A stretch of 64,000 nucleotides of DNA from positions 1-64,000 of the forward strand of contig JAUYAO010000031.1 of assembly GCA_030692565.1 (NCBI GenBank). The letters run 5' to 3'. This stretch comes from Nitrospira sp. (GTDB taxonomy: Bacteria > Nitrospirota > Nitrospiria > Nitrospirales > Nitrospiraceae). Position 1 is the stretch's first letter; every line of letters begins with the position of its first letter. Under the pieces are notes generated by a model. That model did no database searches. It was given only the letters and a program-made list of their open reading frames with translations, and was not told the origin of the DNA. Positions 1 to 64,000 of this stretch are shown here, piece by piece. A program made the translations under genes and the position numbers.

Positions 1-71
1 ACCAGCTCCTGCACGGACGGAGGGAGCAGTACCGGCTGATCGACGTCCCAGGATTTGAATGTTTTAGCCAT
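1..71 (-). CDS. Transposase N-terminus, partial (IS1182/IS4-like)
   Basis: An open frame begins with an ATG at 71 on the minus strand and runs off the left edge of the window, so only about 23 residues are visible. The peptide contains FKSWDVDQP followed by LLPPSVQEL, which resembles the start of IS1182-type transposases. It is too short to judge whether the element is intact. The family call comes from remembered N-terminal similarity and is tentative. Confidence 0.5.
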   Translation of the reverse strand, partial: MAKTFKSWDVDQPVLLPPSVQEL

Positions 72-136
72 GCCGCCTAGAAACCACAATGCCCGCTGCC
101 TGTCCAGTCCAAAATGCACATTACTCGGACAGGCTC

Positions 137-1417
137 CTAGGGCATGAAAAATAGCGTCAAGACCCCTCCGGCTAAGGCCAGACCCAAGCCCAGGCCGACA
201 CGCGCACCTAAATCCCATCCGCCGAACCAGGCGGCAAGACCTGCTTTGACCATCGTGTTCGTCATCACCGCTGCCATGATGGCGCTCACGGCAGTCCCGG
301 GGTCCAATCCATCCTGGTAAAACCGGACCACCGAGAGCGTGATGGCGTCCACATCCGTCGTTCCGGCCAGCACGCTGGAAGCGTACAGTCCCCTGTCTCC
401 AAGCATGACCTGTGCACCTTTCGCCACGACAATGACCCCCGCATAGAAGAGGCCGAACTGCAAAGCGGTGCGCAGTTCAAGCGGATTCTGATAGGCCACA
501 GGAGGAGCTTCCTGAGGAGTTCGCCGCGACTTCAGATAGAGTATCAGCGCCGTGCCATAGCCGCCGATCCCCATGACTCCCAGCGGCCACACTAGACGCG
601 GGAGGAGTTCTGGACCGACGACTCCGATCACCGCGAGCATGCGGAGAAACATGGTACTCGATGCCAACAGCACGGCCACAGCAGCAAGTGCAACCACCGA
701 CGGCGCTTCCCGTGCTTTCATCGCCAGACTGACCGTGACGGCCGTGGAGGAGACCACGCCGCCTAAAATACCGGTTGCGAGAAGCCCATGCCGCGGACCG
801 ACCAACCGCATTGCGATGTACCCGAGAAAACTCATCCCTGCAATCAACACCACCATGAGCGCCACGTTGAAGGGATTCAGCACATTGAAAGGACCATATG
901 TACGATTGGGCAACAGCGGTAAGACGACCAATGTGAGGACCACGAACTTAGCCGTTGCGTAGAGGTCGTCGTCCGAGATGCGCGCCACAGCCTGGTGCAG
1001 CGGTTCCTTGAACGACAGCAGGGCCATTACGGCGCCGGCGCTGGCGACAATCAGGAGGTAGCGCTGACCGACCGCCAGTGGAAGGTCCGGCGCAAGAGCG
1101 AGGACCCCGAGAAGAAAGGTGATCAGGCCCGCCACTTGCGTGGTAATTCCAGGATCTGCGCTCCGGCTCGACTCCTGATACTGTGACAGGGCCAAAAAGG
1201 CTCCGACAACAAGCATGGTACCCAGCAGGGGCCACATTCCCATGGTCTGAGCGAGGAATGCGGACAGGGCGCCCGCCAGCGCAATGAGAGGAAAAGTCCG
1301 AACGCCGCCTACGCCTGGCCCTTTTTCGCCGCTCCTGGACTGCTGCCGTTGCAACCCAATGAGCGCCCCTGCCCCCAGCGCGATCAGAAACCCCGAGAAG
1401 ATCTCTTCAAAATCCAT
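137..1417 (-). CDS. MgtC/SapB-family membrane protein with DUF4010 domain
   Basis: Polytopic inner-membrane protein of about 426 residues with ten or more hydrophobic segments. The N-terminal part carries the MgtC/SapB-like pattern GAGALIGLQRQ followed by a charged loop and GGVRTFPLIALAGAL. The C-terminal half (about 200-420) matches the DUF4010 module, with GILGGVVSSTAVTVSLA and LAGTTDVDAITLS. The family is found in many bacteria and its transported substrate, if any, is unknown. The start is ambiguous: an ATG at 1417 or an in-frame GTG at 1429; neither has a strong Shine-Dalgarno. It is separated from the hyp genes by a small putative gene and is probably not part of that operon. Confidence 0.8.
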   Translation of the reverse strand: MDFEEIFSGFLIALGAGALIGLQRQQSRSGEKGPGVGGVRTFPLIALAGALSAFLAQTMGMWPLLGTMLVVGAFLALSQYQESSRSADPGITTQVAGLITFLLGVLALAPDLPLAVGQRYLLIVASAGAVMALLSFKEPLHQAVARISDDDLYATAKFVVLTLVVLPLLPNRTYGPFNVLNPFNVALMVVLIAGMSFLGYIAMRLVGPRHGLLATGILGGVVSSTAVTVSLAMKAREAPSVVALAAVAVLLASSTMFLRMLAVIGVVGPELLPRLVWPLGVMGIGGYGTALILYLKSRRTPQEAPPVAYQNPLELRTALQFGLFYAGVIVVAKGAQVMLGDRGLYASSVLAGTTDVDAITLSVVRFYQDGLDPGTAVSAIMAAVMTNTMVKAGLAAWFGGWDLGARVGLGLGLALAGGVLTLFFMP

Positions 1418-1575
1418 TCGTCTTACCACTCATGCGGCTACAATGCCTGAACATCCAGGGTGAGAAACTCGCCGTTCGTCTGCGGATGAAGGTCGCATCG
1501 GAACCTGTAGCTTCCCGGGCCCTCCATGGCAATCGTCGCACCATACCTCACCTTCCTCTTCCCGACTTGAACCGG

Positions 1576-1668
1576 TTACTGCGGTTTACGCCAACCCTTA
1601 TAGAGCACAAATAATCCTACAAGCCCCACAATGACCGCTAACAATCCCAGAAGGCCTAATCCTTCCAT
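1576..1668 (-). CDS. 30-residue single-span membrane microprotein (putative)
   Basis: A 30-codon frame has an ATG at 1668, preceded by an AAGGGAAC ribosome-binding sequence at good spacing, and a TAA at 1576. The product begins MEGLGLL, has one continuous hydrophobic segment (about residues 4-22) and ends in a basic YKGWRKPQ tail. This is the usual architecture of small inner-membrane proteins with the C-terminus in the cytoplasm. It lies 60 bases beyond the hypE stop in the same orientation and could be the last gene of the hyp transcript. No family is recognised. The ribosome-binding site and composition support it, but length alone cannot exclude chance. Confidence 0.45.
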   Translation of the reverse strand: MEGLGLLGLLAVIVGLVGLFVLYKGWRKPQ

Positions 1669-1731
1669 GAAGTTCCCTTTCTCGGCATTGGCCGCTCTCC
1701 CCCTCACTCGCAGGCAATACGGTCGTGACGT

Positions 1732-2787
1732 CTAGCAAATGCGCGGCAACTGTTCGCCGGACAAGAGATCAAGAATACGATGCGTGCCTAATACGGTCCG
1801 CAGCACCACCAACGAGGGATGCTCCATCGTGACGGTGCCGATCTGAACCGCCTGCTGTGCGACTGCGTGCCGGCGCATGGCGGCCAACGCTGCCTCCGCA
1901 TGCGCATCCGGCACGAAGGCGACGAACCGCCCTTCATTCGCAACATACAGGGGATCGAGGCCCAACAATTCACAGGCGCCGCGCACGGACTCTCGCACGG
2001 GAATGAGATGTTCCTCAATGGTCATGCCCACCTTCGCTCCGGCAGCGAGTTCATTCAGCGCACTCGCCAATCCTCCGCGCGTCAGATCGCGCAGGCAATG
2101 GACAGACGCTCCGCATTCCAGCAGATCACGCACAACCTGATGCAGCGGCGCCGAGTCGCTTTCGATCTCGCCGGTGAAGCGTAACCCTTCGCGCACGCTC
2201 ATCACGGCCAAGCCATGTGCACCAAGGTCGCCGCTCAATAGAATTCGATCTCCGACTTTGACCTCTTGTGGGCCGATACGAACACCAGGGGGTACGACGC
2301 CAATTCCTGCGGTGTTGATAAAAATCCCGTCGCCTTTGCCACGATCCACCACCTTAGTATCTCCGGTCACGACCTGCACCCCCGCCCCTTCCGCCGCCTT
2401 CGCCATGGACTGCACCACTTTCCGGAGCATGTCCAGAGAGAGTCCCTCTTCCAGAATGAACCCCGCGCTGAGATACAGGGGCATCGCTCCGCACATGGCA
2501 AGGTCATTGACTGTGCCATGCACCGCCAGACTTCCGATGTTCCCGCCTGGGAAGAATAAGGGAGACACGACGTAGGAATCTGTGGTGAAGGCAAGGGTGC
2601 CTTCGGCCACCGGCCAGGTCGCGCCGTCATGCAGTTGCGCCAGCATCGGGTTGTCAAAAGCCCGGACGAATACGTCCCGGATCAACTCCTGCATGAGCCG
2701 CCCGCCCCCGCCATGCGCAAGCTGCACCGTCTTCTTCTCGAACGTCGGCAGCGGACACTCTGGCTCAAAGGATTTATTGTCACCCAT
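1732..2787 (-). CDS. hypE: Hydrogenase maturation carbamoyl dehydratase HypE
   Basis: HypE dehydrates the thiocarbamate on its C-terminal cysteine to thiocyanate, the source of the cyanide ligands of the [NiFe] active site. The 351-residue protein has the PurM/AIR-synthase-like fold signatures: LAHGGGGRLMQELI near the start, the ATP-binding region TDSYVVSPLF, and VVTGDTKVV around residue 140. It ends in PRIC, the invariant carbamoylated C-terminal Cys. It is the last recognised gene of the hyp set and is separated from hypD by 92 bases holding a long inverted repeat. The length is normal for the family. Confidence 0.95.
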   Translation of the reverse strand: MGDNKSFEPECPLPTFEKKTVQLAHGGGGRLMQELIRDVFVRAFDNPMLAQLHDGATWPVAEGTLAFTTDSYVVSPLFFPGGNIGSLAVHGTVNDLAMCGAMPLYLSAGFILEEGLSLDMLRKVVQSMAKAAEGAGVQVVTGDTKVVDRGKGDGIFINTAGIGVVPPGVRIGPQEVKVGDRILLSGDLGAHGLAVMSVREGLRFTGEIESDSAPLHQVVRDLLECGASVHCLRDLTRGGLASALNELAAGAKVGMTIEEHLIPVRESVRGACELLGLDPLYVANEGRFVAFVPDAHAEAALAAMRRHAVAQQAVQIGTVTMEHPSLVVLRTVLGTHRILDLLSGEQLPRIC

Positions 2788-2805
2788 GGATCTGGCCTCG
2801 TATCT

Positions 2806-2884
2806 CGTGAAGCGTATCTCGCAAACTTTCGGTCAAAGAATGTGACATCCGATATGTCGGACGAACGACGAGATACGCTTCACG
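2806..2884. repeat. Long inverted repeat between hypD and hypE
   Basis: Two perfect 16-base arms, CGTGAAGCGTATCTCG at 2806-2821 and its reverse complement at 2869-2884, enclose 47 bases that themselves contain a short CCGA/TCGG palindrome. The structure could fold in the hypD-hypE transcript and affect RNA stability or relative expression. It has no T-run, so it is not a classical terminator. Confidence 0.7.
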
Positions 2885-3992
2885 CTTCACGTTTCACATG
2901 GCTTCGATATCGGTAATACGCGGCGCAGGCCCCCTCGCTCGACACCATCGGCGCACCGAGAGGCCGTTCCGGCGTGCAGCGCGTGGCGAAGGCCGGGCAG
3001 TCCGGCGGCTTGAGCAAGCCCTGCAACACCAGACCGCTCCGACAGTCGGGATCTTCTCTGCCCACCGAACCGGATTGAGCGAGCGCGTCACGAAATCGCA
3101 CCGCCGCATCGAAGACGGCGTAGGCCGCGGTGAGTCTCAGGCCGCTCTGAGGAATGTCGCCGATGCCGCGCCAGGCCCGCAGCGTCGGTTCGAAGACTTC
3201 TCGCAAGGCCGCTTGCGCCGCCACGTTGCCCTCCCGGCGCACGGATCTAGTGTATTGGTTCTCGACGACCGCCCGTCCTTCTTCCAATTGGCGAACCAGC
3301 ATCGCAATCCCTTCCAGGATGTCGATCGGCTCGAACCCCGTGACCACGATGGGCACGCGATAGCGTCGCGCCAGGTCTTCGTACTCTTCATAGCCCATGA
3401 CCGTACAAACATGACCGGCCGCCAGAAATCCCTGCACGAGACAGCCGGGAGCGGACAGGATGGCTTCCATGGCCGGCGGCACGAGCACCTGGGCTGCGAG
3501 CAGACTGACGTTGGTGAGACCCAGGCGCCGCGCCTGGATCGCCGCCATCGCATAGGCCGGCGCGGTCGTCTCGAACCCCACCGCAAAACACACGACCTCG
3601 CGATCAGGGTTTGCGCGGGCTAACTCCAACGCATCCAGCGGCGAATACACGATACGAACGTCTCCCCCGGCAGCCTTGACGCCGAACAGATCCCCCTGTG
3701 AACCGGGCACGCGCAGCATGTCGCCGAACGAGCAGAAGATCACGCGCGGCAGCGACGCGAGTTGGAGCGCCTGATCGATTAAGCCGATCGGCGTGACACA
3801 GACGGGACAGCCCGGCCCATGCACCAGGGTGAGGTTCGGCGGCAACAGGGCATCAAGGCCGAACCGCACAATCGCATGGGTTTGCCCGCCGCAGACTTCC
3901 ATGATCGTCCAGGGCTTGGTCACGGTTCGCTTGATCGCCTCGGCCAATGCCGCAGCGGTCGCACTCTCTCTGTATTCGTCGACGTACTTCAT
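2880..3992 (-). CDS. hypD: Hydrogenase maturation protein HypD
   Basis: HypD is the [4Fe-4S] scaffold protein which, with HypC, assembles the Fe(CN)2CO unit of [NiFe] hydrogenases. The 370-residue product has the three family motifs: [12 protein letters not shown] (about 35-46), [10 protein letters not shown] (about 60-69) and GFETTAPA. The C-terminal region contains the cysteines of the FeS cluster (around CRSGLVLQG and the CPAFATRC stretch). Downstream of hypC by 26 bases, same strand. Length and motifs are normal. Confidence 0.96.
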
Positions 3993-4018
3993 CGCTGCCT
4001 CGGCATGCGGCGAGTGGC

Positions 4019-4303
4019 TTAAGGCAACAGGCCAGATCTCTTGACCATGCCCAGTGCCCCTGGCCCCTGACCTCGTGCCTCTCCCCTATCGAGTTGGGCC
4101 ATCAATTCAAGTGACCTTCTTGCCGCCTGCTCATCCAGTTTGCTGATGGCAAATCCCACATGCACGATCACATAGTCTCCGACGTCCGCTTCTGGCACGA
4201 GCGCAAGCGAGACCTCTTTCATGGTGCCGCCGAAGGATACCGTCGCGGTACGGAGTTGGTCATCCGTGATGCTGAGGACTTGCCCGGGAACCGCTAAGCA
4301 CAT
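4019..4303 (-). CDS. hypC: Hydrogenase maturation chaperone HypC
   Basis: A small chaperone that carries the Fe(CN)2CO group between HypD and the hydrogenase large subunit. The start at 4303 is chosen because the protein then begins [10 protein letters not shown], the conserved N-terminus whose Cys2 binds iron. The same frame is open further upstream, inside hypF, but that extension is not HypC-like. Ninety-four residues, including the [12 protein letters not shown] strand typical of the OB-fold. It lies 5 bases after the hypF stop. Confidence 0.95.
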
Positions 4304-4308
4304 TCCTA

Positions 4309-6642
4309 TTACCTTCTGTTTGAAAAGTGAGCCGCCGCCACGACCGCCTGGCCAAGAGAGAGTCCCCCGTCGTTGGGCGGCACCAGGCGGTGGGTATAAA
4401 TGGTAAACCCCGCTCGCTCCAACCGGCGCCGCGCAAGCCGAAGCAACAGGACATTCTGGAAGCATCCGCCGGTCAGCACCACACGCGGCAACGCAGCGTG
4501 CTCCGCAATCTGACCGATCAGATCCGCCAACGCAAGATGGAACCGATACGCGATCCGCTCGGAGCTGCTTCCTTCGCGCCTCTCCTGTATAAGCGACTCG
4601 ATCAGCGGTCGCCAGTCTGCGACCCACACGGCCCCGTTGTCCTCGCCTCGTGTGACGGCGAACGGATAGCCTGTTTCCTCACCGGGAGAATTCTTTTCAT
4701 ACCGTTCCGCCGCGAACTCCAGAGCCATGGCCGCCTGCCCTTCAAAACTGGCTTCATCACACAAGCCAGCTATCGACGATACCGCATCGAAGAGTCTTCC
4801 CATGCTGGTGGTCCAGGGTGAGGCAAGCCCTCTTTGCAACAGGAGCAAGAGAGCGTCTGTTTTCCCTTTCACACATTGACGGGCAGCACACTCTTCAACG
4901 GCTCCCTTCTCTCCATAGGTCTCCCATAGGACCGAGAAGGCGCAGCGCCAGGGTTCGCGCATGGCCGTCTCTCCACCCGGCAGGCGGAATGGCCGAAGAT
5001 GGCCGAGACGCCTGAAGCCTCGATACCCCGCGATCAGAAACTCGCCTCCCCAGATCGTGCCGTCGGAACCATAGCCCGCCCCGTCCCAGGCCACGCCCAG
5101 CACCTCGCCATCCAGTCCATGCTCGGCCATGCAGGAGGCCACATGAGCATGATGGTGCTGCACCCGAACGAGCGGGACCGCGTGACGCTCGGCGAATTCC
5201 TGCGCGAAGATTGTCGACCGATAGTCCGGGTGGAGATCGCAGGCTACGAGTTGGGGCTGTACGTCAAGCAGCCGTTGCAGATCGTCGACGGCGCGACGAA
5301 ACGCCTCGAAGGCCTCCAGCGTAGACAGATCGCCAAGGTGCTGGCTCAGCATGACCTGATCGCCGGACGTCAGTGCAATCGTGTTCTTGAGGTGGCCCCC
5401 GACCGCGAGGATCGGGACCATCGCGCTTCCGTTCGTGAGGGAAGCATTCACTCTGATCGACCGAGGCACATAGCCTCTTGCTCGCCGGAGTATCAGCGTT
5501 TTGCCCTCCACCACACGCATCACTGAATCATCGACCGGCCGCGCGATCGCTCGATCGTGAACCAGGAACGCATCCGCAATTCCAGCAAGTCGAACCAACG
5601 CCTCTTGTTCATCGATCACAATCGGTTCGTCTGAGAGATTGCCGCTGGTGGCTACCACCGGACCTTGCAACTCGGTCATCAGCAGATGGTGGAGCGGACT
5701 GTACGGCACCATGGCGCCGACGAAGGGGTTGTCGGGCGACACCGATCTGGCCAACCCGGACGGTTCGTTCTGTCGCAGCAGCACAATCGGCGATTCGGGA
5801 GAGCGCAGCAATTCTTCTTCCTCCGGACTCAGACCGCATGATGTCTGCACAACGGAAATAGAGGGGAACAAGACCGCAAAGGGTTTATCCGGTCTCATTT
5901 TGCGCAGGCGCAGCCGTTGCACCGCTGATTCCGAGCAGGCATCCACCCAGAGCTGAAACCCGCCGACTCCCTTGACCGCGAGGATCCGTCCTGTCCGGAT
6001 GATCTCGCAAGCCTGCTGCAACACGGCCTCCTCACGAGCCACCTCTTCTCCCCGAACATTCCACAACGCCAATCGAGGACCACACACCGGACAGGCGATC
6101 GGTTCGGCGTGGAAGCGACGATTCGTGTGATCCTCATATTCCGCCCGGCAACCTTGGCACAGTTGGAACCGGCTCATCGTGGTGTTGATACGGTCATAGG
6201 GAATGTCCGTGATGAGGCTGATGCGTGGGCCACATTGGGTGCAGGTGAGAAAGGGATAGCGGAAACGCCGATCCATCGGATCGCGCATCTCGCCCAGACA
6301 ATCGGCACAGGTCGCAAGGTCCGGTGGCACCACCAAGCGCCGCGCGCCGGCACCTCCGCTGGCTCGAATCTCAAATACAGTCGCTCCCATCGGATTCGCG
6401 GGTCCTACGGTCAGCCGATCCACCTTCGCCGCCGCCGGCGCTTCTGTTTGCAGGCGAGCGAGAAAGGTCTCCAGCACAGCAACCGGCCCCTCAAGTTCCA
6501 GTACTGCCCCATGAGCGCTGTTCATCACCCATCCGGCCACTCCCAGTTCCTGCGCTACGCGGTAGGTGAACGGCCGGAATCCGACCCCCTGGACCGTTCC
6601 CTCCACGGTGATGCGCAGGCGAACAATGGTGTCCTGTTTCAT
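4309..6642 (-). CDS. hypF: Carbamoyltransferase HypF
   Basis: HypF uses carbamoyl phosphate and ATP to make carbamoyl-adenylate and transfers the carbamoyl group to the HypE cysteine. Domains in order: N-terminal acylphosphatase (residues 8-95, GTVQGVGFRPF), two zinc-finger repeats (CADCLGEM...CTQC and CQGCRAEY...CPVC, about 112-190), a YrdC-like domain (about 205-395), and a Kae1/TobZ-like carbamoyltransferase domain with the metal-binding VQHHHAHVASCMAEH near residue 500. Its ATG overlaps the hypA stop by four bases, implying coupled translation. The length of 777 residues is slightly above the usual 750. Confidence 0.97.
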   Translation of the reverse strand: MKQDTIVRLRITVEGTVQGVGFRPFTYRVAQELGVAGWVMNSAHGAVLELEGPVAVLETFLARLQTEAPAAAKVDRLTVGPANPMGATVFEIRASGGAGARRLVVPPDLATCADCLGEMRDPMDRRFRYPFLTCTQCGPRISLITDIPYDRINTTMSRFQLCQGCRAEYEDHTNRRFHAEPIACPVCGPRLALWNVRGEEVAREEAVLQQACEIIRTGRILAVKGVGGFQLWVDACSESAVQRLRLRKMRPDKPFAVLFPSISVVQTSCGLSPEEEELLRSPESPIVLLRQNEPSGLARSVSPDNPFVGAMVPYSPLHHLLMTELQGPVVATSGNLSDEPIVIDEQEALVRLAGIADAFLVHDRAIARPVDDSVMRVVEGKTLILRRARGYVPRSIRVNASLTNGSAMVPILAVGGHLKNTIALTSGDQVMLSQHLGDLSTLEAFEAFRRAVDDLQRLLDVQPQLVACDLHPDYRSTIFAQEFAERHAVPLVRVQHHHAHVASCMAEHGLDGEVLGVAWDGAGYGSDGTIWGGEFLIAGYRGFRRLGHLRPFRLPGGETAMREPWRCAFSVLWETYGEKGAVEECAARQCVKGKTDALLLLLQRGLASPWTTSMGRLFDAVSSIAGLCDEASFEGQAAMALEFAAERYEKNSPGEETGYPFAVTRGEDNGAVWVADWRPLIESLIQERREGSSSERIAYRFHLALADLIGQIAEHAALPRVVLTGGCFQNVLLLRLARRRLERAGFTIYTHRLVPPNDGGLSLGQAVVAAAHFSNRR

Positions 6643-6992
6643 TCCTCCACCACGACCTCGTGAAGCACCACTTCAGGGACTGGCTCCGCATCCAGGCTTG
6701 CCGACCCACAACGTGGGCAACATTGCAGCAGCTCATGCATCTCGCAGGAAGTCCCGCACAGCCGGCAGTGGCCGGTGACGGGAACCGGCAGAATCTCCAG
6801 CACGGCCCGCTCAGCAACCGTCCCCTGTGCGGCCGCAGCAAAGACCGACTGCAACGCCGCCGCATCGTGCTCGAAGAAATGAGACTGCGTACTGACTTTG
6901 AGCCTCACGACCGACGGTCTCGCAGAGGGAGCCTGGCGGAGCGCCTCCTCCACCATCTTGACCACCTGGGCCATCAGCTGCCACTCGTGCAC
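6639..6992 (-). CDS. hypA: Hydrogenase nickel incorporation protein HypA
   Basis: Nickel metallochaperone for the hydrogenase large subunit. It begins MHEWQL, keeping the N-terminal Met-His-Glu nickel site. It carries a C-terminal structural zinc site of two Cys pairs, CRLC and CPRC (about residues 77-99). At 117 residues it is normal in length. No hypB is visible in the window, so nickel delivery must use a HypB encoded elsewhere or work without it. It overlaps the protease gene upstream (19 bases) and hypF downstream (4 bases). Confidence 0.9.
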   Translation of the reverse strand: MHEWQLMAQVVKMVEEALRQAPSARPSVVRLKVSTQSHFFEHDAAALQSVFAAAAQGTVAERAVLEILPVPVTGHCRLCGTSCEMHELLQCCPRCGSASLDAEPVPEVVLHEVVVEE

Positions 6993-7447
6993 GAAAGCCC
7001 CTCCAACTCATGTACGACTAGCTCGACAACCTGATCCAACGCTGCCGCAACCGCAGGAGACAGCGCATTGCCGGCCGTAGTGTCACCGACCTCCACACCG
7101 TAGACGATCACGCGGGGCGGAAGGAGCCCCAATGTACGGCCCAGCTCAATCGCGTCCACCGCATTAAGGACGTGCGTCGAATGAGGGAACAGGTCTGCCG
7201 AGATCGGCCCGGCGGACGCATTGAGACGATGGATCGTTCCCGCAAGCTGGCCGCTCCTTGCCGCATCGATCAGGAATACCGTTGACGCGTCTGCCATCAA
7301 GTCCAGCACATCGAGACCGGCCAGCTCCGCTTCAATCACGTCGGCGCGGTCCCCCACCAGGGCTTTCAATCGCCGCGCGGCTAGCAACCCCGCCGCATCA
7401 TCCCCCCTGAACAGATTGCCGAGTCCGATGATGCGAATTGTAGCCAT
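6974..7447 (-). CDS. [NiFe] hydrogenase maturation endopeptidase
   Basis: This peptidase removes the C-terminal tail of the large subunit after nickel insertion. The 157-residue protein starts MATIRIIGLGNLFRGDDAAG, matching the HybD/HoxW family GNxxxxDD motif. It has the second acidic site in FLIDAARSG (about residue 80) and the metal-binding His region PHSTHVL (about 104). Its target is presumably the adjacent hydA, which has a matching cleavable tail. A 9-base tandem repeat lies immediately upstream of the start codon. Confidence 0.9.
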   Translation of the reverse strand: MATIRIIGLGNLFRGDDAAGLLAARRLKALVGDRADVIEAELAGLDVLDLMADASTVFLIDAARSGQLAGTIHRLNASAGPISADLFPHSTHVLNAVDAIELGRTLGLLPPRVIVYGVEVGDTTAGNALSPAVAAALDQVVELVVHELEGLSCTSGS

Positions 7448-7452
7448 GGTTT

Positions 7453-7479
7453 GTCTCGTCTGTCTCGTCTGTCTCGTCT
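7453..7479. repeat. Three tandem copies of a 9-base unit upstream of the protease start
   Basis: The unit GTCTCGTCT occurs three times in perfect tandem (7453-7461, 7462-7470, 7471-7479), followed by diverged copies. On the coding strand it reads AGACGAGAC and ends six bases before the start codon, so it supplies the purine-rich ribosome-binding region. Copy-number change by slippage could alter translation. Confidence 0.8.
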
Positions 7480-7533
7480 ATTCGGTCTGTCTGGTTGATC
7501 TCGTTCTTTCCAACCAAATACACCAGACAAACC

Positions 7534-8841
7534 TCACCTCACCTGCTTCACGTCGAGCCTCAAAAAATGCGTCGCGCAGGAGATGCAAGGGTCATAGCAC
7601 CGGATGACTTTTTCGCATCCCAAGGCCGCTTGCTCATTCGAGAGATCCAGCACACGAGGCAGATAGGCACGCAGGTCCTCTTCGATTCGACGCTGGTTCT
7701 GCGAAGTCGGTGGAACGATCTTGGCTTCGCGAATCAGGCCGTCGCCATCCACCCGATACCGATGATAAAGAATGCCTCTCGGCGCTTCGGTGCAAGCCAT
7801 CCCGGTGCCGGCGCGCACGGTCACCGGGACCGACGGACTGGGTGGCGGCTCGTACCTGTCGATGATCCGCAGCGTCTCCTCGATCGCATACAGGATTTCG
7901 ACGGAGCGGGCGACAATCGCGTGAAACGGATTCCGCAGAGGCAGAGACAGTCCCGTGTCCGCCAATACTTGCTTCCCCAGCGGCGACAGATGGTCGTGAT
8001 TGAGGTTCACCCGCGCCATGGGCCCCACCAAATAACTGGCTCCGTTGAGTCTGCATTGGAGGGCTGTAGAATAGGGCGCCTGCTCTTCCCTGAAATGTTG
8101 CTCGAACTCCACTGCGGAAATCTTTACTCCGCCACTGGACAAGATCGATCCCTCATTGAAGGGATACTCATCGGGAGGACGGAGCGCGACGAAGGTATAG
8201 TCCTGTGCAAAATCAGGATAATCGAATCCCGCAACCCAGCGGACGGTCTCCACCGCTGCATCGCGTGCCCACAGAAATTCATCTTTCAGCCCCTCCAGTT
8301 CACGGCGCAGCGGCACGCGCGAAAACCCACCGACCTTCACCGAGACCGGATGCACGGAGCGGCCACCCAGCAGGGTCATCAAGGCATTGCCGGCTTTCTT
8401 CAATCGCAGCCCCCTGGTCACGATCTCCGGATGATCTTTGGCCATCGCGATCGCGCTGGCATAGCCGAGAAAGTCCGGCGCGTGGAGCATGTAGACGTGG
8501 AGCGTATGGCTCTCGATCCATTCGCCGCAGTAGATCATCCGCCGCAAATCCCGCAGCGCCCCCTCCACGGTCACACCGAAGATCTGCTCCAGCGCATGCA
8601 CGGCGCTCATCTGGTAGGCCACGGGACAGATGCCGCAGATCCGCGCCACGATGTCCGGCACCTCGTCGTAATGCCGGCCTACCAAAAAGGCCTCGAAGAA
8701 CCGCGGCGGCTCGAAGATTTTCAGCTCGACGTCCTGCACGACACCGTCCTTCACGGTGACACGGAGCGCGCCTTCACCCTCCACGCGCGCAATCGTGCCG
8801 ACCGCGATGGTTCTGGTGTTGGTTTCTTTTGACTCACTCAT
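7534..8841 (-). CDS. hydA: NAD(P)-reducing [NiFe] hydrogenase large subunit HydA (alpha, group 3b type)
   Basis: Catalytic subunit of a cytoplasmic, bidirectional heterotetrameric hydrogenase of the sulfhydrogenase class. The two CxxC pairs that hold the NiFe site are visible: RICGICPVA (C69, C72) and DPCISCATH (C419, C422). The ten residues after His425 form the tail removed by the maturation protease. The length of 435 residues fits group 3b/3d alpha subunits, and the partner genes hydB, hydG and hydD fit 3b. The start follows an accessory island rather than hydD, so the ancestral contiguity with hydD at 15.2 kb has been broken. Phylogeny would be needed to fix the subgroup. Confidence 0.93.
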
Positions 8842-8992
8842 GACTTACAGACTCATGCGGCAAATGAGGTTTGACCATAGACACTTCATACCTTGCGCTA
8901 TTGTTACAGGTCTCCCGCTCAGCGACAGCGCCGCCTTCCCGCCGAGAAGAACAAATGGTCGTGTCGTGTGCAGCATGAGCAATCGTACTGCG

Positions 8993-9072
8993 CCCTAATG
9001 TTTAAGATAAGGGGCTGGCTGGAAGCGGGCGAAGCCCGCTGTAAGCCAATCCCGCTTGACCGCAGAGTTAGG
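8993..9072 (-). other. attC-like site following the glyoxalase-family gene
   Basis: On the minus strand the site starts CCTAAC (containing the TAA stop of the upstream gene) and ends near TTAGGGC. Between them is an imperfect stem with a perfect inner hairpin AGCGGGC-GAA-GCCCGCT. Stop codon in the R'' box, complementary arms and about 80 bases in length are the hallmarks of integron cassette attC sites. Identified by eye only. Confidence 0.65.
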
Positions 9073-9463
9073 TTTTGCAGAACTGCTTGAATTCAGCATT
9101 TGGTTCACGCTCGGAGTAAATATAGAGCATCACGCCATTGGGGTCTTGAATTGCGAAGCCGCGATCGCCCCACGGATGATCGTCGAGCGGCATAACAGGC
9201 TGGAGTCCCGCAGACGTAAGCAAGTTGCACTCGGCATCAACGTCGGCAACGGAAAAGTTGTAGGTCAGTCCTGCTGGATTGCATAACGGCTGCCCCGGCT
9301 GGGGAGCCATAAATTGCAGGGTGGAGGATTCCCTTCCGAACTGGAGGTTGACGTACCAGCCACAATCAAATGTGACTTTGGCCCCGAAGTGCTTCACGTA
9401 GAAGTCGCGGGACTCTTGAACCTTGACTGTTGTGATGCAGGCAGATATCGAGTTTGCAAACAT
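9068..9463 (-). CDS. Glyoxalase/bleomycin-resistance (VOC) family protein
   Basis: A 131-residue protein of the vicinal oxygen chelate superfamily, whose members are small metal-dependent enzymes or antibiotic-binding proteins; the substrate here is unknown. Family features are the first beta-alpha unit ending in SRDFYVKHFGAKVTF and the C-terminal GDRGFAIQDPNGVMLYIYSE, with the terminal Glu as probable metal ligand. The ATG at 9463 has a GGAG ribosome-binding site nine bases upstream. The open frame extends further, but only into the preceding attC-like site. Gene plus trailing attC form a typical cassette. Confidence 0.8.
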   Translation of the reverse strand: MFANSISACITTVKVQESRDFYVKHFGAKVTFDCGWYVNLQFGRESSTLQFMAPQPGQPLCNPAGLTYNFSVADVDAECNLLTSAGLQPVMPLDDHPWGDRGFAIQDPNGVMLYIYSEREPNAEFKQFCKT

Positions 9464-9481
9464 GAGGCTGCTCCTGTGAAA

Positions 9482-9552
9482 CCTAACGTTCAAGGCAACC
9501 GGACGCTGCGCGGCTTTATCGCGCAGCGTCCGTGTTGACTGCCGGGTTTGGC
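9482..9552 (-). other. attC-like site following the alpha/beta hydrolase gene
   Basis: Minus-strand boxes GCCAAAC (9546-9552) and CGTTAGG (9482-9488) flank a perfect 12-bp stem, GGACGCTGCGCG paired with CGCGCAGCGTCC (9501-9512 and 9520-9531), with a seven-base loop. Size, box sequences and stem match environmental integron attC sites closely. This is the clearest of the candidate sites. Confidence 0.7.
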
Positions 9553-9593
9553 GTTGCCCAAGAACCGGAGATTGATCACGAGTGCCGAGGGCA

Positions 9594-10544
9594 TTACTCG
9601 CTCGTATTGTCGACAATGTGTTTCTGCATGATCGTGCGAATGGTTGTTTGCTCGACGCTGATGACGAGGTGACCCCCTCTCTCGAAACGGACTAGCCTCG
9701 CACCCGGAATGGTGGACGCGGCAAATTTGGCGTTGTGGTAAACCTGCAGCGTGTCGTCTGTGGCATGGAAAATCAAGGTCGGGGTTCGTATCGCGGAAAT
9801 CCGCTCATTCGGCATCACAGCCTTGTTATCGAAAGCAGCACCGGCGGATCGCGGCGACACCGGGTTCATGAAATCAACAATCTGGTCGACCAATTCCCGC
9901 TGCGCAGGCGCAAGACCGGCAATGACCGCGTCGTTTGCGCCCATCAGTTCCATCAATTGTCGTTTGAACAGCTTGGTGATGGCCCAGTAAAGCACGTCAT
10001 GCTTGAAGATTGTCATCAGCATCTCGCCCTTCTGGTTCGCCTGCGCCTGGTCTCGTTCGGTTGAAGAGGCTACGCCGGCGGAGATGAGTGTCAGCGAGAA
10101 AACCTGTTCAGGGTGCAATACGGCGAAGAGGAGAGCTGAAGGGCCGCCGTGAGATAACGTGACGACCGCGACCTTCTTGATGCCCAACCGGTCGAGCAGA
10201 TACGCGTAAGCATGCGCCTGGTCGTCAAATGTGGCGCCATCATGAAAGGTCGAGCGCAAATATCCAAAGCGCGACGGTGCAATCCAGTGGAATCGTTCAC
10301 CCAGCACCGCACGCACCATGAGTTCGCCCTGATCGTAGCCGCCGCCGCTCCCATGAATCACCAGAACGGGGGGACCTGATCCACCTTCGGTGTATTCGAT
10401 ATCCCCATAGGGTGACGGAATGACCGTGCCCTTTGCACGGACCCGCTCATAGGCTCGATTCATATCCCATAGATATGCTGCTGAGGCCGAACCCAACACC
10501 GCGATTAACGCTAACGCGATCCGGCCTCGAGTCCCTCTAAACAT
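9594..10544 (-). CDS. Alpha/beta hydrolase with N-terminal membrane anchor
   Basis: A 316-residue hydrolase. The ATG at 10544 is preferred because it opens a signal-anchor segment (IALALIAVLGSASAAYLW). The longer open frame runs back into a cassette boundary. The core has the oxyanion-hole region VLVIHGSGGGYDQGE, the nucleophile elbow LSHGGPSAL with Ser, a probable acid in TLIFHATDDTL, and the catalytic His in ERGGHLV near the C-terminus. Substrate unknown. An attC-like site trails the gene, so it is read as a cassette gene. Confidence 0.75.
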   Translation of the reverse strand: MFRGTRGRIALALIAVLGSASAAYLWDMNRAYERVRAKGTVIPSPYGDIEYTEGGSGPPVLVIHGSGGGYDQGELMVRAVLGERFHWIAPSRFGYLRSTFHDGATFDDQAHAYAYLLDRLGIKKVAVVTLSHGGPSALLFAVLHPEQVFSLTLISAGVASSTERDQAQANQKGEMLMTIFKHDVLYWAITKLFKRQLMELMGANDAVIAGLAPAQRELVDQIVDFMNPVSPRSAGAAFDNKAVMPNERISAIRTPTLIFHATDDTLQVYHNAKFAASTIPGARLVRFERGGHLVISVEQTTIRTIMQKHIVDNTSE

Positions 10545-10576
10545 CTTGCTCTCGTTCTTGGAATCGCCCAGCGGAG

Positions 10577-10645
10577 AAGTAACTGACACTGTGCAGCTTG
10601 ATCGCGTAGCGTCCGGTGAAAGATGGGTTGGACGTACCTGCCGCA
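10577..10645 (-). other. Possible degenerate attC-like site
   Basis: Between the DUF6920-like gene stop and the hydrolase start is a stretch with partial similarity to the neighbouring attC stem (GCGTAGCGTCCGGTGAAAG) but with poor pairing and no clear right-hand box. It may be a decayed cassette boundary. Confidence 0.3.
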
Positions 10646-10657
10646 CAAGCCAATGAT

Positions 10658-11518
10658 TCACGGGCCAAGCTCATACCGCACATCAACGAGGTCTCCTTTC
10701 CAAACTATTTGCAATGTTCCGTCAACGTACCAGCCCACTTCGCCATACAAGGGAACGCGCATACCTGCTCGCTCTTGGTAGTCGCGAAAATATCCCTCCC
10801 ATGGCACCTGCTTGTATTCGCCATTGAATCTACCGAAACGGCCGGGGCTGTAGATGCTGGTTACCTCCCCGGCTTCGTTGAATCGAAACTCCAACGACAC
10901 AGTTGTGCCCTTGTCGGTTGCTGTGGCCATTGCCGAATGATCGTTGATCGGGCTCCATATGACTCCGGACTGGGGCAAAAGGGCAGTTGGGAACCAGACT
11001 GCCTCGGCTAAATACCTGTGTAATGCTCCCGAGTTAAGTTTTGGCGACCCGCTTTCTGAGGCGAGAGCAAAGGCCGACAAGAGGCTCACCCGGCCTGAAC
11101 CGACGCCGGCGCTGTAGCTATCCAGAACGCGCACATGGGTGGCCAGGGGCATCTCGACCCTGGCGTTCCAAACAAAGCCGGTTGCAGACGGCACAACAAG
11201 CTGGTGTGCAGTGAAGGAAGACCAGTTTCCCGTCGTGGTGCTGGTTCGCAGCACACCCGACTGACGTATCGTCGCCGTTCTGATCGGTTTCTGTCCTTCC
11301 GTCAGCACATGCTTGAAATAGCGCGCAACCGGAGGCGGAAGTTCTGAAAGCGAATTGAATTCTACCGTGTCGGCAACTGGCCGGAGCACACTCTGAACAA
11401 GTTTTCCTACAAGCTCATCCGCCTTGGCGCTTTCATGCGCTTGCCCGATGAAAACTGCAATGAAAGCAGATATGGCTATGACGCCGCCCGCGATCAGTAG
11501 CCATTTGCCCATTGTCAT
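10658..11518 (-). CDS. DUF6920/DUF6544-like protein with N-terminal membrane segment
   Basis: About 286 residues with one N-terminal transmembrane segment (WLLIAGGVIAISAFIAVFIG) followed by a soluble domain. Recognisable stretches are LPPPVARYFKHVLTEGQ, WNARVEM, LAEAVWFPTALLP and IYSPGRFGRFNG, patterns I associate with the uncharacterised DUF6544/6920 family. The start is uncertain: ATGs at 11518 and 11512 are both plausible, and an AAAGGGG sequence lies just upstream. It follows the nitroreductase-like gene with no attC-like site between them. Function unknown. Confidence 0.65.
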   Translation of the reverse strand: MTMGKWLLIAGGVIAISAFIAVFIGQAHESAKADELVGKLVQSVLRPVADTVEFNSLSELPPPVARYFKHVLTEGQKPIRTATIRQSGVLRTSTTTGNWSSFTAHQLVVPSATGFVWNARVEMPLATHVRVLDSYSAGVGSGRVSLLSAFALASESGSPKLNSGALHRYLAEAVWFPTALLPQSGVIWSPINDHSAMATATDKGTTVSLEFRFNEAGEVTSIYSPGRFGRFNGEYKQVPWEGYFRDYQERAGMRVPLYGEVGWYVDGTLQIVWKGDLVDVRYELGP

Positions 11519-11605
11519 TTTGTCATTCGCCCCTTTCTGCGCACACTCAACAACCACTGAATTCGATGTCGCCATGATTAGCCATCATCTTCTGGTACCG
11601 CGCAG

Positions 11606-12637
11606 CTAGTTCGCAACAATCACGTCGTCAATCGGGCGCCGCAGGCTGAATGGCGCCGCAGCGCCATGACCGAAGCGCACTATGAGTTGTGCGTGTTCCT
11701 CATCGACATTCAGCCATGACTCGAACTGCGGGCGCAGCGAACGCACTTCGATCGGCTGATTGATAAAGGCGGTACGGATATTCAGCGCGGTCGCTTGCAG
11801 TGCGAAGCGTTGGTATGAGCGTCCGGCTTCGACCCATGCGGCCTTGTCGTCGCGCTCCGATACGAAGACCGCCACACCGGCAGAGCTTCTGATGTTTTTG
11901 GCATCAGTCTCGGCTTGGCCTTTCGGCGTAAGCACCAGCCCGATGATCCGTTTCGCCAACCAGGTGGGCAAAGGCAGTTGGCCACTGGTGCGCCCGGACA
12001 GGCCATCGCCCATGCGCATTGCTTCACCGGGATTGAAGCGAATCCAGGAAACGAGTTCGTCGCGAAAGGCTCGATCAGTCAGTTGAGCGATATTTCCCCG
12101 ACTGACATAGTCAATGACTTCGTCCTTCTGCGCCGCCGACAACAGCATGATGGTACGGACGTTCCGCCCTTCACCCGCTTTCTCCAGCATTTCGAGCTCC
12201 GGCGCCGCAAGTGGCGTACCGTCATAGGCCGTCTTAACGCATTGGCGTTTGGTTATTGCACGATAAAGATCCGTTGCATGAGCCGAGGCGTCACGGTTAA
12301 GAAGAACAATAACGCCGTCTTCTCCGGGGTCGAATCGCACGTCAGCCGAGAAACCCTGCGCGGCAGCAGCATGAACGAGATTTTCGGCTGCACAGCCCAG
12401 GCTCTTGAAGAGGTGACTGTCGTCTGGATCGACCACCGGGCAACGTCGTGAAAAGTCAGGCATAATGGTGATCGAGTCTTGCTGGATGCGAAACTTCCAA
12501 GGCTGAGTGTTGTGACTGGAGGACGCGAGCGTGGCGTGCCGAATCAGCTCTCTGGCAATTAGCGCCCCACCTGCCTGCTCAGTTCCCGGCCGCCGAATGT
12601 CACTTGCGATTCTGTCGTACTCATCGGTCGATGACAT
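11606..12637 (-). CDS. Acg-family FMN-binding nitroreductase-like protein
   Basis: A 343-residue protein of the nitroreductase superfamily, Acg type, consisting of two nitroreductase-like halves. Features are the N-terminal LASSSHNTQPWKFRI (FMN-binding Ser/Asn-Thr-Gln-Pro-Trp motif), RFNPGEAMRMGDGLSG in the middle and a C-terminal LRPQFESWLNVDEEHAQLIVRFG strand. The reaction is unknown; such proteins may bind flavin without turnover. It lies in the accessory island, 54 bases upstream of the ISL3 target site, and is the first gene of its cassette-like stretch. Confidence 0.75.
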   Translation of the reverse strand: MSSTDEYDRIASDIRRPGTEQAGGALIARELIRHATLASSSHNTQPWKFRIQQDSITIMPDFSRRCPVVDPDDSHLFKSLGCAAENLVHAAAAQGFSADVRFDPGEDGVIVLLNRDASAHATDLYRAITKRQCVKTAYDGTPLAAPELEMLEKAGEGRNVRTIMLLSAAQKDEVIDYVSRGNIAQLTDRAFRDELVSWIRFNPGEAMRMGDGLSGRTSGQLPLPTWLAKRIIGLVLTPKGQAETDAKNIRSSAGVAVFVSERDDKAAWVEAGRSYQRFALQATALNIRTAFINQPIEVRSLRPQFESWLNVDEEHAQLIVRFGHGAAAPFSLRRPIDDVIVAN

Positions 12638-12816
12638 CGCGCTTTCTCCTACGGGACATCGGGGTCAATATTCCGTGATGCCTAACTATGTGGGTCTTCG
12701 CACATTCAAGTGGGTCATTCTGTGGTCCGATCCTGTGTGACAGCCTTGTCTGATGCGGCATTCCAGGCGTTCCCCACCGCTTGAAACTGGTGCAGGTCCT
12801 GGCGCAGAGTCGCCGC

Positions 12817-12924
12817 ATGAAGAACCCCACGTCAATCCGCGCCCTGTTCTCGCTGCCAGGCTTCGTCGCCGCCTCCCGGCTCCTCGGCGTCTTTGGAGAC
12901 CGCTACGCCAGGGTGCTGGTGTGA
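12817..12924 (+). CDS. Short ORF with the ISL3 transposase N-terminal sequence, out of frame with the rest
   Basis: An ATG at 12817 opens a 35-codon frame beginning MKNPTSIRALFSLPG, like ordinary ISL3 transposase N-termini. It stops at TGA 12922-12924. That TGA overlaps a GTG (12921) which starts the main transposase frame, giving a GTGA junction. A run of seven A follows six bases later. Either the transposase is made as two coupled pieces or it has suffered a frameshift. Confidence 0.5.
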   Translation: MKNPTSIRALFSLPGFVAASRLLGVFGDRYARVLV

Positions 12925-14066
12925 CAGCGCCGAAAAAAACGGCGATCTGCTCGCAGTGTGGCCACCGGTGCCGCGGTCGCTACGACAAACGCACCTGCCG
13001 TGCCCGCGACCTCTCGGCCGGCGGGTTCCGTATCTACGTCCAGTTTGAGCGCTGGCGGGTCCACTGCCCGCGGTGCCGTGGCGTGTACGTAGAGCGCCTC
13101 GACTGGCTGGCGAAGCACCCGCGCTTCACCCAGCGCTTCGCGAGGCACGTGGGGGCACTCTGCCGCGAGAGGACCAACACGGCGGTGGCCAAGGCGGAGC
13201 GCCTCCACGACAGCACGGTCAAGGATCTCGACACGATCTACATGCAACAGCAGGTCGCCCGCGCCGGCCTGCCCGCGCCGCGGGCGATCGGCGTGGACGA
13301 GATCGCCATCCGGAAGGGGCACGACTCCCGCATCGTCGTCAGCGACCTCGACCGCAGGCGGCCAATCTGGGTCGGCGGCAAGGGCCGCACCGAGGCCGAC
13401 ATGAACCTCTTCTTTGCCGCGCTGGGCGCGAAAAAGACGGCGCACATCCAGCTCGTGGCGATGGACATGTGGAAGCCCTTTCGCACCTCACTCACGCGCC
13501 ATGCGCCACAGGCACGCGTGATCTTCGACAAATTCCATATCGTGCGCCACCTCGGTGAGGCGCTCGACGCCGTCCGCCGCAGCGAGTACCGCCGCCTCGC
13601 CGCCAAGGACCGCGCCTTCATCAAGGGACCGCGCGATACGCTGCTCTCCCACCGTGAGCACCTCTCCCTCGACGGCCGCCGTTCCCTCGCCAAGCTGCTC
13701 AAAGCCAACAAGCGACTGAACACCGCCTCCCTGCTCAAGGAGTCTTTTGGCCAGCTCTGGGGCTACCAGACCGAGAGCGGGGCCCGCGCCTTCTTCACGC
13801 GTTGGACACAGAGCCTCAAGTGGCAGCGGCTCACGCCCTACGAGACGTTCGCGGCGATGATTGACCGCCACTGGGAGGGCATCGCCTCGTACTGTCACCC
13901 GGAGAACAAGGTCAGCCTCGGCCTCGTGGAGGGGCTCAACAACAAGATCCGTGTCCTCCAGCGCCGTGCCTATGGCTATCGAGACGAGGACTACCTCAAA
14001 AAACTCAAAATCGTCGCCGCCTTCCTGCCTCCGTTAACGCGGAGTGAGGAAAAGGACCCACTGTGA
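12921..14066 (+). CDS. ISL3-family transposase
   Basis: DDE transposase that moves the surrounding element. From the GTG at 12921 it has 381 residues; the open frame extends upstream to 12753, but that part is compositionally biased and unlike the family. A zinc-binding region (CSQCGHRC...CPRC, first 55 residues) is followed by a helix-turn-helix and the catalytic domain. Candidate catalytic acids are IGVDEIAIRKGH, LVAMDMWKPFR and VEGLNNKIR. The first 35 residues expected of the family lie in another frame just upstream, so activity is uncertain. Confidence 0.85.
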   Translation: MTAPKKTAICSQCGHRCRGRYDKRTCRARDLSAGGFRIYVQFERWRVHCPRCRGVYVERLDWLAKHPRFTQRFARHVGALCRERTNTAVAKAERLHDSTVKDLDTIYMQQQVARAGLPAPRAIGVDEIAIRKGHDSRIVVSDLDRRRPIWVGGKGRTEADMNLFFAALGAKKTAHIQLVAMDMWKPFRTSLTRHAPQARVIFDKFHIVRHLGEALDAVRRSEYRRLAAKDRAFIKGPRDTLLSHREHLSLDGRRSLAKLLKANKRLNTASLLKESFGQLWGYQTESGARAFFTRWTQSLKWQRLTPYETFAAMIDRHWEGIASYCHPENKVSLGLVEGLNNKIRVLQRRAYGYRDEDYLKKLKIVAAFLPPLTRSEEKDPL

Positions 14067-14081
14067 TCCGCGAAGACCCAA

Positions 14082-14166
14082 CTATGTATTATCCGGTTCC
14101 GGATAAGTCCCCTGGTCCGGCCCGCGTGCTGTATAAGCTCCCTGCGTCGTCCGGCAACGAAGCAGG
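14082..14166. repeat. 85-base imperfect repeat, copy 1
   Basis: This segment, immediately right of the ISL3 element, aligns with 14993-15079 over its whole length at roughly 80% identity with one small indel. The best-conserved part is GTCGTCCGGCAACGAAGC. The ISL3 target site lies at its left end. The two copies are direct repeats flanking the toxin-antitoxin pair. Function unknown. Confidence 0.7.
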
Positions 14167-14324
14167 AGGGCACATGGCGTAGTTTAATGTCATCCCACTA
14201 TCCGGGCTGCGACCGCCTGACGTCATTTCCGATTCCTACAAGACGCCCGCGCTTTCTCATGGACGCACAGCGAACCGATCTGGCTGCGCAGGCGTCGTGC
14301 GCGGCATGGGCAACCATTCTGCGC

Positions 14325-14384
14325 CCTAGAAATTGAGGGTAAGCCACCGAATTTTCGGGGGTCGGCTCCACCCTCTTGTTAGGC
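14325..14384 (-). other. attC-like site following the antitoxin gene
   Basis: The antitoxin stop codon lies in a GCCTAAC box (minus strand; + strand GTTAGGC 14378-14384). An imperfect stem with GAGGGT/ACCCTC outer arms and a GAATTTTC top ends near CTAGGGC. The sequence beyond (GCGCAGAATGGTTGCCCATG) resembles that beyond the 8993-9072 site. Confidence 0.55.
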
Positions 14385-14678
14385 TTTCTTCACCTTTGCT
14401 CTTCGCTTTTGGGGCAGCAGCGGAATTAAACAACGCAACGTCCTATTCACAGATTCCGAGTCTGGGAAATACGCTTGAATATCCGGTTCAAGAACAACGG
14501 CACCCTCTTTGGGCACGACTTCCTTAACAAGAGTGGTGCCATCCGCTTTATGGATCGTGATGGTATACCCAGCTTGCATGGCGTGATAGTGCTTGCCACG
14601 CGCTCCCCCCCTAAAATCATATTCGGTGCGCATATCATGGTCCTCCACCTGTACTATTTTAGTCAGTGACTTCTTCAT
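14379..14678 (-). CDS. BrnA-like antitoxin
   Basis: A 99-residue protein encoded directly downstream of, and overlapping by 20 bases, the BrnT-like toxin gene. The central DMRTEYDFRGGARGKHYHAM and the C-terminal FPDSESVNRTLRCLIPLL match the small antitoxins that follow BrnT/DUF497 toxins, which typically have a DNA-binding C-terminal half. It would neutralise the toxin and may repress the pair. The ATG at 14678 is chosen because it begins MKKSLTKIV; upstream codons overlap the toxin. Its stop lies in an attC-like site. Confidence 0.75.
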   Translation of the reverse strand: MKKSLTKIVQVEDHDMRTEYDFRGGARGKHYHAMQAGYTITIHKADGTTLVKEVVPKEGAVVLEPDIQAYFPDSESVNRTLRCLIPLLPQKRRAKVKKA

Positions 14679-14943
14679 AAAGTTTCCGTTCCGATGGGGT
14701 TGCCTTTCGGCAACTGACAATGCGTATGGTCGAGCCACGTTCGGTATAAACCACGAGCAGCACGCGGCCCTTGTCAGAACTTCCGATGTCTATATACCGT
14801 TGTTCATCCGCTGAGTGCTCAGGGTCATGAATGGTCATTGAAAAGGGATCGGTGAAAACGGTTGTGGCTTCATCGAAACCGACTCTGTGCTTTTTGAGAT
14901 TGGCTTTAGCTTTCTCTTCGTCCCACTCAAAACTCAGTTTCAT
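14659..14943 (-). CDS. brnT: BrnT-family ribonuclease toxin (DUF497)
   Basis: A 94-residue protein with the DUF497 signature: it starts MKLSFEWDEEKAKANLKKH, continues RVGFDEATTVFTDP, and ends with the GRVLLVVYTERGSTIRIVSCRKATPSERKLYE block that carries the RelE-like RNase residues. Such toxins cleave RNA and arrest growth unless bound by the antitoxin encoded next to them. It is the first gene of the pair, in a cassette-like context typical of toxin-antitoxin modules in integron arrays. Confidence 0.88.
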   Translation of the reverse strand: MKLSFEWDEEKAKANLKKHRVGFDEATTVFTDPFSMTIHDPEHSADEQRYIDIGSSDKGRVLLVVYTERGSTIRIVSCRKATPSERKLYEEVTD

Positions 14944-14992
14944 GACGGCTCCTTCGAACCATAGCGTCTTGCTATCGAGTCATTTACCCTAC

Positions 14993-15079
14993 CTATGGTT
15001 TATCTGGTTCCGTATAAGATCCTCGTTCAGGCCTACGTGCAGTATAAGCCCCCCTGAGTCGTCCGGCAACGAAGCGGGG
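14993..15079. repeat. 85-base imperfect repeat, copy 2
   Basis: Second copy of the element at 14082-14166, in the same orientation, between the toxin gene and hydD. The conserved core is GTCGTCCGGCAACGAAGC. The interval 14944-15209 otherwise holds a short hairpin (GCGAATC...GATTCGC near 15185-15210) and no supported gene. Confidence 0.7.
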
Positions 15080-15209
15080 CACCTGCGTACGCATCGCACG
15101 TCACTCGTGAATCGTGAGTGAGACGGGCGGGACGGGCGCGACTCGCGCAGATACAACTTCGGACTCGTCCCGCTTTTCTCGCAGGCTCGCGAATCCCGCG
15201 AGATTCGCT

Positions 15210-16052
15210 TCACGTTTCGTCGCGTTCCCACGCCTGGCTCTCCTCGCGGAACGGTCTTACTGAGCCGTTGATGCCGCGGAATCGGCGCAATACCTCGACC
15301 GGAATGAGGTTGAGTCCCTGGTGAAACTCTTTGGCCAGCGAGGCCGTATTCGGAGGAAAGCCGGGTCCCTCATGCATCCCTTCGGCCGGGCCGAAACAGC
15401 CGTAGCAGTCCCGTCCCATGCTCGGACAAATCGCGCCGCACCCGGTGCGCGTCACCGGCCCGAGGCAGGGCATCCCCTTGGCGACCATCACGCAGACGTT
15501 CCCCCGGCGTTTGCACTCGATGCACACGCTGTGTGTCGGCAGCCTCGGTTGCACGCCGGCCAACAGATCGGTGAGCACCCGGAGCAATTGTGCTTTGTCG
15601 ATGGGGCAGCCCCACAGTTCGAAGTCGACGCGCACATGTTCCGAGATCGCCGTCGAGGTGCTCAGGCTCTGGATGTACTGCGGGCTGGGATAGACCACTC
15701 GCTTGAAGGCGTCGACATCCGCCCAGTTGCGCAACGCTTGAATCCCGCCCGCCGTGGCGCAGGCGCCAATCGTGATCAACAGCGCGACTTGCTTCCGGAC
15801 GGACAGAATCCGATGCGCATCCTCCGGCGTCGTGATGGACCCCTCCACCAAGGCGATGCCGTAAGGGCCCTCCCGCATGTCGCTGGAGGCTTCGGGAAAG
15901 TAGGCGATGTCCAAGACCTGCCCTAACGCGAGCAGATCATCCTCTAAATTCAAGATGCTAAGCTGACAGCCGTCGCAGGAGGCGAACTTGAAGACAGCAA
16001 GCGTGGGCCGCATGGGCGTCACGAGCGGGTTGACTCTTTTCTTGTCACTCAT
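15210..16052 (-). CDS. hydD: [NiFe] hydrogenase small subunit HydD (delta, group 3b type)
   Basis: The electron-transferring small subunit that pairs with HydA. The 280-residue protein shows FKFASCDGCQLSIL near the N-terminus, ligands of the proximal [4Fe-4S] cluster. ITIGACATAGGIQALRN (about 95) and a cysteine-rich C-terminal region (CIECKRRGNVC, MPCLGPVTRTGCGAICP, CYGCFGP, about 178-225) supply further cluster ligands. It has no Tat signal, in keeping with a cytoplasmic enzyme. It follows hydG by 22 bases. Confidence 0.92.
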   Translation of the reverse strand: MSDKKRVNPLVTPMRPTLAVFKFASCDGCQLSILNLEDDLLALGQVLDIAYFPEASSDMREGPYGIALVEGSITTPEDAHRILSVRKQVALLITIGACATAGGIQALRNWADVDAFKRVVYPSPQYIQSLSTSTAISEHVRVDFELWGCPIDKAQLLRVLTDLLAGVQPRLPTHSVCIECKRRGNVCVMVAKGMPCLGPVTRTGCGAICPSMGRDCYGCFGPAEGMHEGPGFPPNTASLAKEFHQGLNLIPVEVLRRFRGINGSVRPFREESQAWERDET

Positions 16053-16074
16053 AGCGACGCAATCCCATCACCGA

Positions 16075-16944
16075 TCACACACCCGTTCGTCCCAACCACG
16101 GCGCGACCCGATCGTAGCGCATCACCGGGCCGTCTTTGCACAGAAAGTACGGACCCATCTGACAATGGCCGCACAGGCCGATCCCACATTCCATGTGCCG
16201 CTCCAGCGAGACGTAGATCGCGGTCGCCGGAATCCCACGCTGCATCAAGATCGGCACACCCAAGCGCATCATGATCTCCGGTCCACACATCAGCACCATG
16301 GTGCGTGCCGGGTTCACCGCCACCTGCTCGAACAGCTCCGTCACCACACCGATGTGATAGCGCCACGTCTTGCCGGGCTGGTCGCTCGTCAACAATACCT
16401 CGGTATCAGGATGCCGCCGCCACGCATCGAACCGCTCCCGATAGAGCAGGTCGTGCGGCGTCTTGACCCCGTGCAGAATCTTCACGCTGCCATACTGGGT
16501 GCGCCGACGGAAGATATATTCAATGGCGCCGACGACCGGTGCGCAGCCCAGCCCGCCGGTCACGATCACCACGTCGTTGCCCTGCGCGCCGTCGAGCGGC
16601 CACCCCTGCCCGAACGGCCCGCGGATGCCCAACTCATCGCCCGGCTGCAATCGCGCGATGGCCTTGGTGACTCGTCCCACGACGCGGATGGTGTGGCCCA
16701 GAAACTCCGGCTCATCCGGATCCGACACGATCGAGATCGCCACCTCGCCGACCCCGAACAGATAGACCATATTGAACTGTCCGGCCGCGAATCGATAGGT
16801 TCGCCGCACCTGCTCATCGACGAAGCGCAATCGATAGGTGTCGATGTCCTCCGCCTCTCTGATCTTCTCCACAATGGTGGCCGGCTGGATCAGATAGGGG
16901 TTGGCTGCTGCCTGTACGCTATCCTCTGAGAAGGGCGTCATCAT
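16075..16944 (-). CDS. hydG: Hydrogenase diaphorase subunit HydG (gamma, FAD/NAD(P)-binding)
   Basis: A ferredoxin-NADP reductase-like subunit that passes electrons between the hydrogenase FeS chain and NAD(P). The 289-residue protein has the FAD-binding region RFAAGQFNMVYLFGVGEVAIS (about 53-73), the nucleotide-binding VTGGLGCAPVVGAIEYI (about 128-144) and a C-terminal [2Fe-2S] motif CGIGLCGHC...FLCKDGPV. It starts 28 bases after nqrM, an unusual neighbour. A decayed partial copy of the same gene lies at 24921-25054. Two adjacent ATGs (16944, 16941) could serve as start. Confidence 0.9.
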   Translation of the reverse strand: MMTPFSEDSVQAAANPYLIQPATIVEKIREAEDIDTYRLRFVDEQVRRTYRFAAGQFNMVYLFGVGEVAISIVSDPDEPEFLGHTIRVVGRVTKAIARLQPGDELGIRGPFGQGWPLDGAQGNDVVIVTGGLGCAPVVGAIEYIFRRRTQYGSVKILHGVKTPHDLLYRERFDAWRRHPDTEVLLTSDQPGKTWRYHIGVVTELFEQVAVNPARTMVLMCGPEIMMRLGVPILMQRGIPATAIYVSLERHMECGIGLCGHCQMGPYFLCKDGPVMRYDRVAPWLGRTGV

Positions 16945-16972
16945 GACTCCCTATTGATGTGCCATTTCCCTT

Positions 16973-17233
16973 TCACGAGCCAGATCCCTCCCGCGCCTTG
17001 CCGTCGCGATCAGGTCTCGTGGGTTGCGCCTGAAGAGTCCGCCGAGGACCTTGCGTCCGGCTGAGGGCAAGACGTTCCGGGCAAGGCTTATCGCAACCAG
17101 CATCGCACTCCAGACCAATGCGCTCAAGGCCGCCACAACTGCCGCCGATCGGATTGCGACCGACCAGTACACCCACCGCCATAGCCAGGATGGCAATACC
17201 CATAACGAGAAAAGTCACCAGGAAAATTGTCAT
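16973..17233 (-). CDS. nqrM: Na+-NQR maturation protein NqrM
   Basis: NqrM is needed to insert iron into the NqrD/NqrE site of the Na+-translocating NADH:quinone reductase. The 86-residue protein has one N-terminal membrane helix (FLVTFLVMGIAILAMAVGVLVG within the first 25 residues). The family pattern GRNPIGGSCGGLERIGLECDAGC follows, with four cysteines. The hydrophilic tail after about residue 55 is longer than usual and unlike the family. Its ATG overlaps the apbE stop by four bases. Confidence 0.85.
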   Translation of the reverse strand: MTIFLVTFLVMGIAILAMAVGVLVGRNPIGGSCGGLERIGLECDAGCDKPCPERLALSRTQGPRRTLQAQPTRPDRDGKAREGSGS

Positions 17234-18285
17234 GACAGCTCCTGTTTCCGGTAACGTTGGAAGGCGCAGCAGACGCGTTCCTCAAATTGTCCATCCCGTT
17301 CGATAACGAAGAGGACGGGAAGATTGAGTCGTTCGGCTATGGCCATGCCACGCTCAGGCCCCAACACTTGGAACGCGGTGGCCCAGGCATCGGCTCGCAT
17401 GCTGGTGTCCGCCAACACAGTTACCGAGACTAGATGATTATCAACCGGCCAGCCGGTTGCCGGATTGATGGTATGGGAGTAGCGTCGACCGGCAATTTCG
17501 AAAAAGTTGCGATAATCGCCCGATGTGGCGAGTGCGATGTCGCTGAGCGCCAGTACCGTGTGCACCGAACGTTCGCCCGGCAACGGTTTCTCAATCGCGA
17601 TCCGCCAGGGTGTATCTTGCTCCTTGAAGCCGCGTACCCGTAACTCGCCACCGATCTCAACCATATAATGTTCAATGCCGTGCGCGGTCATGAGTTCAGC
17701 AACTCGGTCCACACCGTACCCCTTAGCGATCCCGGAAAGATCCAGGAATACATCAGGGCGGTGCTTGCGTATCGCTGGGTGAGTCTCACGTAGTGTTACT
17801 TTATCGAGGCCGCTGCGCGTGCGCGCAGCGGCGATGTCGGTTTCAAGCGGGATGCGGTCAGGATGAAACTCCGGGCCGAAGCCCCACAGATTGACCAGGG
17901 GACCAACCGTGATGTCGAATGCGCCTTCGCTCTGGACCCCGATTTCGAGCGCAGCTTTGAGCACGGCAAGTAGCGAAGCGGATGTGGGAACCCAGTCGGT
18001 GGTGCGCAGACGGTTAAAGCGCGACAGTTCCGATTCCGGGTCATAGGTGGACATGGTGTGATTGATTTCGGCCAGCAATGCATCCACTTGGATTTGCATC
18101 GCCTTCAGTGTCGGAGTGTTCTGGGTGGGGTGGTATTTCACGTTGTAGGTGGTTCCCATTGTGGGACCACTCATGTGCAGCGCTTCGACAGGTGGCTCTG
18201 AGCGTAACAGGCCGAAGCCGGTACCGGCAGCCAGCAGAACGATCACGGCAATCACTGCACGAGGGCGTGGAATGGAGGGATGCAT
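17230..18285 (-). CDS. apbE: FAD:protein FMN transferase ApbE
   Basis: ApbE attaches FMN through a phosphoester bond to threonines in NqrB and NqrC. The 351-residue product has an N-terminal membrane/lipoprotein-type segment (AVIAVIVLLAAGTGFGLL), then SGPTMGTTYNVKY, the conserved FDITVGPLVNLWGFGP, LDLSGIAKGYGVDRVAELM and SHTINPATGWPVD. It sits between nqrF and nqrM, as expected for a dedicated maturation factor. Normal length. Confidence 0.95.
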   Translation of the reverse strand: MHPSIPRPRAVIAVIVLLAAGTGFGLLRSEPPVEALHMSGPTMGTTYNVKYHPTQNTPTLKAMQIQVDALLAEINHTMSTYDPESELSRFNRLRTTDWVPTSASLLAVLKAALEIGVQSEGAFDITVGPLVNLWGFGPEFHPDRIPLETDIAAARTRSGLDKVTLRETHPAIRKHRPDVFLDLSGIAKGYGVDRVAELMTAHGIEHYMVEIGGELRVRGFKEQDTPWRIAIEKPLPGERSVHTVLALSDIALATSGDYRNFFEIAGRRYSHTINPATGWPVDNHLVSVTVLADTSMRADAWATAFQVLGPERGMAIAERLNLPVLFVIERDGQFEERVCCAFQRYRKQELS

Positions 18286-18291
18286 GGCTGG

Positions 18292-19512
18292 TCATCCTCC
18301 GAAGTCATCGAGCATGATGTTTTCCCGCTCGACACCCAGATCCAACAGCATTTTGATCACGGCAGCATTCATCATCGGCGGTCCGCAGAGGTAGTACTCA
18401 CAGTCCTCTGGCGCCGGATGGGTCTTCAGATACTCATTATACAGCACGTTATGGATGAAGCCGGTATAGCCGCTCCACGCGTCCTCAGGGAGAGCATCGG
18501 ACAAGGCGACATGCCATTCGAAGTTGTCGTGCGCCGCGGCCAGCTTGTCGAAATCGTCGACATAGAACATCTCACGCTTCGATCGAGCCCCGTACCAGAA
18601 GGACATCTTGCGTGTGGTCTTGATGCGACCCAGCTGATCGAAAATATGCGAACGCATGGGTGCCATCCCTGCGCCACCACCGATGAATACCATCTCGTTG
18701 TTGGTCTCACGCGCAAAGAAGTCGCCAAACGGCCCGGAGATGGTGACCTTGTCTCCCGGTGTAAGTCCGAACAGGTAGGATGACATTTTACCCGGAGGCA
18801 CATTCTTGGTGCGCGGTGGGGGAGTGGCAATCCGAATATTGAGCATAATGATGCCACGCTCCTCAGGGTAATTGGCCATGGAGTAGGCGCGCTCGATCGG
18901 CTCATTGACCCTGGAAACAAGATCCCAGAGATTCAGCCGATCCCAGTCGTCGCGAAATCGTTCTTCGACGTCAAACTCCTTGAACGATTGCTCGTACGGC
19001 GGACATTGAATCTGGATGTACCCTCCGGCACGGAAATCGACATATTCATCCGGGGGAAGCTCCAGGACTAGTTCTTTGATGAAGGTCGCCACATTGTGGT
19101 TGGAGCGCACGGTGCAGTCCCATTTCTTGACACCGAACACCTCATCTGGAATCACGATCTTCATGTCCTGCTTGACCGCCACCTGACAGGAGAGACGGTA
19201 GCCCTCGCGCGCTTCACGCTTGGTGATATGCGAGGTTTCGGTCGGCAGAATGACCCCACCCCCTTCGAAGACCTTTACCCGGCACACGCCACAAGTACCG
19301 CCGCCGCCGCAGGCGGAACTGACAAAAATCCTGGCGTTGCTGAGCGCACCGAGCAGCTTGCCGCCAATCGGAGTCTCGATAAATTTCTTATCGTTGATCG
19401 TGATCGTGACATGGCCACTGGCTACCAGTTTGGAGCGCGCTGCCAGAATCAGGCCTACCAGAATGAGGACGATCCCGGTGAAAAAACTGACTCCCAGTAT
19501 GATCTCGATCAT
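18292..19512 (-). CDS. nqrF: Na+-NQR subunit F (NADH dehydrogenase, FAD and 2Fe-2S)
   Basis: The electron entry subunit of NQR. The 406-residue protein has one N-terminal membrane helix (about 3-26), a ferredoxin domain with Cys68, Cys74 and Cys77 in [12 protein letters not shown] plus Cys109, an FAD-binding segment ending [11 protein letters not shown], and NADH-binding [20 protein letters not shown]. It ends with the aromatic/acidic [10 protein letters not shown] tail seen in NqrF. It is directly followed by apbE, seven bases away. Confidence 0.97.
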
Positions 19513-19531
19513 CCGAGGCCTCTCATCAGGC

Positions 19532-20140
19532 TCAGAGTTGAATTCCGGAAAAGGCCATGAACCCGAGGGCCATCAACCCCGCGGTGATGAATGCGACGCC
19601 CAGTCCCTGCAAACCATCGGGTATGTCGGAATACTTGAGCTTCTCACGCACCCCTGCCATCGCAGCGATCGCGACCGCCCACCCGACACCCGAGCCCAGA
19701 CCATAGGTGAGGCTCTCGCTAAAGGTATAGTCACGTTCGACCATAAACAGACTGCCTCCGAGAATGGCGCAGTTGACGGTAATGAGCGGCAAAAAAATCC
19801 CCAGCGAGTTGTGCAGTTTCGGGACATGCCGGTCGAGAAACATTTCCAGTACCTGGACGATCGCCGCAATGACACTGATGTAGCTGATGAGCCCAAGGAA
19901 ACTCAGATTCATATCAGAGAGCCCCGCCCACGCCAGCGCTCCATCACGTAGTAGAAACTGGTAGATAAGATTATTGACCGGCACGGACAACGCCTGCACG
20001 ACGATCACCGCGATGCCGAGTCCGAGCGCCGTGCTGATTTGCTTTGATACGGCAAGAAAAGTGCACATCCCGAGAAAAAACGTCAGCGCAAGATTCTCGA
20101 CGAAGACCGCGGTGATAAACAGATTGATCAGCTCTGTCAT
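19532..20140 (-). CDS. nqrE: Na+-NQR subunit E
   Basis: Membrane subunit of about 202 residues with six predicted helices, begins [24 protein letters not shown]. NqrE and NqrD together hold an intramembrane iron site with Cys ligands; the first helix Cys (GMCTFLAVS) and a second near [10 protein letters not shown] are present. Overlaps nqrD by four bases. Homologous to RnfA, but the whole operon identifies it as Nqr. Confidence 0.96.
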
Positions 20141-20802
20141 GAGGTCGCCTCGGGACGATGCGCGTGATAGATCCGGTATTCAGGTTCCTCGACTTGTGCC
20201 GGCTTCCAGGAGCGCACCACCCAAATGATCATGCCGATCAGGAAAAACGCACTCGGAGGCAGTAGCAACAAGCCGTTTGGCACATACCACCCGCCATCCC
20301 GTTCAAGCAGGAGTATCGGATACCCGAACAGGGAACCGGACCCCAAGAGCTCGCGTACGGTACCGACTGCCAGTAACAGTGCGCTATAGCCCAGGCCGTT
20401 GCCGAGGCCATCGAGGAGGCTTGGGAGAGGCGGATGTTTCATCGCATAGGCTTCAGCGCGTCCCATGACGATACAATTGGTGATAATCAACCCGACGAAT
20501 ACCGACAGGTCCTTGCTGATTGCGAACGCGAAGGCTTTGAGGAACTGATCGGTGACGATGACCAGCGAAGAAATAATGGTCATCTGCACGATGATGCGGA
20601 CGCTGCTCGGGATATGGTTGCGGATCACACTGATGGCGGCATTGGAGAGGGCGGTCACGACTGTCAGGGCGATGCACATAGTGACCGTGGTTGAGAGTTT
20701 CGACGTCACGGCCAGCGCCGAGCAAATCCCCAGGACCTGCAGGATGATCGGGTTATTGTCAACGATCGGGTCGAAAATAATTTTGCGATGCTGGTACGAC
20801 AT
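20137..20802 (-). CDS. nqrD: Na+-NQR subunit D
   Basis: Polytopic subunit of 221 residues homologous to RnfE. Conserved stretches are [21 protein letters not shown] near the start and [20 protein letters not shown], both containing the cysteines that coordinate the NqrD/E iron centre. It lies between nqrC (5 bases) and nqrE (4-base overlap), giving the standard nqrABCDEF order. Confidence 0.96.
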
Positions 20803-20807
20803 GAGAG

Positions 20808-21617
20808 TTAGCTCCTTTCGTGACGCAAACGGGACAGGTACGGCCCGTAGCCTTTGTCGCTCAGCCAGAATTTCAGCAAATTCTCCACGCCTCGTGAGGT
20901 GATGGTGGCGCCGGCGAGTGCGTCGACCTGGTGCTGGGCTTCGGGTGTGGACCTGTCAATCGAGCCCCTCACCAGTTCAACCTGAACCTTCCATTCATTG
21001 TCGAATAGGACTTTGCCCTCCCATTGCGCGCGCCACCTGGGATTGTCGATTTCCCCCCCTAGTCCCGGGGTTTCGGCATGCTGATAGAATCGGAGCCCCT
21101 GAACCGTTCGCAAATCCCCCTCAAGCGCAAGAAACCCGTACATGGTGGACCAGAGCCCGTAGCCGTACACCGGCAGAATCAGTTTCTTCAACTCGCCGTT
21201 GGCGCCGACAATCCGATAGACCGGCAGATAGCGCGGTTCTCGCCTGATCCCCGCCACATCCTCTCGGCGGGTGAGTTCGCTGGAGATCTCGGGATCCTTT
21301 CCGGCCTTGACGATATTAAAGGTGTCAGGATCGATCCCCTTCACCTCGTCACCGGTTGCCAGTTCGACCATGCGCGCGTCAATCCGTTTCAGCGCTTGTT
21401 CTTCCGTCAACCCCTCCTTGAGCAGGCCGGAGACCGCAATCACATTCCGTATGAGGTCGGCCTTCTGATTCGTTTCCTGAATCGGTCGAAGGAGCACCGC
21501 CGCGCCGGCGACCACCACCGAGCAGACCAGACAGACGACAAGCGTCACCAGCAGCGTTCTGCTCGCACTTTCGACTGGCGCAGCGGATACGGCGGAATCT
21601 GATTCAGGCGCGGACAT
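20808..21617 (-). CDS. nqrC: Na+-NQR subunit C (covalent FMN)
   Basis: Periplasmic flavoprotein subunit, 269 residues, with one N-terminal membrane helix ([22 protein letters not shown]). The flavinylation motif is in [15 protein letters not shown] (about residue 240), where the second threonine of the S/A-GAT-x-T consensus carries FMN attached by ApbE. It overlaps the end of nqrB by 14 bases. Confidence 0.96.
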
Positions 21618-22818
21618 GGCGGCGTAGCCTCCGTCGGATGTTCAGCTGGACGACCGCATAATCGATCAGGGGCGCAAACACATTGGCAAACAAAATCGTG
21701 AGCATCACGCCTTCAGGAAATGCTGGGTTCGCCACGCGGATCAGCACGGTCATGGCTCCGATCAGAATGCCGAAGACCCAGCGCCCGGCACTCGTCATGG
21801 CGGCCGACACCGGATCGGTGGCCATGAAGACCATGCCGAAGGCAAACCCACCCAGCACCAGGTGCCAGTACCAGGGCATTGCCACCATGGGATTGGTGTC
21901 GCTGCCGACAAGATTGAACAGGAGCGAGGCCCCGACCATTCCCAGAAAGACCCCGACGATAATGCGCCAAGAACCGACCCCAGTATAGATCAGGAACGCC
22001 GCGCCGAGCAGACAGGCGAGGGTGGAAGTCTCTCCCATGGAGCCCGGCATCAGGCCGATAAAGGCATTCCACCAGGTCACGCCTCCGCGGATGATCTCCT
22101 CTACGCCGCCAACTTTACCAAGGCTGAGCGCGGTCGCGCCGGAATAGCCATCCACCGCCACCCACACCCGGTCACCGGAGATTTCGGCGGGATAGGCGAA
22201 AAACAGAAACGCCCGCGCGGTCAGGGCGGGATTGAGAAAATTCTTGCCGGTCCCGCCGAAGATCTCTTTGCCGAGTACCACGCCGAAGCTAATCCCGATG
22301 GCGACCATCCAGAGCGGCATATTGGGTGGCAGCGTCAGCGTGAAGAGCATGGAGGTGACCAGAAAGCCTTCATTGATCTCTTTCTGACGCACCGTGGCAA
22401 AGACCGTTTCCCAGACACCGCCGACGATTAAGGTCGTCAGATAGATCGGCAGAAAATACAAGAAGCCATGGACCGTATTGGCAAGAATACTGCCGGCATC
22501 AAAACCGATATGAAGCGCCGCCAGCAGGTCATAACGCCAGCCAGTCTTGGCCATCCCCATCTTTGCGAGTGCCAGATTAGCCTGATAGCCGGTATTGAAC
22601 CAGCTCCACAGGATGCAGGGAATCAGCGCCACCACCACATACACCATCAATCTCTTCAGATCGATGCCATCCCGCACATGAGGCGCGGTGTGCGTGGTCT
22701 CGGGAGAGGAATACAGAAACACATCGACCATCTCAAAGACGGGATAGTACTTTTCAAACCGGCCGCCCTTGGCAAACAGAGGCCTGAGACGATCAAGATA
22801 GCGTTTCATGCCTGCCAT
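21604..22818 (-). CDS. nqrB: Na+-NQR subunit B (covalent FMN, riboflavin, Na+ channel)
   Basis: The large membrane subunit and likely Na+ path. The 404-residue protein has ten hydrophobic segments. [15 protein letters not shown] (about residue 230) holds the threonine that ApbE flavinylates, and the conserved [17 protein letters not shown] precedes it. The ATG overlaps the nqrA stop as TGATG; a second in-frame Met four codons on ([10 protein letters not shown]) could also be the start. Confidence 0.96.
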
Positions 22819-24176
22819 CAGCCTTCTCTCTCAATCTGGCTCAGCACGCTCCGCAGCACCGGCCCGTAGTCGTTCTTGCCCACGCACACGAAGGAGCACA
22901 AGGCGAGGTCTTCCTCGTCCAATTCCATGCAGCCCAGCTTTTGTGCCATATCGGTATCGCCCACAAGCAGGTAGCGCAACAGTTGCGTCGGTAGGATGTC
23001 CAGGGGCATGACATCCTCGAAGGTGCCAAAAGGCACCATGGCGCGTGGGCTCCCGTTTTGGCTGGTCGTGAAAGGAAATGCTTCCCCGCGGTGACGGAAA
23101 AGACTCGACAGCATGACGTTGGTCTGGGAGTATTTCCTCCGCCCAGGCGAGAGCCAGCCCATGAACTCTCGTTCCGTTCCCTCTTTAAGCACGCACACCT
23201 GCAGATGATGGCGTCCCAGATAGGACGACCAGTCGACTGCGTGTCGCCCTGACCAGATCGAGCCGGAGATGACACGGTGCTCACCGCCTTGAAGCTCACC
23301 CTCAACCAGTTCCTCGATGCAGGCGCCGAGCCGGGTGCGCAACACACGCGGCTGTTTAACCTGGGGGCCGCCTAGCGCCACGATGCGTTCGGTCCATAAC
23401 CGGCCACTGGTAAACAGTTTGCCGATAGCAATCACTTCTTGGTAGTTGAGGTGCCAGACGGTCTTGCGTGTGTCTACCGGTTCAATGAAATGAATGTGCG
23501 TCCCCGCTAGACCGGCTGGGTGGGGACCTCCAAACCTCGCCTGGTGCAGTTGGTCCAGACCCTGCGGAAGTGGCAGTTCGGCTTCGGGTGACGTGCACAC
23601 CCAAAGCGGCATGGTGCCTAGGCGCGAAAGCACCGTCAGGCCATGGACGAACGACTCAGCCTCTGCAGTAATAATTGGAACAGGATCGGCGGCCAGCGGG
23701 TTGCTGTCCATCGCCGTCACGAAGATGGCGGCCGGACGGGTGGACGGGTCGGGGATCTTGCTATAGGGACGCGTGCGTAACGTCACCCACAGACCCGAGG
23801 CCAAAAGATTGTCCACAACCTGCGCTTCAGTCAAGCTGGCCAGTTGATGGGCACCGTACGCAGTGAAGGGCTCCTCGTCTTCGGTTTCGTCAAGTCGGAT
23901 GATGACTGACTGGAGCATGCGTTCAGCTCCACGCCTGATGGCAATCACCTCGCCGGCACCCGGAGCAGTGATGCGCACGCCGGGTAGCTTCTTGTGCTCA
24001 AACAGCGATTGGCCAATCCTGACCTTGTCCCCTTCGGCTACCCGCATGCCGGGTTTGAGATCTAGATGATCCATGCCCAGAACGGCAACGTGGCGGACCG
24101 GTTTGGCTACATGGACACGCTGCTCCGGTTTCCCGCTGACCGGCAGATCCAACCCTTTTTTGATTCTGACAATCAT
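22818..24176 (-). CDS. nqrA: Na+-NQR subunit A
   Basis: Cytoplasmic, quinone-associated subunit, 452 residues. The start at 24176 gives the canonical [17 protein letters not shown]; the frame is open upstream but without similarity. Other family stretches are [20 protein letters not shown] and the C-terminal [19 protein letters not shown]. First gene of the nqr operon. The 282 bases upstream hold no gene and presumably the promoter, but I could not pick out convincing -35/-10 boxes. Confidence 0.96.
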
Positions 24177-24458
24177 AGAAGTTGTGATTGAATTAAAACT
24201 GTCGCGATGCATTGATTTGACCAACCTTATGTGAACGGTCAGTTTTCATGATTCGAGTTGGTGTACACAAACAGCGGGGTTGAGGATGGAAGCGCCTTGT
24301 GTCTGTAAGTTCCAACTGTCTTTCATCGGAAATCCATCTTCGTTTCGGATGTACCTCCAGGGACGACCGCCGGGGATGACAGCAGGCAGAATAGCGACCG
24401 CAGTCCGCCTCACACCATCTCACGGGTTCCTTCTCTTTGTTCCTATCGTCTCACCATC

Positions 24459-24875
24459 TCAGGAGCTGATGTATTGTTTAAGCTGCTGGATGAGCGTTTC
24501 CTTTTCGTCGATCAGGAGCGCTGCCATATCGCGCAAGGAGACGATACCAATGAACTTGTCCCCTTCAAAGACCAGCAGGTGGCGGCATTGATGTTCCTTC
24601 ATGAGATCCAAGCAGGTGGCGGCAGTGTCGTTGGGGCTGACTTTGATGGGGTCGCGGGCTTTCACATCCTTGATCAGGACCTTTCCCGGGTCCTTCCCCT
24701 TCCCGACCACGTTCATCATCAACTCACGCTCCGTGAACAGCCCGCAAATGCCGGAAGCACCGGTAAGTACCACGGACCCGATGAATTCCTCAGTCATAAG
24801 TTGAACGGCATCAAACACGGATCTGTTTTCATCGATGGTGGCTACTCGCTTTACAATTTGCGTTGCGATCGTCAT
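24459..24875 (-). CDS. Two-CBS-domain protein
   Basis: A 138-residue protein made only of a CBS pair (Bateman module), which usually senses adenine nucleotides or NAD derivatives. Repeats are visible at about 8-60 (VFDAVQLMTEEFIGSVVLTG...GLFTERELM) and 70-125 (TAATCLDLMKEHQCRHLLVFEGDKFIGIVSLRDM). The ATG at 24875 has a GGAGG site ten bases upstream. The frame is open further, but that part is the decayed hydG fragment. It sits between pntB and nqrA, so a regulatory role towards either complex is possible but only inferred. Confidence 0.88.
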   Translation of the reverse strand: MTIATQIVKRVATIDENRSVFDAVQLMTEEFIGSVVLTGASGICGLFTERELMMNVVGKGKDPGKVLIKDVKARDPIKVSPNDTAATCLDLMKEHQCRHLLVFEGDKFIGIVSLRDMAALLIDEKETLIQQLKQYISS

Positions 24876-24920
24876 GGCTGCATTTCCTCCTGTTACAATC
24901 CTTCCCGTCATCGTAAGATC

Positions 24921-25054
24921 GAGACATAGATCGCGGTCGCCGGAATCCCGTGTTGCATGAAGAATAGACCAGGTCGTGCGCGTCTTCACCCCGTGCAGAA
25001 TCTTCACGGCTCCATACTGGGTGCGCCAAGGGCGTCATCATGGCTCCCTATTGA
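24921..25054 (-). pseudogene. Decayed fragment of a second hydG gene
   Basis: Three short blocks match the intact hydG in order and orientation: 24921-24963 to 16208-16250 (about 38 of 43 bases), 24965-25027 to 16442-16505 (about 58 of 64) and 25028-25054 to 16931-16957 (26 of 27). The last includes the start codon and ribosome-binding site. Two internal deletions (about 190 and 425 bases) and loss of the 3' end have reduced the gene to 134 bases. It begins 15 bases after the pntB stop. Confidence 0.9.
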
Positions 25055-25069
25055 CTGGGCCAGAACTCA

Positions 25070-26458
25070 TCAGCCTTCTCTCAATACTTTCAGGACGGCT
25101 TGCACCATCTCTCGGCCATCGCCGAACAACATAATTGTCTTGTTCGCGGCGAACAAGGGATTGGGGATGCCCGCGAAGCCAGGACTCAGGCTGCGCTTAA
25201 TCACCACGGCGGTTCTCGCCTTGTCCACATCGAGGATCGGCATGCCGGCAATGGGGCTCGTGGGGTCGGTCCGTGCCAGTGGATTCACCACATCGTTCGC
25301 GCCGATAACGAGCGCGACATCCGTTTGTTCGAACATGGGATTGCTCTCGTCGAGATCTTTGAGCAACTCATACGGAACGTTCGCCTCCGCCAGCAGCACG
25401 TTCATATGTCCCGGCATACGTCCCGCCACCGGATGGATGGCGAATTCGACCTCAATGCCGCGTCCGCGCAACAGTTCGGCGAGGTGCGCCACGCTATGCT
25501 GGGCCTGGGAGACGGCCATCCCATAACCAGGCACGATCACCACCCGGCGCGCGGCCTCGAAGAGCACGGCGACTTCTTCCGGCGAACCGGCTTTCACCCG
25601 CCCCGTATAGATCTCCTCATCCTGCCCGCCCTGTTTCGCAGGCGGGGCGCTTCCCACCATCACATCCACCAGCGATCGGTTCATGGCTCGACACATGATC
25701 TGCGTGAGAATGAATCCCGACGCGCCCACCAGCGACCCGGCAATAATCAACACGTTATTGTTGAGCACAAAGCCTGTCGCAGCCGCGGCGAGCCCGGAAC
25801 AGGAATTGAGCAAGGCAATGATCACCGGCATGTCGGCCCCCCCAACCGGCAGCACGAACAACAACCCGAGCAACGACGAGACGGCCACGACGAGCCAGTA
25901 GGCGGCATGAGGTTCAGGTGTCAGCAAGAGCCAGAGTCCGAGTCCTCCAGCGGCGATGGCCAGTCCGGCGTTGATCGCGTATTGGCCGGGAAACCGAACG
26001 GCGCTCTCGGTGATGAGCGCTTGCAACTTGGCAAAGGCCACGAGACTGCCCCAGAACGTCACCGCGCCGATCACACCGGAGGCGACCGCGGCCACGGTGA
26101 AATGGCTGAGTGTCGCGACGGCCCCATCCTGGTTCTCCAGCAACCCGGCTCCGGCCACAAGGACAGACGCGCCGCCGCCTAATCCGTTCAGGATCGCGAC
26201 CATTTGCGGCATGGCGGTCATCTGGATCTTCAGCGCCAGCGTCGCGCCGATGACCGATCCGATCAACAGCGCGATGGCGATCGTCTGGAACCCCAGAATG
26301 CGCTGGTCGAACAGCGTCAGCGCGACGGCCAGGAGCATTCCCAGCGAGCCCAACACATTTCCACGCGCCGCCGTGCGCGGATGCGCGAGCCCCTTCAGCC
26401 CCACCACAAAGAGGGCCGAGGCGCCCAGGTAGCCGAGATTGATGAGTGCGGCGTTCAT
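25070..26458 (-). CDS. pntB: NAD(P) transhydrogenase beta subunit PntB
   Basis: Membrane and NADP(H)-binding subunit of the proton-translocating transhydrogenase, which exchanges hydride between NADH and NADP+. The start at 26458 (MNAALINLGYLGAS) gives 462 residues with about nine hydrophobic helices. The C-terminal dIII domain follows, with VVIVPGYGMAVSQAQH (about 300), MPGHMNVLLAEANVPY and the end KTIMLFGDGREMVQ. It overlaps pntAB by four bases. The frame is open upstream but has no similarity there. Confidence 0.95.
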   Translation of the reverse strand: MNAALINLGYLGASALFVVGLKGLAHPRTAARGNVLGSLGMLLAVALTLFDQRILGFQTIAIALLIGSVIGATLALKIQMTAMPQMVAILNGLGGGASVLVAGAGLLENQDGAVATLSHFTVAAVASGVIGAVTFWGSLVAFAKLQALITESAVRFPGQYAINAGLAIAAGGLGLWLLLTPEPHAAYWLVVAVSSLLGLLFVLPVGGADMPVIIALLNSCSGLAAAATGFVLNNNVLIIAGSLVGASGFILTQIMCRAMNRSLVDVMVGSAPPAKQGGQDEEIYTGRVKAGSPEEVAVLFEAARRVVIVPGYGMAVSQAQHSVAHLAELLRGRGIEVEFAIHPVAGRMPGHMNVLLAEANVPYELLKDLDESNPMFEQTDVALVIGANDVVNPLARTDPTSPIAGMPILDVDKARTAVVIKRSLSPGFAGIPNPLFAANKTIMLFGDGREMVQAVLKVLREG

Positions 26459-26748
26459 GGTACCCTCTTTGGGCGAGGTCTGAACATCGCGAGCATCCGA
26501 TGCGTCACGAGAAACCCGCCCACCACATTGATCGTGGCGAAGACCACGGCGACAAATCCCAGCGCGCTCATGAGGATATCTTGTTCGGACCCGGCAGCCA
26601 GCAGCGCCCCGACGAGCGTAATTCCCGAAATCGCGTTCGCGCCGGACATGAGCGGCGTATGGAGCGTGGGCGGCACTTTCGTGATGATTTCGAATCCCGC
26701 AAAGAGGGCCAGCACGAAAATCGTCAACCCGATCACGGCGGTCTCCAT
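26455..26748 (-). CDS. pntAB: NAD(P) transhydrogenase alpha subunit part 2 (membrane part)
   Basis: A 97-residue membrane protein with three hydrophobic helices, corresponding to the C-terminal membrane part of E. coli PntA. Conserved segments are GFEIITKVPPTLHTPLMSGANAISGI and VFATINVVGGFLVTHRML. The ATG shares a base with the pntAA stop (TGATG); a GTG one codon earlier is also possible. The split alpha subunit (AA, AB, B) matches the three-subunit enzyme known from Rhodospirillum. Confidence 0.94.
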   Translation of the reverse strand: METAVIGLTIFVLALFAGFEIITKVPPTLHTPLMSGANAISGITLVGALLAAGSEQDILMSALGFVAVVFATINVVGGFLVTHRMLAMFRPRPKRVP

Positions 26749-27950
26749 CACGCATTTCCTTCTTCGGCGACGTCATGATGTGTGGCAGGGAGCAATGCGC
26801 CGATCCTCGGATGGACCACTGCTCCACCTCGCGTCACCAGCGTCTCGCGCGTGATCTCATCCGCCACATCCACGCGCAAGAAACCGTCTTTGCACAGATA
26901 GAGAAGGACATTGGCAAGATTCCTTCCATACATCTGGCTCGCGTGCATCGGCACCGTGCTCGGCAGATTGGTCGGTCCCAGCACGGTCACCCCCTGATGC
27001 ACCACTGCTTCATTTGGACGGGTCAGCTCACAGTTGCCGCCACGGTCAGCCGCCACATCCACAATGACCGAGCCCCGCGCCATTCGCGCCACCATGTCGG
27101 CCGTGATGAGCATCGGCGCTCGTTGGCCAGGAACCGCCGCGGTGGTCACGACGACATCGCTCGCGGTCACGATAGGAGTCAACAGTTCACGCTGCCTCCG
27201 ATAGATGGCCTCACCCAAGGTCTTGGCATAGCCGCCTGTCTCCTCGGCCTCGCCAACCTCGGCCAGCACCTCGACGGCCTTCGCTCCCAGACTCTGAATT
27301 TGGTCCTTCACTGCTGGACGCACATCGTAGGCCGAGACGGCTGCCCCCAAGCGACGTGCCGTGGCAATCGCCTGCAAGCCCGCTACGCCGGCGCCGATCA
27401 CGAGGACCCGCGCCGGTGGAATGGTTCCCGCCGCGGTTGTCAGCATCGGAAACAGCTTCGGCAGGCTGGCTGCCGCCAGCAGCACAGCCTTGTAGCCCAC
27501 GATGGTGGCGAGCGAGGAGAGCACATCCATGCTTTGCGCGCGGGCGAGCCGAGGCATCAGTTCCATGGCAAATACGGTTACGCCCCGCTTCGCCAACTCC
27601 AAGGCAGCCCGAGGTTGCACCAGGGGGTCGGCTAAGCCGATGACCGTGTGCTCGGGACGGAACAGGGGCAGATCGTGACGGCCTATGTCGGGATTGGCGC
27701 CCAGCGTTCTGACCTGGAGCAGGATCTCTGCCGAGGCGAACAGCTCAGAGCGATCTCTCGCCACTCGCGCGCCTTTTATCCGATACGCCTCATCTTCGAA
27801 TCCCGCAGCCTCTCCTGCTCCGGATTCAACCAGCACCTGCAAGCCGATCGTGGTGAGCAACGGCACGTGCGAAGGAATCAACGCCACCAGCGATTCCCCC
27901 GGATACGTTTCCTTCGGCACTCCAACGACGGCCTGCTTTGAATGCGTCAT
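26748..27950 (-). CDS. pntAA: NAD(P) transhydrogenase alpha subunit part 1 (NAD-binding)
   Basis: Soluble dI domain that binds NAD(H), homologous to alanine dehydrogenase. Starting at 27950 ([15 protein letters not shown]) it has 400 residues. It shows the N-terminal VGVPKETYPGESLVALIP and the Rossmann segment VLVIGAGVAGLQAIATARRLGA (about 165). MITADMVARMARGSVIVDVAADRGGNCE (about 270) is also conserved. Its ATG overlaps the hydB stop by four bases (ATGA), so the transhydrogenase is translationally coupled to a hydrogenase gene. Confidence 0.95.
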   Translation of the reverse strand: MTHSKQAVVGVPKETYPGESLVALIPSHVPLLTTIGLQVLVESGAGEAAGFEDEAYRIKGARVARDRSELFASAEILLQVRTLGANPDIGRHDLPLFRPEHTVIGLADPLVQPRAALELAKRGVTVFAMELMPRLARAQSMDVLSSLATIVGYKAVLLAAASLPKLFPMLTTAAGTIPPARVLVIGAGVAGLQAIATARRLGAAVSAYDVRPAVKDQIQSLGAKAVEVLAEVGEAEETGGYAKTLGEAIYRRQRELLTPIVTASDVVVTTAAVPGQRAPMLITADMVARMARGSVIVDVAADRGGNCELTRPNEAVVHQGVTVLGPTNLPSTVPMHASQMYGRNLANVLLYLCKDGFLRVDVADEITRETLVTRGGAVVHPRIGALLPATHHDVAEEGNA

Positions 27951-29095
27951 GCTTGGCTCGGCTTCTCCTTGGCCTGAGTCGAAGGCTTCAGTAGCGCCGG
28001 CAGCTCTACGGTCAGGTCGATCCCGACCGGGCACCAGGTGATGCACCGGCCACAGCCGACACAGCCGGAGGTCCCGAACTGATCGATCCACGACGCGAGT
28101 TTGTGCGTGAGCCACATGCGATAGCGGTCCTTGATCGTTGGGCGAACATTCTTGCCGTGAATATAACCGTGGTCCTGCGTGAAACAGGAATCCCACAATC
28201 TGGTGTGCTCAGCGCGTTGGTGCGTGAGGTCCGGCGTCTCCTCAACGGTATGACAGAAGCAGGTCGGGCAGACCATCGTGCAATTCCCGCAGGCCAGGCA
28301 TCGCGCCGCCACGTCGTCCCAGCGTGGATGCTCATGCGCATCATACAGAGCCTGTGGGAGCTGCGATCGGTCCAGGTGCCGCGTCTGGCTGCGGGCGCAG
28401 GCCCCAATCTGCTGTTCGGCCTCACGAACTTGTGTCGTCGAGGCCGGCGCAAGCGACAGCTCGCCCAGCACCTCCTCGCCCGCCGCACTGCCTGCTTCCA
28501 CGAGAAGCTCTTTGTCCAATTCGGTCAGCGCCAGATCGAAACCCGCTCGCGCGCGAGGACCTGTATCCATCGAGGCGCAGAAACAGGGGGCCAGCGCGCG
28601 AGTGCAGTTCACCGCAATCAGAAACAAGCCGTCACGGCGCGCGTGATAATAGGGATCCTGGTAGGCGTCGTTCAGAAAAATCTGATCCTGGATGGCCAGC
28701 CCGGCGAGATCACAGGCGCGCGCTCCTAGGATGGCAACTTTCTCTTGCTGAGGAAGCGTCGGGCGAGCGGAGAATCCGTTCGTGGTCCGTTCGATCCGGA
28801 GGAGCGGCTCGCGTGGGGCAAAGGTCAGAGGCTTGAGCGATTGCGGCCCGTGCACAACGCCGAACATTTGCCCTGAACCGGTGCTCTCTAGCCGATAGCG
28901 TCCCGGCTCCTGCACATCATGCCAGCCGATCGGCAGATCCGACACCTGCCGGATCGTGTCCCACAGGACCGCCCCATCACGCACCGTCGGACCTACGACG
29001 CGATAGCCCTTGTTATGCAACAGATCAATGAGCCGCTGTAACGACGACGTGAATAAGAGGACGGGGGACCGATCACCTGTCGGCTTGTTCTTCAT
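27947..29095 (-). CDS. hydB: Hydrogenase FeS subunit HydB (beta, group 3b type)
   Basis: Iron-sulfur subunit that links HydG to the hydrogenase dimer; in sulfhydrogenases it is also the candidate S0/polysulfide site. The 382-residue protein has [18 protein letters not shown] (about 130) and two C-terminal ferredoxin-type clusters, [14 protein letters not shown] (about 268) and [14 protein letters not shown] (about 353), plus extra cysteines in [20 protein letters not shown] sequence precedes the ATG. It is the first gene of the split hydBGDA set and lies 33 bases downstream of glgX. Confidence 0.92.
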
Positions 29096-29128
29096 TCTGC
29101 TCCCTTCTGTGGAACCGGGCGGCTGCGG

Positions 29129-31195
29129 CTACACTTTTGAACGCAGCAACACGACGATGGACCGCGCGTTCACGAGATAGCGCTGAGCGGTCATCGGCAA
29201 TTCGGCGCCTGGTTCACAACAGTCCTGCGGGCTGTCGAGGCCCGTATCGATGACCCGCCTCCAGTGATTGGCTGGTCCGTCCTGGATGGTAAAGGCCAGA
29301 GCTTCCCAATACGCATTGATCATCACGTAGAGATCGTCGTCCTGCTGGGACGCCCCGTGCAGACAGAACGCCACGCTGTGCGAATGGTCTGAGAGATCGA
29401 CCGCCGGTCCGACCCCATACCAGCGGATGTCCTCACGCCAAAAGCGGCTGCGGCTGAGCGAGGGATGGGCTTTCCGGAACGCGATCATGTGCTGGAAGAA
29501 GCGAAAGATATCTTGGTTTTGCCGCAACCGGTTCCAATCCAGCCAAGTGGTCTCGTTGTCCTGATTGTACGGATTGCTGTTGCCTTGCTGGGTCTGCATG
29601 AACTCATCGCCGGCCCGCAACATGGGGGTGCCGTTTGACAGGAACAGCAGACAACAGAAATTCTTGACCTGCTGTTTGCGCAGTGCCTTGACCTCCGGCA
29701 AGGCATGCTCGTCTCCCTCCGTCCCGCAATTCCAACTATAATTGTCGGTCGGCCCATCGGTGTTCTGATGGCCGTTGGCCCAGTTCCGCTTATGGTTATA
29801 GGCTACGAGGTCGTACAGGGTAAACCCGTCGTGCGAGGTGATGTAATTGAGGCTTTGGAATGGGCGAAAGGCATGCAGGAGATCGTCCGGGAACAGATCA
29901 TCGCTGCCATACAGGCGGGACATGAGGGAGGGCACGAGGCCGGGATCTCCTTTCACGAACCGCCGGACCTCATCACGGAATCGGCCGTTCCACTGGGCCC
30001 ATCTCAGCGCAGGCAGGCTCCGTCCTAGCTGGTAGGCCCCCGCCGCATCCCAGGGTTCGGCAATCAGGCGGACGTCCGCCAGGTCGGGGTCGGACGCGAT
30101 GTCGGAGAACAGCGGAGGAATGTCCCAGTTCAGCGATCCGTCTTCGTTTCTGGCAAAGATCGACGCCAAATCGAACCGGAACCCATCGACATGCATGTCC
30201 TTGACCCAGTGCCGCATGCTGTCCAGGATCATCGTGCGGACATGGCGGTTCACACAGTTGAGGGTATTGCCGGTCCCGGAAAAATTCGCATAGGGAGCCC
30301 ACGGCTTGTCGGATATGAAATAGTAGGTGCTGTTGTCGATCCCTTTGAAGCTGTAGACCGGGCCGGCCTGGTTGCCTTCGACGGTGTGGTTGTAGACCAC
30401 GTCGAGCACCACTTCGATGTCCGCCTCGTGCAGCGCCTTCACCAGGGTGCGGAACTCACGGTCCTGATCACAGGTCGTCTTGCGCACCGCGTAGGCGTGA
30501 TGCGGGGCGAAGAAGTTCAGCGGCATATAGCCCCAGGCGTTTCCTTCCTGGGGGTCGTATTGAAAGACCGGCATCAACTCGACGACGGTGATTCCCAGTT
30601 CCTTCAAGTACGGGATCTTCTCCATCAGTCCAGCGTAGGTGCCCCGTCCGTCCCGACTCACCCCGGAATGAGGATGGTTGGTAAACGCCTTCACGTGCAG
30701 CTCATAGATGATCGCATCCGACTCGTGCCGTGGACGTTTGTCGCGCCCCCAGTCGAACACATCTTCGCATGAGCAGAGGAGTCCGAGGGGCGCCTTGCCG
30801 ACGTTGGAACCAGGCCCGATGGCCGCCTGCCGCTCGAAGGCCGGCGGGAAGAAGACCGCCCGAGCGTAGGGATCGAGGAGGACTTTCTGGGGATCGAAGT
30901 GGTGCCATTCGTATCGCCCGTTCGGTTCGGGTCCATCAATCCTGTAGGCATAGTACCGAGCCTCGTTCGTCAGATGCCTGGGAATGCGACAGTGCCAGAC
31001 TCGCCCGGATTTGTGTCGCAGATAGTCCAACTGGCAGGTGAACACGGGATGGATCACGTCGTCTTCCCGATATAGCAGCAACGTCACACGATCTGCATGC
31101 TTGGAGTACAAGGCGAAATTGTACGCCTGCTCCTCCGCAATCCAGGTCGTGCCTAACGGGAAGGAGGATCCTTCGGCGGAAGTCCAACGAGCCAT
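29129..31195 (-). CDS. glgX: Glycogen debranching enzyme GlgX (isoamylase type)
   Basis: Hydrolyses alpha-1,6 branches of (phosphorylase-trimmed) glycogen. The 688-residue protein has an N-terminal CBM48-like domain (FPLGTTWIAEEQAYNFALYSKHADRVTLLLY) and a GH13 barrel. Its catalytic motifs are VVLDVVYNHT, GFRFDLASIF (nucleophile Asp), LIAEPWDAAG (acid/base Glu) and NYITSHDGFT. It is the debranching partner of the glycogen phosphorylase encoded at 44.6-47.1 kb. Confidence 0.93.
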   Translation of the reverse strand: MARWTSAEGSSFPLGTTWIAEEQAYNFALYSKHADRVTLLLYREDDVIHPVFTCQLDYLRHKSGRVWHCRIPRHLTNEARYYAYRIDGPEPNGRYEWHHFDPQKVLLDPYARAVFFPPAFERQAAIGPGSNVGKAPLGLLCSCEDVFDWGRDKRPRHESDAIIYELHVKAFTNHPHSGVSRDGRGTYAGLMEKIPYLKELGITVVELMPVFQYDPQEGNAWGYMPLNFFAPHHAYAVRKTTCDQDREFRTLVKALHEADIEVVLDVVYNHTVEGNQAGPVYSFKGIDNSTYYFISDKPWAPYANFSGTGNTLNCVNRHVRTMILDSMRHWVKDMHVDGFRFDLASIFARNEDGSLNWDIPPLFSDIASDPDLADVRLIAEPWDAAGAYQLGRSLPALRWAQWNGRFRDEVRRFVKGDPGLVPSLMSRLYGSDDLFPDDLLHAFRPFQSLNYITSHDGFTLYDLVAYNHKRNWANGHQNTDGPTDNYSWNCGTEGDEHALPEVKALRKQQVKNFCCLLFLSNGTPMLRAGDEFMQTQQGNSNPYNQDNETTWLDWNRLRQNQDIFRFFQHMIAFRKAHPSLSRSRFWREDIRWYGVGPAVDLSDHSHSVAFCLHGASQQDDDLYVMINAYWEALAFTIQDGPANHWRRVIDTGLDSPQDCCEPGAELPMTAQRYLVNARSIVVLLRSKV

Positions 31196-31794
31196 CTCTC
31201 CCCTCCAAGACGCAAGACATCAATACAATGCGTGCCAGCAACCCACGATCTCATAGTTGGCCCGGAAGACCCACTCGCCACTAGAGATAGAGGAAGAACC
31301 ATTACGCCCACGAGTTGCCCAAGATGGACCCTGAACCCATCATGTAAATAAAACCCCAGGAGGGTTGCCCAGCTTACTTGCAGCAAGAGCAATACCTTGC
31401 TTGCTCAACCACTACAGGCCTGAGGCTTTCCGATGTTTCAGACGACGCCGCGGGCTCATTGTGCGATGAGAGGGACATTTAGCCACGGCGGATAACCGGC
31501 AGGCGGGGCAAAACGGCACACTACGGACCGTGCGCGGCTCGGAAGTCCGGATACTCCACCCTATTTATCCGTGCGATACGGATGTGACACAACATTCGCT
31601 TGCGCACATATCGCGCGAAGGTCACGACGCCTTCCTGCAGACTCCCGCAGTACAGAGCAGACCATCGTAGAACACTTCCTGCCGGCGCGGGACATCTTGA
31701 GACCGGCGGCATCACCGATGTCCCAATACCGTAGGGCGATCTCGATTAGAGCGGTGCATCGTTGCCGCCTCGGTAGTGTGACCCTGCTTCTCCG
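31196..31794. other. Gene-free interval between glgX and ppsA
   Basis: About 600 bases with no open frame I can support on either strand. A small hairpin, ATCCGT-GCGAT-ACGGAT, lies at 31567-31583. The interval should hold the ppsA terminator and the glgX promoter, but no U-tract hairpin or clear -35/-10 pair was recognised. Confidence 0.6.
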
Positions 31795-34212
31795 TTACCC
31801 GACCCGGTTACGTTCCAGCTCCAGCACGGCCAGCGTCGTCTTGACGATACTGTCCGAGTTCAGCGAGATACTGTCGATGCCTTGTTCGACGAGAAAACGC
31901 GCAAACTCCGGATAATCGCTCGGCGCCTGCCCACAGATCCCGATTTTTCGGCCCTTGGCCTTGGCTGCGCGAATCATACTTGCCACCAATTTCTTCACCG
32001 CCTCGTTTCGCTCGTCGAACAGGTGCGCCACGATCTCAGAATCGCGATCCACCCCGAGAACCAGCTGCGTGAGGTCATTCGATCCGATCGAGAACCCGTC
32101 GAAGATCTCCGCGAACTCTTCGGCGAGGACTACGTTGCTCGGAATCTCGCACATCACGTACACCTCGAGTCCATTGTCTCCGCGCTGTAGTCCATGGCGC
32201 TCCATTTCAGCCAGCACGCGGCGGCCCTCTTCGACCGTGCGGCAAAACGGCACCATGAGTTTCACGTTGGTCAGCCCCATGCCGTCCCGCACCTGCTTCA
32301 TGGCCCGGCATTCCAACGCAAACCCCTCGCGATAGCGCGGGTCGTAGTATCGTGACGCCCCGCGAAATCCCAGCATCGGGTTTTCTTCCTTGGGCTCATA
32401 CGCGCGGCCACCGATGAGATTTGCATACTCGTTGGTCTTAAAATCGCTGAGCCGGACGATCACCTCCTTCGGGTAGAAAGCAGCGGCGATCATCGCCACG
32501 CCCTGTGCCAGCTTATCCACGAAGAATTGAGGCTTGTTCATGTAGCCGGCGGTGATCCGCCCGATCTCGACCTTGAGCGCCTTATCCTCCAGCCGGTCAA
32601 AGTCGAGCAGCGCCAGGGGATGCACTTTTATATAGGTGCTGATAATGAACTCCTCCCTGGCCAACCCGACGCCATCGTTGGGAAGGAACGACAGTCCAAA
32701 GGCTTCTTGCGGGTTCCCGACATTCATCATGATTTTGGTCGTGGGCCTCCCGAGACCCTTCACATCCACCTTCTCGACATGAAACGGGAGCTCCCCTTCG
32801 TACACATAACCGTTATCGCCTTCCGCACAAGACACCGTGACGAGTTCTCCGTCGCGGAGCAGGCCAGTTCCCTGTTCTGTACCAACAATAGCCGGCAGGC
32901 CTAATTCGCGGCTGACGATCGCCGCATGACAAGTCCGCCCGCCGCGATTAGTGACGATCGCCGATGCGATTTTCATAATCGGCTCCCAGTCGGGGTCGGT
33001 CTTATCGGTGACCAGCACCTCGCCCGGCTTGAATTCCTGGATCTGCTGGACATTCTTGATCACGCGAACCGGGCCATGGCCGATCTTTTCGCCGACACTG
33101 CGTCCCGTGACCAACACCTTCCCCTTCTCCGTCAAGCGATACGTCTCCAGCGTATCGCGCGATTTGAGAGACTGAACCGTTTCCGGTCTGGCTTGGACGA
33201 TGAACAGTTCGCCCGTCAAACCGTCCTTGGCCCATTCCATGTCCATCGGGCTCGGAGAGCCCCGCTTCGCGCTGTAATGGTCTTCGATCACGCAGGCCCA
33301 GCGGGCGAGGGTGAGAATGTCGTCGTCTGTCACAGCAAATGTCGACTGGTCGGCCTGGGGCACCGGCACGTTTTTCACCATCTTGCCGCCGCCGACATCG
33401 TAGATAAGCTTCAACTCCTTCGTCCCGAGCATTTTCTGGATGATCGGTCGATAGCCCTGCTTGAGCGTCGGCTTGAACACATAGTATTCATCGGGGTTCA
33501 CGGTCCCCTGCACGACGTTTTCACCAAGGCCATAGGCTGCATTGATCAAGACCGCGTCGCGAAAGCCGGTTTCCGTATCGATGGAAAACATCACGCCCGA
33601 GGTCGCCAGATCCGACCGCACCATCCGCTGCACGCCGATCGAGAGGGCGATCTTGAGATGGTCGAAGCCTTTGTCGGCCCGATAGGAAATGGCCCGATCG
33701 GTAAAGAGTGAGGCGAAGCAGCGCTTGCAATGCTCCAGCAGAGACAGATGACCCTGAACGTTGAGATACGTCTCCTGTTGTCCGGCGAAACTCGCATCCG
33801 GCAAATCTTCCGCAGTCGCGCTGCTGCGCACTGCCACGTCTACCGGCTCCGGCTGTCCTTGGCTCAGCCGGTTGTAGGCATCGGTGATTGCATCCGCGAG
33901 CTCGAACGGGAGCCTTTCACCGAGAACGGCCTGCCGCACCTGCTTGCCCCTCTTTCGGAGATTCGCCAAATCGTGCGTATTCAAATCTTTGAGAATCGAC
34001 TGGATCACGGCATCGAGCTTCGCCTCGTTCAGGAAGAGCCGATAGGCCTCGGCCGTGACGGCAAAGCCGTTGGGCACCTTCACACCCTTGGCGGCCAGCT
34101 CCCGATACATTTCCCCCAACGACGCGTTTTTCCCGCCGACCGACGGCACATCCTCGATGCCGAGCTCCTCGAACCATTTCACCAACGGCACATCCCGCAC
34201 GACCGAACCCAT
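31795..34212 (-). CDS. ppsA: Phosphoenolpyruvate synthase
   Basis: Converts pyruvate and ATP to PEP, AMP and phosphate, the gluconeogenic step that follows pyruvate formation by 2-oxoacid oxidoreductases such as the one at 59-64 kb. The start at 34212 is chosen for its AGGAGG site; it gives 805 residues. An N-terminal ATP-grasp domain (GGKNASLGEMYREL, VAVRSSATAEDLPDASFAGQQET) precedes the phosphohistidine domain (GGRTCHAAIVSRELGLPAIVG, about 415). A C-terminal PEP-binding TIM barrel follows, with GFSIGSNDLTQLVLGVDRDS and KIGICGQAPSDYPEFARFL. Confidence 0.96.
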   Translation of the reverse strand: MGSVVRDVPLVKWFEELGIEDVPSVGGKNASLGEMYRELAAKGVKVPNGFAVTAEAYRLFLNEAKLDAVIQSILKDLNTHDLANLRKRGKQVRQAVLGERLPFELADAITDAYNRLSQGQPEPVDVAVRSSATAEDLPDASFAGQQETYLNVQGHLSLLEHCKRCFASLFTDRAISYRADKGFDHLKIALSIGVQRMVRSDLATSGVMFSIDTETGFRDAVLINAAYGLGENVVQGTVNPDEYYVFKPTLKQGYRPIIQKMLGTKELKLIYDVGGGKMVKNVPVPQADQSTFAVTDDDILTLARWACVIEDHYSAKRGSPSPMDMEWAKDGLTGELFIVQARPETVQSLKSRDTLETYRLTEKGKVLVTGRSVGEKIGHGPVRVIKNVQQIQEFKPGEVLVTDKTDPDWEPIMKIASAIVTNRGGRTCHAAIVSRELGLPAIVGTEQGTGLLRDGELVTVSCAEGDNGYVYEGELPFHVEKVDVKGLGRPTTKIMMNVGNPQEAFGLSFLPNDGVGLAREEFIISTYIKVHPLALLDFDRLEDKALKVEIGRITAGYMNKPQFFVDKLAQGVAMIAAAFYPKEVIVRLSDFKTNEYANLIGGRAYEPKEENPMLGFRGASRYYDPRYREGFALECRAMKQVRDGMGLTNVKLMVPFCRTVEEGRRVLAEMERHGLQRGDNGLEVYVMCEIPSNVVLAEEFAEIFDGFSIGSNDLTQLVLGVDRDSEIVAHLFDERNEAVKKLVASMIRAAKAKGRKIGICGQAPSDYPEFARFLVEQGIDSISLNSDSIVKTTLAVLELERNRVG

Positions 34213-34374
34213 AGGTTCCTCCTCTATCGACACAAGGACAGACCGGCCACTCAGACTGCTCTCCGGTTTATCTCTTCATTCATTAATATAGCCGCGGTCC
34301 TCCTCCTTTTTCGCGCGGGCCGCCGGCTCTTCGTCTATTCCCTCGATGGCGTCGCGCAGGGAGGTATCCGCGTA

Positions 34375-34512
34375 CTAACGTGCTCGCGCCATCTGCGCCG
34401 TCAATCGAGCAGGCGGCAGATTCTTGATCTCCAACGACAACCTAGCCTGAATCAGCGCGAATTCCATGGCGGCAAACGGCGGGCGGCCTTGGACTCGAAT
34501 CACTGCCGTCAC
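34375..34512 (-). CDS. Small 45-residue protein downstream of nhaA (putative)
   Basis: A GTG at 34512 lies nine bases after the nhaA stop and is preceded by AAGGAGG at good spacing. The frame encodes 45 residues, begins MTAVIRVQGRPPFAAMEFAL and ends in TAG. It has one amphipathic or weakly hydrophobic stretch and no recognised family. The strong ribosome-binding site is the main support. The 160 bases on to ppsA hold nothing else evident. Confidence 0.4.
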   Translation of the reverse strand: MTAVIRVQGRPPFAAMEFALIQARLSLEIKNLPPARLTAQMARAR

Positions 34513-34521
34513 CCGTCCTCC

Positions 34522-35826
34522 TTATTCCGGTTGAATGCGCCGCAACAACAGCCACCCGATCGATCCCGCAACAGTCGAGGCCACCAGGATGCCCACCTTA
34601 GCCGACAGCAACGATGGTCCATGGGTGAACACCAAACCGGTGATAAAGAGCGACATGGTGAATCCGATCCCGGCGAGACAGCCGACGGCCCAGAGGTGGG
34701 GCCAGGATACGCCGGAAGGCAAGGCGGCGAGACCTCCACGTATCACGAGCCAGGACGAGAGCACGATGCCGATGGGTTTTCCCGCGAGCAACCCGAGAAT
34801 GACCCCCAGCGCCACCGGATTGATCAGCATCGCGCCGATGTCCGCATCGAGCGTGATCCCGGCATTGGCCAGGGCGAAGACCGGCATGACGACGACCGTC
34901 ACCCAGGGATGCAGCGCCTGCTCCAATTGCTGCAGGGGCGTTTCCGCATGCTGCACAGCGATTTTGATATGATTGGCGATCCGATGCCGCTCCTGATTGG
35001 CCAATTGGGGCTTCCCAGGAGACATCGCCTGCTCAAACCGTTCGAGGAGGGCTTTGCCTCTCGAAAGGAATTCGCGCCCGGTCAGCCGCGTCCGTGCGGG
35101 AATCGTCGTCGAGGCGATCACACCGGCAATTGTGGCATGCACCCCCGACAAGAGGAACGCCAGCCAGAGTCCGCCGATCCCCAGGGCCGAGTATACCAAG
35201 GGATGCCGCACGCCCGCGATGTTGGCGGCAATCAACAGCACAAGGAACACTCCGCCGATGGCGAGGTTGCCCCATGAAATCGTCGACGTGTAAAACAGTG
35301 CAATGGCCAGCGCGGTCAAGAAGACTTTCAAGGCCACCGGAACCCGGCTGCCGAGCAAGGCAAGAATCCCGAGCGCGAAGGCAATGTCGGTGGCCATCGG
35401 AATGCCCCATCCCGGCGCGCCCGATCCGGCCATATTCACGACCGAGTAGAGGGCTGCCGGAAGCATCGCACCGCCGAACGCCGCTACCAACGGAAGGGCG
35501 GCCCGCTGGAACGACGCCAATTCTCCCACCAGGATTTCCCGCTTAATCTCCAACCCGATGACAAAGAAGAACATCGCCATCAATCCGTCGTTGATCCACT
35601 CCAACAATGTTTCCGTCAGCGCATGGGACCCCACCACCAGGCTGACAGGCATGTTCCAAAATTCCGTATAAGAGTCGGCCCACGGGGAATTAGCCCAGAT
35701 CATTGCCACGACCGTGGCCGCCAGCAAGAGCGCCCCACCGGTCGATTCCGCATGAATAAAGGTTTGAAAAGGTTCCACTACCGGCTGAATACGCGGCTGA
35801 TTGTCGGACACCGGCTGTTCCATCAT
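34522..35826 (-). CDS. nhaA: Na+/H+ antiporter NhaA
   Basis: Exchanges cytoplasmic Na+ for external H+. The start at 35826 (MMEQPVSDNQ) gives 434 residues, whose core begins FIHAESTGGALLLAATVVAMIWANSPW. Family features are the FFFVIGLEIKREILVGEL loop and the ion-binding aspartate pair region GWGIPMATDIAFALGILALLG (about 135). The assisting helices include WPHLWAVGCLAGIGFTMSLFI. A 240-base leader with strong hairpins precedes it. With NQR and the N-ATPase it forms a sodium-handling set. Confidence 0.95.
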   Translation of the reverse strand: MMEQPVSDNQPRIQPVVEPFQTFIHAESTGGALLLAATVVAMIWANSPWADSYTEFWNMPVSLVVGSHALTETLLEWINDGLMAMFFFVIGLEIKREILVGELASFQRAALPLVAAFGGAMLPAALYSVVNMAGSGAPGWGIPMATDIAFALGILALLGSRVPVALKVFLTALAIALFYTSTISWGNLAIGGVFLVLLIAANIAGVRHPLVYSALGIGGLWLAFLLSGVHATIAGVIASTTIPARTRLTGREFLSRGKALLERFEQAMSPGKPQLANQERHRIANHIKIAVQHAETPLQQLEQALHPWVTVVVMPVFALANAGITLDADIGAMLINPVALGVILGLLAGKPIGIVLSSWLVIRGGLAALPSGVSWPHLWAVGCLAGIGFTMSLFITGLVFTHGPSLLSAKVGILVASTVAGSIGWLLLRRIQPE

Positions 35827-35870
35827 GGTCTGCGCCCTTGACGAAGTTCGCGCCCATTTTCCTGACGGAC

Positions 35871-35902
35871 CCGCCTTGGGCGGCTGCCGTGGGCAAACGG
35901 CA
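35871..35902 (-). promoter_or_regulatory. Structured leader upstream of nhaA
   Basis: Two adjacent hairpins lie about 45-75 bases before the nhaA start: CCGCC/GGCGG at 35871-35883 with a three-base loop and TGCCGT/ACGGCA at 35885-35902 with a six-base loop. A TATAAAT-like box on the minus strand near 36069-36075 could start a leader of roughly 240 bases. The interval 35827-36303 has no supported gene. Whether the leader is a ligand-binding RNA cannot be told by eye. Confidence 0.35.
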
Positions 35903-36303
35903 CAACCTGGGCTGCTCACCGTCGTGCAGAAAAGTGACACGCCTTGGAGAGACCGGCCCTCATTCCAGACATTCCCTACACCCATGGTCCCGGCCTCGGT
36001 CTTGGTTGCGACTTCGCCCTGGTTGCCGACGGACACCGGATTCTTCAGGAATGCCCTGTAGACCGTCATTTATAGCACACCCGGGGCGCTCATCGATTCA
36101 TACACGAGGAAGAGAATCGCCGGCGCCCATCCTCCCCTGGCACTGGAGACACGGAGCTGTATCGATCCCTCCACCGCGATCGGGATGCCCCTCCCCGTCC
36201 TGTACCGGGGGCCAAGAACTCGATCGTCCGATGGGGCGCACGGCCATGATGATGCCAAGATTCTTGAGCATGACTTCATCCGTGTCTATCAGTCTGATTC
36301 CTG

Positions 36304-37551
36304 CTAATGGGTTCGTTCACCTGCTACCACTTGGTCGCCGACCCGTATCCGGACCTCCTGCGAGAGATATCTCTGATCCGGGGTTGCCTGAAGGCGCTTC
36401 ATCGTCAAGACCGGAACCGTCGCGTGGCGCAACACCCCTTCGGCAACACTACCGCCTACCAGGCTGGTAAGACCGCGCCGCCCGCGCGTGCCCATGACGA
36501 TCAGATCACACCCGCGCCGCGCCGCCTCTGCGAGAATCGCCTCAGCGGGGCTCCCCCATCCAACCGCAGACCGCTGACCGACGACCACCGTCTCAACCGC
36601 GATACCCTGGCTCCGAAGCTCATGGCAGAGAACCGCCAGTCGCGACGCTGCCAGCTCTCGCTGGCCCCGCGCGAGAGCTGGAGCGTCTTCGTCCCTCTCC
36701 AGTTCAGGCAACACCGGTTCGATGACATACAACACGGTGAGCACGGCGTCGAACTGCGTGGCGAACAGCGCCGCATAGTCCAGCGCATCGAGGGAACAGA
36801 GTGAAAAGTCCACCGGAGCCAGCACATGGCGCACCGTCGAAGCGGCGAAGGGCCGTTCCGATTTCATCACGGGTCGACAAGTTGGAACGACATGGACCGT
36901 CAACACCGGACAGGGTGCGCCTTGCACCACGCGCTGGGCGGTGCTGCCCAGCAAGACGTCGATCAGATCGGTACGTCCGTACGCCCCCAGAGTCACGAGG
37001 TCCGCGCCCAGCTCTTCCGCAGCCAGGTTGATTTGACGACTCGGAATGCCGAGTCGCAGGCGCCACCTTGCCGTCACCCCCATGGAGGTCAGTCTCTCGA
37101 CTAGCTCATCCAGAGGCTTCTCTGCCTGTTTCCGGCACAGATCGAAATAGCTCTCCGCTGTCGCGTCGTTAGGAGACATATCGGGCAGGACCTCGACAAC
37201 GTACAGAATCTCCACAGGCGCCTGGCAGGCGTTCCCCAGAAATGCCGCATACTCGAGAGCCTGCTCTGCACATCCAGAAAAATCGGTGGCTAATAAGATC
37301 CGCTTGATCGCTGGCTGTTTCGGCGACACCCTCGCGTCCGAACTCGACGACCTCGGCTCTTGCGCACGGCGCGTCAAGCAATGCCTCAAGGGACAGTACC
37401 CCACCGCGCCCGTGACCACAGCGAGCAGCCCGACGGTTTCAGCGACTTCCTCGATCCAGAATGGAATAGGCAGCATAATCCCCAGCACCATCAGGAAAAT
37501 CCCGCCTACAATCCTGATCACTCGCTCTCGTGTTCCCAGATTGCGCTTCAT
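36304..37551 (-). CDS. Tandem universal stress protein fused to a DUF2892 membrane domain
   Basis: The 415-residue product starts with a DUF2892/YgaP-like membrane domain: NLGTRERVIRIVGGIFLMVLG and a second helix ending VTGAVGYCPLRHCL (about 1-60), with paired cysteines. Two UspA domains follow (about 80-225 and 237-385). The first contains KRILLATDFSGCAEQALEYA and LVTLGAYGRTDLIDVLLGSTAQRVV; the second has HVLAPVDFSLCSLDALDYA and the nucleotide-binding GTRGRRGLTSLVGGSVAEGVL. The fusion would tether the stress domains to the membrane. It lies downstream of the N-ATPase operon in the same orientation. Confidence 0.85.
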   Translation of the reverse strand: MKRNLGTRERVIRIVGGIFLMVLGIMLPIPFWIEEVAETVGLLAVVTGAVGYCPLRHCLTRRAQEPRSSSSDARVSPKQPAIKRILLATDFSGCAEQALEYAAFLGNACQAPVEILYVVEVLPDMSPNDATAESYFDLCRKQAEKPLDELVERLTSMGVTARWRLRLGIPSRQINLAAEELGADLVTLGAYGRTDLIDVLLGSTAQRVVQGAPCPVLTVHVVPTCRPVMKSERPFAASTVRHVLAPVDFSLCSLDALDYAALFATQFDAVLTVLYVIEPVLPELERDEDAPALARGQRELAASRLAVLCHELRSQGIAVETVVVGQRSAVGWGSPAEAILAEAARRGCDLIVMGTRGRRGLTSLVGGSVAEGVLRHATVPVLTMKRLQATPDQRYLSQEVRIRVGDQVVAGERTH

Positions 37552-37724
37552 AATCTCCTTTCACGGCCCACCGTAGGCCTTCCCACCCAGATATCGGCTC
37601 ACTGATCACGCGCACCGCTCAACCGTCGTCTACGCCGAGTGGGGGCGAATCGAACACCAAAACAAACACTCGCACGCAAGGCCATGCTGTCTGGACGAAA
37701 AACAACGCGTTCATGACTGGGCCA

Positions 37725-38630
37725 TCAGGAGGCTGGGCGGCGTTGCTTGTGTGACAGCGCCTCGAAGCCGGAGATGACGTCGAACAGTTCCTCATCGATG
37801 CCGCTCTGGCGCAAACGATGGAACGTCCTATTGAGGTGCTCCAGCAATTCGTCGATGTTTTTATCGGCGCGTTGCATGGCCGCCAGGCGGCTCGCGTTCT
37901 CGCTCGCAAGGGATTCGGCGCACGCCCGGAAGAGCGAGACGAAAAGATATTCTCGAATAAGCGCCCGCAAGGCCGCGCTGCCGCCCCCCATGACCTCGGG
38001 CAGATTTCCCGTTGGCCAGGAACGGTCGGCCAGGTGACGTTGCCATGTTTCATCCAGCGGCAATAGTCGCTGACTCACAGGCTCATAGACCGCCCCTGAC
38101 GTAGGACGGTTGTGGAAGAGGTAGAGTTCGGTGACGTCACCCTCACTGTGGCGCGTCTCGCTCTCGACGAGAATCTGCCCGACGAGTGGAGTGATGGCCT
38201 TGACGGAGTTCGGCACAGCGAAGAGTCCGGCCGGCGGCAATCCCGCGTCCGACAGGCGCCTCTGCACGCGTTCACCGACCGCCCAGACCCGAGGTGTGCC
38301 GGGAAGCGCGGCCAGGGTCTTCACCGCAAAATCAGCCACGACGTCATTGAATTGCCCCACCAGTCCTTGATCGGACCCGAACACGACCGCCCCAATCGGC
38401 TCCGCAACTCTTCGCCTTTTCCGTCCTGCAATCAAGGGCGCCGGCCCGCTTTCCCGGAAGCATGCGCCCAGCCCTAGCTCCACCGTGCGATAGTAATCGG
38501 CCAACGCGTGCACCGCGTTCTCGTATTGTCCAATACTCGAAGCGGCCATGGCCTTCATCGTGCGCACCACGGACTCGAGCTCTCCAGCGCTGGCGATCTT
38601 ACTGCGCAGACTCGCGGCCGACTCACTCAT
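37725..38630 (-). CDS. atpG: N-ATPase gamma subunit
   Basis: Central rotor stalk of the second F-type ATPase. The 301-residue protein shows the N-terminal coiled-coil segment [24 protein letters not shown] and the C-terminal RNA-like signature helix [34 protein letters not shown]. The central part is more divergent than in housekeeping gamma subunits, as is usual for N-ATPases. It is the last gene of the atpDCQRBEFAG operon and overlaps atpA by four bases. Confidence 0.9.
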
Positions 38631-40180
38631 GATTTCTCCTTGAGCTCCGGCTCCGGCTGAAAACGCGCGAGCGCGTTGCGAGCGATGTCGATGATCGCGC
38701 TCCGATCCTTGTCGCTCAATTGTTCGGCGGCATCGAGTCGCGCGCAGACTTCCGCCGGGATGTTCGCCGCCGCCTCATGCACGGCGCGCTCGGCGTCTGT
38801 CACCTGGGCAAGCGGCACACGGTCGAAGTGCGCGTCGGTTAACGCCAGCAGCACAGCGATTTGCGCGGGCACGGACACCGGGGCGAATTCCGGCTGTTTG
38901 AGGCAGGCGCGAATGCGCCGTCCGTGGCCGATGATCGTGCGGGTGTCTTCATCCAAGCGGGCGCCAAACCGGGCAAAGGTTTCGAGTTCCTCGAACTGTG
39001 CATAGGCGAGCTTGAGGTCGCCCGCCACGACACGGTAGGCCGCGCGTTGCGCCTTGCCACCAACGCGCGACACGGATTTCCCGACATCGACCGCGGGCAT
39101 CACGCCTAATTCAAACAGCGACGGCGAGAGGTAAATCTGCCCGTCCGTGATGGAAATCAAGTTGGTCGGAATATAGGCAGAAATATCCTGCGCTTCAGTT
39201 TCGATGATCGGCAAGGCCGTCAGCGATCCGCCGCCGAGCTCCGGGCGCAAGTGCGTGGCCCGTTCCAGCAACCGCGCGTGAATGTAAAAGATGTCGCCGG
39301 GAAACGCTTCTCGTCCGGGCGGGCGACGCAGCAGCAAAGACAGTTCGCGATAGGCCCGCGCATGATGCGTCAGGTCGTCATACACAACCAGCACGTCGCG
39401 GCCTTGTGCCATGAAATGTTCCGCAATGCTGGTCGCGGCGTACGGCGCGATGTAGGCGAGGCCTGGAGGGTCATTGCCCTCCGTGACAACGACGACGGTG
39501 TAGTCCATCGCGCCTTGCTCTCGCAGCGTGGCGATCACCTTGGCCACGCCGGACGCGCGTTGGCCGATGGCGCAATACACGCACAACACATTTTGGTCAC
39601 GTTGATTGAGAATCGTATCGAGCGCGATAGCGGTTTTGCCGGTTTGCCGGTCGCCCACGATCAATTCGCGCTGACCGCGCCCGATGGGAATGAGCGCATC
39701 GACGACTTTCAGACCGGTCTGGAGCGGCACGGTGACAGGCGCGCGATCCATGATGTGCGGCGCCGTGCGTTCGGTGGGCAGGCGCGCGCTGGACATCACC
39801 GGACCTGCGCCGTCCAGCGGCCGGCCCAATGGATTCATAATACGCCCGATTAATCCGTCTCCCACCGGCACGTCCATCACGTGCCCACTGCGTTCGACTT
39901 CATCGCCCGTATGCAACTGCCAGTAGTCGCCCAGCAACACGACGCCGATTTCATCTTCATCGATGTTGAAGGCGATGCCATACACATCGCCGGGAAATCT
40001 CAACACCTCTTCAAAACCCACACCGGGGAGGCCTGAGACCTTTGCGATGCCCGTGGCGATGCTCGTGATGGTACCGATCTCCCGGGGCCTCAGTTGGGGC
40101 ACGAAGGCCTCCCGCACCTGGCGTATTCCGGTAAACGCGCGGTCAAAGACGTTCTTGAGGCTCTCAGGTTCCATGTTCAT
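38627..40180 (-). CDS. atpA: N-ATPase alpha subunit
   Basis: Non-catalytic nucleotide-binding subunit, 517 residues. Visible motifs are the P-loop [15 protein letters not shown] (about 170), [15 protein letters not shown] and the Arg-finger region [17 protein letters not shown]. In the usual [10 protein letters not shown] signature the sequence reads [33 protein letters not shown]. It overlaps atpF by four bases. It belongs to the N-ATPase set, not the housekeeping ATP synthase, because of operon order and missing delta gene. Confidence 0.95.
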
Positions 40181-40998
40181 TGGCTCTTTGATTCAAGCTG
40201 AAGTTCTTCAGGTTTCGGTTCGGCCTTGGCTTGAGACGTCTCCTTCTGTTTCAGCAATTCGCCGACGCCTTTTTCCAGCGACAAAAGGTAGTCCGCGATG
40301 CTCCATGCCACTTTGTGCCCATTCGTGGTGAGTTCGATCCCGCTGACCAGGTCCGGCGCGGTCTCAAATCGGACGGAGATGTCAGCCGAGAAGGTTTCGT
40401 TAAGCGCACGTTGTATCGCCGCACGTTCCTCCGCCGGCAGGTCAAACGCGCTGCGCACGAGCGCAGGGTGAGACGCGGTCTTCAGGGCCTTGTCGAGGGC
40501 TGCCTTCGCCTCCCCGTCCATCTCTCGCAAGCGACGAATGAACACCGCGCCCAGGCGTTCCTCCAAACTTGTCGTGGCGAGATCCGTCAGCGCTTTTCGC
40601 GCGATGGCGAAGACTTCCTGCTGGGTCCGCCGACTGATGACTTGGTTGAGCTGGCGGGCTTCGTCTCTCAGCGTGTCCTGGCGCTTGGCGCTCAAGGCGT
40701 TGGCTGCCTGCCGCGCTTCGTCAAGCAGCCGCTGACGTTCGGTTTTCGCCTCGTCCATCGCCTGGCTCAAGAGCGCGGCACGCCGCCGGGCGAACTCCTC
40801 ATTCTTGTCCTGGAATTCGTCACGTTCCTTGCGGGCTTCCATTTGTTTCGCGGCGGTGTCGGCAAGTTCCGCGGCGATCCGTTTCTCCCGCTCGTCGATG
40901 GCATGGAGGATGGGCTTGTACAGAAAGCGCTTCAACAGCCACACCAGGATCAGGAAGTTGACGACTTGCGCGCCGACGGTGAACCAATCGATCAGCAT
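40177..40998 (-). CDS. atpF: N-ATPase b subunit, extended (b/delta-like)
   Basis: Peripheral stalk subunit of 273 residues, far longer than a typical 160-residue b subunit. It has one N-terminal membrane helix ([24 protein letters not shown]) and a long charged coiled coil (about 35-150). A C-terminal globular stretch ([20 protein letters not shown], about 205-245) resembles the delta C-terminal domain. As the operon has no delta gene, this extension probably replaces it. The tail is rich in Lys, Glu and Gln. Confidence 0.88.
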
Positions 40999-41001
40999 GA
41001 G

Positions 41002-41283
41002 TTACTTTCCCGCGGTTTGGGCGATGACGTGATTCCAGAACGGGTTGGCGAAAATGAGAATCATCGAGACCACGAAGCAGTAGATCGCAACGGACTCGAC
41101 CATGGCCAGGCCCACGAACAAGGTCCGTGTAATGGTCGCTGCGGCATCGGGCTGCTGCGCCAGGGACGTCAAGGCCGTCGCCACCGCGCGCCCTTCGCCG
41201 AGGGCCGGCCCGATACTTCCCACAGCCATCGTCAGGCCGGCAGTGATAATTGACGTGATTGCGATGAGCGTCAGGCTATCCAT
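41002..41283 (-). CDS. atpE: N-ATPase c subunit (Na+-type ring)
   Basis: Proteolipid that forms the rotor ring. The start at 41283 has an AAGGAG site and gives a 93-residue two-helix hairpin. Ion ligands of Na+-type rings can be placed: Glu30 in helix 1 (PALGEGRAV) and Glu63-Ser64 with Tyr68 in helix 2 (MVESVAIY). These correspond to Gln32, Glu65, Ser66 and Tyr70 of the Ilyobacter ring. Glu in place of the helix 1 Gln is typical of N-ATPases. Na+ specificity is therefore predicted. Confidence 0.92.
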   Translation of the reverse strand: MDSLTLIAITSIITAGLTMAVGSIGPALGEGRAVATALTSLAQQPDAAATITRTLFVGLAMVESVAIYCFVVSMILIFANPFWNHVIAQTAGK

Positions 41284-41311
41284 AGTATCTCCTTTTGCGG
41301 TGAACGCTGTT

Positions 41312-42007
41312 TCAATGCTTGTGTTCCTGTTGGAGGTTTGGCTCGCGCGTGCGCGTAGCAGCCGCAATGTACACCGTGGCCAAGATGCTGAAGATGTAGG
41401 CCTGGACCATGCCGGTCAGCAGTCCGAGCACACTCATAGCAATCGGGAAGATAAACGGCGTGATGGTCAGCAAAATGGCGAGGAGCATCGTCCCGCTCAT
41501 CATGTTACCGAACAGACGGGCAGCCAGGGCCAAGGTGCGCGAGAGTTCGCTGATGATGTTGAACGGCAACATAACCCACGTCGGTTTCAAGTAGGCTCTT
41601 AGATATCCGCCCAGCCCGCAATCCTCAATGCCGAACAGCGGTACCGCCACAAACACACAGATCGCCAACGCCGCGGTGGTCGAGAGCGAACCGGTCGGTG
41701 GCTCATAGCCGGGAATGATGGTGAAGAGGCTCGCCACCGCGACAAATAGGAACAGCGTACCCAGAAAACCAAGATATTTATCAGGTTGCCGCAGCCCGAC
41801 CTCTTCGATTTGTTCATTGATGGCAGTGACGATGATTTCCAAGACGTTCTGCCAGCGGGAACGTTGCAGACCCGTGGAAAGATTGCGCGTGATGAGGAGT
41901 GAACCGACTGCCAGCACGAACATCAGTCCCCACGTCCACAGAATGGTGGCGTTGAGTTTGAGAAACCCATATTGGCAGAAGACGATGTCGTCCGGGCTAA
42001 GGTGCAT
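41312..42007 (-). CDS. atpB: N-ATPase a subunit
   Basis: Stator channel subunit, 231 residues and five or six helices. The essential arginine lies in IISELSRTLALAARLFGNMMSG (about residue 165), next to the conserved Asn-Met. It overlaps atpR by 11 bases. The protein is shorter at the N-terminus than proton-type a subunits, as in other N-ATPases. Confidence 0.93.
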   Translation of the reverse strand: MHLSPDDIVFCQYGFLKLNATILWTWGLMFVLAVGSLLITRNLSTGLQRSRWQNVLEIIVTAINEQIEEVGLRQPDKYLGFLGTLFLFVAVASLFTIIPGYEPPTGSLSTTAALAICVFVAVPLFGIEDCGLGGYLRAYLKPTWVMLPFNIISELSRTLALAARLFGNMMSGTMLLAILLTITPFIFPIAMSVLGLLTGMVQAYIFSILATVYIAAATRTREPNLQQEHKH

Positions 42008-42311
42008 GACTGCCCTCCAGCACAGGAGGAGACTGGTTTTCTCCCGACGGACGCGTCAGCCACCTGACGACCCAGCGTGCCATGGTAAATCCGAGGAGAC
42101 AGAGCAGGAACCGCTCCCAATGAGCGCCCGACACCACGTAAAACCCAGCCAGGGTCACGCTCATCCGTAGCAGCAGACTGCCGAGAAACCACAGTGCCAC
42201 CCGTTTGGACGAAAGTCCCTCACGCACGGTCCACCAAAGTCCGCCGAAAAACATCGCTCCGAGCACTATGCCCGCGACCAATGCCGCCACCAGGCTCAAT
42301 GATTCAGTCAT
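41997..42311 (-). CDS. atpR: N-ATPase subunit AtpR
   Basis: A 104-residue membrane protein with three hydrophobic segments, found only in N-type ATPase operons and thought to help assemble or stabilise the c ring. Conserved stretches here are GIVLGAMFFGGLWWTVREGL and LGSLLLRMSVTLAGFYVVSG. The start at 42311 (MTESLSLVAAL) is chosen because the upstream part of the frame is hydrophilic and overlaps atpQ. Overlaps atpQ by eight bases. Confidence 0.85.
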   Translation of the reverse strand: MTESLSLVAALVAGIVLGAMFFGGLWWTVREGLSSKRVALWFLGSLLLRMSVTLAGFYVVSGAHWERFLLCLLGFTMARWVVRWLTRPSGENQSPPVLEGSHAP

Positions 42312-42634
42312 GGCTATTCTCCTCTTGCTCGCGTATTTCCCTGCCTTCCTTCGCCACCCAATGCCAGGCATTGACGCAACCGAGCGCTAAGCCGATAGCC
42401 AGCAGCATGAGTGTCCAGGAATGACTCCCTGGATAGTGTTTGTCTACCCACAGTCCGAGTGCCGCACCCAGTAACGTTGGCACCGCCACCGACCAGCCAA
42501 CCAGACCCACCATCCCCAAGCCGGACCACACGGTCTGCGTGACCTGACGTTGCGCCTTGAGCTTGCGCGCCGCCCTCTCGCCCACTCGACGGCTGAATTC
42601 CGTCTGGCCATCCGCAGATGGCCCTTCCGGTTTT

Positions 42635-42642
<8 letters not shown>
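42304..42642 (-). CDS. atpQ: N-ATPase subunit AtpQ (AtpI-like)
   Basis: A 112-residue protein with a basic soluble N-terminus and two membrane helices (SGLGMVGLVGWSVAVPTLLGAALGLWVD and TLMLLAIGLALGCVNAWHWV). It resembles AtpI-type assembly factors and occupies the AtpQ position between epsilon and AtpR in N-ATPase operons. It overlaps atpC by eight bases. Confidence 0.85.
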
Positions 42643-47083
<4,441 letters not shown>

Positions 47084-47194
47084 GCTTCGCTGTCCATTGT
47101 TCCACGCGCGCTGACCGGCCTCATTGATTTATCGATTGTGAATACATGCCGTTTCCATCGACGTCGATGCCGAGTGGTATTTCGCAGCGCCCTT

Positions 47195-47494
47195 CTAGTA
47201 AATGATCGGCGGTCGCTTGTCATCGACGACTAACATCAATCGGCGATGCTTCAACGGTCGCTCCGGATCTCGGGTATAGTGGGATAAATCTTCCGACACG
47301 TCCGTGCGGCTCAACGGGACTGATATCCTCTGTTTCATGTGAGTCACGTTCGTTTCAATTGCCAGGTCCACGAGTTCGCTGCTACAGCCAGTGACTTCCG
47401 CATTTAAGTCCCTTGCGTCGAGAAAATTCACCGTTACCCGCTCTTCTGGATCAATCCACGGGGCGATCTTCTTGATCTTTTCTTCTTTCGTCAT
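47195..47494 (-). CDS. Hypothetical 99-residue protein
   Basis: The ATG at 47494 has a GGAGG site seven bases upstream, which supports a real gene. The product begins MTKEEKIKKIAPWIDPEERV and continues with beta-type segments (VTVNFLDARDLNAEVTG, RRLMLVVDDKRPPIIY). No family is recognised. It precedes glgP by 111 bases in the same orientation and may be the first gene of that transcript. Confidence 0.65.
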   Translation of the reverse strand: MTKEEKIKKIAPWIDPEERVTVNFLDARDLNAEVTGCSSELVDLAIETNVTHMKQRISVPLSRTDVSEDLSHYTRDPERPLKHRRLMLVVDDKRPPIIY

Positions 47495-47921
47495 ACGTGC
47501 CTCCTTCCGGTCCTTCTTAAATCTCCATCCTCAATCGAGCATCTCTCTTGAAGACGAACGCGCTACCCACACGTTCACATACGTTTTTCGCAAGCATACA
47601 CATTCTTTAATCCGCAAGACTTGTTCCCTCATATTGGTCCTCCGACACGCACTCGGTTTTTCGCCCCCTATCCACCTTTATGCAGAACATTCTCTGATTT
47701 ATTTACCTAGTCCTTTGAGCAAAGAATTGAGTACCGTTGGGGCAAAAGGGGACATCCGGCCAAAGAAGACTGTCGCAGACTGCGACAAGACGGCACATGG
47801 GATTTGGTCAGTCGCATCTGGCTGAAGAGGAGGCGAACGATTATGAAAAGGACGAAGGACGGAGTGGGAGGCTACGAACGCCCTCTATGGCGGTGAAAAT
47901 GTCTTGCGCGAACGGCCCCCG
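47495..47921. other. Gene-poor interval between acs and the 99-residue gene
   Basis: These 427 bases should contain the promoter of the hypothetical gene and glgP-atp transcript and the acs terminator; I see no clear consensus boxes. On the plus strand an AGGAGG site precedes an ATG at 47843 that opens only 17 codons (MKRTKDGVGGYERPLWR), too short to support as a gene. Confidence 0.5.
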
Positions 47922-49856
47922 CTACAGCTTCCGGCGTTTTACAATCAAGGCGTCGACGACGGTCGGATCGGCCAGGGTCGAGGTATCCCCCAGATCATCC
48001 AGTTCGTTCGCCGCAATCTTGCGCAAGATGCGGCGCATGATCTTTCCGGATCGGGTCTTGGGAAGACCATCGGCCCATTGGATAACATCGGGTTTGGCGA
48101 TAGGGCCGATTTCGTTGCGCACCTGTCCGACAAGGGCTGTACGCAATGCGTCCGATGGTTCGACGCCTTCGTTCAACACGACGTAGGCATAGATGCCCTG
48201 CCCCTTGATGGCATGGGGGTAGCCGACCACAGAGGCCTCGGCTACATCTGGGTGCTTAGCCAGCGCACTCTCCAGCTCGGCGGTCCCCAGGCGATGACCG
48301 GACACGTTCAAGACGTCATCGACCCGCCCGGTGATCCAGTAATAGCCGTCCGCGTCGCGCCGGGCGCCGTCCTCGGTGTCATAGAGGCCCGGAAATCTGC
48401 TGAAATAGGTCTTGATGAAGCGCTCATGGTTCCCATAGATTGTGCGCGCCAAAGCGGGCCAGGAACGGGTGATGACCAACCGGCCCTGGGCCTCGCCTTG
48501 GAGGATCGTCCCTGCCTCATCCACCAGAGCCGGGACTACACCGAAGAATGGCTTGGCCACCGACCCCGGTTTCAACGGCATGGCCCCTGGCAGGGGAGTT
48601 AAGAGCAGACCGCCGGTTTCCGTCTGCCACCAGGTGTCGGCAATGGGACAGCGTCCATCTCCGACAACCCGATGAAACCATTCCCAGGCCTTGGGATCGA
48701 TGGGCTCACCGACCGTGCCCAGCACTCGCAGGCTCCGGCGGCTGGTCTTCTTCACCGGCTCCTCGCCTTCAGCCATCAGGGCGCGTATCGCCGTGGGCGC
48801 CGTATAGAAAATATTGACCAGGTGCTTATCCACGACCTGCCAGAAACGGGAGTAGTCCGGATAATGGGGCACGCCTTCGAACAGTAGCGTCGTCGCGCCA
48901 TTGGCCAATGGACCATAGACGATGTAGGTATGGCCGGTGATCCAGCCGATGTCCGCGGTACACCAGTACACCTCGCCGTCGTGGTAATCGAAGGTGTATT
49001 TATGCGTGATGGCGGCGAAGAGCAGATAGCCTCCCGTCGTGTGCACCAGGCCCTTCGGTTTTCCCGTTGAGCCGGAGGTATAGAGAATGAACAACGGGTC
49101 TTCCGCGTCCATTTCCTCGACCGGGCATTCAGGTGAACTGCCGGCGATGGCTTCGTCGTACCAGACGTCGCGCTCGCGCTTCCAGGCGATCGCCTCCCCG
49201 CGATGTTTCACCGCCAGCACGGTCTTGACGCCGGGGCATTCCTCCAGTGCCTGATCCACCTTCTTCTTGTGGTCAATCCCCTTGTCGCCGTGTCGATACC
49301 CATCGACGGTGACGACCAGGCGGCACCCGCAGTCCTGCACGCGATGCTTGAAGGCTTCGGACGAGAACCCGGCGAACACCACCGAATGGATGGCGCCGAT
49401 GCGGGCGCAGGCGAGCATGGCGAAGACGGCTTCGGGGATCATCGGCATGTACAGGCACACCCGGTCGCCTTTGCCGATGCCGCGATCCTTGAGCACGTTG
49501 GCGAATCGACAGACCTGTGCGTGCAGTTCGCGATAGGTGATCGAGCGACTCTGACTCGGCTCATTCCCCTCCCAGATGATCGCGGTCTGTTCACCGCGCC
49601 CGGCCAGATGCCGGTCGATGCAATTATACGAGGCGTTCAGTTTGCCGCCTTCGAACCAGCGGACATGACCTGTCTTGAAGTCCCAATCCAGCACTCTGTT
49701 CCAGGGCCCTGACCAGGTCACAAACTCTTGAGCTTGTTCACTCCAGAAGCCTTCGGGGTCTTCCACTGAGCGTTGATACATGTCCTGATATCGTGACTCG
49801 GTGATATGGGCCTGCCTTCGGAACTCTTCCGGAACAGGGTATTGTGCTTCACTCAT
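47922..49856 (-). CDS. acs: Acetyl-CoA synthetase
   Basis: Activates acetate to acetyl-CoA through an acetyl-adenylate. The start at 49856 ([12 protein letters not shown]) gives 644 residues. Motifs are the P-loop-like [21 protein letters not shown] (about 255), [11 protein letters not shown] (about 405), [20 protein letters not shown] (about 505) and the C-terminal [17 protein letters not shown], whose Lys is the usual acetylation-controlled catalytic residue. Stands alone, downstream of the metallo-beta-lactamase gene. Confidence 0.96.
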
Positions 49857-49929
49857 TGGCGCTCCCTGGAATGTGTGTGACACGTGAATTCCGTCTCTTC
49901 ATGAAATGCGGACTCCATATCGCCCTGCG

Positions 49930-51327
49930 TCACAGCCTTGCCAGATCCAGCCGTTCACCAAATTCAGGCTGCATGACTTCGGCCTGTAGTTCGTTCTGTA
50001 ACTGGGAGGCCAGGGCTTGCATCGATTCCGGTTCGCCATGCACCAAGGCCACCCTGGGACGCCCTTCGAACCGCCCATACCAGTCCATCAACCCCTTCTG
50101 ATCGGCATGCGCGGAGAGACCGCCGATGGTATGCACCTGCGCGTTGATCTTGACGGGTTCGCCCCATAGATGGATTTCCTCGGCGCCATCCACCAAGGCC
50201 CTGCCCCTGGTGCCCGCGGCCTGGAAGCCGACAATCAGAATATGCGCGTGCGGGCGCCAGGCATTGTGTTTGAGGTGGTGGGTGATGCGTCCGCCGGTAC
50301 ACATCCCGCTGCCGGCAATGATGATGGCGCCGGAATGCATCTTGTTGATCGCCATGGATTGCGTTGAGAGCTTGCTCATGGTCAGGTTGGGCATCGCGAA
50401 CGGATCGCCGACCTGTTCCAGGATCTGCCTGGCACGTGCGTCATACACCGTGCCGTGCTTTTGATAGACCCTGGTCGCTTTAATGGCCATGGGACTGTCC
50501 AGAAAGATTTGCCAGTGGTCCAGTCCCCATTCCTGGTAATGCTGCTTGAAGACATAGAGCAGTTCCTGAGTGCGCCCGACTGCGAAGGCGGGAATGAGCA
50601 CGTTGCCTTGGCGGGCGCGGGCATGGGAGAGAATCTCTCCTATCTCCTGCCAGGTAGCCTCCCAGGGGCGATGCTGCCGATTCCCATAGGTGCTCTCCAT
50701 CACGACCAGATCGGCTTCCCGGACCGGCTCGGGGTCGCGCAAGATGGGCGCGCCTGAGTGGCCAAGGTCGCCGCTAAAGACGACGACACGCCGTTGGCTG
50801 CCATCGTTGAGTTCTAGTTGCGCGATGGCGGAACCCAGAATGTGGCCGGCATCGAGGAGAGTGAGTGCGATGCCGGGAAGAATCTTCTTGGTCTTGCCGT
50901 ATTCCAGCGCACGGAACTGCTTATGAGCCAGACGCGCTTCCTCCTGGGTGTACAGTGGCGGGAGCGGCTCCTTCCCCTGACGCTCGCGTTTCCGGTTTTC
51001 CCAGGCGGTATCTTTCTCATTCAGATAGCCAGCGTCTTCCAGCATGATCCGGCACAAATCGGCCGTGGCCCGATGGGTATGGATGGGCCCCTTGAAGCCC
51101 TGCTTCACCAAGAGCGGCAGCCGCCCCGAGTGATCCAGATGCGCATGGGTGAGAACGACCGCGTCGATCTCGCTCGGCTCGAACGGAAAGGGATCGCGGT
51201 TATGCTGCTCGTGCTGCGGACTACCTTGAATCAACCCGCAATCCACAAGAATGCGGTATTTGCCTATGCGCAGGAGAGAGCACGAACCCGTGACTTCACG
51301 GGTGGCCCCATAAAAATGGATGTCCAT
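49930..51327 (-). CDS. Metallo-beta-lactamase/beta-CASP RNA-processing nuclease-like protein
   Basis: A 465-residue protein of the RNA-metabolising metallo-beta-lactamase group (YsnB/CPSF73-like). Zinc site residues are in VVLTHAHLDHSGRLPLLV (about 57), HILGSAIAQLEL and VFSGDLGHSG. A beta-CASP domain (about 210-370) has VLIPAFAVGRTQELLYVF, and the C-terminal RMMBL motif is IGGLSAHADQKGLMDW with PRVALVHGEPESM. Probable endo- or 5'-exoribonuclease; the RNA substrate is unknown. It is followed within 3 bases upstream by the BCAM0308-like gene, suggesting one operon. Confidence 0.9.
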   Translation of the reverse strand: MDIHFYGATREVTGSCSLLRIGKYRILVDCGLIQGSPQHEQHNRDPFPFEPSEIDAVVLTHAHLDHSGRLPLLVKQGFKGPIHTHRATADLCRIMLEDAGYLNEKDTAWENRKRERQGKEPLPPLYTQEEARLAHKQFRALEYGKTKKILPGIALTLLDAGHILGSAIAQLELNDGSQRRVVVFSGDLGHSGAPILRDPEPVREADLVVMESTYGNRQHRPWEATWQEIGEILSHARARQGNVLIPAFAVGRTQELLYVFKQHYQEWGLDHWQIFLDSPMAIKATRVYQKHGTVYDARARQILEQVGDPFAMPNLTMSKLSTQSMAINKMHSGAIIIAGSGMCTGGRITHHLKHNAWRPHAHILIVGFQAAGTRGRALVDGAEEIHLWGEPVKINAQVHTIGGLSAHADQKGLMDWYGRFEGRPRVALVHGEPESMQALASQLQNELQAEVMQPEFGERLDLARL

Positions 51328-51330
51328 ACC

Positions 51331-51900
51331 CTAGGCTTTCGATCGGACTCGTTGACGGGCCTTCGTTTTCGGTTCCGGTTGTGGTTCCGGCCCTTCCCAC
51401 GTCACCCGGACCAGCATATCGCGATGAGCCCAGTGGTAAGCCGACTTTCCTTTATACGACCGCACCAGCGCGCGTCCGATGCGCTGCGCCAGCCGGTCGT
51501 TGGTCGTCTGTATTTCTAACTCTTTCTTGCGCCGGACGATCTTCATCACCCGATCGAGGGGATTGACCGATAACGCGCGCGCTTCCACATTGGCGATCAA
51601 CCCCCTGATCTCTGGCTCGTGCTCCCGCAGATCGGACCACTTCAAGGTCACGATCCCTTCGGGATAGTCGTCCCGGGTTTTCTGGCAGGCGGGACAGACG
51701 AGCTTCTTCGTGCGAGGAGACGCCGCCAGTTTGGGGGCTTCGACTGTATCGAAGTGCCACCGCTTGTCTGCATAAATCGCCAAACATTTCCGGCAGATTA
51801 CCGGCCCTTTCGGGGCTTTGAGCATCGCATAGGGATCTTGTTTCGGATGTTCCCTCTTCTTGTAGGATGTGTCGTAGCGTTTGCCGAGCTTTGTACTCAT
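51331..51900 (-). CDS. BCAM0308-like small zinc-ribbon protein
   Basis: A 189-residue basic protein with two Cys pairs, CRKC (about 37) and CPAC (about 70), separated by about 30 residues. RWHFDTVEAPKL is also visible, and a C-terminal half predicted alpha/beta carries NPLDRVMKIVRRKKELEIQTTNDRLAQRIGRAL. The layout fits the uncharacterised BCAM0308 family; the second half resembles archaeal NMD3-type segments, so RNA or ribosome binding is possible. It lies three bases before the beta-CASP gene. Confidence 0.75.
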   Translation of the reverse strand: MSTKLGKRYDTSYKKREHPKQDPYAMLKAPKGPVICRKCLAIYADKRWHFDTVEAPKLAASPRTKKLVCPACQKTRDDYPEGIVTLKWSDLREHEPEIRGLIANVEARALSVNPLDRVMKIVRRKKELEIQTTNDRLAQRIGRALVRSYKGKSAYHWAHRDMLVRVTWEGPEPQPEPKTKARQRVRSKA

Positions 51901-51948
51901 GTGTGATCTCTCCTCCGGTCAGATTTATTTTGCCACACCCCCCCTGCT

Positions 51949-52251
51949 CTATCCTTCTCCCTGAGTTCTTCTGATCGCAACCGCAAGCACGTGACCGAAT
52001 CCATCCGTGCATGCACCGGTAGGCGCACCATAAGCATCGCTCCTTGTGCGGCGTCGCTGCGGTTGCGCAGGAATACGTTTCGGCGGGTTGATCGGCTTCC
52101 GTACGGGCTTGGGCGGTTTCGGCGGCGCTCCCGGCTGCAATGGCCGCTCCGGCGGCCTTCTTGGGACGCGACGGGGAACCCGCCGCGTCAATCCGTTTCT
52201 TTTTTTGGATCTGATAGAATCGACGGACACATCTCTTCGCCTCCCCGGCAA
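51949..52251 (-). CDS. Possible basic proline-rich small protein (frame uncertain)
   Basis: The stretch 51901-52294 shows high G+C and codon-like periodicity on the minus strand, but the frame is unclear. One frame gives a 100-residue Pro/Arg-rich product (PLQPGAPPKPPKPVRKPI). Another gives an Ala/Lys-rich product (PKKAAGAAIAAGSAAE). A GGGGAGG site precedes an ATG at 52235 that reads only 14 codons before a stop, just beyond a run of seven A. A frameshifted gene is possible. Confidence 0.25.
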   Translation of the reverse strand: MPGRRRDVSVDSIRSKKRNGLTRRVPRRVPRRPPERPLQPGAPPKPPKPVRKPINPPKRIPAQPQRRRTRSDAYGAPTGACTDGFGHVLAVAIRRTQGEG

Positions 52252-52294
52252 AATAGACTTGCCGACCGCAACGACGCGGAACGCACTGAGACAT

Positions 52295-52564
52295 TCAACT
52301 CACAATCCGCTTCCCTTGTTGCACCACATCGTCAATGGCTGCCTTGGCATCTGCCGCCAGACCGGAGGCGCGCTCCTTGGCGTCTTCCGCCAGATTCTGG
52401 AGTTGCCGGCGCGTGTAGGCGCCGGAATGCGGAGCGGCCACAATTCCTGCGGCCAGTCCGACAAGCACGCCGGTGGCGAACGTCAAGGCCCCCACCATGA
52501 AGACGCCGACGCCATCACACCCGGACATTTTCTGGTCTGTCTGTCGATCGACCGGTTCTGTCAT
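52295..52564 (-). CDS. YtxH-domain membrane protein
   Basis: An 89-residue protein starting at 52564 (MTEPVDRQTDQK) with an AGGAG site upstream. One membrane helix (VFMVGALTFATGVLVGLAAGIVAAP, about 20-45) ends in the YtxH hallmark GxxxAP and is followed by a charged helix (RRQLQNLAEDAKERASGLAADAKAAIDD). Such proteins are general-stress associated and of unknown function. Overlaps the PepSY gene stop/start by four bases. Confidence 0.8.
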   Translation of the reverse strand: MTEPVDRQTDQKMSGCDGVGVFMVGALTFATGVLVGLAAGIVAAPHSGAYTRRQLQNLAEDAKERASGLAADAKAAIDDVVQQGKRIVS

Positions 52565-52938
52565 GGCTTGTGCTCCTGTTTGCGTTCCTGCTTCCGCTCG
52601 CGCTTCACGTCTTTCCCCGGCTTCTCTTCCTCCACGTCGATCACGGCTCCGGTCTCGGCATCGATGTGGATCTCCATCACCTTGTTCTCCGCCGTGACGA
52701 CCTCGACCTCCCACACGAGTTTGTCGTGTTTTTTCTCTAACTCGGCCTCGACGACCTTGCCAGGCACTTTTTCCGAGGCTGTCTTGATCGCTTGATCGAT
52801 TGTCACCTTGGCCGCTGTGGCCATTTCGACTGTCTCTTTCGATTCATCGTTCTTGCCCTTGTCACCGCTCCACGCGGGACCATTCAGCACCAATATGGCG
52901 CCGATTGCCACCGCCATCATTCCCACTAACTGCTTCAT
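52561..52938 (-). CDS. Secreted PepSY-domain protein
   Basis: A 125-residue protein with a signal peptide (MKQLVGMMAVAIGAILVLNGPAWSG) and one PepSY domain (about 44-105: TIDQAIKTASEKVPGKVVEAELE, WEVEVVTAENKVMEIHIDAETGAVIDVEEE). PepSY domains are thought to inhibit proteases or bind periplasmic ligands. The tail is a Lys/Arg/Glu-rich repeat (RKQERKQEHK). Precedes the YtxH gene, with overlapping stop and start codons. Confidence 0.85.
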   Translation of the reverse strand: MKQLVGMMAVAIGAILVLNGPAWSGDKGKNDESKETVEMATAAKVTIDQAIKTASEKVPGKVVEAELEKKHDKLVWEVEVVTAENKVMEIHIDAETGAVIDVEEEKPGKDVKRERKQERKQEHKP

Positions 52939-53095
52939 AGGAACCTCCTGCTATAGATTGTTATGGTACGCATCACTCGCGTGAGTCATGACATTCATTT
53001 TGCAAGACCTGGACCGCTTGAAACCTTCCGATAAACACTCTCTGAAGATTCGTCTGACCCGTTGCGCAACAGATCGAGGGAACACCCGTGGGGAG

Positions 53096-53449
53096 TTATG
53101 CTTCACTCCGCCCTTTCTCGATTAGAACGGGTGAAGCGCGATCGGCGACACCGAGGGTGCTGCGCGCCTCATCCAACAGTTGTTGCCGCAGTGCTGCGAG
53201 TTGTTGCGCTTGGGAGATGATGGCCTTAAGACTGCGCGCCGTTTCTCTGTCCGCGCCGCGTTCCAAGAGATACTCCATGCGCCCAATGACGACAGTGATC
53301 GGTCCGCCCATCTCTTGTGCCACATGCAGCAGGCGAATCATTCGATCGCTGTCCGCTATGGCTGTCGCGAGCGGCTTCTCCCGGCTCGGCGTTCGCCTGG
53401 TCTTGCCTGCATCCCTCTTTGCATGTCCATTGAGCATCCCGGCCTTCAT
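53096..53449 (-). CDS. DHp-like kinase fragment lacking the phosphorylatable histidine
   Basis: A 117-residue soluble protein. Residues 30-105 match the dimerisation/phosphotransfer helices of histidine kinases (LLHVAQEMGGPITVVIGRMEYLLE...SLKAIISQAQQLAALRQQLLDEA), but the H-box reads VAQEM, with Gln45 where the kinase histidine should be. There is no ATPase domain. It overlaps the downstream receiver gene by four bases. It could be a scaffold or dimerisation partner for that receiver rather than an enzyme. Confidence 0.7.
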   Translation of the reverse strand: MKAGMLNGHAKRDAGKTRRTPSREKPLATAIADSDRMIRLLHVAQEMGGPITVVIGRMEYLLERGADRETARSLKAIISQAQQLAALRQQLLDEARSTLGVADRASPVLIEKGRSEA

Positions 53450-53901
53450 CGTTCACCTCCCTCGTGAGAATCTCTTGCCGAATCTTCCGTCTCCGGGTTT
53501 CCCTCACTATCGCGTCGCGCAGGACTCACAAACCTGCCGCCCGCGAGCACTGCATGAATCGCCGCCGCAAGGTCCGTATGGGCCGACTGTTTCCGCACGA
53601 ACCCCATCGCCCCCGCGGCGAACGCTTCCTCGATCGTCCGCGGATTCGCGTGGACGGTGCAGATGATCACCTTGCTCTCCGGCACGTCCCGCCGGAGCAT
53701 CCGCGCCGCATCGAGCCCGCTCACCCCCGGCATCCTCAGATCCAAGACGATCACGTCCGGATGTAGGCGACACGCCTCCGCAAACACCGCACGTCCGTCT
53801 TGCACGGCCCCGACGACCTCGCCGACCTTCTCGGCAAGGTGACGGAGATTCGTCAATATTTGTGGGTGATCGTCCGCCAGCAGAATACGGGGTGTCATCA
53901 C
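53446..53901 (-). CDS. Single-domain response regulator
   Basis: A 151-residue receiver: acidic pocket ADDHP (residues 9-13), phosphoacceptor Asp54 in VIVLDLRMPG, conserved Thr in IICTVHA and Lys in FVRKQSA. The receiver resembles NarL-type ones, but no helix-turn-helix follows; the last 25 residues are polar (SEGNPETEDSARDS). It is probably a phosphate sink or protein-binding regulator working with the His-less DHp protein overlapping it. Confidence 0.85.
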   Translation of the reverse strand: MMTPRILLADDHPQILTNLRHLAEKVGEVVGAVQDGRAVFAEACRLHPDVIVLDLRMPGVSGLDAARMLRRDVPESKVIICTVHANPRTIEEAFAAGAMGFVRKQSAHTDLAAAIHAVLAGGRFVSPARRDSEGNPETEDSARDSHEGGER

Positions 53902-54057
53902 GCGTCCTCACATCCCGGGCCTCCGGAGTATGCATCCTGTCGCGGACAGGCTCCGCCCTATCAGTCACACGGCACAGATAGGAACCAGGATCGATCGCAT
54001 CGTGTATCTCAACCCGCTTGTGCGTGGAACAGCTATACCGGATCGCGGCTGGGAACA

Positions 54058-54070
54058 GAACTAGGGAACG
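54058..54070 (-). promoter_or_regulatory. Shared motif CGTTCCCTAGTTC, copy 1
   Basis: Read on the minus strand, the 13 bases CGTTCCCTAGTTC lie 157 bases before the single-domain regulator start. The same 13 bases occur upstream of the plus-strand cluster at 57334. Its location before two signalling or small-protein operons suggests a shared promoter element or regulator site. Confidence 0.4.
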
Positions 54071-54116
54071 GCCTAGGCGCAGGGGGGATTCGCTACTAGG
54101 GGGCAGTTGGAACGGA

Positions 54117-54767
54117 TCAGGACTCCGCGCTCGCCAGCCCTTCGGCAATCGCAAACTTGATAAGCGCGGGGGTGGAATGCAGATCGAGCTGCTCCATGAT
54201 GCGGGCCTTATGGAACTCCACCGTCTTGACCGAGACATTCAGGATGACCGCCGCCTCTTTCGGGCTCTTGCCTTCGGCGATCAATTGCAGCACTTCGCGC
54301 TGCCGCGGGGTCAAATCCATCACCGAGCTTTTGAGCTCCGCCTCCTTCGGTCGCAGGGCCGTTTCGAGGACGGTCTTGGTCATGGCCGGCGTGAGATAGG
54401 TCTGCCCTTTGAGCGCCGCCTCGATGGCCTGCGGCAACTCAGTGGCGGCGGACTGTTTCAACAGATACCCGCTCGCCCCGGCTTTCATGGCTTCGGTGGC
54501 GTAGGTGGGGCTCGCATGCATCGTGAGAAACAGCAGCTTCGCCTCCGGCAGAGCCTTCTTGATCTGGCGCGCCGCATCCAAGCCGTTCAAGAGCGGCATC
54601 GAAATATCCAGGAGAATCAGCTCCGGCTTCAGCCGATCCGCCGCCTCGACCAATGCCCGGCCGTCCGCGACCGTCCCGACCACCTCACAGCGATCCTCGA
54701 CCAGTTTGCGCAGACCGGCCACCAGAATGGAATGATCGTCGGCGATCAGCACGCGGGGCTTCTTCAC
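54117..54767 (-). CDS. NarL/LuxR-family response regulator
   Basis: A 216-residue regulator: receiver (1-120) with ADDH, phosphoacceptor Asp54 in LLDISMP, and a C-terminal LuxR-type helix-turn-helix (LTPRQREVLQLIAEGKSPKEAAVILNVSVKTVEFHK, about 150-187). The start is a GTG at 54767 with a strong GGAGG site. It is the likely partner of the kinase encoded immediately upstream (25 bases between the genes). Target genes are unknown. Confidence 0.93.
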   Translation of the reverse strand: MKKPRVLIADDHSILVAGLRKLVEDRCEVVGTVADGRALVEAADRLKPELILLDISMPLLNGLDAARQIKKALPEAKLLFLTMHASPTYATEAMKAGASGYLLKQSAATELPQAIEAALKGQTYLTPAMTKTVLETALRPKEAELKSSVMDLTPRQREVLQLIAEGKSPKEAAVILNVSVKTVEFHKARIMEQLDLHSTPALIKFAIAEGLASAES

Positions 54768-54792
54768 ACGAACTCCCTCCTCACTTCACGCA

Positions 54793-57027
54793 TCACTCAT
54801 CACGCTTCACATCTTCCAGCGGCACCCAGACATGCACTTCCGTCCCCTCGCCGGGTTTCGTCCGGATGTGGAACGTTCCCTTCACAAGCCCCACCCGCTC
54901 CGCCATGCTGGTCAAGCCGAGGCCGTTCCGACGCGCTCCGGCCTGCCTCGATTCAAACCCCTGTCCGTCATCGTGGACACAGAGCCCCAGACCGCGGCTC
55001 GTACGCAGGAGCCGGACCAGCACCGTGGTGGCCTCAGCATGCTTGTGCACATTCTGCAAACTTTCCTGCAACACACGATAGAGACAGGTCGCCTGATCGC
55101 GCGGCAGAGCCTGAGGCACATTGCGAACGATGACTTCTGTCGATAATCCCGTTCGCGCGGCGAACTCATCACTCAGTTCATGAACCGCAGCTTCCAAGCC
55201 CGCATGTTCCAAAATCGACGGATGAAGACGGTGCGCCATCTGTTGCAGATCAGTCGCCAGATGCTCTGCCGAGTCTCCCAGCAGCCGCAGGCTGGATGCT
55301 CCTGAGGGCTGCGAGTCAGACGCCTCCAAACAGACCCTGCGCAAGTCGATCGTGAGCGCGGCCAGCCGCTGAGCGAAATCATCGTGCAGTTCCCGCGCGA
55401 TCCGCCGCCGCTCCTCTTCCTGAGCCTGCAGCAACTGGGCGCCGAGAGACTCCAGTTGCGCTTCGCGTTCCCGGAGGGCCGCTTCGGTAGCTTTGAGTGG
55501 CGTGATATCGGCCAGCAGGATGAAGAGACCGGCCACGTTCCCTTGTTCGTCTTGGTCCGGCACATACTGTGCGGCAAACCAATGGACGGTCGCCCCTGGC
55601 CCCGGCAGACGGTACTCGAACGAAACGGCGTGACCCTGGAAGGCCGCGTCAAGATTCGTCCGCACCTCAGCATATCCCTCGGAGCCGAGCAGCTCGTACA
55701 TGCTCATTCCCACAATCTCTTCGCCGGGCAGACCGAAGAGGTCCTCATACCGTCGGTTGACGAACCGATAACGCCGATCCCTGTCGATGTAACTAAAGAG
55801 AGCCGGTACATTGTCGGCCAAGGCGCGGAACTCGTGCGCGCTCCGGCGCAACGTGTCTTCCGCTTCCTTGCGCCAGGTGATATCCGTCTCCGCGCCGACC
55901 ATGCGGACCGCGCGTCCCTGTTCGTCCCAGAGAGCGGCTCCCCGGTCCAGCACCCACATCACGGTCCCATCTTTCCGCCGGATGCGGTATTCCTCCCAGA
56001 ACTCTGGGCGCTGCTGCTGCCAATAGGCTTGGAGCCGCGCCAAGACGCGTGGTCGATCCTCCGGGTGGATCCTTTCGGACCACTCCTGGCTCGATTCCAG
56101 GTTGTCCGTCTCCTGAAACCCATGCATTTCTTTCCAGCGGGGAGAAAAATAGACCGTCTCGCCTACGAGATCCCAATCCCACAGGCCATCGTGCGTCGCC
56201 TTGGCAACCCACTCGAAGCGCTCGTTGGCCTTTGCCAGTTCGGCGGTGCGTTCCGCTACCTGCTGTTTCAGCATAATATTTATTTTGCCGAGCGCCTCTT
56301 CAACTTGCGTACGCTCGGTAATGTCTAGAATGACGCCGATCATGCGCACGGGCTTGCCGGCCTGGTTACGATACACATGTCCTCGGTCGCTCAGCCAGTG
56401 GATGGTGCCATCCGGCCAAATCGTTCGATAGTCCTCGCGAAAGGCCATATCGGTTTCGAGGGACTGTGTAATCGCCCGGCCAATTCGATCCCGGTCCTCG
56501 GGATGGACCGCCTGCATGAATTCCTCAACCGTGACATGCCGAGTTCCGGGAGGGAGGCCGAACAGAGGGCCGAGTGTCGGCGAATAGATCGCGGTGTTTG
56601 CCGCGACGTTCCAGTCCCAGGCGCCCAGGCGCGCAATTTCCATGGCCAAACGGAGTCGCTCTTCGCTCTCGCACCGCGCCTCATGAGTATCCGCAGCCTG
56701 CTGCGCCGATTGTTTCTGTTTTACCAGGAGACCAGCCACGACCAGCAGTAGCGCCGAGGCCATCGTGCGATTCGTCACTGCTTCAAAGGAAATCTCGCCA
56801 GGAGAGAGCAGGATTCCCAGCCACGTGAGCCCCAACGCACTCCCGACCGCCAGGATGATGCTCTGCTGCCCGGGAACAAGCCAGGTAAGGAGAACCGGCA
56901 GCACGTACAACGTCGGCACGGCGTAACCGAGGGGAGTCAGCAGGTCTAGAATGAAGACTGCTGCTGCTGCTGCTGCTGCTGCAATAATCCAGCCGCCTGG
57001 CATGTTACGAAACGTCGATACGGTCAC
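54793..57027 (-). CDS. PAS-domain sensor histidine kinase (HisKA_3, NarQ type)
   Basis: A 744-residue membrane kinase. The N-terminus has four hydrophobic segments (about 12-105), the first containing eight consecutive alanines. Three PAS/PAC domains follow (about 120-260, 265-385, 390-515). A HisKA_3 phosphoacceptor helix has RRIARELHDDFAQRLAAL (about 540) and the HATPase domain ends NGLGLTSMAERVGLVKG. The start is a GTG at 57027 with a GGGGAG site. It forms a two-gene system with the NarL-type regulator downstream. The signal is unknown. Confidence 0.93.
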   Translation of the reverse strand: MTVSTFRNMPGGWIIAAAAAAAAVFILDLLTPLGYAVPTLYVLPVLLTWLVPGQQSIILAVGSALGLTWLGILLSPGEISFEAVTNRTMASALLLVVAGLLVKQKQSAQQAADTHEARCESEERLRLAMEIARLGAWDWNVAANTAIYSPTLGPLFGLPPGTRHVTVEEFMQAVHPEDRDRIGRAITQSLETDMAFREDYRTIWPDGTIHWLSDRGHVYRNQAGKPVRMIGVILDITERTQVEEALGKINIMLKQQVAERTAELAKANERFEWVAKATHDGLWDWDLVGETVYFSPRWKEMHGFQETDNLESSQEWSERIHPEDRPRVLARLQAYWQQQRPEFWEEYRIRRKDGTVMWVLDRGAALWDEQGRAVRMVGAETDITWRKEAEDTLRRSAHEFRALADNVPALFSYIDRDRRYRFVNRRYEDLFGLPGEEIVGMSMYELLGSEGYAEVRTNLDAAFQGHAVSFEYRLPGPGATVHWFAAQYVPDQDEQGNVAGLFILLADITPLKATEAALREREAQLESLGAQLLQAQEEERRRIARELHDDFAQRLAALTIDLRRVCLEASDSQPSGASSLRLLGDSAEHLATDLQQMAHRLHPSILEHAGLEAAVHELSDEFAARTGLSTEVIVRNVPQALPRDQATCLYRVLQESLQNVHKHAEATTVLVRLLRTSRGLGLCVHDDGQGFESRQAGARRNGLGLTSMAERVGLVKGTFHIRTKPGEGTEVHVWVPLEDVKRDE
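56959..56982. repeat. Trinucleotide repeat encoding eight alanines in the kinase
   Basis: Eight perfect TGC units on the plus strand (GCA on the coding strand) encode Ala16-Ala23 in the first hydrophobic segment of the sensor kinase. A pure codon repeat, rather than mixed Ala codons, points to slippage. Unit changes would keep the frame and alter helix length. Confidence 0.85.
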
Positions 57028-57333
57028 ACGCCTGTCTCCCCGGAGTCACAAGCGCGACCAGAATGGATTTCGATTGGCTCGCCAAATGCTCGCGAAAATG
57101 TGAAGCCTCTTGTGCGTGATGTCGGGATGTCTTGTTTCAAGAGACCCTTTCCACTGGAATACATCCACAGGCTGAGTCCTGGCAGCGGCGCAGAATAGCC
57201 GCACACCTATTGGTTTGTCTCATCGCCAAGGAAAGCAGTGTACACCGACAGAGGCGCGCGATGCACGAGCCCGCAGTGCATGATGATGGATGGCGGATTG
57301 CGCCTCAGATAACTTTTCTTCCTCATTCTGGTA

Positions 57334-57346
57334 CGTTCCCTAGTTC
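57334..57346 (+). promoter_or_regulatory. Shared motif CGTTCCCTAGTTC, copy 2
   Basis: Identical over 13 bases to the copy at 54058-54070 and in the same orientation relative to the gene it precedes (71 bases before the winged-helix gene start). The divergent interval 57028-57416 otherwise holds no supported gene; it must contain promoters for the kinase (minus) and this cluster (plus). Confidence 0.4.
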
Positions 57347-57416
57347 CGGCGCGCGCGTCTATCGGTGCATGATGCGGACGAACATGAGCGCCTCACCCCC
57401 ACCGGAGGTCCGTCGC

Positions 57417-57653
57417 ATGAACCGCCTGAACGACACCATGGAAGATCCCATCATCGACGTCTTGCAAAGAACCGGTCCCTGCTGCCTGGACGATCTCGTC
57501 GTGCAGCTTCCGAATCATGACTGGAGTGAGATTTTCGCCACCGTAGACCGGATGTCGCGGGACGGCCGGTTGGTGCTGCGCCGCTTTCCCAGATCGGGGT
57601 ACCAACTGTCCCTTCCATTAGTGCATGCCGCGGGCAAGGAGGTGTACGCATGA
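57417..57653 (+). CDS. Small winged-helix-like protein
   Basis: A 78-residue protein starting MNRLNDTMEDPIIDVLQRTGP, with an ATG at 57417 and a GGAGG site eight bases upstream. The pattern of helix, LDDLVVQLPNHDWSEIFATVDRMSRDGRL, then LRRFPRSGYQLSL suggests a winged helix-turn-helix with a beta wing. In-frame ATGs upstream (57366, 57384) could extend it slightly. First gene of a plus-strand cluster of small proteins; its stop overlaps the next ATG. Confidence 0.7.
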   Translation: MNRLNDTMEDPIIDVLQRTGPCCLDDLVVQLPNHDWSEIFATVDRMSRDGRLVLRRFPRSGYQLSLPLVHAAGKEVYA

Positions 57654-57904
57654 AACCCATACCAGTATCAGTGCGGTTCTGTGTCGGATGCGGGTACTTC
57701 TGCGATGCCATTCAACCGGAAGGCGAGCAGGCCCCATGGATCGACGCCCATGCGTACCTCATGAAATACGGATTGCACTGGGACGATCTTGACCGAGTCG
57801 ACGATACCTGCCCGCCTTGCGCGCGCGTGTTGGCATGCGCCAGGCGCGGGGCGGTGTCTGAGACGCAGGGGGAGAGAACCTGCGCCCTGATCGGACAGGA
57901 ATAG
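57650..57904 (+). CDS. Small zinc-ribbon protein, paralogue 1
   Basis: An 84-residue protein with CVGC (about 11) and CPPC (about 54) pairs that probably bind one zinc. Between them runs QAPWIDAHAYLMKYGLHWDD. It has a GGAGG site, and its ATG overlaps the winged-helix gene stop. The central 100 bases are 97% identical to a second gene at 58184. No function is known. Confidence 0.7.
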   Translation: MKPIPVSVRFCVGCGYFCDAIQPEGEQAPWIDAHAYLMKYGLHWDDLDRVDDTCPPCARVLACARRGAVSETQGERTCALIGQE

Positions 57905-58183
57905 CCTGACACGTGTCCCCGCGTGCGAACTCGTCCGAGCCGTGACTCGATGATACAAGGAAGGTTATTCGATGAGCCTGTGGCGCGAAAAACCTCATGA
58001 ATAGTCCCTGCGCTGTAGCAATTGGCGTCGCAAAGACAGCGCCGACGAGATCGCTGACTTCACGCGTGATCGCTTCTACGCACATGATTTTTCGCTCATC
58101 GATCACAGTTTCGCTAGAGGACATTCGACCTGGCACAACCCCTGCTCGGGTAAGTGGCCATCGCGTTCATATTAGGGTGAAAC

Positions 58184-58414
58184 ATGAGACGTCCAGCCGT
58201 TCGATTGTGCGATGGGTGCGGACAGATGTTCGACGATGTGCAACCCGAAGGCGGGCAGGCCCCATGGATCGACGCCCATGCGTACCTCATGAAATACGGA
58301 TTGCACTGGGACGATCTTGATCGAGTCGACGATGCCTGCCCGCCCTGCGCGCGCCTGTTCCAGGCGTCCGCGCACCATCCGCCGGCAGACGGCAAGGAGA
58401 CGCTGACGTCATGA
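58184..58414 (+). CDS. Small zinc-ribbon protein, paralogue 2
   Basis: A 76-residue protein with CDGC (about 9) and CPPC (about 52). Bases 58255-58354 match 57727-57826 of paralogue 1 at 97 of 100 positions, while both ends differ. The pattern suggests recent duplication or gene conversion of the core. The 279 bases between the paralogues hold no supported gene apart from a ten-codon ORF at 57972 after an AAGGAAGG sequence. Its stop overlaps the next start codon. Confidence 0.7.
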   Translation: MRRPAVRLCDGCGQMFDDVQPEGGQAPWIDAHAYLMKYGLHWDDLDRVDDACPPCARLFQASAHHPPADGKETLTS

Positions 58415-58668
58415 ACCATCGAACGTCTTCCACCAGAAGTGGCGCGAGTGAGCATGCGACCTGCGCCCGGTGCCATGGCCTGATGGTGCCGGGTTTCACG
58501 GAATCCTTGTTGGTCGAAATCGCCGAGACATCTTCTGCGCTGGCCTGGCGTTGCGTGAACTGCGGCGAGTGGGTCGATGTAATGGTTGTGGCCAACCGGG
58601 ACATGTGCCGCTCCGCCGAACCCAATCATGACTGCCAGCCCCTCGCCGGCCGGCGGCGGTGGAGGTGA
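58411..58668 (+). CDS. Small CxxC zinc-ribbon protein
   Basis: An 85-residue protein with CARCHGLM (about 18) and CVNCGEW (about 48), a classical zinc ribbon that is shorter and different in sequence from its two neighbours. A hydrophobic strand LLVEIAETSSALAWRC lies between the pairs. The ATG overlaps the preceding stop by four bases. Similar short ribbons are common in Nitrospira-type genomes, but no role is known. Confidence 0.7.
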   Translation: MNHRTSSTRSGASEHATCARCHGLMVPGFTESLLVEIAETSSALAWRCVNCGEWVDVMVVANRDMCRSAEPNHDCQPLAGRRRWR

Positions 58669-58860
58669 CTGCCCGACCTAGTGGCGGCGATGGGGGAGCT
58701 GACGGGCGTGCTCTGGAGCGATTGGGGCAAACCGGAACGGATCGCCGAAACGATCCGTCGCATCGGCAAAACCCCGGCGTTTCCCCTGCACTGCCTCGAT
58801 CAACCGTTCACCCCACATCCGGTTCCGCAGACTGCGGAGCAGGTGTTGGCCGCTACCTAA
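58669..58860 (+). pseudogene. C-terminal remnant of a sugar-phosphate nucleotidyltransferase
   Basis: Starting just after the ribbon gene stop, one frame reads without a good start into GVLWSDWGKPERIAETIRRIGKT and ends at TAA 58858-58860. The WSDWGKPERI stretch is typical of the C-terminus of mannose-1-phosphate guanylyltransferase-like enzymes. The catalytic N-terminal domain is absent, so this is a relic, possibly joined here by deletion. An internal ATG at 58690 would give 56 residues. Confidence 0.55.
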
Positions 58861-58871
58861 CGGAGGTGAGG

Positions 58872-59120
58872 ATGACGTCCAAGAAATCGGGCTCTGGCGC
58901 CGGAGCTAAAAAGACAAAAGTTGCGATCACGAGTGGATCGGAAAAGGCCAGACCAACTGCACGTGACCTGCAGCCATCTGCCAATGTGGATGGCCTACAC
59001 GAGCGGATCGCTGCCCGTGCCTATGCCCTCCATGAGGAACGAGGCTATCGGAATGGGTGTGATCTGCAAGACTGGCTGGATGCGGAACGCGAGATTATGA
59101 GTCGTGAACTCCGCACATGA
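58872..59120 (+). CDS. DUF2934 protein
   Basis: An 82-residue protein starting at 58872 with a GGAGGTGAGG sequence upstream. A Lys/Ser/Ala-rich N-terminus is followed by the DUF2934 helix pair RIAARAYALHEERGYRNGCDLQDWLDAEREI (about 48-78). The frame is open upstream without similarity. The domain is widespread in soil and sediment bacteria with no known role. Last gene of the plus-strand cluster. Confidence 0.8.
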   Translation: MTSKKSGSGAGAKKTKVAITSGSEKARPTARDLQPSANVDGLHERIAARAYALHEERGYRNGCDLQDWLDAEREIMSRELRT

Positions 59121-59166
59121 CATCCGACGCCCGAGCAATTCCCCCCGTGCCCATGACGCATGATGA

Positions 59167-59209
59167 CCCCTCATGCGCTCCCAGAGAGCGATTCAGTGAA
59201 ACTGAGGGG
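59167..59209. terminator. Probable bidirectional terminator hairpin
   Basis: The arms CCCCTCA (59167-59173) and TGAGGGG (59203-59209) are perfectly complementary and enclose a further CGCTC/GAGCG stem. The structure lies between the convergent ends of the DUF2934 gene and the GltD-like gene. There is no long T-run, so termination efficiency is uncertain. Confidence 0.55.
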
Positions 59210-59230
59210 CTTGTCGTGATGCCGTGCGAA

Positions 59231-60856
59231 TTATTTTAACTCCTTCACCATGTCGATCGCCCCGCAGGGACATTCCTCGGCGCAGAGTCCGCAGCCTTTG
59301 CAGTAATCATAATTGATTGCGAACCGGTTGCCTGTTCCCAGCTTGATGACGGCGTTGTCCGGACAAACGGCATAGCAGTTATCGCATTCGAAACAGTTGC
59401 CGCAGGACAAGCAGCGGCGCGCCTCCAGCAAGGCGGTATTGGCACTGAGCCCTCCGACTATTTCCTCGAAGGATGCGCGCCGCCGGGCGAGCGCCAGCAC
59501 CGGTTGCGTGGACTGGGCCGCATCGGTGTAATACCAGGGATTCACACGGTCGAACGAGGCCAGGGGGTGGGACGGAGGCTTCACGTACAGGGTCCCGCGC
59601 AGATAGGCATCGACGTGGCGGGCGGCCTGTTTCCCATGGCCGGTCGCCATGCTCACGGACTGCTCACCCGGGACCATATCTCCTCCGGCAAACAGACCAG
59701 GATGACCGGTCATCATGCGTTGGTCGACGTCGATCGTGCCGTCGTCCGACAGACGCACATCCGGCAGGCTCCGCAGGAAACCGGTATCCGCCTTCTGGCC
59801 TAGCGCAAGAATCACCGTGTCTGCCTCAATCGTTTCGAACCGGCCGGTGGGTGTCGGCTTGCCGTGCTCGTCCAGTTCCATCACTTCCACTGTCAGATTG
59901 GCCTCGTCGGCCTTCGCGATGCGGCGGAGCCATTGAAACCGCACTCCTTCTTCCAGGGCCTCCGCGACTTCTTCCTTGAACGCGGGCGCGTGGGCTTCGT
60001 TCCGTCGGTAGATGATCACCGGCTCGACCCCCAATCGCTCGGCCGTCCGCGCCACGTCGATCGCGGTATTGCCTCCACCATAGACAGCCACTCGCCGCCC
60101 GAGTTTGAGGGGGAACGGACCTTCCATGCGGCTCAGAAATGTCGCGGCATCGAGCATCCGCCTGGCATCGCCCCCGGGAATGTCGATGCGCCTCGCGAGG
60201 TGGGCACCGACCGCGAGGAACGTCGCATGGAACCCGCCCTCCTGGATAGTCGCCTCGAGATCCTGAACGCGTGTATTGAGCCTGATCGCGACGCCCATCG
60301 CTTCGATGCGCGCGACCTCCCCATCGACAATGTCGCGTGGCAGGCGATAGGCAGGAATCCCATACCGCAGCATGCCGCCAACCTTGTCACCCGCCTCATG
60401 GATCGTGACGGCGTGGCCCATCCTCGTCAAATGATAGGCGGCCGACAGCCCGCTGGGCCCGGCTCCCACGATCAACACGCGCTTCCCGGTCGGCGGCGCG
60501 CACGGCACTTGCCACCCATGCTTGATCGCTTGGTCGCCGAGAAATCGTTCCACGGCATGGATGCTCACGGCCTCATCCAACTGGCCACGATTGCAGGCGT
60601 TCTCGCAGGGGTGGTAGCAGACGCGCCCGTGAATCGCCGGCATCGGATTGTCTTCCATCAGCCGCCGCCAGGCTGCTTCATAAGCCCCTTCTTCTGCATG
60701 ATAGAGCCAGGCCTGAATGTTTTCGCCGGCAGGGCAGGTATGATTGCACGGCGGCAACCGATCGACATAGACCGGTTTCATTGTACGCCAGTTCCCCGTG
60801 TGATTGGCCAGGCTGCTGTTCGGATCAAGCGTGATGGCAAACGGTTTGTGATGCAT
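59231..60856 (-). CDS. GltD-like NAD(P)H oxidoreductase fused to a PorD-type ferredoxin
   Basis: A 541-residue flavoprotein. The N-terminal FeS region (CNHTCPAGENIQAWL, CYHPCENACNRGQL, about 37-95) and the two dinucleotide-binding motifs (VLIVGAGPSGLSAAYHLTRMGH, VAVYGGGNTAIDVARTAERLG) match the glutamate synthase small subunit family. The C-terminal 60 residues hold a 2x[4Fe-4S] ferredoxin (CFECDNCYAVCP, CKGCGLCAEECP) like the delta subunit of pyruvate oxidoreductases. It leads NAD(P)H electrons to or from the PorABC proteins encoded immediately upstream. Confidence 0.9.
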   Translation of the reverse strand: MHHKPFAITLDPNSSLANHTGNWRTMKPVYVDRLPPCNHTCPAGENIQAWLYHAEEGAYEAAWRRLMEDNPMPAIHGRVCYHPCENACNRGQLDEAVSIHAVERFLGDQAIKHGWQVPCAPPTGKRVLIVGAGPSGLSAAYHLTRMGHAVTIHEAGDKVGGMLRYGIPAYRLPRDIVDGEVARIEAMGVAIRLNTRVQDLEATIQEGGFHATFLAVGAHLARRIDIPGGDARRMLDAATFLSRMEGPFPLKLGRRVAVYGGGNTAIDVARTAERLGVEPVIIYRRNEAHAPAFKEEVAEALEEGVRFQWLRRIAKADEANLTVEVMELDEHGKPTPTGRFETIEADTVILALGQKADTGFLRSLPDVRLSDDGTIDVDQRMMTGHPGLFAGGDMVPGEQSVSMATGHGKQAARHVDAYLRGTLYVKPPSHPLASFDRVNPWYYTDAAQSTQPVLALARRRASFEEIVGGLSANTALLEARRCLSCGNCFECDNCYAVCPDNAVIKLGTGNRFAINYDYCKGCGLCAEECPCGAIDMVKELK

Positions 60857-60865
60857 GCGATACCT

Positions 60866-61855
60866 TTATCCGATCAGTCCGTAGGCGGCGATGTTCGCGT
60901 CGGCGATCGATTGGATGGCCGCAATCGCCTCCATGTTCGCCTGCGGCTTGAACAAATGTTTGAAGCGGTCTTGCAGTTCCAGGTAGCGCTCCACCGGGAC
61001 TTTGTGCCGAATCAACGTCCGGCCGACGACATGTCCTGCTTGCGCCTCGAACAACGGAAACAATCCGGACTCTACCGCCATTCGCGCTACTCGAATGGTG
61101 TGCGCGGGGTCGGACCCCCAGCCCAGCGGACAAGGCACATGGATGTGAATGTACCGCGCCCCCTGGAGACCCATCGCGGTGGTGACCTTCGCTTCCAGAT
61201 CATGGAGGTCCGCCACCGAGGCGGTGGCCACGTAGGGAATGCCGTGCGCCATCGCGATGCGGGGCAGGTTCTTGCCGGTTCCCAATAAATTGCCCGGCGC
61301 CTCGCCGACCGCCTGTGTCGTATTCGTTCGCGCAAAGGGCGGCGTGGCCCCCGAACGTTGAATGCCGGTGTTCATGTAGGCTTCATTGTCGTAGCAAAGG
61401 TACAGCACATCATCATTGCGCTCGAATAGGCCGGACAGGCAGCCAAACCCGATATCGACGGTTGCCCCATCGCCTCCCTGGGCAATGACTTTCACCTCGT
61501 CTCGGCCTTTTGCGCGTAAGGCCGCAGCGACACCGCTCGCCACTGCCGGCGCATTCCCGAACACCGAATGCATCCAAGGAATCTGCCAGGCGCTCTCCGG
61601 ATAGGGGCTGGAGAAGACTTCGAGACAGCCGGTGGCATTGATGGCGATCAACCGATTATGCGACGCCCGCATCGCGGCATCGACGGCATAGCGCGCGCCC
61701 AACGCTTCTCCGCATCCCTGACAGGCGCGATGGCCCGAGTTCAGGGAATTCGTGCGATCCATTCGGGACTGCACCGTGCGGGCCGCCTCGTCGAGTAGGC
61801 GATTCCCCGCCGTATAGGTACCGGTCTGATAGAACTTGATGGGTTGCGGCGACAT
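60866..61855 (-). CDS. porB: 2-oxoacid (pyruvate) oxidoreductase beta subunit
   Basis: Thiamine diphosphate-binding subunit, 329 residues. SGHRACQGCGEALGARYAV (about 40) and a downstream Cys supply FeS ligands. The TPP/Mg2+ motif is QGGDGATVDIGFGCLSGLFERNDDVLYLCYDNEAYMNTG (about 125-163). The sequence fits pyruvate-type enzymes, but the exact 2-oxoacid is not proven. It lies between porA and the GltD-like gene with 9-12 base gaps. Confidence 0.9.
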   Translation of the reverse strand: MSPQPIKFYQTGTYTAGNRLLDEAARTVQSRMDRTNSLNSGHRACQGCGEALGARYAVDAAMRASHNRLIAINATGCLEVFSSPYPESAWQIPWMHSVFGNAPAVASGVAAALRAKGRDEVKVIAQGGDGATVDIGFGCLSGLFERNDDVLYLCYDNEAYMNTGIQRSGATPPFARTNTTQAVGEAPGNLLGTGKNLPRIAMAHGIPYVATASVADLHDLEAKVTTAMGLQGARYIHIHVPCPLGWGSDPAHTIRVARMAVESGLFPLFEAQAGHVVGRTLIRHKVPVERYLELQDRFKHLFKPQANMEAIAAIQSIADANIAAYGLIG

Positions 61856-61867
61856 CGTTCGTTCCCC

Positions 61868-63121
61868 TTAGATCACCTTGGTCCCGATGGCATTCACAGC
61901 GCGAAGGAGCTGCTCAGCCACCGGTCCTGCCCGCCGCTGCTCGCGTCGCCGCGCGAGCTCGTTGTCGATCACGGTCCTATTCAAATCCAGGAAGTGCGGC
62001 TCACTCAGCCGCTCTGCGCGGGCATCCTGCACCATCTGCTTCAGCGATGATTTCGGGATAGACCGTCCTCCCAATCCCGCAATGACCGTGTGGACAGGGA
62101 TCGGTAATCCTTGGAGAGCCCTCTGGACGTCGGCAGACACGATCCCTCCGATGCCCACCGCCAAGTCTTTTTCGACCACGATGACACGCCTGACGCCTTC
62201 CAGCTCGGCGCGAAGCTGCTGCATCGGGAAGGGCCGATAGCATCCGATTTTCACGCAGCCGGCCGCGATTCCGTCGAGACGCAATTCGTCGATAGCATCT
62301 TTGATCGTGCCGATCACCGATCCCAGCGCGACCACCGCCACGTCGGCCTCTTCCATACGATAGGGCGAGCAGAGGCCTCCGGATGGACGCTGGAACTGTT
62401 GCCCAAACGCGCCGGCCACTTCTGGGATGAGTGCAAGCGCCCGGAGCTGTTGCAGGTGCGCCAGATACTTGACCTCTGTAAAGGCTTCCGGTCCGACCAT
62501 CGCGCCGATCGAGATCGGCACAGTCGGATCGAGCACCTGGACCGGCGAGAAGGGGGGAAGGAATGCATCGACCAGACCTTGAGTCGGCACATCGACCGCT
62601 TCATAGGCGTGCGTGAGAATGTACCCATCCATGCAGACCATGACCGGGCAGCTCAGTTCCTCCGCCAGCCGAAAGGCCTGGATATGGAGATCGGCGGCTT
62701 CTTGATTCGTGTCGGCATAAAGCTGAATCCAACCGGCATCGCGCAATGCCATGCTGTCGGAGTGGTCGTTCCAGATATTGATCGGCGCGCCGACTGCTCG
62801 ATTGGCAATGGTCATCACGATCGGAAGTCCGAGCCCCGCCGCGTTGTACACCGCTTCAGCCATAAAAAGGAGGCCTTGGCTGGTCGTGGCGGTATAGGTC
62901 CGTGCTCCCGTCGCCGAAGCCCCGATCAGGACGCTGAGCGCCGCGAACTCAGATTCCACATTCAGATATTGGCAACGACCGACATCGCCCTGTTTGACCA
63001 TACGCGACAGGCGTTCAACGATATGCGTTTGCGGTGAGATAGGATAGGCGGCGATGACCTCCGGCCGGCACAACACGACCGCGTCGGCCACGGCCTGCGA
63101 TCCTTCAATTTGCGCGAGCAT
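61868..63121 (-). CDS. porA: 2-oxoacid (pyruvate) oxidoreductase alpha subunit
   Basis: A 417-residue subunit with the pyrimidine-binding and transketolase-like domains: VIAAYPISPQTHIVERLS (about 28), NVESEFAALSVLIGASATGARTYTATTSQGL (about 54) and the ANRAVGAPINIWNDHSD loop. YPISPQT is the conserved substrate-region motif. The C-terminal domain has VVEKDLAVGIGGIVSADVQRAL. It overlaps porC by 17 bases. Confidence 0.92.
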   Translation of the reverse strand: MLAQIEGSQAVADAVVLCRPEVIAAYPISPQTHIVERLSRMVKQGDVGRCQYLNVESEFAALSVLIGASATGARTYTATTSQGLLFMAEAVYNAAGLGLPIVMTIANRAVGAPINIWNDHSDSMALRDAGWIQLYADTNQEAADLHIQAFRLAEELSCPVMVCMDGYILTHAYEAVDVPTQGLVDAFLPPFSPVQVLDPTVPISIGAMVGPEAFTEVKYLAHLQQLRALALIPEVAGAFGQQFQRPSGGLCSPYRMEEADVAVVALGSVIGTIKDAIDELRLDGIAAGCVKIGCYRPFPMQQLRAELEGVRRVIVVEKDLAVGIGGIVSADVQRALQGLPIPVHTVIAGLGGRSIPKSSLKQMVQDARAERLSEPHFLDLNRTVIDNELARRREQRRAGPVAEQLLRAVNAIGTKVI

Positions 63122-63707
63122 GGGGTGTGACTCTCCCTGGTTCGTTCAAGTACGCGGTGACCTGATCATACGCCTCTCTGGCGGCGGCGGCGTTCGCCTC
63201 CCCCAGAGCGCCGGGAAACTTATGGCGAATCGCCGATTCGACGGACGCGAGCGTGATCCACCCGGTGATCGCGGCGAATCCGCCCAGCAATGCCGTATTC
63301 GCGATGGGCCGTGTGAGATGTTTCTGCCCGATGTCTGAGGCCGGCAAGGCGCACACATGGCCCCCTGGTAAGCGGCTCAGAAATTCTTCGAGCCCGAGTT
63401 CGTCCAAGCTGAAGGTCGAATTGAGCAGGACATATCCCGATGGTGCCAGGCCGCCGAAGACCTCGACATGGTGGAGTAACGTCGGATCCTGCACGATGAT
63501 GACATCGGGATGCGTCACGGATTCGCGCGTGCGAATAGTCTGCTCGTCGATGCGGCAGAAGGCCATGACCGGAGCCCCCATCCGCTCAGATCCAAAACTC
63601 GGAAAGGCCTGGGCATGCTGGCCGCCGGTGAACGCCGCGATCGATAGCAGCTCCGCCGCCGTGACCACGCCTTGCCCGCCCCGACCGTGAATGCGAATTG
63701 CATGCAT
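63105..63707 (-). CDS. porC: 2-oxoacid (pyruvate) oxidoreductase gamma subunit
   Basis: A 200-residue subunit that begins MHAIRIHGRGGQGVVTAAELLS, the standard gamma N-terminus, with FPSFGSERMGAPVMAFCRID (about 35) and IANTALLGGFAAITG. First gene of the por set as read (C, A, B, then the GltD-PorD fusion). A DksA-like gene ends four bases upstream, so both may share a transcript. Confidence 0.92.
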   Translation of the reverse strand: MHAIRIHGRGGQGVVTAAELLSIAAFTGGQHAQAFPSFGSERMGAPVMAFCRIDEQTIRTRESVTHPDVIIVQDPTLLHHVEVFGGLAPSGYVLLNSTFSLDELGLEEFLSRLPGGHVCALPASDIGQKHLTRPIANTALLGGFAAITGWITLASVESAIRHKFPGALGEANAAAAREAYDQVTAYLNEPGRVTPHARAN

Positions 63708-63711
63708 CTAA

Positions 63712-64000
63712 CTACGCTCCCACCGTCTCTCTTGCCTGGACGCAGGCGACATAGAACATCGTCGCCGGCAGCGCCAGCAATCGGCCATCAGGGATGTCGC
63801 CGCGGCACTGCTCACAAAAGCCATACTGACCCGCGCTGAGCCGGACCAACGCCTGATCGATCGCCTCAATCTCTGTCTTGAGCCTTGTCTCCATCTGGTC
63901 AAGGAACCGAACCAGCTTCTCCTGCTGACCGCGCTCTTGCACTTCTGGCTCAACGTCGGTTTCTAACCACAACAACTCGTCTTCAGTTTTCGCCGCCCGA
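63712..64000 (-). CDS. DksA/TraR-type zinc-finger protein, 5' end outside the window
   Basis: The frame stays open to the right edge, so the N-terminus is missing; about 96 residues are visible. A coiled-coil segment (QEKLVRFLDQMETRLKTEIEAIDQALVRLSAGQYGFCEQC) is followed by the DksA/TraR zinc-finger GDIPDGRLLALPATMFYVAC. Spacing shows that the third zinc ligand is Tyr instead of Cys (CEQC...YVAC). Family members bind RNA polymerase or act in small regulatory roles. It precedes porC. Confidence 0.8.
   Translation of the reverse strand, partial: RAAKTEDELLWLETDVEPEVQERGQQEKLVRFLDQMETRLKTEIEAIDQALVRLSAGQYGFCEQCRGDIPDGRLLALPATMFYVACVQARETVGA

Follow-up and report, generated by a model that had tools for sequence, protein, structure and literature searches.

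A 143-nt hydG vestige beside an nqr block in a Nitrospira hydrogenase operon, probably left by import of the block together with a second hydG

In the cps island of Neisseria meningitidis, an intact galE1 is accompanied by a truncated galE2, illegitimate recombination has been proposed, and the remnant is related to the recipient's allele (PMC5349592). We describe here a Nitrospira locus with the same logic, in which a block, like the cps island, appears to have come in as a unit carrying a version of a gene that the recipient already had where the block inserted, leaving one copy intact and the other as a remnant. The meningococcal locus is a close precedent for this scar, which is a further case of a known type of gene transfer, unusually well resolved. 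The two systems differ in that the cps/galE locus involves capsule genes and a truncated gene lying in inverted repeats that still allow inversion, whereas at the Nitrospira locus the genes are those of nqr, the two copies lie in direct orientation, and the remnant measures 143 nt.

Several Nitrospirales are known to have NQR and group 3b hydrogenases. In 'Ca. N. alkalitolerans', the nqr locus lies near transposases and nqr is thought to have been laterally acquired, and a group 3b hydrogenase has been suggested to feed NADH to both Nuo and Nqr (PMC7784846). Placement of nqr in a hydrogenase operon is not described in that work, and a limited literature search, partly by keyword, returned no description of such an arrangement. 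We observed one comparable operon in Nitrospira sp. M_DeepCast_65m_mx_150 (genome G029, locus L080; G and L numbers are our handles for genomes and loci), which shares with our locus the junction between nqrM and hydG, the presence of nqr in the same hydrogenase operon, and a probable 31-nt hydG start to the left of nqr. It differs in lacking pntAB, in its decayed CBS gene, in its mosaic hydG, and in nqr alleles that belong to another branch. The stand-alone Nitrospira nqr loci that we examined are without the long nqrM tail and hydG, save for decayed loci in G009 and G030.

The DNA analyzed, hereafter the window, is a 64,000-nt stretch of a Nitrospira sp. contig (JAUYAO010000031.1) from a multi-contig draft assembly, and the genomes compared with it are likewise drafts. 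On its minus strand, the order is hydB, pntA, pntB, the hydG vestige, a CBS-domain gene, nqrA-F, apbE, nqrM, intact hydG, hydD, a 6.3-kb insert, and hydA:

27947..29095, minus strand: hydB, beta subunit of a group 3b-type hydrogenase (best NCBIfam match sulfhydrogenase HydB, below the model cut-off)
26748..27950, minus strand: pntA (NCBIfam transhydrogenase alpha)
25070..26458, minus strand: pntB, immediately upstream of the vestige (Pfam PNTB, E 1e-177)
24920..25062, minus strand: hydG vestige, 143 nt (blastn against hydG and base-by-base comparison with clade alleles)
25062-25028, minus strand: vestige block 1, 35 nt, with the hydG ribosome-binding site and start codon
25027-24964, minus strand: vestige block 2, 64 nt
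24963-24920, minus strand: vestige block 3, 44 nt
24459..24875, minus strand: CBS-domain gene, left end of the nqr block (Pfam CBS)
18292..24224, minus strand: nqrABCDEF (Pfam and NCBIfam)
17230..18285, minus strand: apbE (Pfam ApbE, E 1e-94)
16973..17233, minus strand: nqrM with an elongated 3' tail (named by position and a conserved Cys-rich core; alignment and blastn)
16991..17067, minus strand: part of the nqrM tail, similar to the end of an element present five times in genome G063 (78% over 77 bp, E 4e-11)
16075..16944, minus strand: intact hydG, NAD(P)-binding subunit (Pfam; NCBIfam hydrogenase gamma-subunit models, below cut-off)
15210..16052, minus strand: hydD, small subunit (Pfam Oxidored_q6)
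7534..8841, minus strand: hydA, large subunit (NCBIfam hydrogenase alpha-subunit models, below cut-off)

The nqrA-F genes, apbE, and nqrM together form a Na+-NQR operon by Pfam and NCBIfam, nqrM being assigned by position and motif only, with no NCBIfam match in the window. We saw no sigma-70-like promoter in the window genome from pntB to nqrA. The nqr genes may therefore share a transcript with those of the hydrogenase, which would make the proposed coupling of H2 to Na+ testable. Between hydD and hydA, which are adjacent in the related genome G068, lie about 6.3 kb (9068-15200) in which an ISL3-family transposase (12753-14066, plus strand) is accompanied by other genes.

A preliminary description of this DNA had placed three ordered blocks of hydG, including its start codon and ribosome-binding site, after pntB at 24921-25054. 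This is borne out by blastn of the scar against hydG, in which the three blocks are collinear, abut without filler in plus/plus orientation and in the order of hydG, and cover 25062-24920, within about 8 bases of the original extent. They match hydG at 91% over 35 nt (E 3e-9), 91% over 65 (E 8e-22), and 89% over 44 (E 1e-12). Absent from the vestige are 425 nt and 190 nt of internal hydG sequence and the 3' end, together with a 1-nt deletion; no microhomology was evident by eye at either internal deletion. A 26-mer spanning the ribosome-binding site and start codon occurs solely at the two hydG sites, with none expected in shuffles. The intact gene follows nqrM, 8 kb away, so that two copies of hydG, one intact and one a remnant, flank the nqr block. 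Apart from the vestige, hydG is single-copy, and the remaining genome matches are paralogues at 26-29% identity. We also considered whether a 70-codon frame from the vestige start codon, overlapping the CBS start, is a functional leader and set this aside, its length being not very rare by chance. A less-eroded hydG duplicate, which the preliminary description had proposed looking for, was not found among 79 genus genomes or the 80 loci of a GTDB-r220 scan.

The order that preceded the nqr block can be read in relatives. The sister genome G068, whose rpoB is 98% identical to that of the window genome and which is sister to it in the tree, has the order hydB-pntA-pntB-hydG, with a 31-bp spacer between pntB and hydG and no nqrA in the genome. 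Window and G068 share 93% nucleotide identity over hydB-pntA-pntB and the vestige start, and the spacer on the vestige side is identical to that of G068 at 38 of 41 bases. The alignment is continuous across hydB-pntAB as far as base 25028, exactly where vestige block 1 ends, and picks up at the intact hydG 8 kb on, positions 80248-80272 of G068 being used twice. Loci L054, L055, and L056, from which nqr is missing, have like G068 an empty site with a single intact hydG; pntB is also followed by hydG in G058, G012, G059, and G062, and hydB-hydG is the arrangement in most other Nitrospira. In L054 (Nitrospira sp. RCB, 8346-8410), the first ~54 nt of pntA are fused to the last few of pntB between hydB and hydG, and this independent scar shows that pntAB once sat in the operon of that group. 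The proposal that pntB was once directly followed by hydG in the window lineage is thus supported, as is the accompanying view that the CBS-nqr-apbE-nqrM segment stands between two hydG copies of which the proximal one has eroded.

The two hydG copies differ in allelic history, a comparison for which 122 hydG sites are available. Vestige and intact hydG differ by 10 substitutions over these 122 sites, and at 7 of the 10 differences the base of the vestige occurs in G068, L054, L055, or L056. The copies therefore do not differ solely by mutations that followed copying, and erosion of a copy of the intact gene does not by itself account for the vestige. This suggests that the two were already distinct alleles when they became neighbours, or that their separation is as old as that of species. 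The vestige differs from G068 at 8 of 122 sites and the intact hydG at 6 of 122, counts that are suggestive rather than decisive as to which copy is resident; position, with the G068-like spacer, points to the vestige. As for the parallel with the recipient's allele at cps/galE, the copies here are different clade alleles and the remnant sits in a G068-type pntB context, on 122 comparable sites. With so few sites and no clock, the earlier view of the scar as a datable record was optimistic.

Three other Nitrospira genomes also have the junction between a long nqrM tail and hydG, one with an intact hydG and two with stubs. G029 has an intact operon, hydB-nqr-apbE-nqrM-hydG-hydD-hydA; G030 shares the junction, and in G009 a small inserted element lies between tail and hydG. 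Where the nqrM end was read at other nqr loci in the genus, the long tail is lacking and the downstream sequence is unrelated. With the junction shared by G029, G030, and G009, a joining of nqr and hydG in the window genome alone is excluded, unless the junction was later exported from there. Probably, then, the nqr genes came with a hydG already attached, at a junction made before or outside the insertion seen in the window. The resemblance of the nqrM tail to the G063 element is a hint that the end of a mobile element took part in the join. That five-copy element (L200 1499-1625) sits at contig ends and is possibly an insertion-sequence end at the nqrM/hydG join; its flanks were seen at contig ends only, and its interior was not found.

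Evidence on how such a junction travels comes from the hydG of G029, a gene that belongs to the window clade as far as about nt 312-327 and to the G008/G024 type beyond. Informative sites are split 24:6 versus 14:45, with 0 of 10,000 shuffles as extreme in a test that ignores linkage. The hydB, hydD, and hydA genes of G029 are of the native G008/G024 type over most of their length, which shows that an nqrM-hydG piece crossed lineages through recombination within hydG. With its 5' part from the window clade, the mosaic gene also suggests that hydG probably acted as a homology arm. Between hydB and nqr in G029, about 31 nt resemble the hydG start (22 of 31 by eye) inside a 120-bp match at 80%, a probable, weaker parallel to the vestige of the window.

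We consider it probable that CBS-nqrA-F-apbE-nqrM-hydG was imported as a block beside a resident pntB-hydG, whose hydG became the scar. The joining of the nqr block to a hydG in other lineages, intact in G029 and decayed in G030 and G009, is what such an import would lead one to expect. From a starting operon hydB-pntA-pntB-hydG-hydD-hydA, DNA in which CBS-nqrA-F-apbE-nqrM was pre-joined to another hydG of the same clade would have entered. On the right, hydG/hydD would have served as the homology arm; the left join would have been non-homologous or made by a single crossover. The product would be pntB-[old hydG]-CBS-nqr-apbE-nqrM-[incoming or recombinant hydG]-hydD, and deletions would then have taken the 3' end and two internal stretches from the redundant old hydG, of which 143 nt remain. 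The origin of the nqr block outside the window lineage and the path of recombination are our inference. The intact hydG and that of G068 are nearer to each other (6 of 122) than either is to the vestige (10 and 8, respectively), so the pattern could also have arisen through gene conversion or through an older duplication followed by losses. The locus offers a base-resolution record, before and after, of a Na+-pumping complex being wired into the hydrogenase-transhydrogenase operon of a nitrifier, and the record suggests that the join was pre-made and transferable.

Alternatively, the insertion may be old, the clade ancestor having had hydG-nqr-hydG and G068 and others having lost nqr by recombination between the hydG copies, a loss that direct repeats would favor. 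The vestige and the intact hydG are indeed as diverged as orthologues, and G029 and G030 got nqrM-hydG from a donor of the window hydG type. Several independent losses would be needed, however, as G068 and L054-L056 are all without nqr, and the pntB-hydG spacer of G068 is clean and matches that of L054; we regard an old insertion as unlikely. The preliminary description had proposed that hydG was duplicated as nqr inserted, through either a tandem-duplication or a homologous-recombination intermediate. Homologous recombination fits the data. Tandem duplication in the window lineage would account for a collinear vestige with start codon and ribosome-binding site and for the empty site of G068, but it is improbable given the nqrM|hydG junction in G029, G030, and G009 and the standing clade alleles, rather than new mutations, at 7 of the 10 differences. 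We give very little weight to the reverse order of events, in which a pntAB-hydG fragment was inserted upstream of nqr in a resident hydB-nqr-hydG operon, its hydG being truncated; G029 shows that such operons exist, but G068 has pntAB-hydG and L054 a pntAB scar, so pntAB was probably there earlier, and both flanks are about equally G068-like. The draft, multi-contig assembly notwithstanding, an artefact or chance similarity is very unlikely in view of in-order E-values of 1e-9 to 1e-22, a vestige that is diverged and deleted unlike a misjoin, and a right junction that recurs in other genomes.

More tentatively, electron-transfer modules (pntAB, nqr) may have landed repeatedly in the hydB/hydG slot of the Nitrospira hydrogenase operon, with an nqr-hydG cassette that moves between lineages using hydG as a homology arm. 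If so, H2-NAD(P) chemistry and Na+ pumping have repeatedly been placed in one operon, and in some lineages the pump outlives the adjoining hydrogenase genes, as in G030, with no hydG left, and at the nqr locus of G009, which keeps its hydrogenase operon elsewhere. G030 (L053; 2.0-Mb genome) has a decayed hydB remnant to the left of nqr (5080-5320), a hydG stub to the right (after 12560), and no intact hydG elsewhere; judging from these remains, nqr has outlived the hydrogenase there. In G009 (L171, 16140-16500), nqrM is followed by an insert of ~211 bp with near-perfect 19-bp inverted ends and then by a decayed hydG start of ~120 nt, and an apparent hydB remnant lies upstream of nqrA.

The nqr block, too, has been shuffled. 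In nqr trees, whose support values come from quick trees, the window branches near G025 and G063, and G029 and G030 lie on another branch, so the nqr genes and the junction differ in part of their histories. The same trees rule out G029 as the direct donor of the window nqr, and we know of no donor that combines these nqr alleles with a hydG of the window clade. Homology upstream of the CBS gene did not serve to place the left boundary of the block, as no similarity to other CBS loci was evident by eye upstream of the start codon. The CBS gene of the window is intact; at most other nqr loci in the genus, blastn of the sequence upstream of nqrA recovers a decayed 3' remnant of it. The window thus looks to have kept the older version of the block. 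Upstream of nqrA in L039-L051 and related loci, the decayed CBS 3' end is in many cases preceded by a TTGACA-type promoter-like sequence, an arrangement conserved across the genus.

Follow-up and report, generated by a model that had tools for sequence, protein, structure and literature searches.

A DHp-only protein with glutamine at the phosphohistidine position, encoded with a lone receiver in Nitrospira: a candidate non-catalytic receiver-binder

The window (the whole 64,000-nucleotide stretch of Nitrospira DNA analysed) carries on its minus strand a gene for a small protein composed only of a histidine kinase DHp hairpin, with Gln in place of the phospho-acceptor His, which overlaps the gene for a receiver without output domain. 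We call this protein QDHp, a name that we apply to a small Nitrospira clade of DHp domains with Gln at this position. The parts are ordinary and the reduction is unusual: a disarmed kinase hairpin kept together with a lone receiver. Its mechanism, given below, is a reasoned prediction. We tentatively favour, at somewhat short of an even chance, the reading that QDHp is a non-catalytic receiver-binder of the DivL/DivK kind, reduced to the DHp alone and serving as a scaffold or sequestering reader. No literature on the receiver-QDHp pair or the QDHp clade was found among the matches listed in the open-licence literature.

The QDHp gene (53096-53449, minus strand) encodes 117 amino acids, of which residues 42-98 match Pfam HisKA (PF00512) at 30.6 bits (curated cut-off 26.9). 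The H-box reads 'AQEMGGPI', with Gln45 (codon 53315-53317, minus strand) where the phospho-acceptor His would stand. Pfam found no HATPase_c and no globin in the 117-aa protein, nor PAS and CA domains flanking the DHp, and the next gene encodes a PepSY protein. A preliminary description of the DNA, made from the sequence, had recognised a DHp-like helix pair with Gln at the phosphohistidine position and no ATPase, and had argued that it could not act in an ordinary two-component system; both points hold. The AlphaFold2 model is a hairpin of two helices (residues 24-65 and 68-104), with pLDDT block means of 80-97 over residues 31-100 and low values at both termini. Its best fold matches in the PDB, the ERS1 DHp (E 0.058) and a RetS/GacS DHp structure (E 0.062), are weak: none reaches E 0.001, and unrelated hairpins rank close behind these two. 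In sequence searches neither the QDHp profile (at E 0.1) nor one globin-bearing member of the clade (at E 0.01) retrieved a solved relative.

The receiver gene (53446-53898, minus strand) encodes 150 amino acids. Residues 5-114 match Response_reg at 95.3 bits, and no second Pfam family, and hence no output domain, was found at E 1. The active site (D9/D10/D53/T81/K103) includes the Asp pocket, phospho-Asp, Thr/Ser and Lys of a single-domain response regulator. Phospho-Asp and Lys are present in 19 of 19 aligned receivers (18 lone and one fused), as is Thr/Ser (Ser in four). The receiver and QDHp genes overlap by 4 nt (ATGA), and the strong Shine-Dalgarno sequence of QDHp, GGAGGTGA (53453-53460, minus strand), lies within the last codons of the receiver; it is identical in loci L065 and L066 and changed in L067. 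The overlap and the missing output domain had been described correctly. The feature had been drawn to 53901, which corresponds to a GTG; the receiver ATG lies one codon downstream, and the gene begins at 53898. The arrangement of the two proteins varies, from overlapping genes in the window to adjacent genes in genome G064 and a single 467-aa frame, with a globin between, in G156. The model of this last fusion has a pTM of 0.36 with the globin part at low confidence, so no domain contacts were taken from it.

On the minus strand between 52295 and 57027 the genes follow in the order: a PAS-rich HisKA_3 histidine kinase (54793-57027; HisKA_3 38.5 bits, HATPase_c 44.7 bits), a NarL/LuxR-type response regulator (54117-54767; Response_reg 91.4 bits, GerE 61.5 bits), the lone receiver, QDHp, a PepSY-domain protein (52561-52938) and a YtxH-like protein (52295-52564), the last two being identified by Pfam and recurring as downstream neighbours at the loci of relatives. 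The receiver starts 218 bases downstream of the NarL regulator's stop, which agrees with the distance of about 200 bases to a full kinase and NarL regulator noted earlier. A promoter scan of 52000-57400 found none (1.4 expected). QDHp is not a truncated copy of the neighbouring kinase, whose DHp is of the HisKA_3 family, that of QDHp being HisKA.

The NarL regulator is a regular companion of this receiver. It lies upstream on the same strand at 15 of the 18 receiver loci that extend far enough upstream (the window, L045-L051, L053, L054, L057, L058, L060, L062-L064, L105 and L106), within 760 bases at 13, at 1.0 kb at one and at 2.3 kb at another; the fetched upstream stretches of L046, L047 and L053 contain none. 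These loci were chosen by similarity and not at random, and the count omits L052 and L059, which start near a contig end, as well as decayed receivers. QDHp is a less regular one. Behind receivers of the window type it follows at two of ten loci (the window and G064) and at the other eight no DHp gene follows (the receiver frame of L053 is split). Behind receivers of a sister type, a globin-bearing QDHp follows at seven of ten loci, one fused and one frameshifted, although these ten were partly picked because they hold it. The genome of the window itself has a second kinase-NarL-lone receiver operon of the sister type without QDHp (G000:C11, L105:3813-7478). On gene order QDHp is thus an optional add-on to the operon, since it follows the receiver in only part of the loci. 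A search of this genome for AMO gave no match, but since the control genomes gave none either, this carries no information on ammonia oxidation.

Several other genes of the region attracted our attention. Two small proteins on the plus strand (57132-57653 and 57650-57904) belong to no Pfam family; relatives of the former are neighbours of several such operons (L058, L060, L061, L105 and L109), and in G064 (L109:1016-1486) counterparts of both are joined in one frame. Plus-strand stretches 57650-57904 and 58184-58414 are near-identical (QAPWIDAHAYLMKYGLHWDDLDRVDD), which suggests a tandem duplication. On the minus strand, 51331-51900 encodes a 189-aa protein whose score for NMD3 (27.9 bits) exceeds the Pfam cut-off (24.9); NMD3 is an archaeal and eukaryotic family.

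A QDHp profile built from 11 cores gave 12 matches at E 7.5e-33 or better among 175 genomes of the family, followed by a gap down to 2.6e-19, where His-bearing kinases begin. A thirteenth locus, a fragment in G140, came from a single-sequence search. The 13 loci come from 12 genomes, ten of genus g17 and two of genus g1. Five are short forms: the window, G135 (Nitrospira sp. CG24A, 69% identity), G142 (RCB, 'Rifle cladeB', 59%), G064 (58%) and the G140 (RSF6) fragment. We take CG24A, RCB and RSF6 to be comammox clade B. Eight are globin forms, six of them intact (G142, G144, G150, G151, G153 and G156, the last fused to its receiver), one frameshifted (G155) and one shortened (G148). All six intact forms, which belong to the sister genus, share the order kinase, NarL regulator, receiver, globin-QDHp, and in the three globin forms run through Pfam a Protoglobin domain (38.0-52.2 bits) precedes HisKA. 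Seven relatives were compared with the HisKA cut-off: L057 (30.2 bits) and L064 (29.9) lie above it, and L058, L061, L051, L055 and L056 below (18.5-26.1). In wider searches, among 295 sampled genomes of the phylum the three that match at E 1e-20 are all within the family, and a peptide scan of genome contigs, which requires near-exact stretches and may omit records near the window, found at least nine loci, all in records named Nitrospira or Nitrospirae.

Gln stands at the H-box in all 13 loci, as the preliminary description had proposed to check; residues were counted with the regex AQ(E/K)MG, the loci themselves having been picked by protein similarity and not for Gln. The codon is CAA in nine loci and CAG in four, with both among the short forms; Gln has therefore outlasted changes of its codon. 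A search by phospho-site motif, which permits other residues, found 25 distinct His-bearing segments (counted by motif and not by presence of an ATPase), eight Gln segments and no other residue; its second motif missed the Gln members L051, L056, L064 and L067.

By homology, the QDHp lineage is descended from a globin-coupled HisKA kinase and has lost the ATPase, the phospho-His and the heme-ligand His of the globin, since homologues with intact His and ATPase exist. One of these, L025, is a full kinase with Protoglobin, HisKA and HATPase_c according to Pfam. In a search of 12 reference sequences, a single unbroken alignment (34.5% over 258 aa; 157 bits) joined the G156 globin form to a globin-HisKA-HATPase kinase of G174, whose globin matches that of AfGcHK (PDB 5ohe, E 2.7e-18). 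The His of 'EVHDRIGL' in the G174 kinase aligns with residue 99 of AfGcHK, which is a heme ligand according to the available text of PMC8697598; in six of six globin-QDHps this position is Arg. The ancestral kinase was probably oxygen-sensing. When 12 Gln cores and 17 His domains are placed in one tree, the Gln cores form one clade (support 0.974) with the short forms nested inside (1.000). The tree is based on 76 columns taken in register with no alignment step, and its nearest outgroup has two very long branches. With the short forms inside a single Gln clade, one loss of His followed by loss of the globin would be the simplest account.

Is the short form then anything more than debris? It could be a relic in decay, a piece of an acquired operon that persists for the time being without any function; we consider this unlikely, though it is a serious contender. 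The short form is patchy, being present in 5 of the 175 family genomes and in one of these as a fragment. The receivers of CG24A and RSF6 are pseudogenes, fragments with stops or frame shifts, and no receiver was found at the RCB locus, where the ribosome site of QDHp alone remains; the QDHp of RSF6 breaks off near residue 56. The downstream PepSY protein of the window is closest to those of the sister-genus genomes G151, G135 and G142 (85, 83 and 80%), compared with 61-77% for the best match of seven congeners and 60 and 55% for G156 and G153 of the sister genus. This pattern fits acquisition by transfer, without proving it. In a comparison with RCB alone, the MBL and 189-aa proteins are 91% and 86% identical.

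Against a relic, the core (residues 35-96) has a pN/pS of 0.15-0.39 in the six pairs of four open short forms, with pS of 0.48-0.71, while the tails have 0.68-0.95 and the whole gene 0.33-0.63. Both Gln and the residue at H+4 have been held through synonymous codon changes, and the strong Shine-Dalgarno sequence is retained in the window, CG24A and RCB. These values come from a simple counting method and few pairs. The globin-form DHp core gives 0.22-0.46 (15 pairs of six forms), and the broken G155 and the shortened G148 give 0.25-0.64 against intact copies (12 pairs), overlapping the intact range. The two damaged copies speak for decay even though their cores look constrained, and low pN/pS is no proof of present function, since a recent loss would be invisible. 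That the window locus is beyond chance is, on these comparisons, clear enough: open homologues at 69, 59 and 58% identity have Gln at the same place and the core changes more slowly than the tails. Of the truncated kinase relic envisaged by the preliminary description, descent from a kinase stands, but the Gln clade with its constrained core leaves a mere relic unproven.

The idea that receiver and QDHp form a fixed pair is, however, not supported, given the eight loci of the receiver type with no DHp gene and the three lineages with decayed or missing receivers. QDHp is still open in two of these (CG24A and RCB), so it may not depend on the lone receiver there, and the CG24A, RSF6 and RCB lineages may be in the course of losing the pair. 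Similar FtsH-like N-terminal stretches occur on the other strand at the RSF6 breakpoint (L011 and L110) and, in G148, at a distance of about 1.2 kb from the shortened copy (L013).

A second possibility is that QDHp is a dedicated phosphatase, dead as a kinase, which strips phosphate from the lone receiver and so makes it a drain for the kinase. In CrdS, Asn or Thr at H+4 is exclusively required for HisKA phosphatase activity and the His only enhances it: N375A abolished the activity and H371A merely slowed it, and Gly is not among the substitutions in the parts of that paper available to us (PMC3510030). EnvZ, to judge from a title cited in PMC5727384, has phosphatase activity without its catalytic domain. 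The H+4 residue is Thr in eight of eight globin-class members, which makes this class kinase-minus and possibly a phosphatase. In the window it is Gly49 (codon 53303-53305, minus strand), and Gly occurs in all five short forms (one a fragment). Lacking phospho-His, HATPase_c and Asn or Thr at H+4, the short forms, including that of the window, are predicted to have neither kinase nor phosphatase activity. A phosphatase thus suits the globin class and is distinctly unlikely for the window.

We think it very unlikely that QDHp is a poison or modulating subunit which, by heterodimerising with one of the cell's full HisKA kinases, changes the output of that kinase. A long frame in this genome (C16:25641) contains a related DHp of the same type (36% over 55 aa), the RetS/GacS DHp complex is among the best fold matches, and an evolved ChrS pseudokinase acts, in the text available of PMC9491836, via HrrS, its heterodimer partner. 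The branches between the QDHp clade and the His-bearing kinases are nevertheless long (for the short forms, 0.68 plus 1.21), and mixed dimers with the neighbouring kinase are unlikely because it belongs to a different DHp family, HisKA_3.

Most improbable of all is a shifted phospho-site, with His42 (codon 53324-53326, minus strand), one helical turn before Gln45, taking phosphate from kinase or receiver so that the short form would be a small phosphotransfer protein: His42 is present in four of five short forms (window, G135, G142 and the G140 fragment), but G064 has Gln there and the globin class has Gly or Glu, then Leu/Ser. An ordinary phosphotransfer protein of the HPt, ChpT or Spo0B kind, with a phosphorylatable His, is improbable since the canonical site is Gln, though His42, three residues earlier, would offer the shifted site as a minor rival.

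The best reading thus remains a non-catalytic dimeric scaffold or binder, a dimeric scaffold having been among the earlier suggestions, next to a phosphate sink and a more conjectural insulator for the neighbouring kinase. QDHp would be the hairpin remaining from a globin-coupled HisKA kinase that has lost its sensor, ATPase, phospho-His and phosphatase residue. The hairpin would dimerise and retain its response-regulator docking face. The upstream HisKA_3 kinase, or another kinase, probably phosphorylates the coupled lone receiver; QDHp would bind this receiver, perhaps by preference in its phosphorylated form, and hold it with its phosphate unchanged. In this way it would set the level of receiver that the NarL regulator has to compete with for the kinase. 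We infer that QDHp forms dimers, that it binds the receiver, that it prefers the phosphorylated state and that the NarL branch is affected. The window QDHp would be left with docking and the ability to dimerise, both of which DivL uses. Several observations weigh against this reading: the patchy distribution, the decay or absence of the receiver in CG24A, RSF6 and RCB, the eight receiver loci and the second operon of this genome that lack QDHp, the damaged copies whose cores look constrained as well, Lys at H+1 in G064, and the nearby His42.

DivK of Caulobacter is a single-domain receiver. Its partner DivL is a pseudokinase with Tyr for His, described in the available text of PMC4211667 as dimerising and binding DivK~P without kinase or phosphatase activity. 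QDHp too is a DHp of kinase origin that lacks His at the phospho-site and has a receiver as its partner gene product, and it is predicted to be a reader and not a modifier. Unlike QDHp, which is a DHp only and has Gln, DivL retains PAS and CA domains. The globin class aligns whole with the G174 kinase and so resembles globin-coupled histidine kinases of the AfGcHK kind, but has no ATPase, Gln for the phospho-His and Arg for the heme-ligand His, and the window form has no globin. The lone receiver has the intact active site and missing output domain of single-domain response regulators, but overlaps a DHp-only gene. A non-heme globin fold as N-terminal domain of a signalling protein is also found in RsbR of the stressosome, as far as the available text of PMC6614362 describes it; there it is attached to STAS and here to a dead DHp. 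Laboratory-evolved ChrS of Corynebacterium glutamicum is a DHp protein that still acts with no working catalytic domain; it differs from QDHp in being a sensor kinase with a recent frameshift that acts with a paralogous kinase (both according to the portions available of PMC9491836).

The pseudo-histidine kinases DivL and ChrS are both larger and have a degenerate core, and QDHp takes this to a minimum of a single hairpin. It extends the component list of a kinase-NarL-receiver operon that recurs in Nitrospira, and is a clean test case for receiver reading by an isolated DHp. The series has living intermediates on both sides of the globin loss, with H+4 predicting when phosphatase activity went. 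It might even record a reversal of roles, in which a globin-coupled oxygen-sensing kinase of Nitrospira lost stepwise its ATPase, phospho-His and heme ligand to become a phosphatase-type partner and then a bare receiver reader with only the docking hairpin. We think this complete scheme rather doubtful; if it is true, the series from kinase to globin-QDHp to QDHp would show a signalling enzyme becoming a receptor for its own target.
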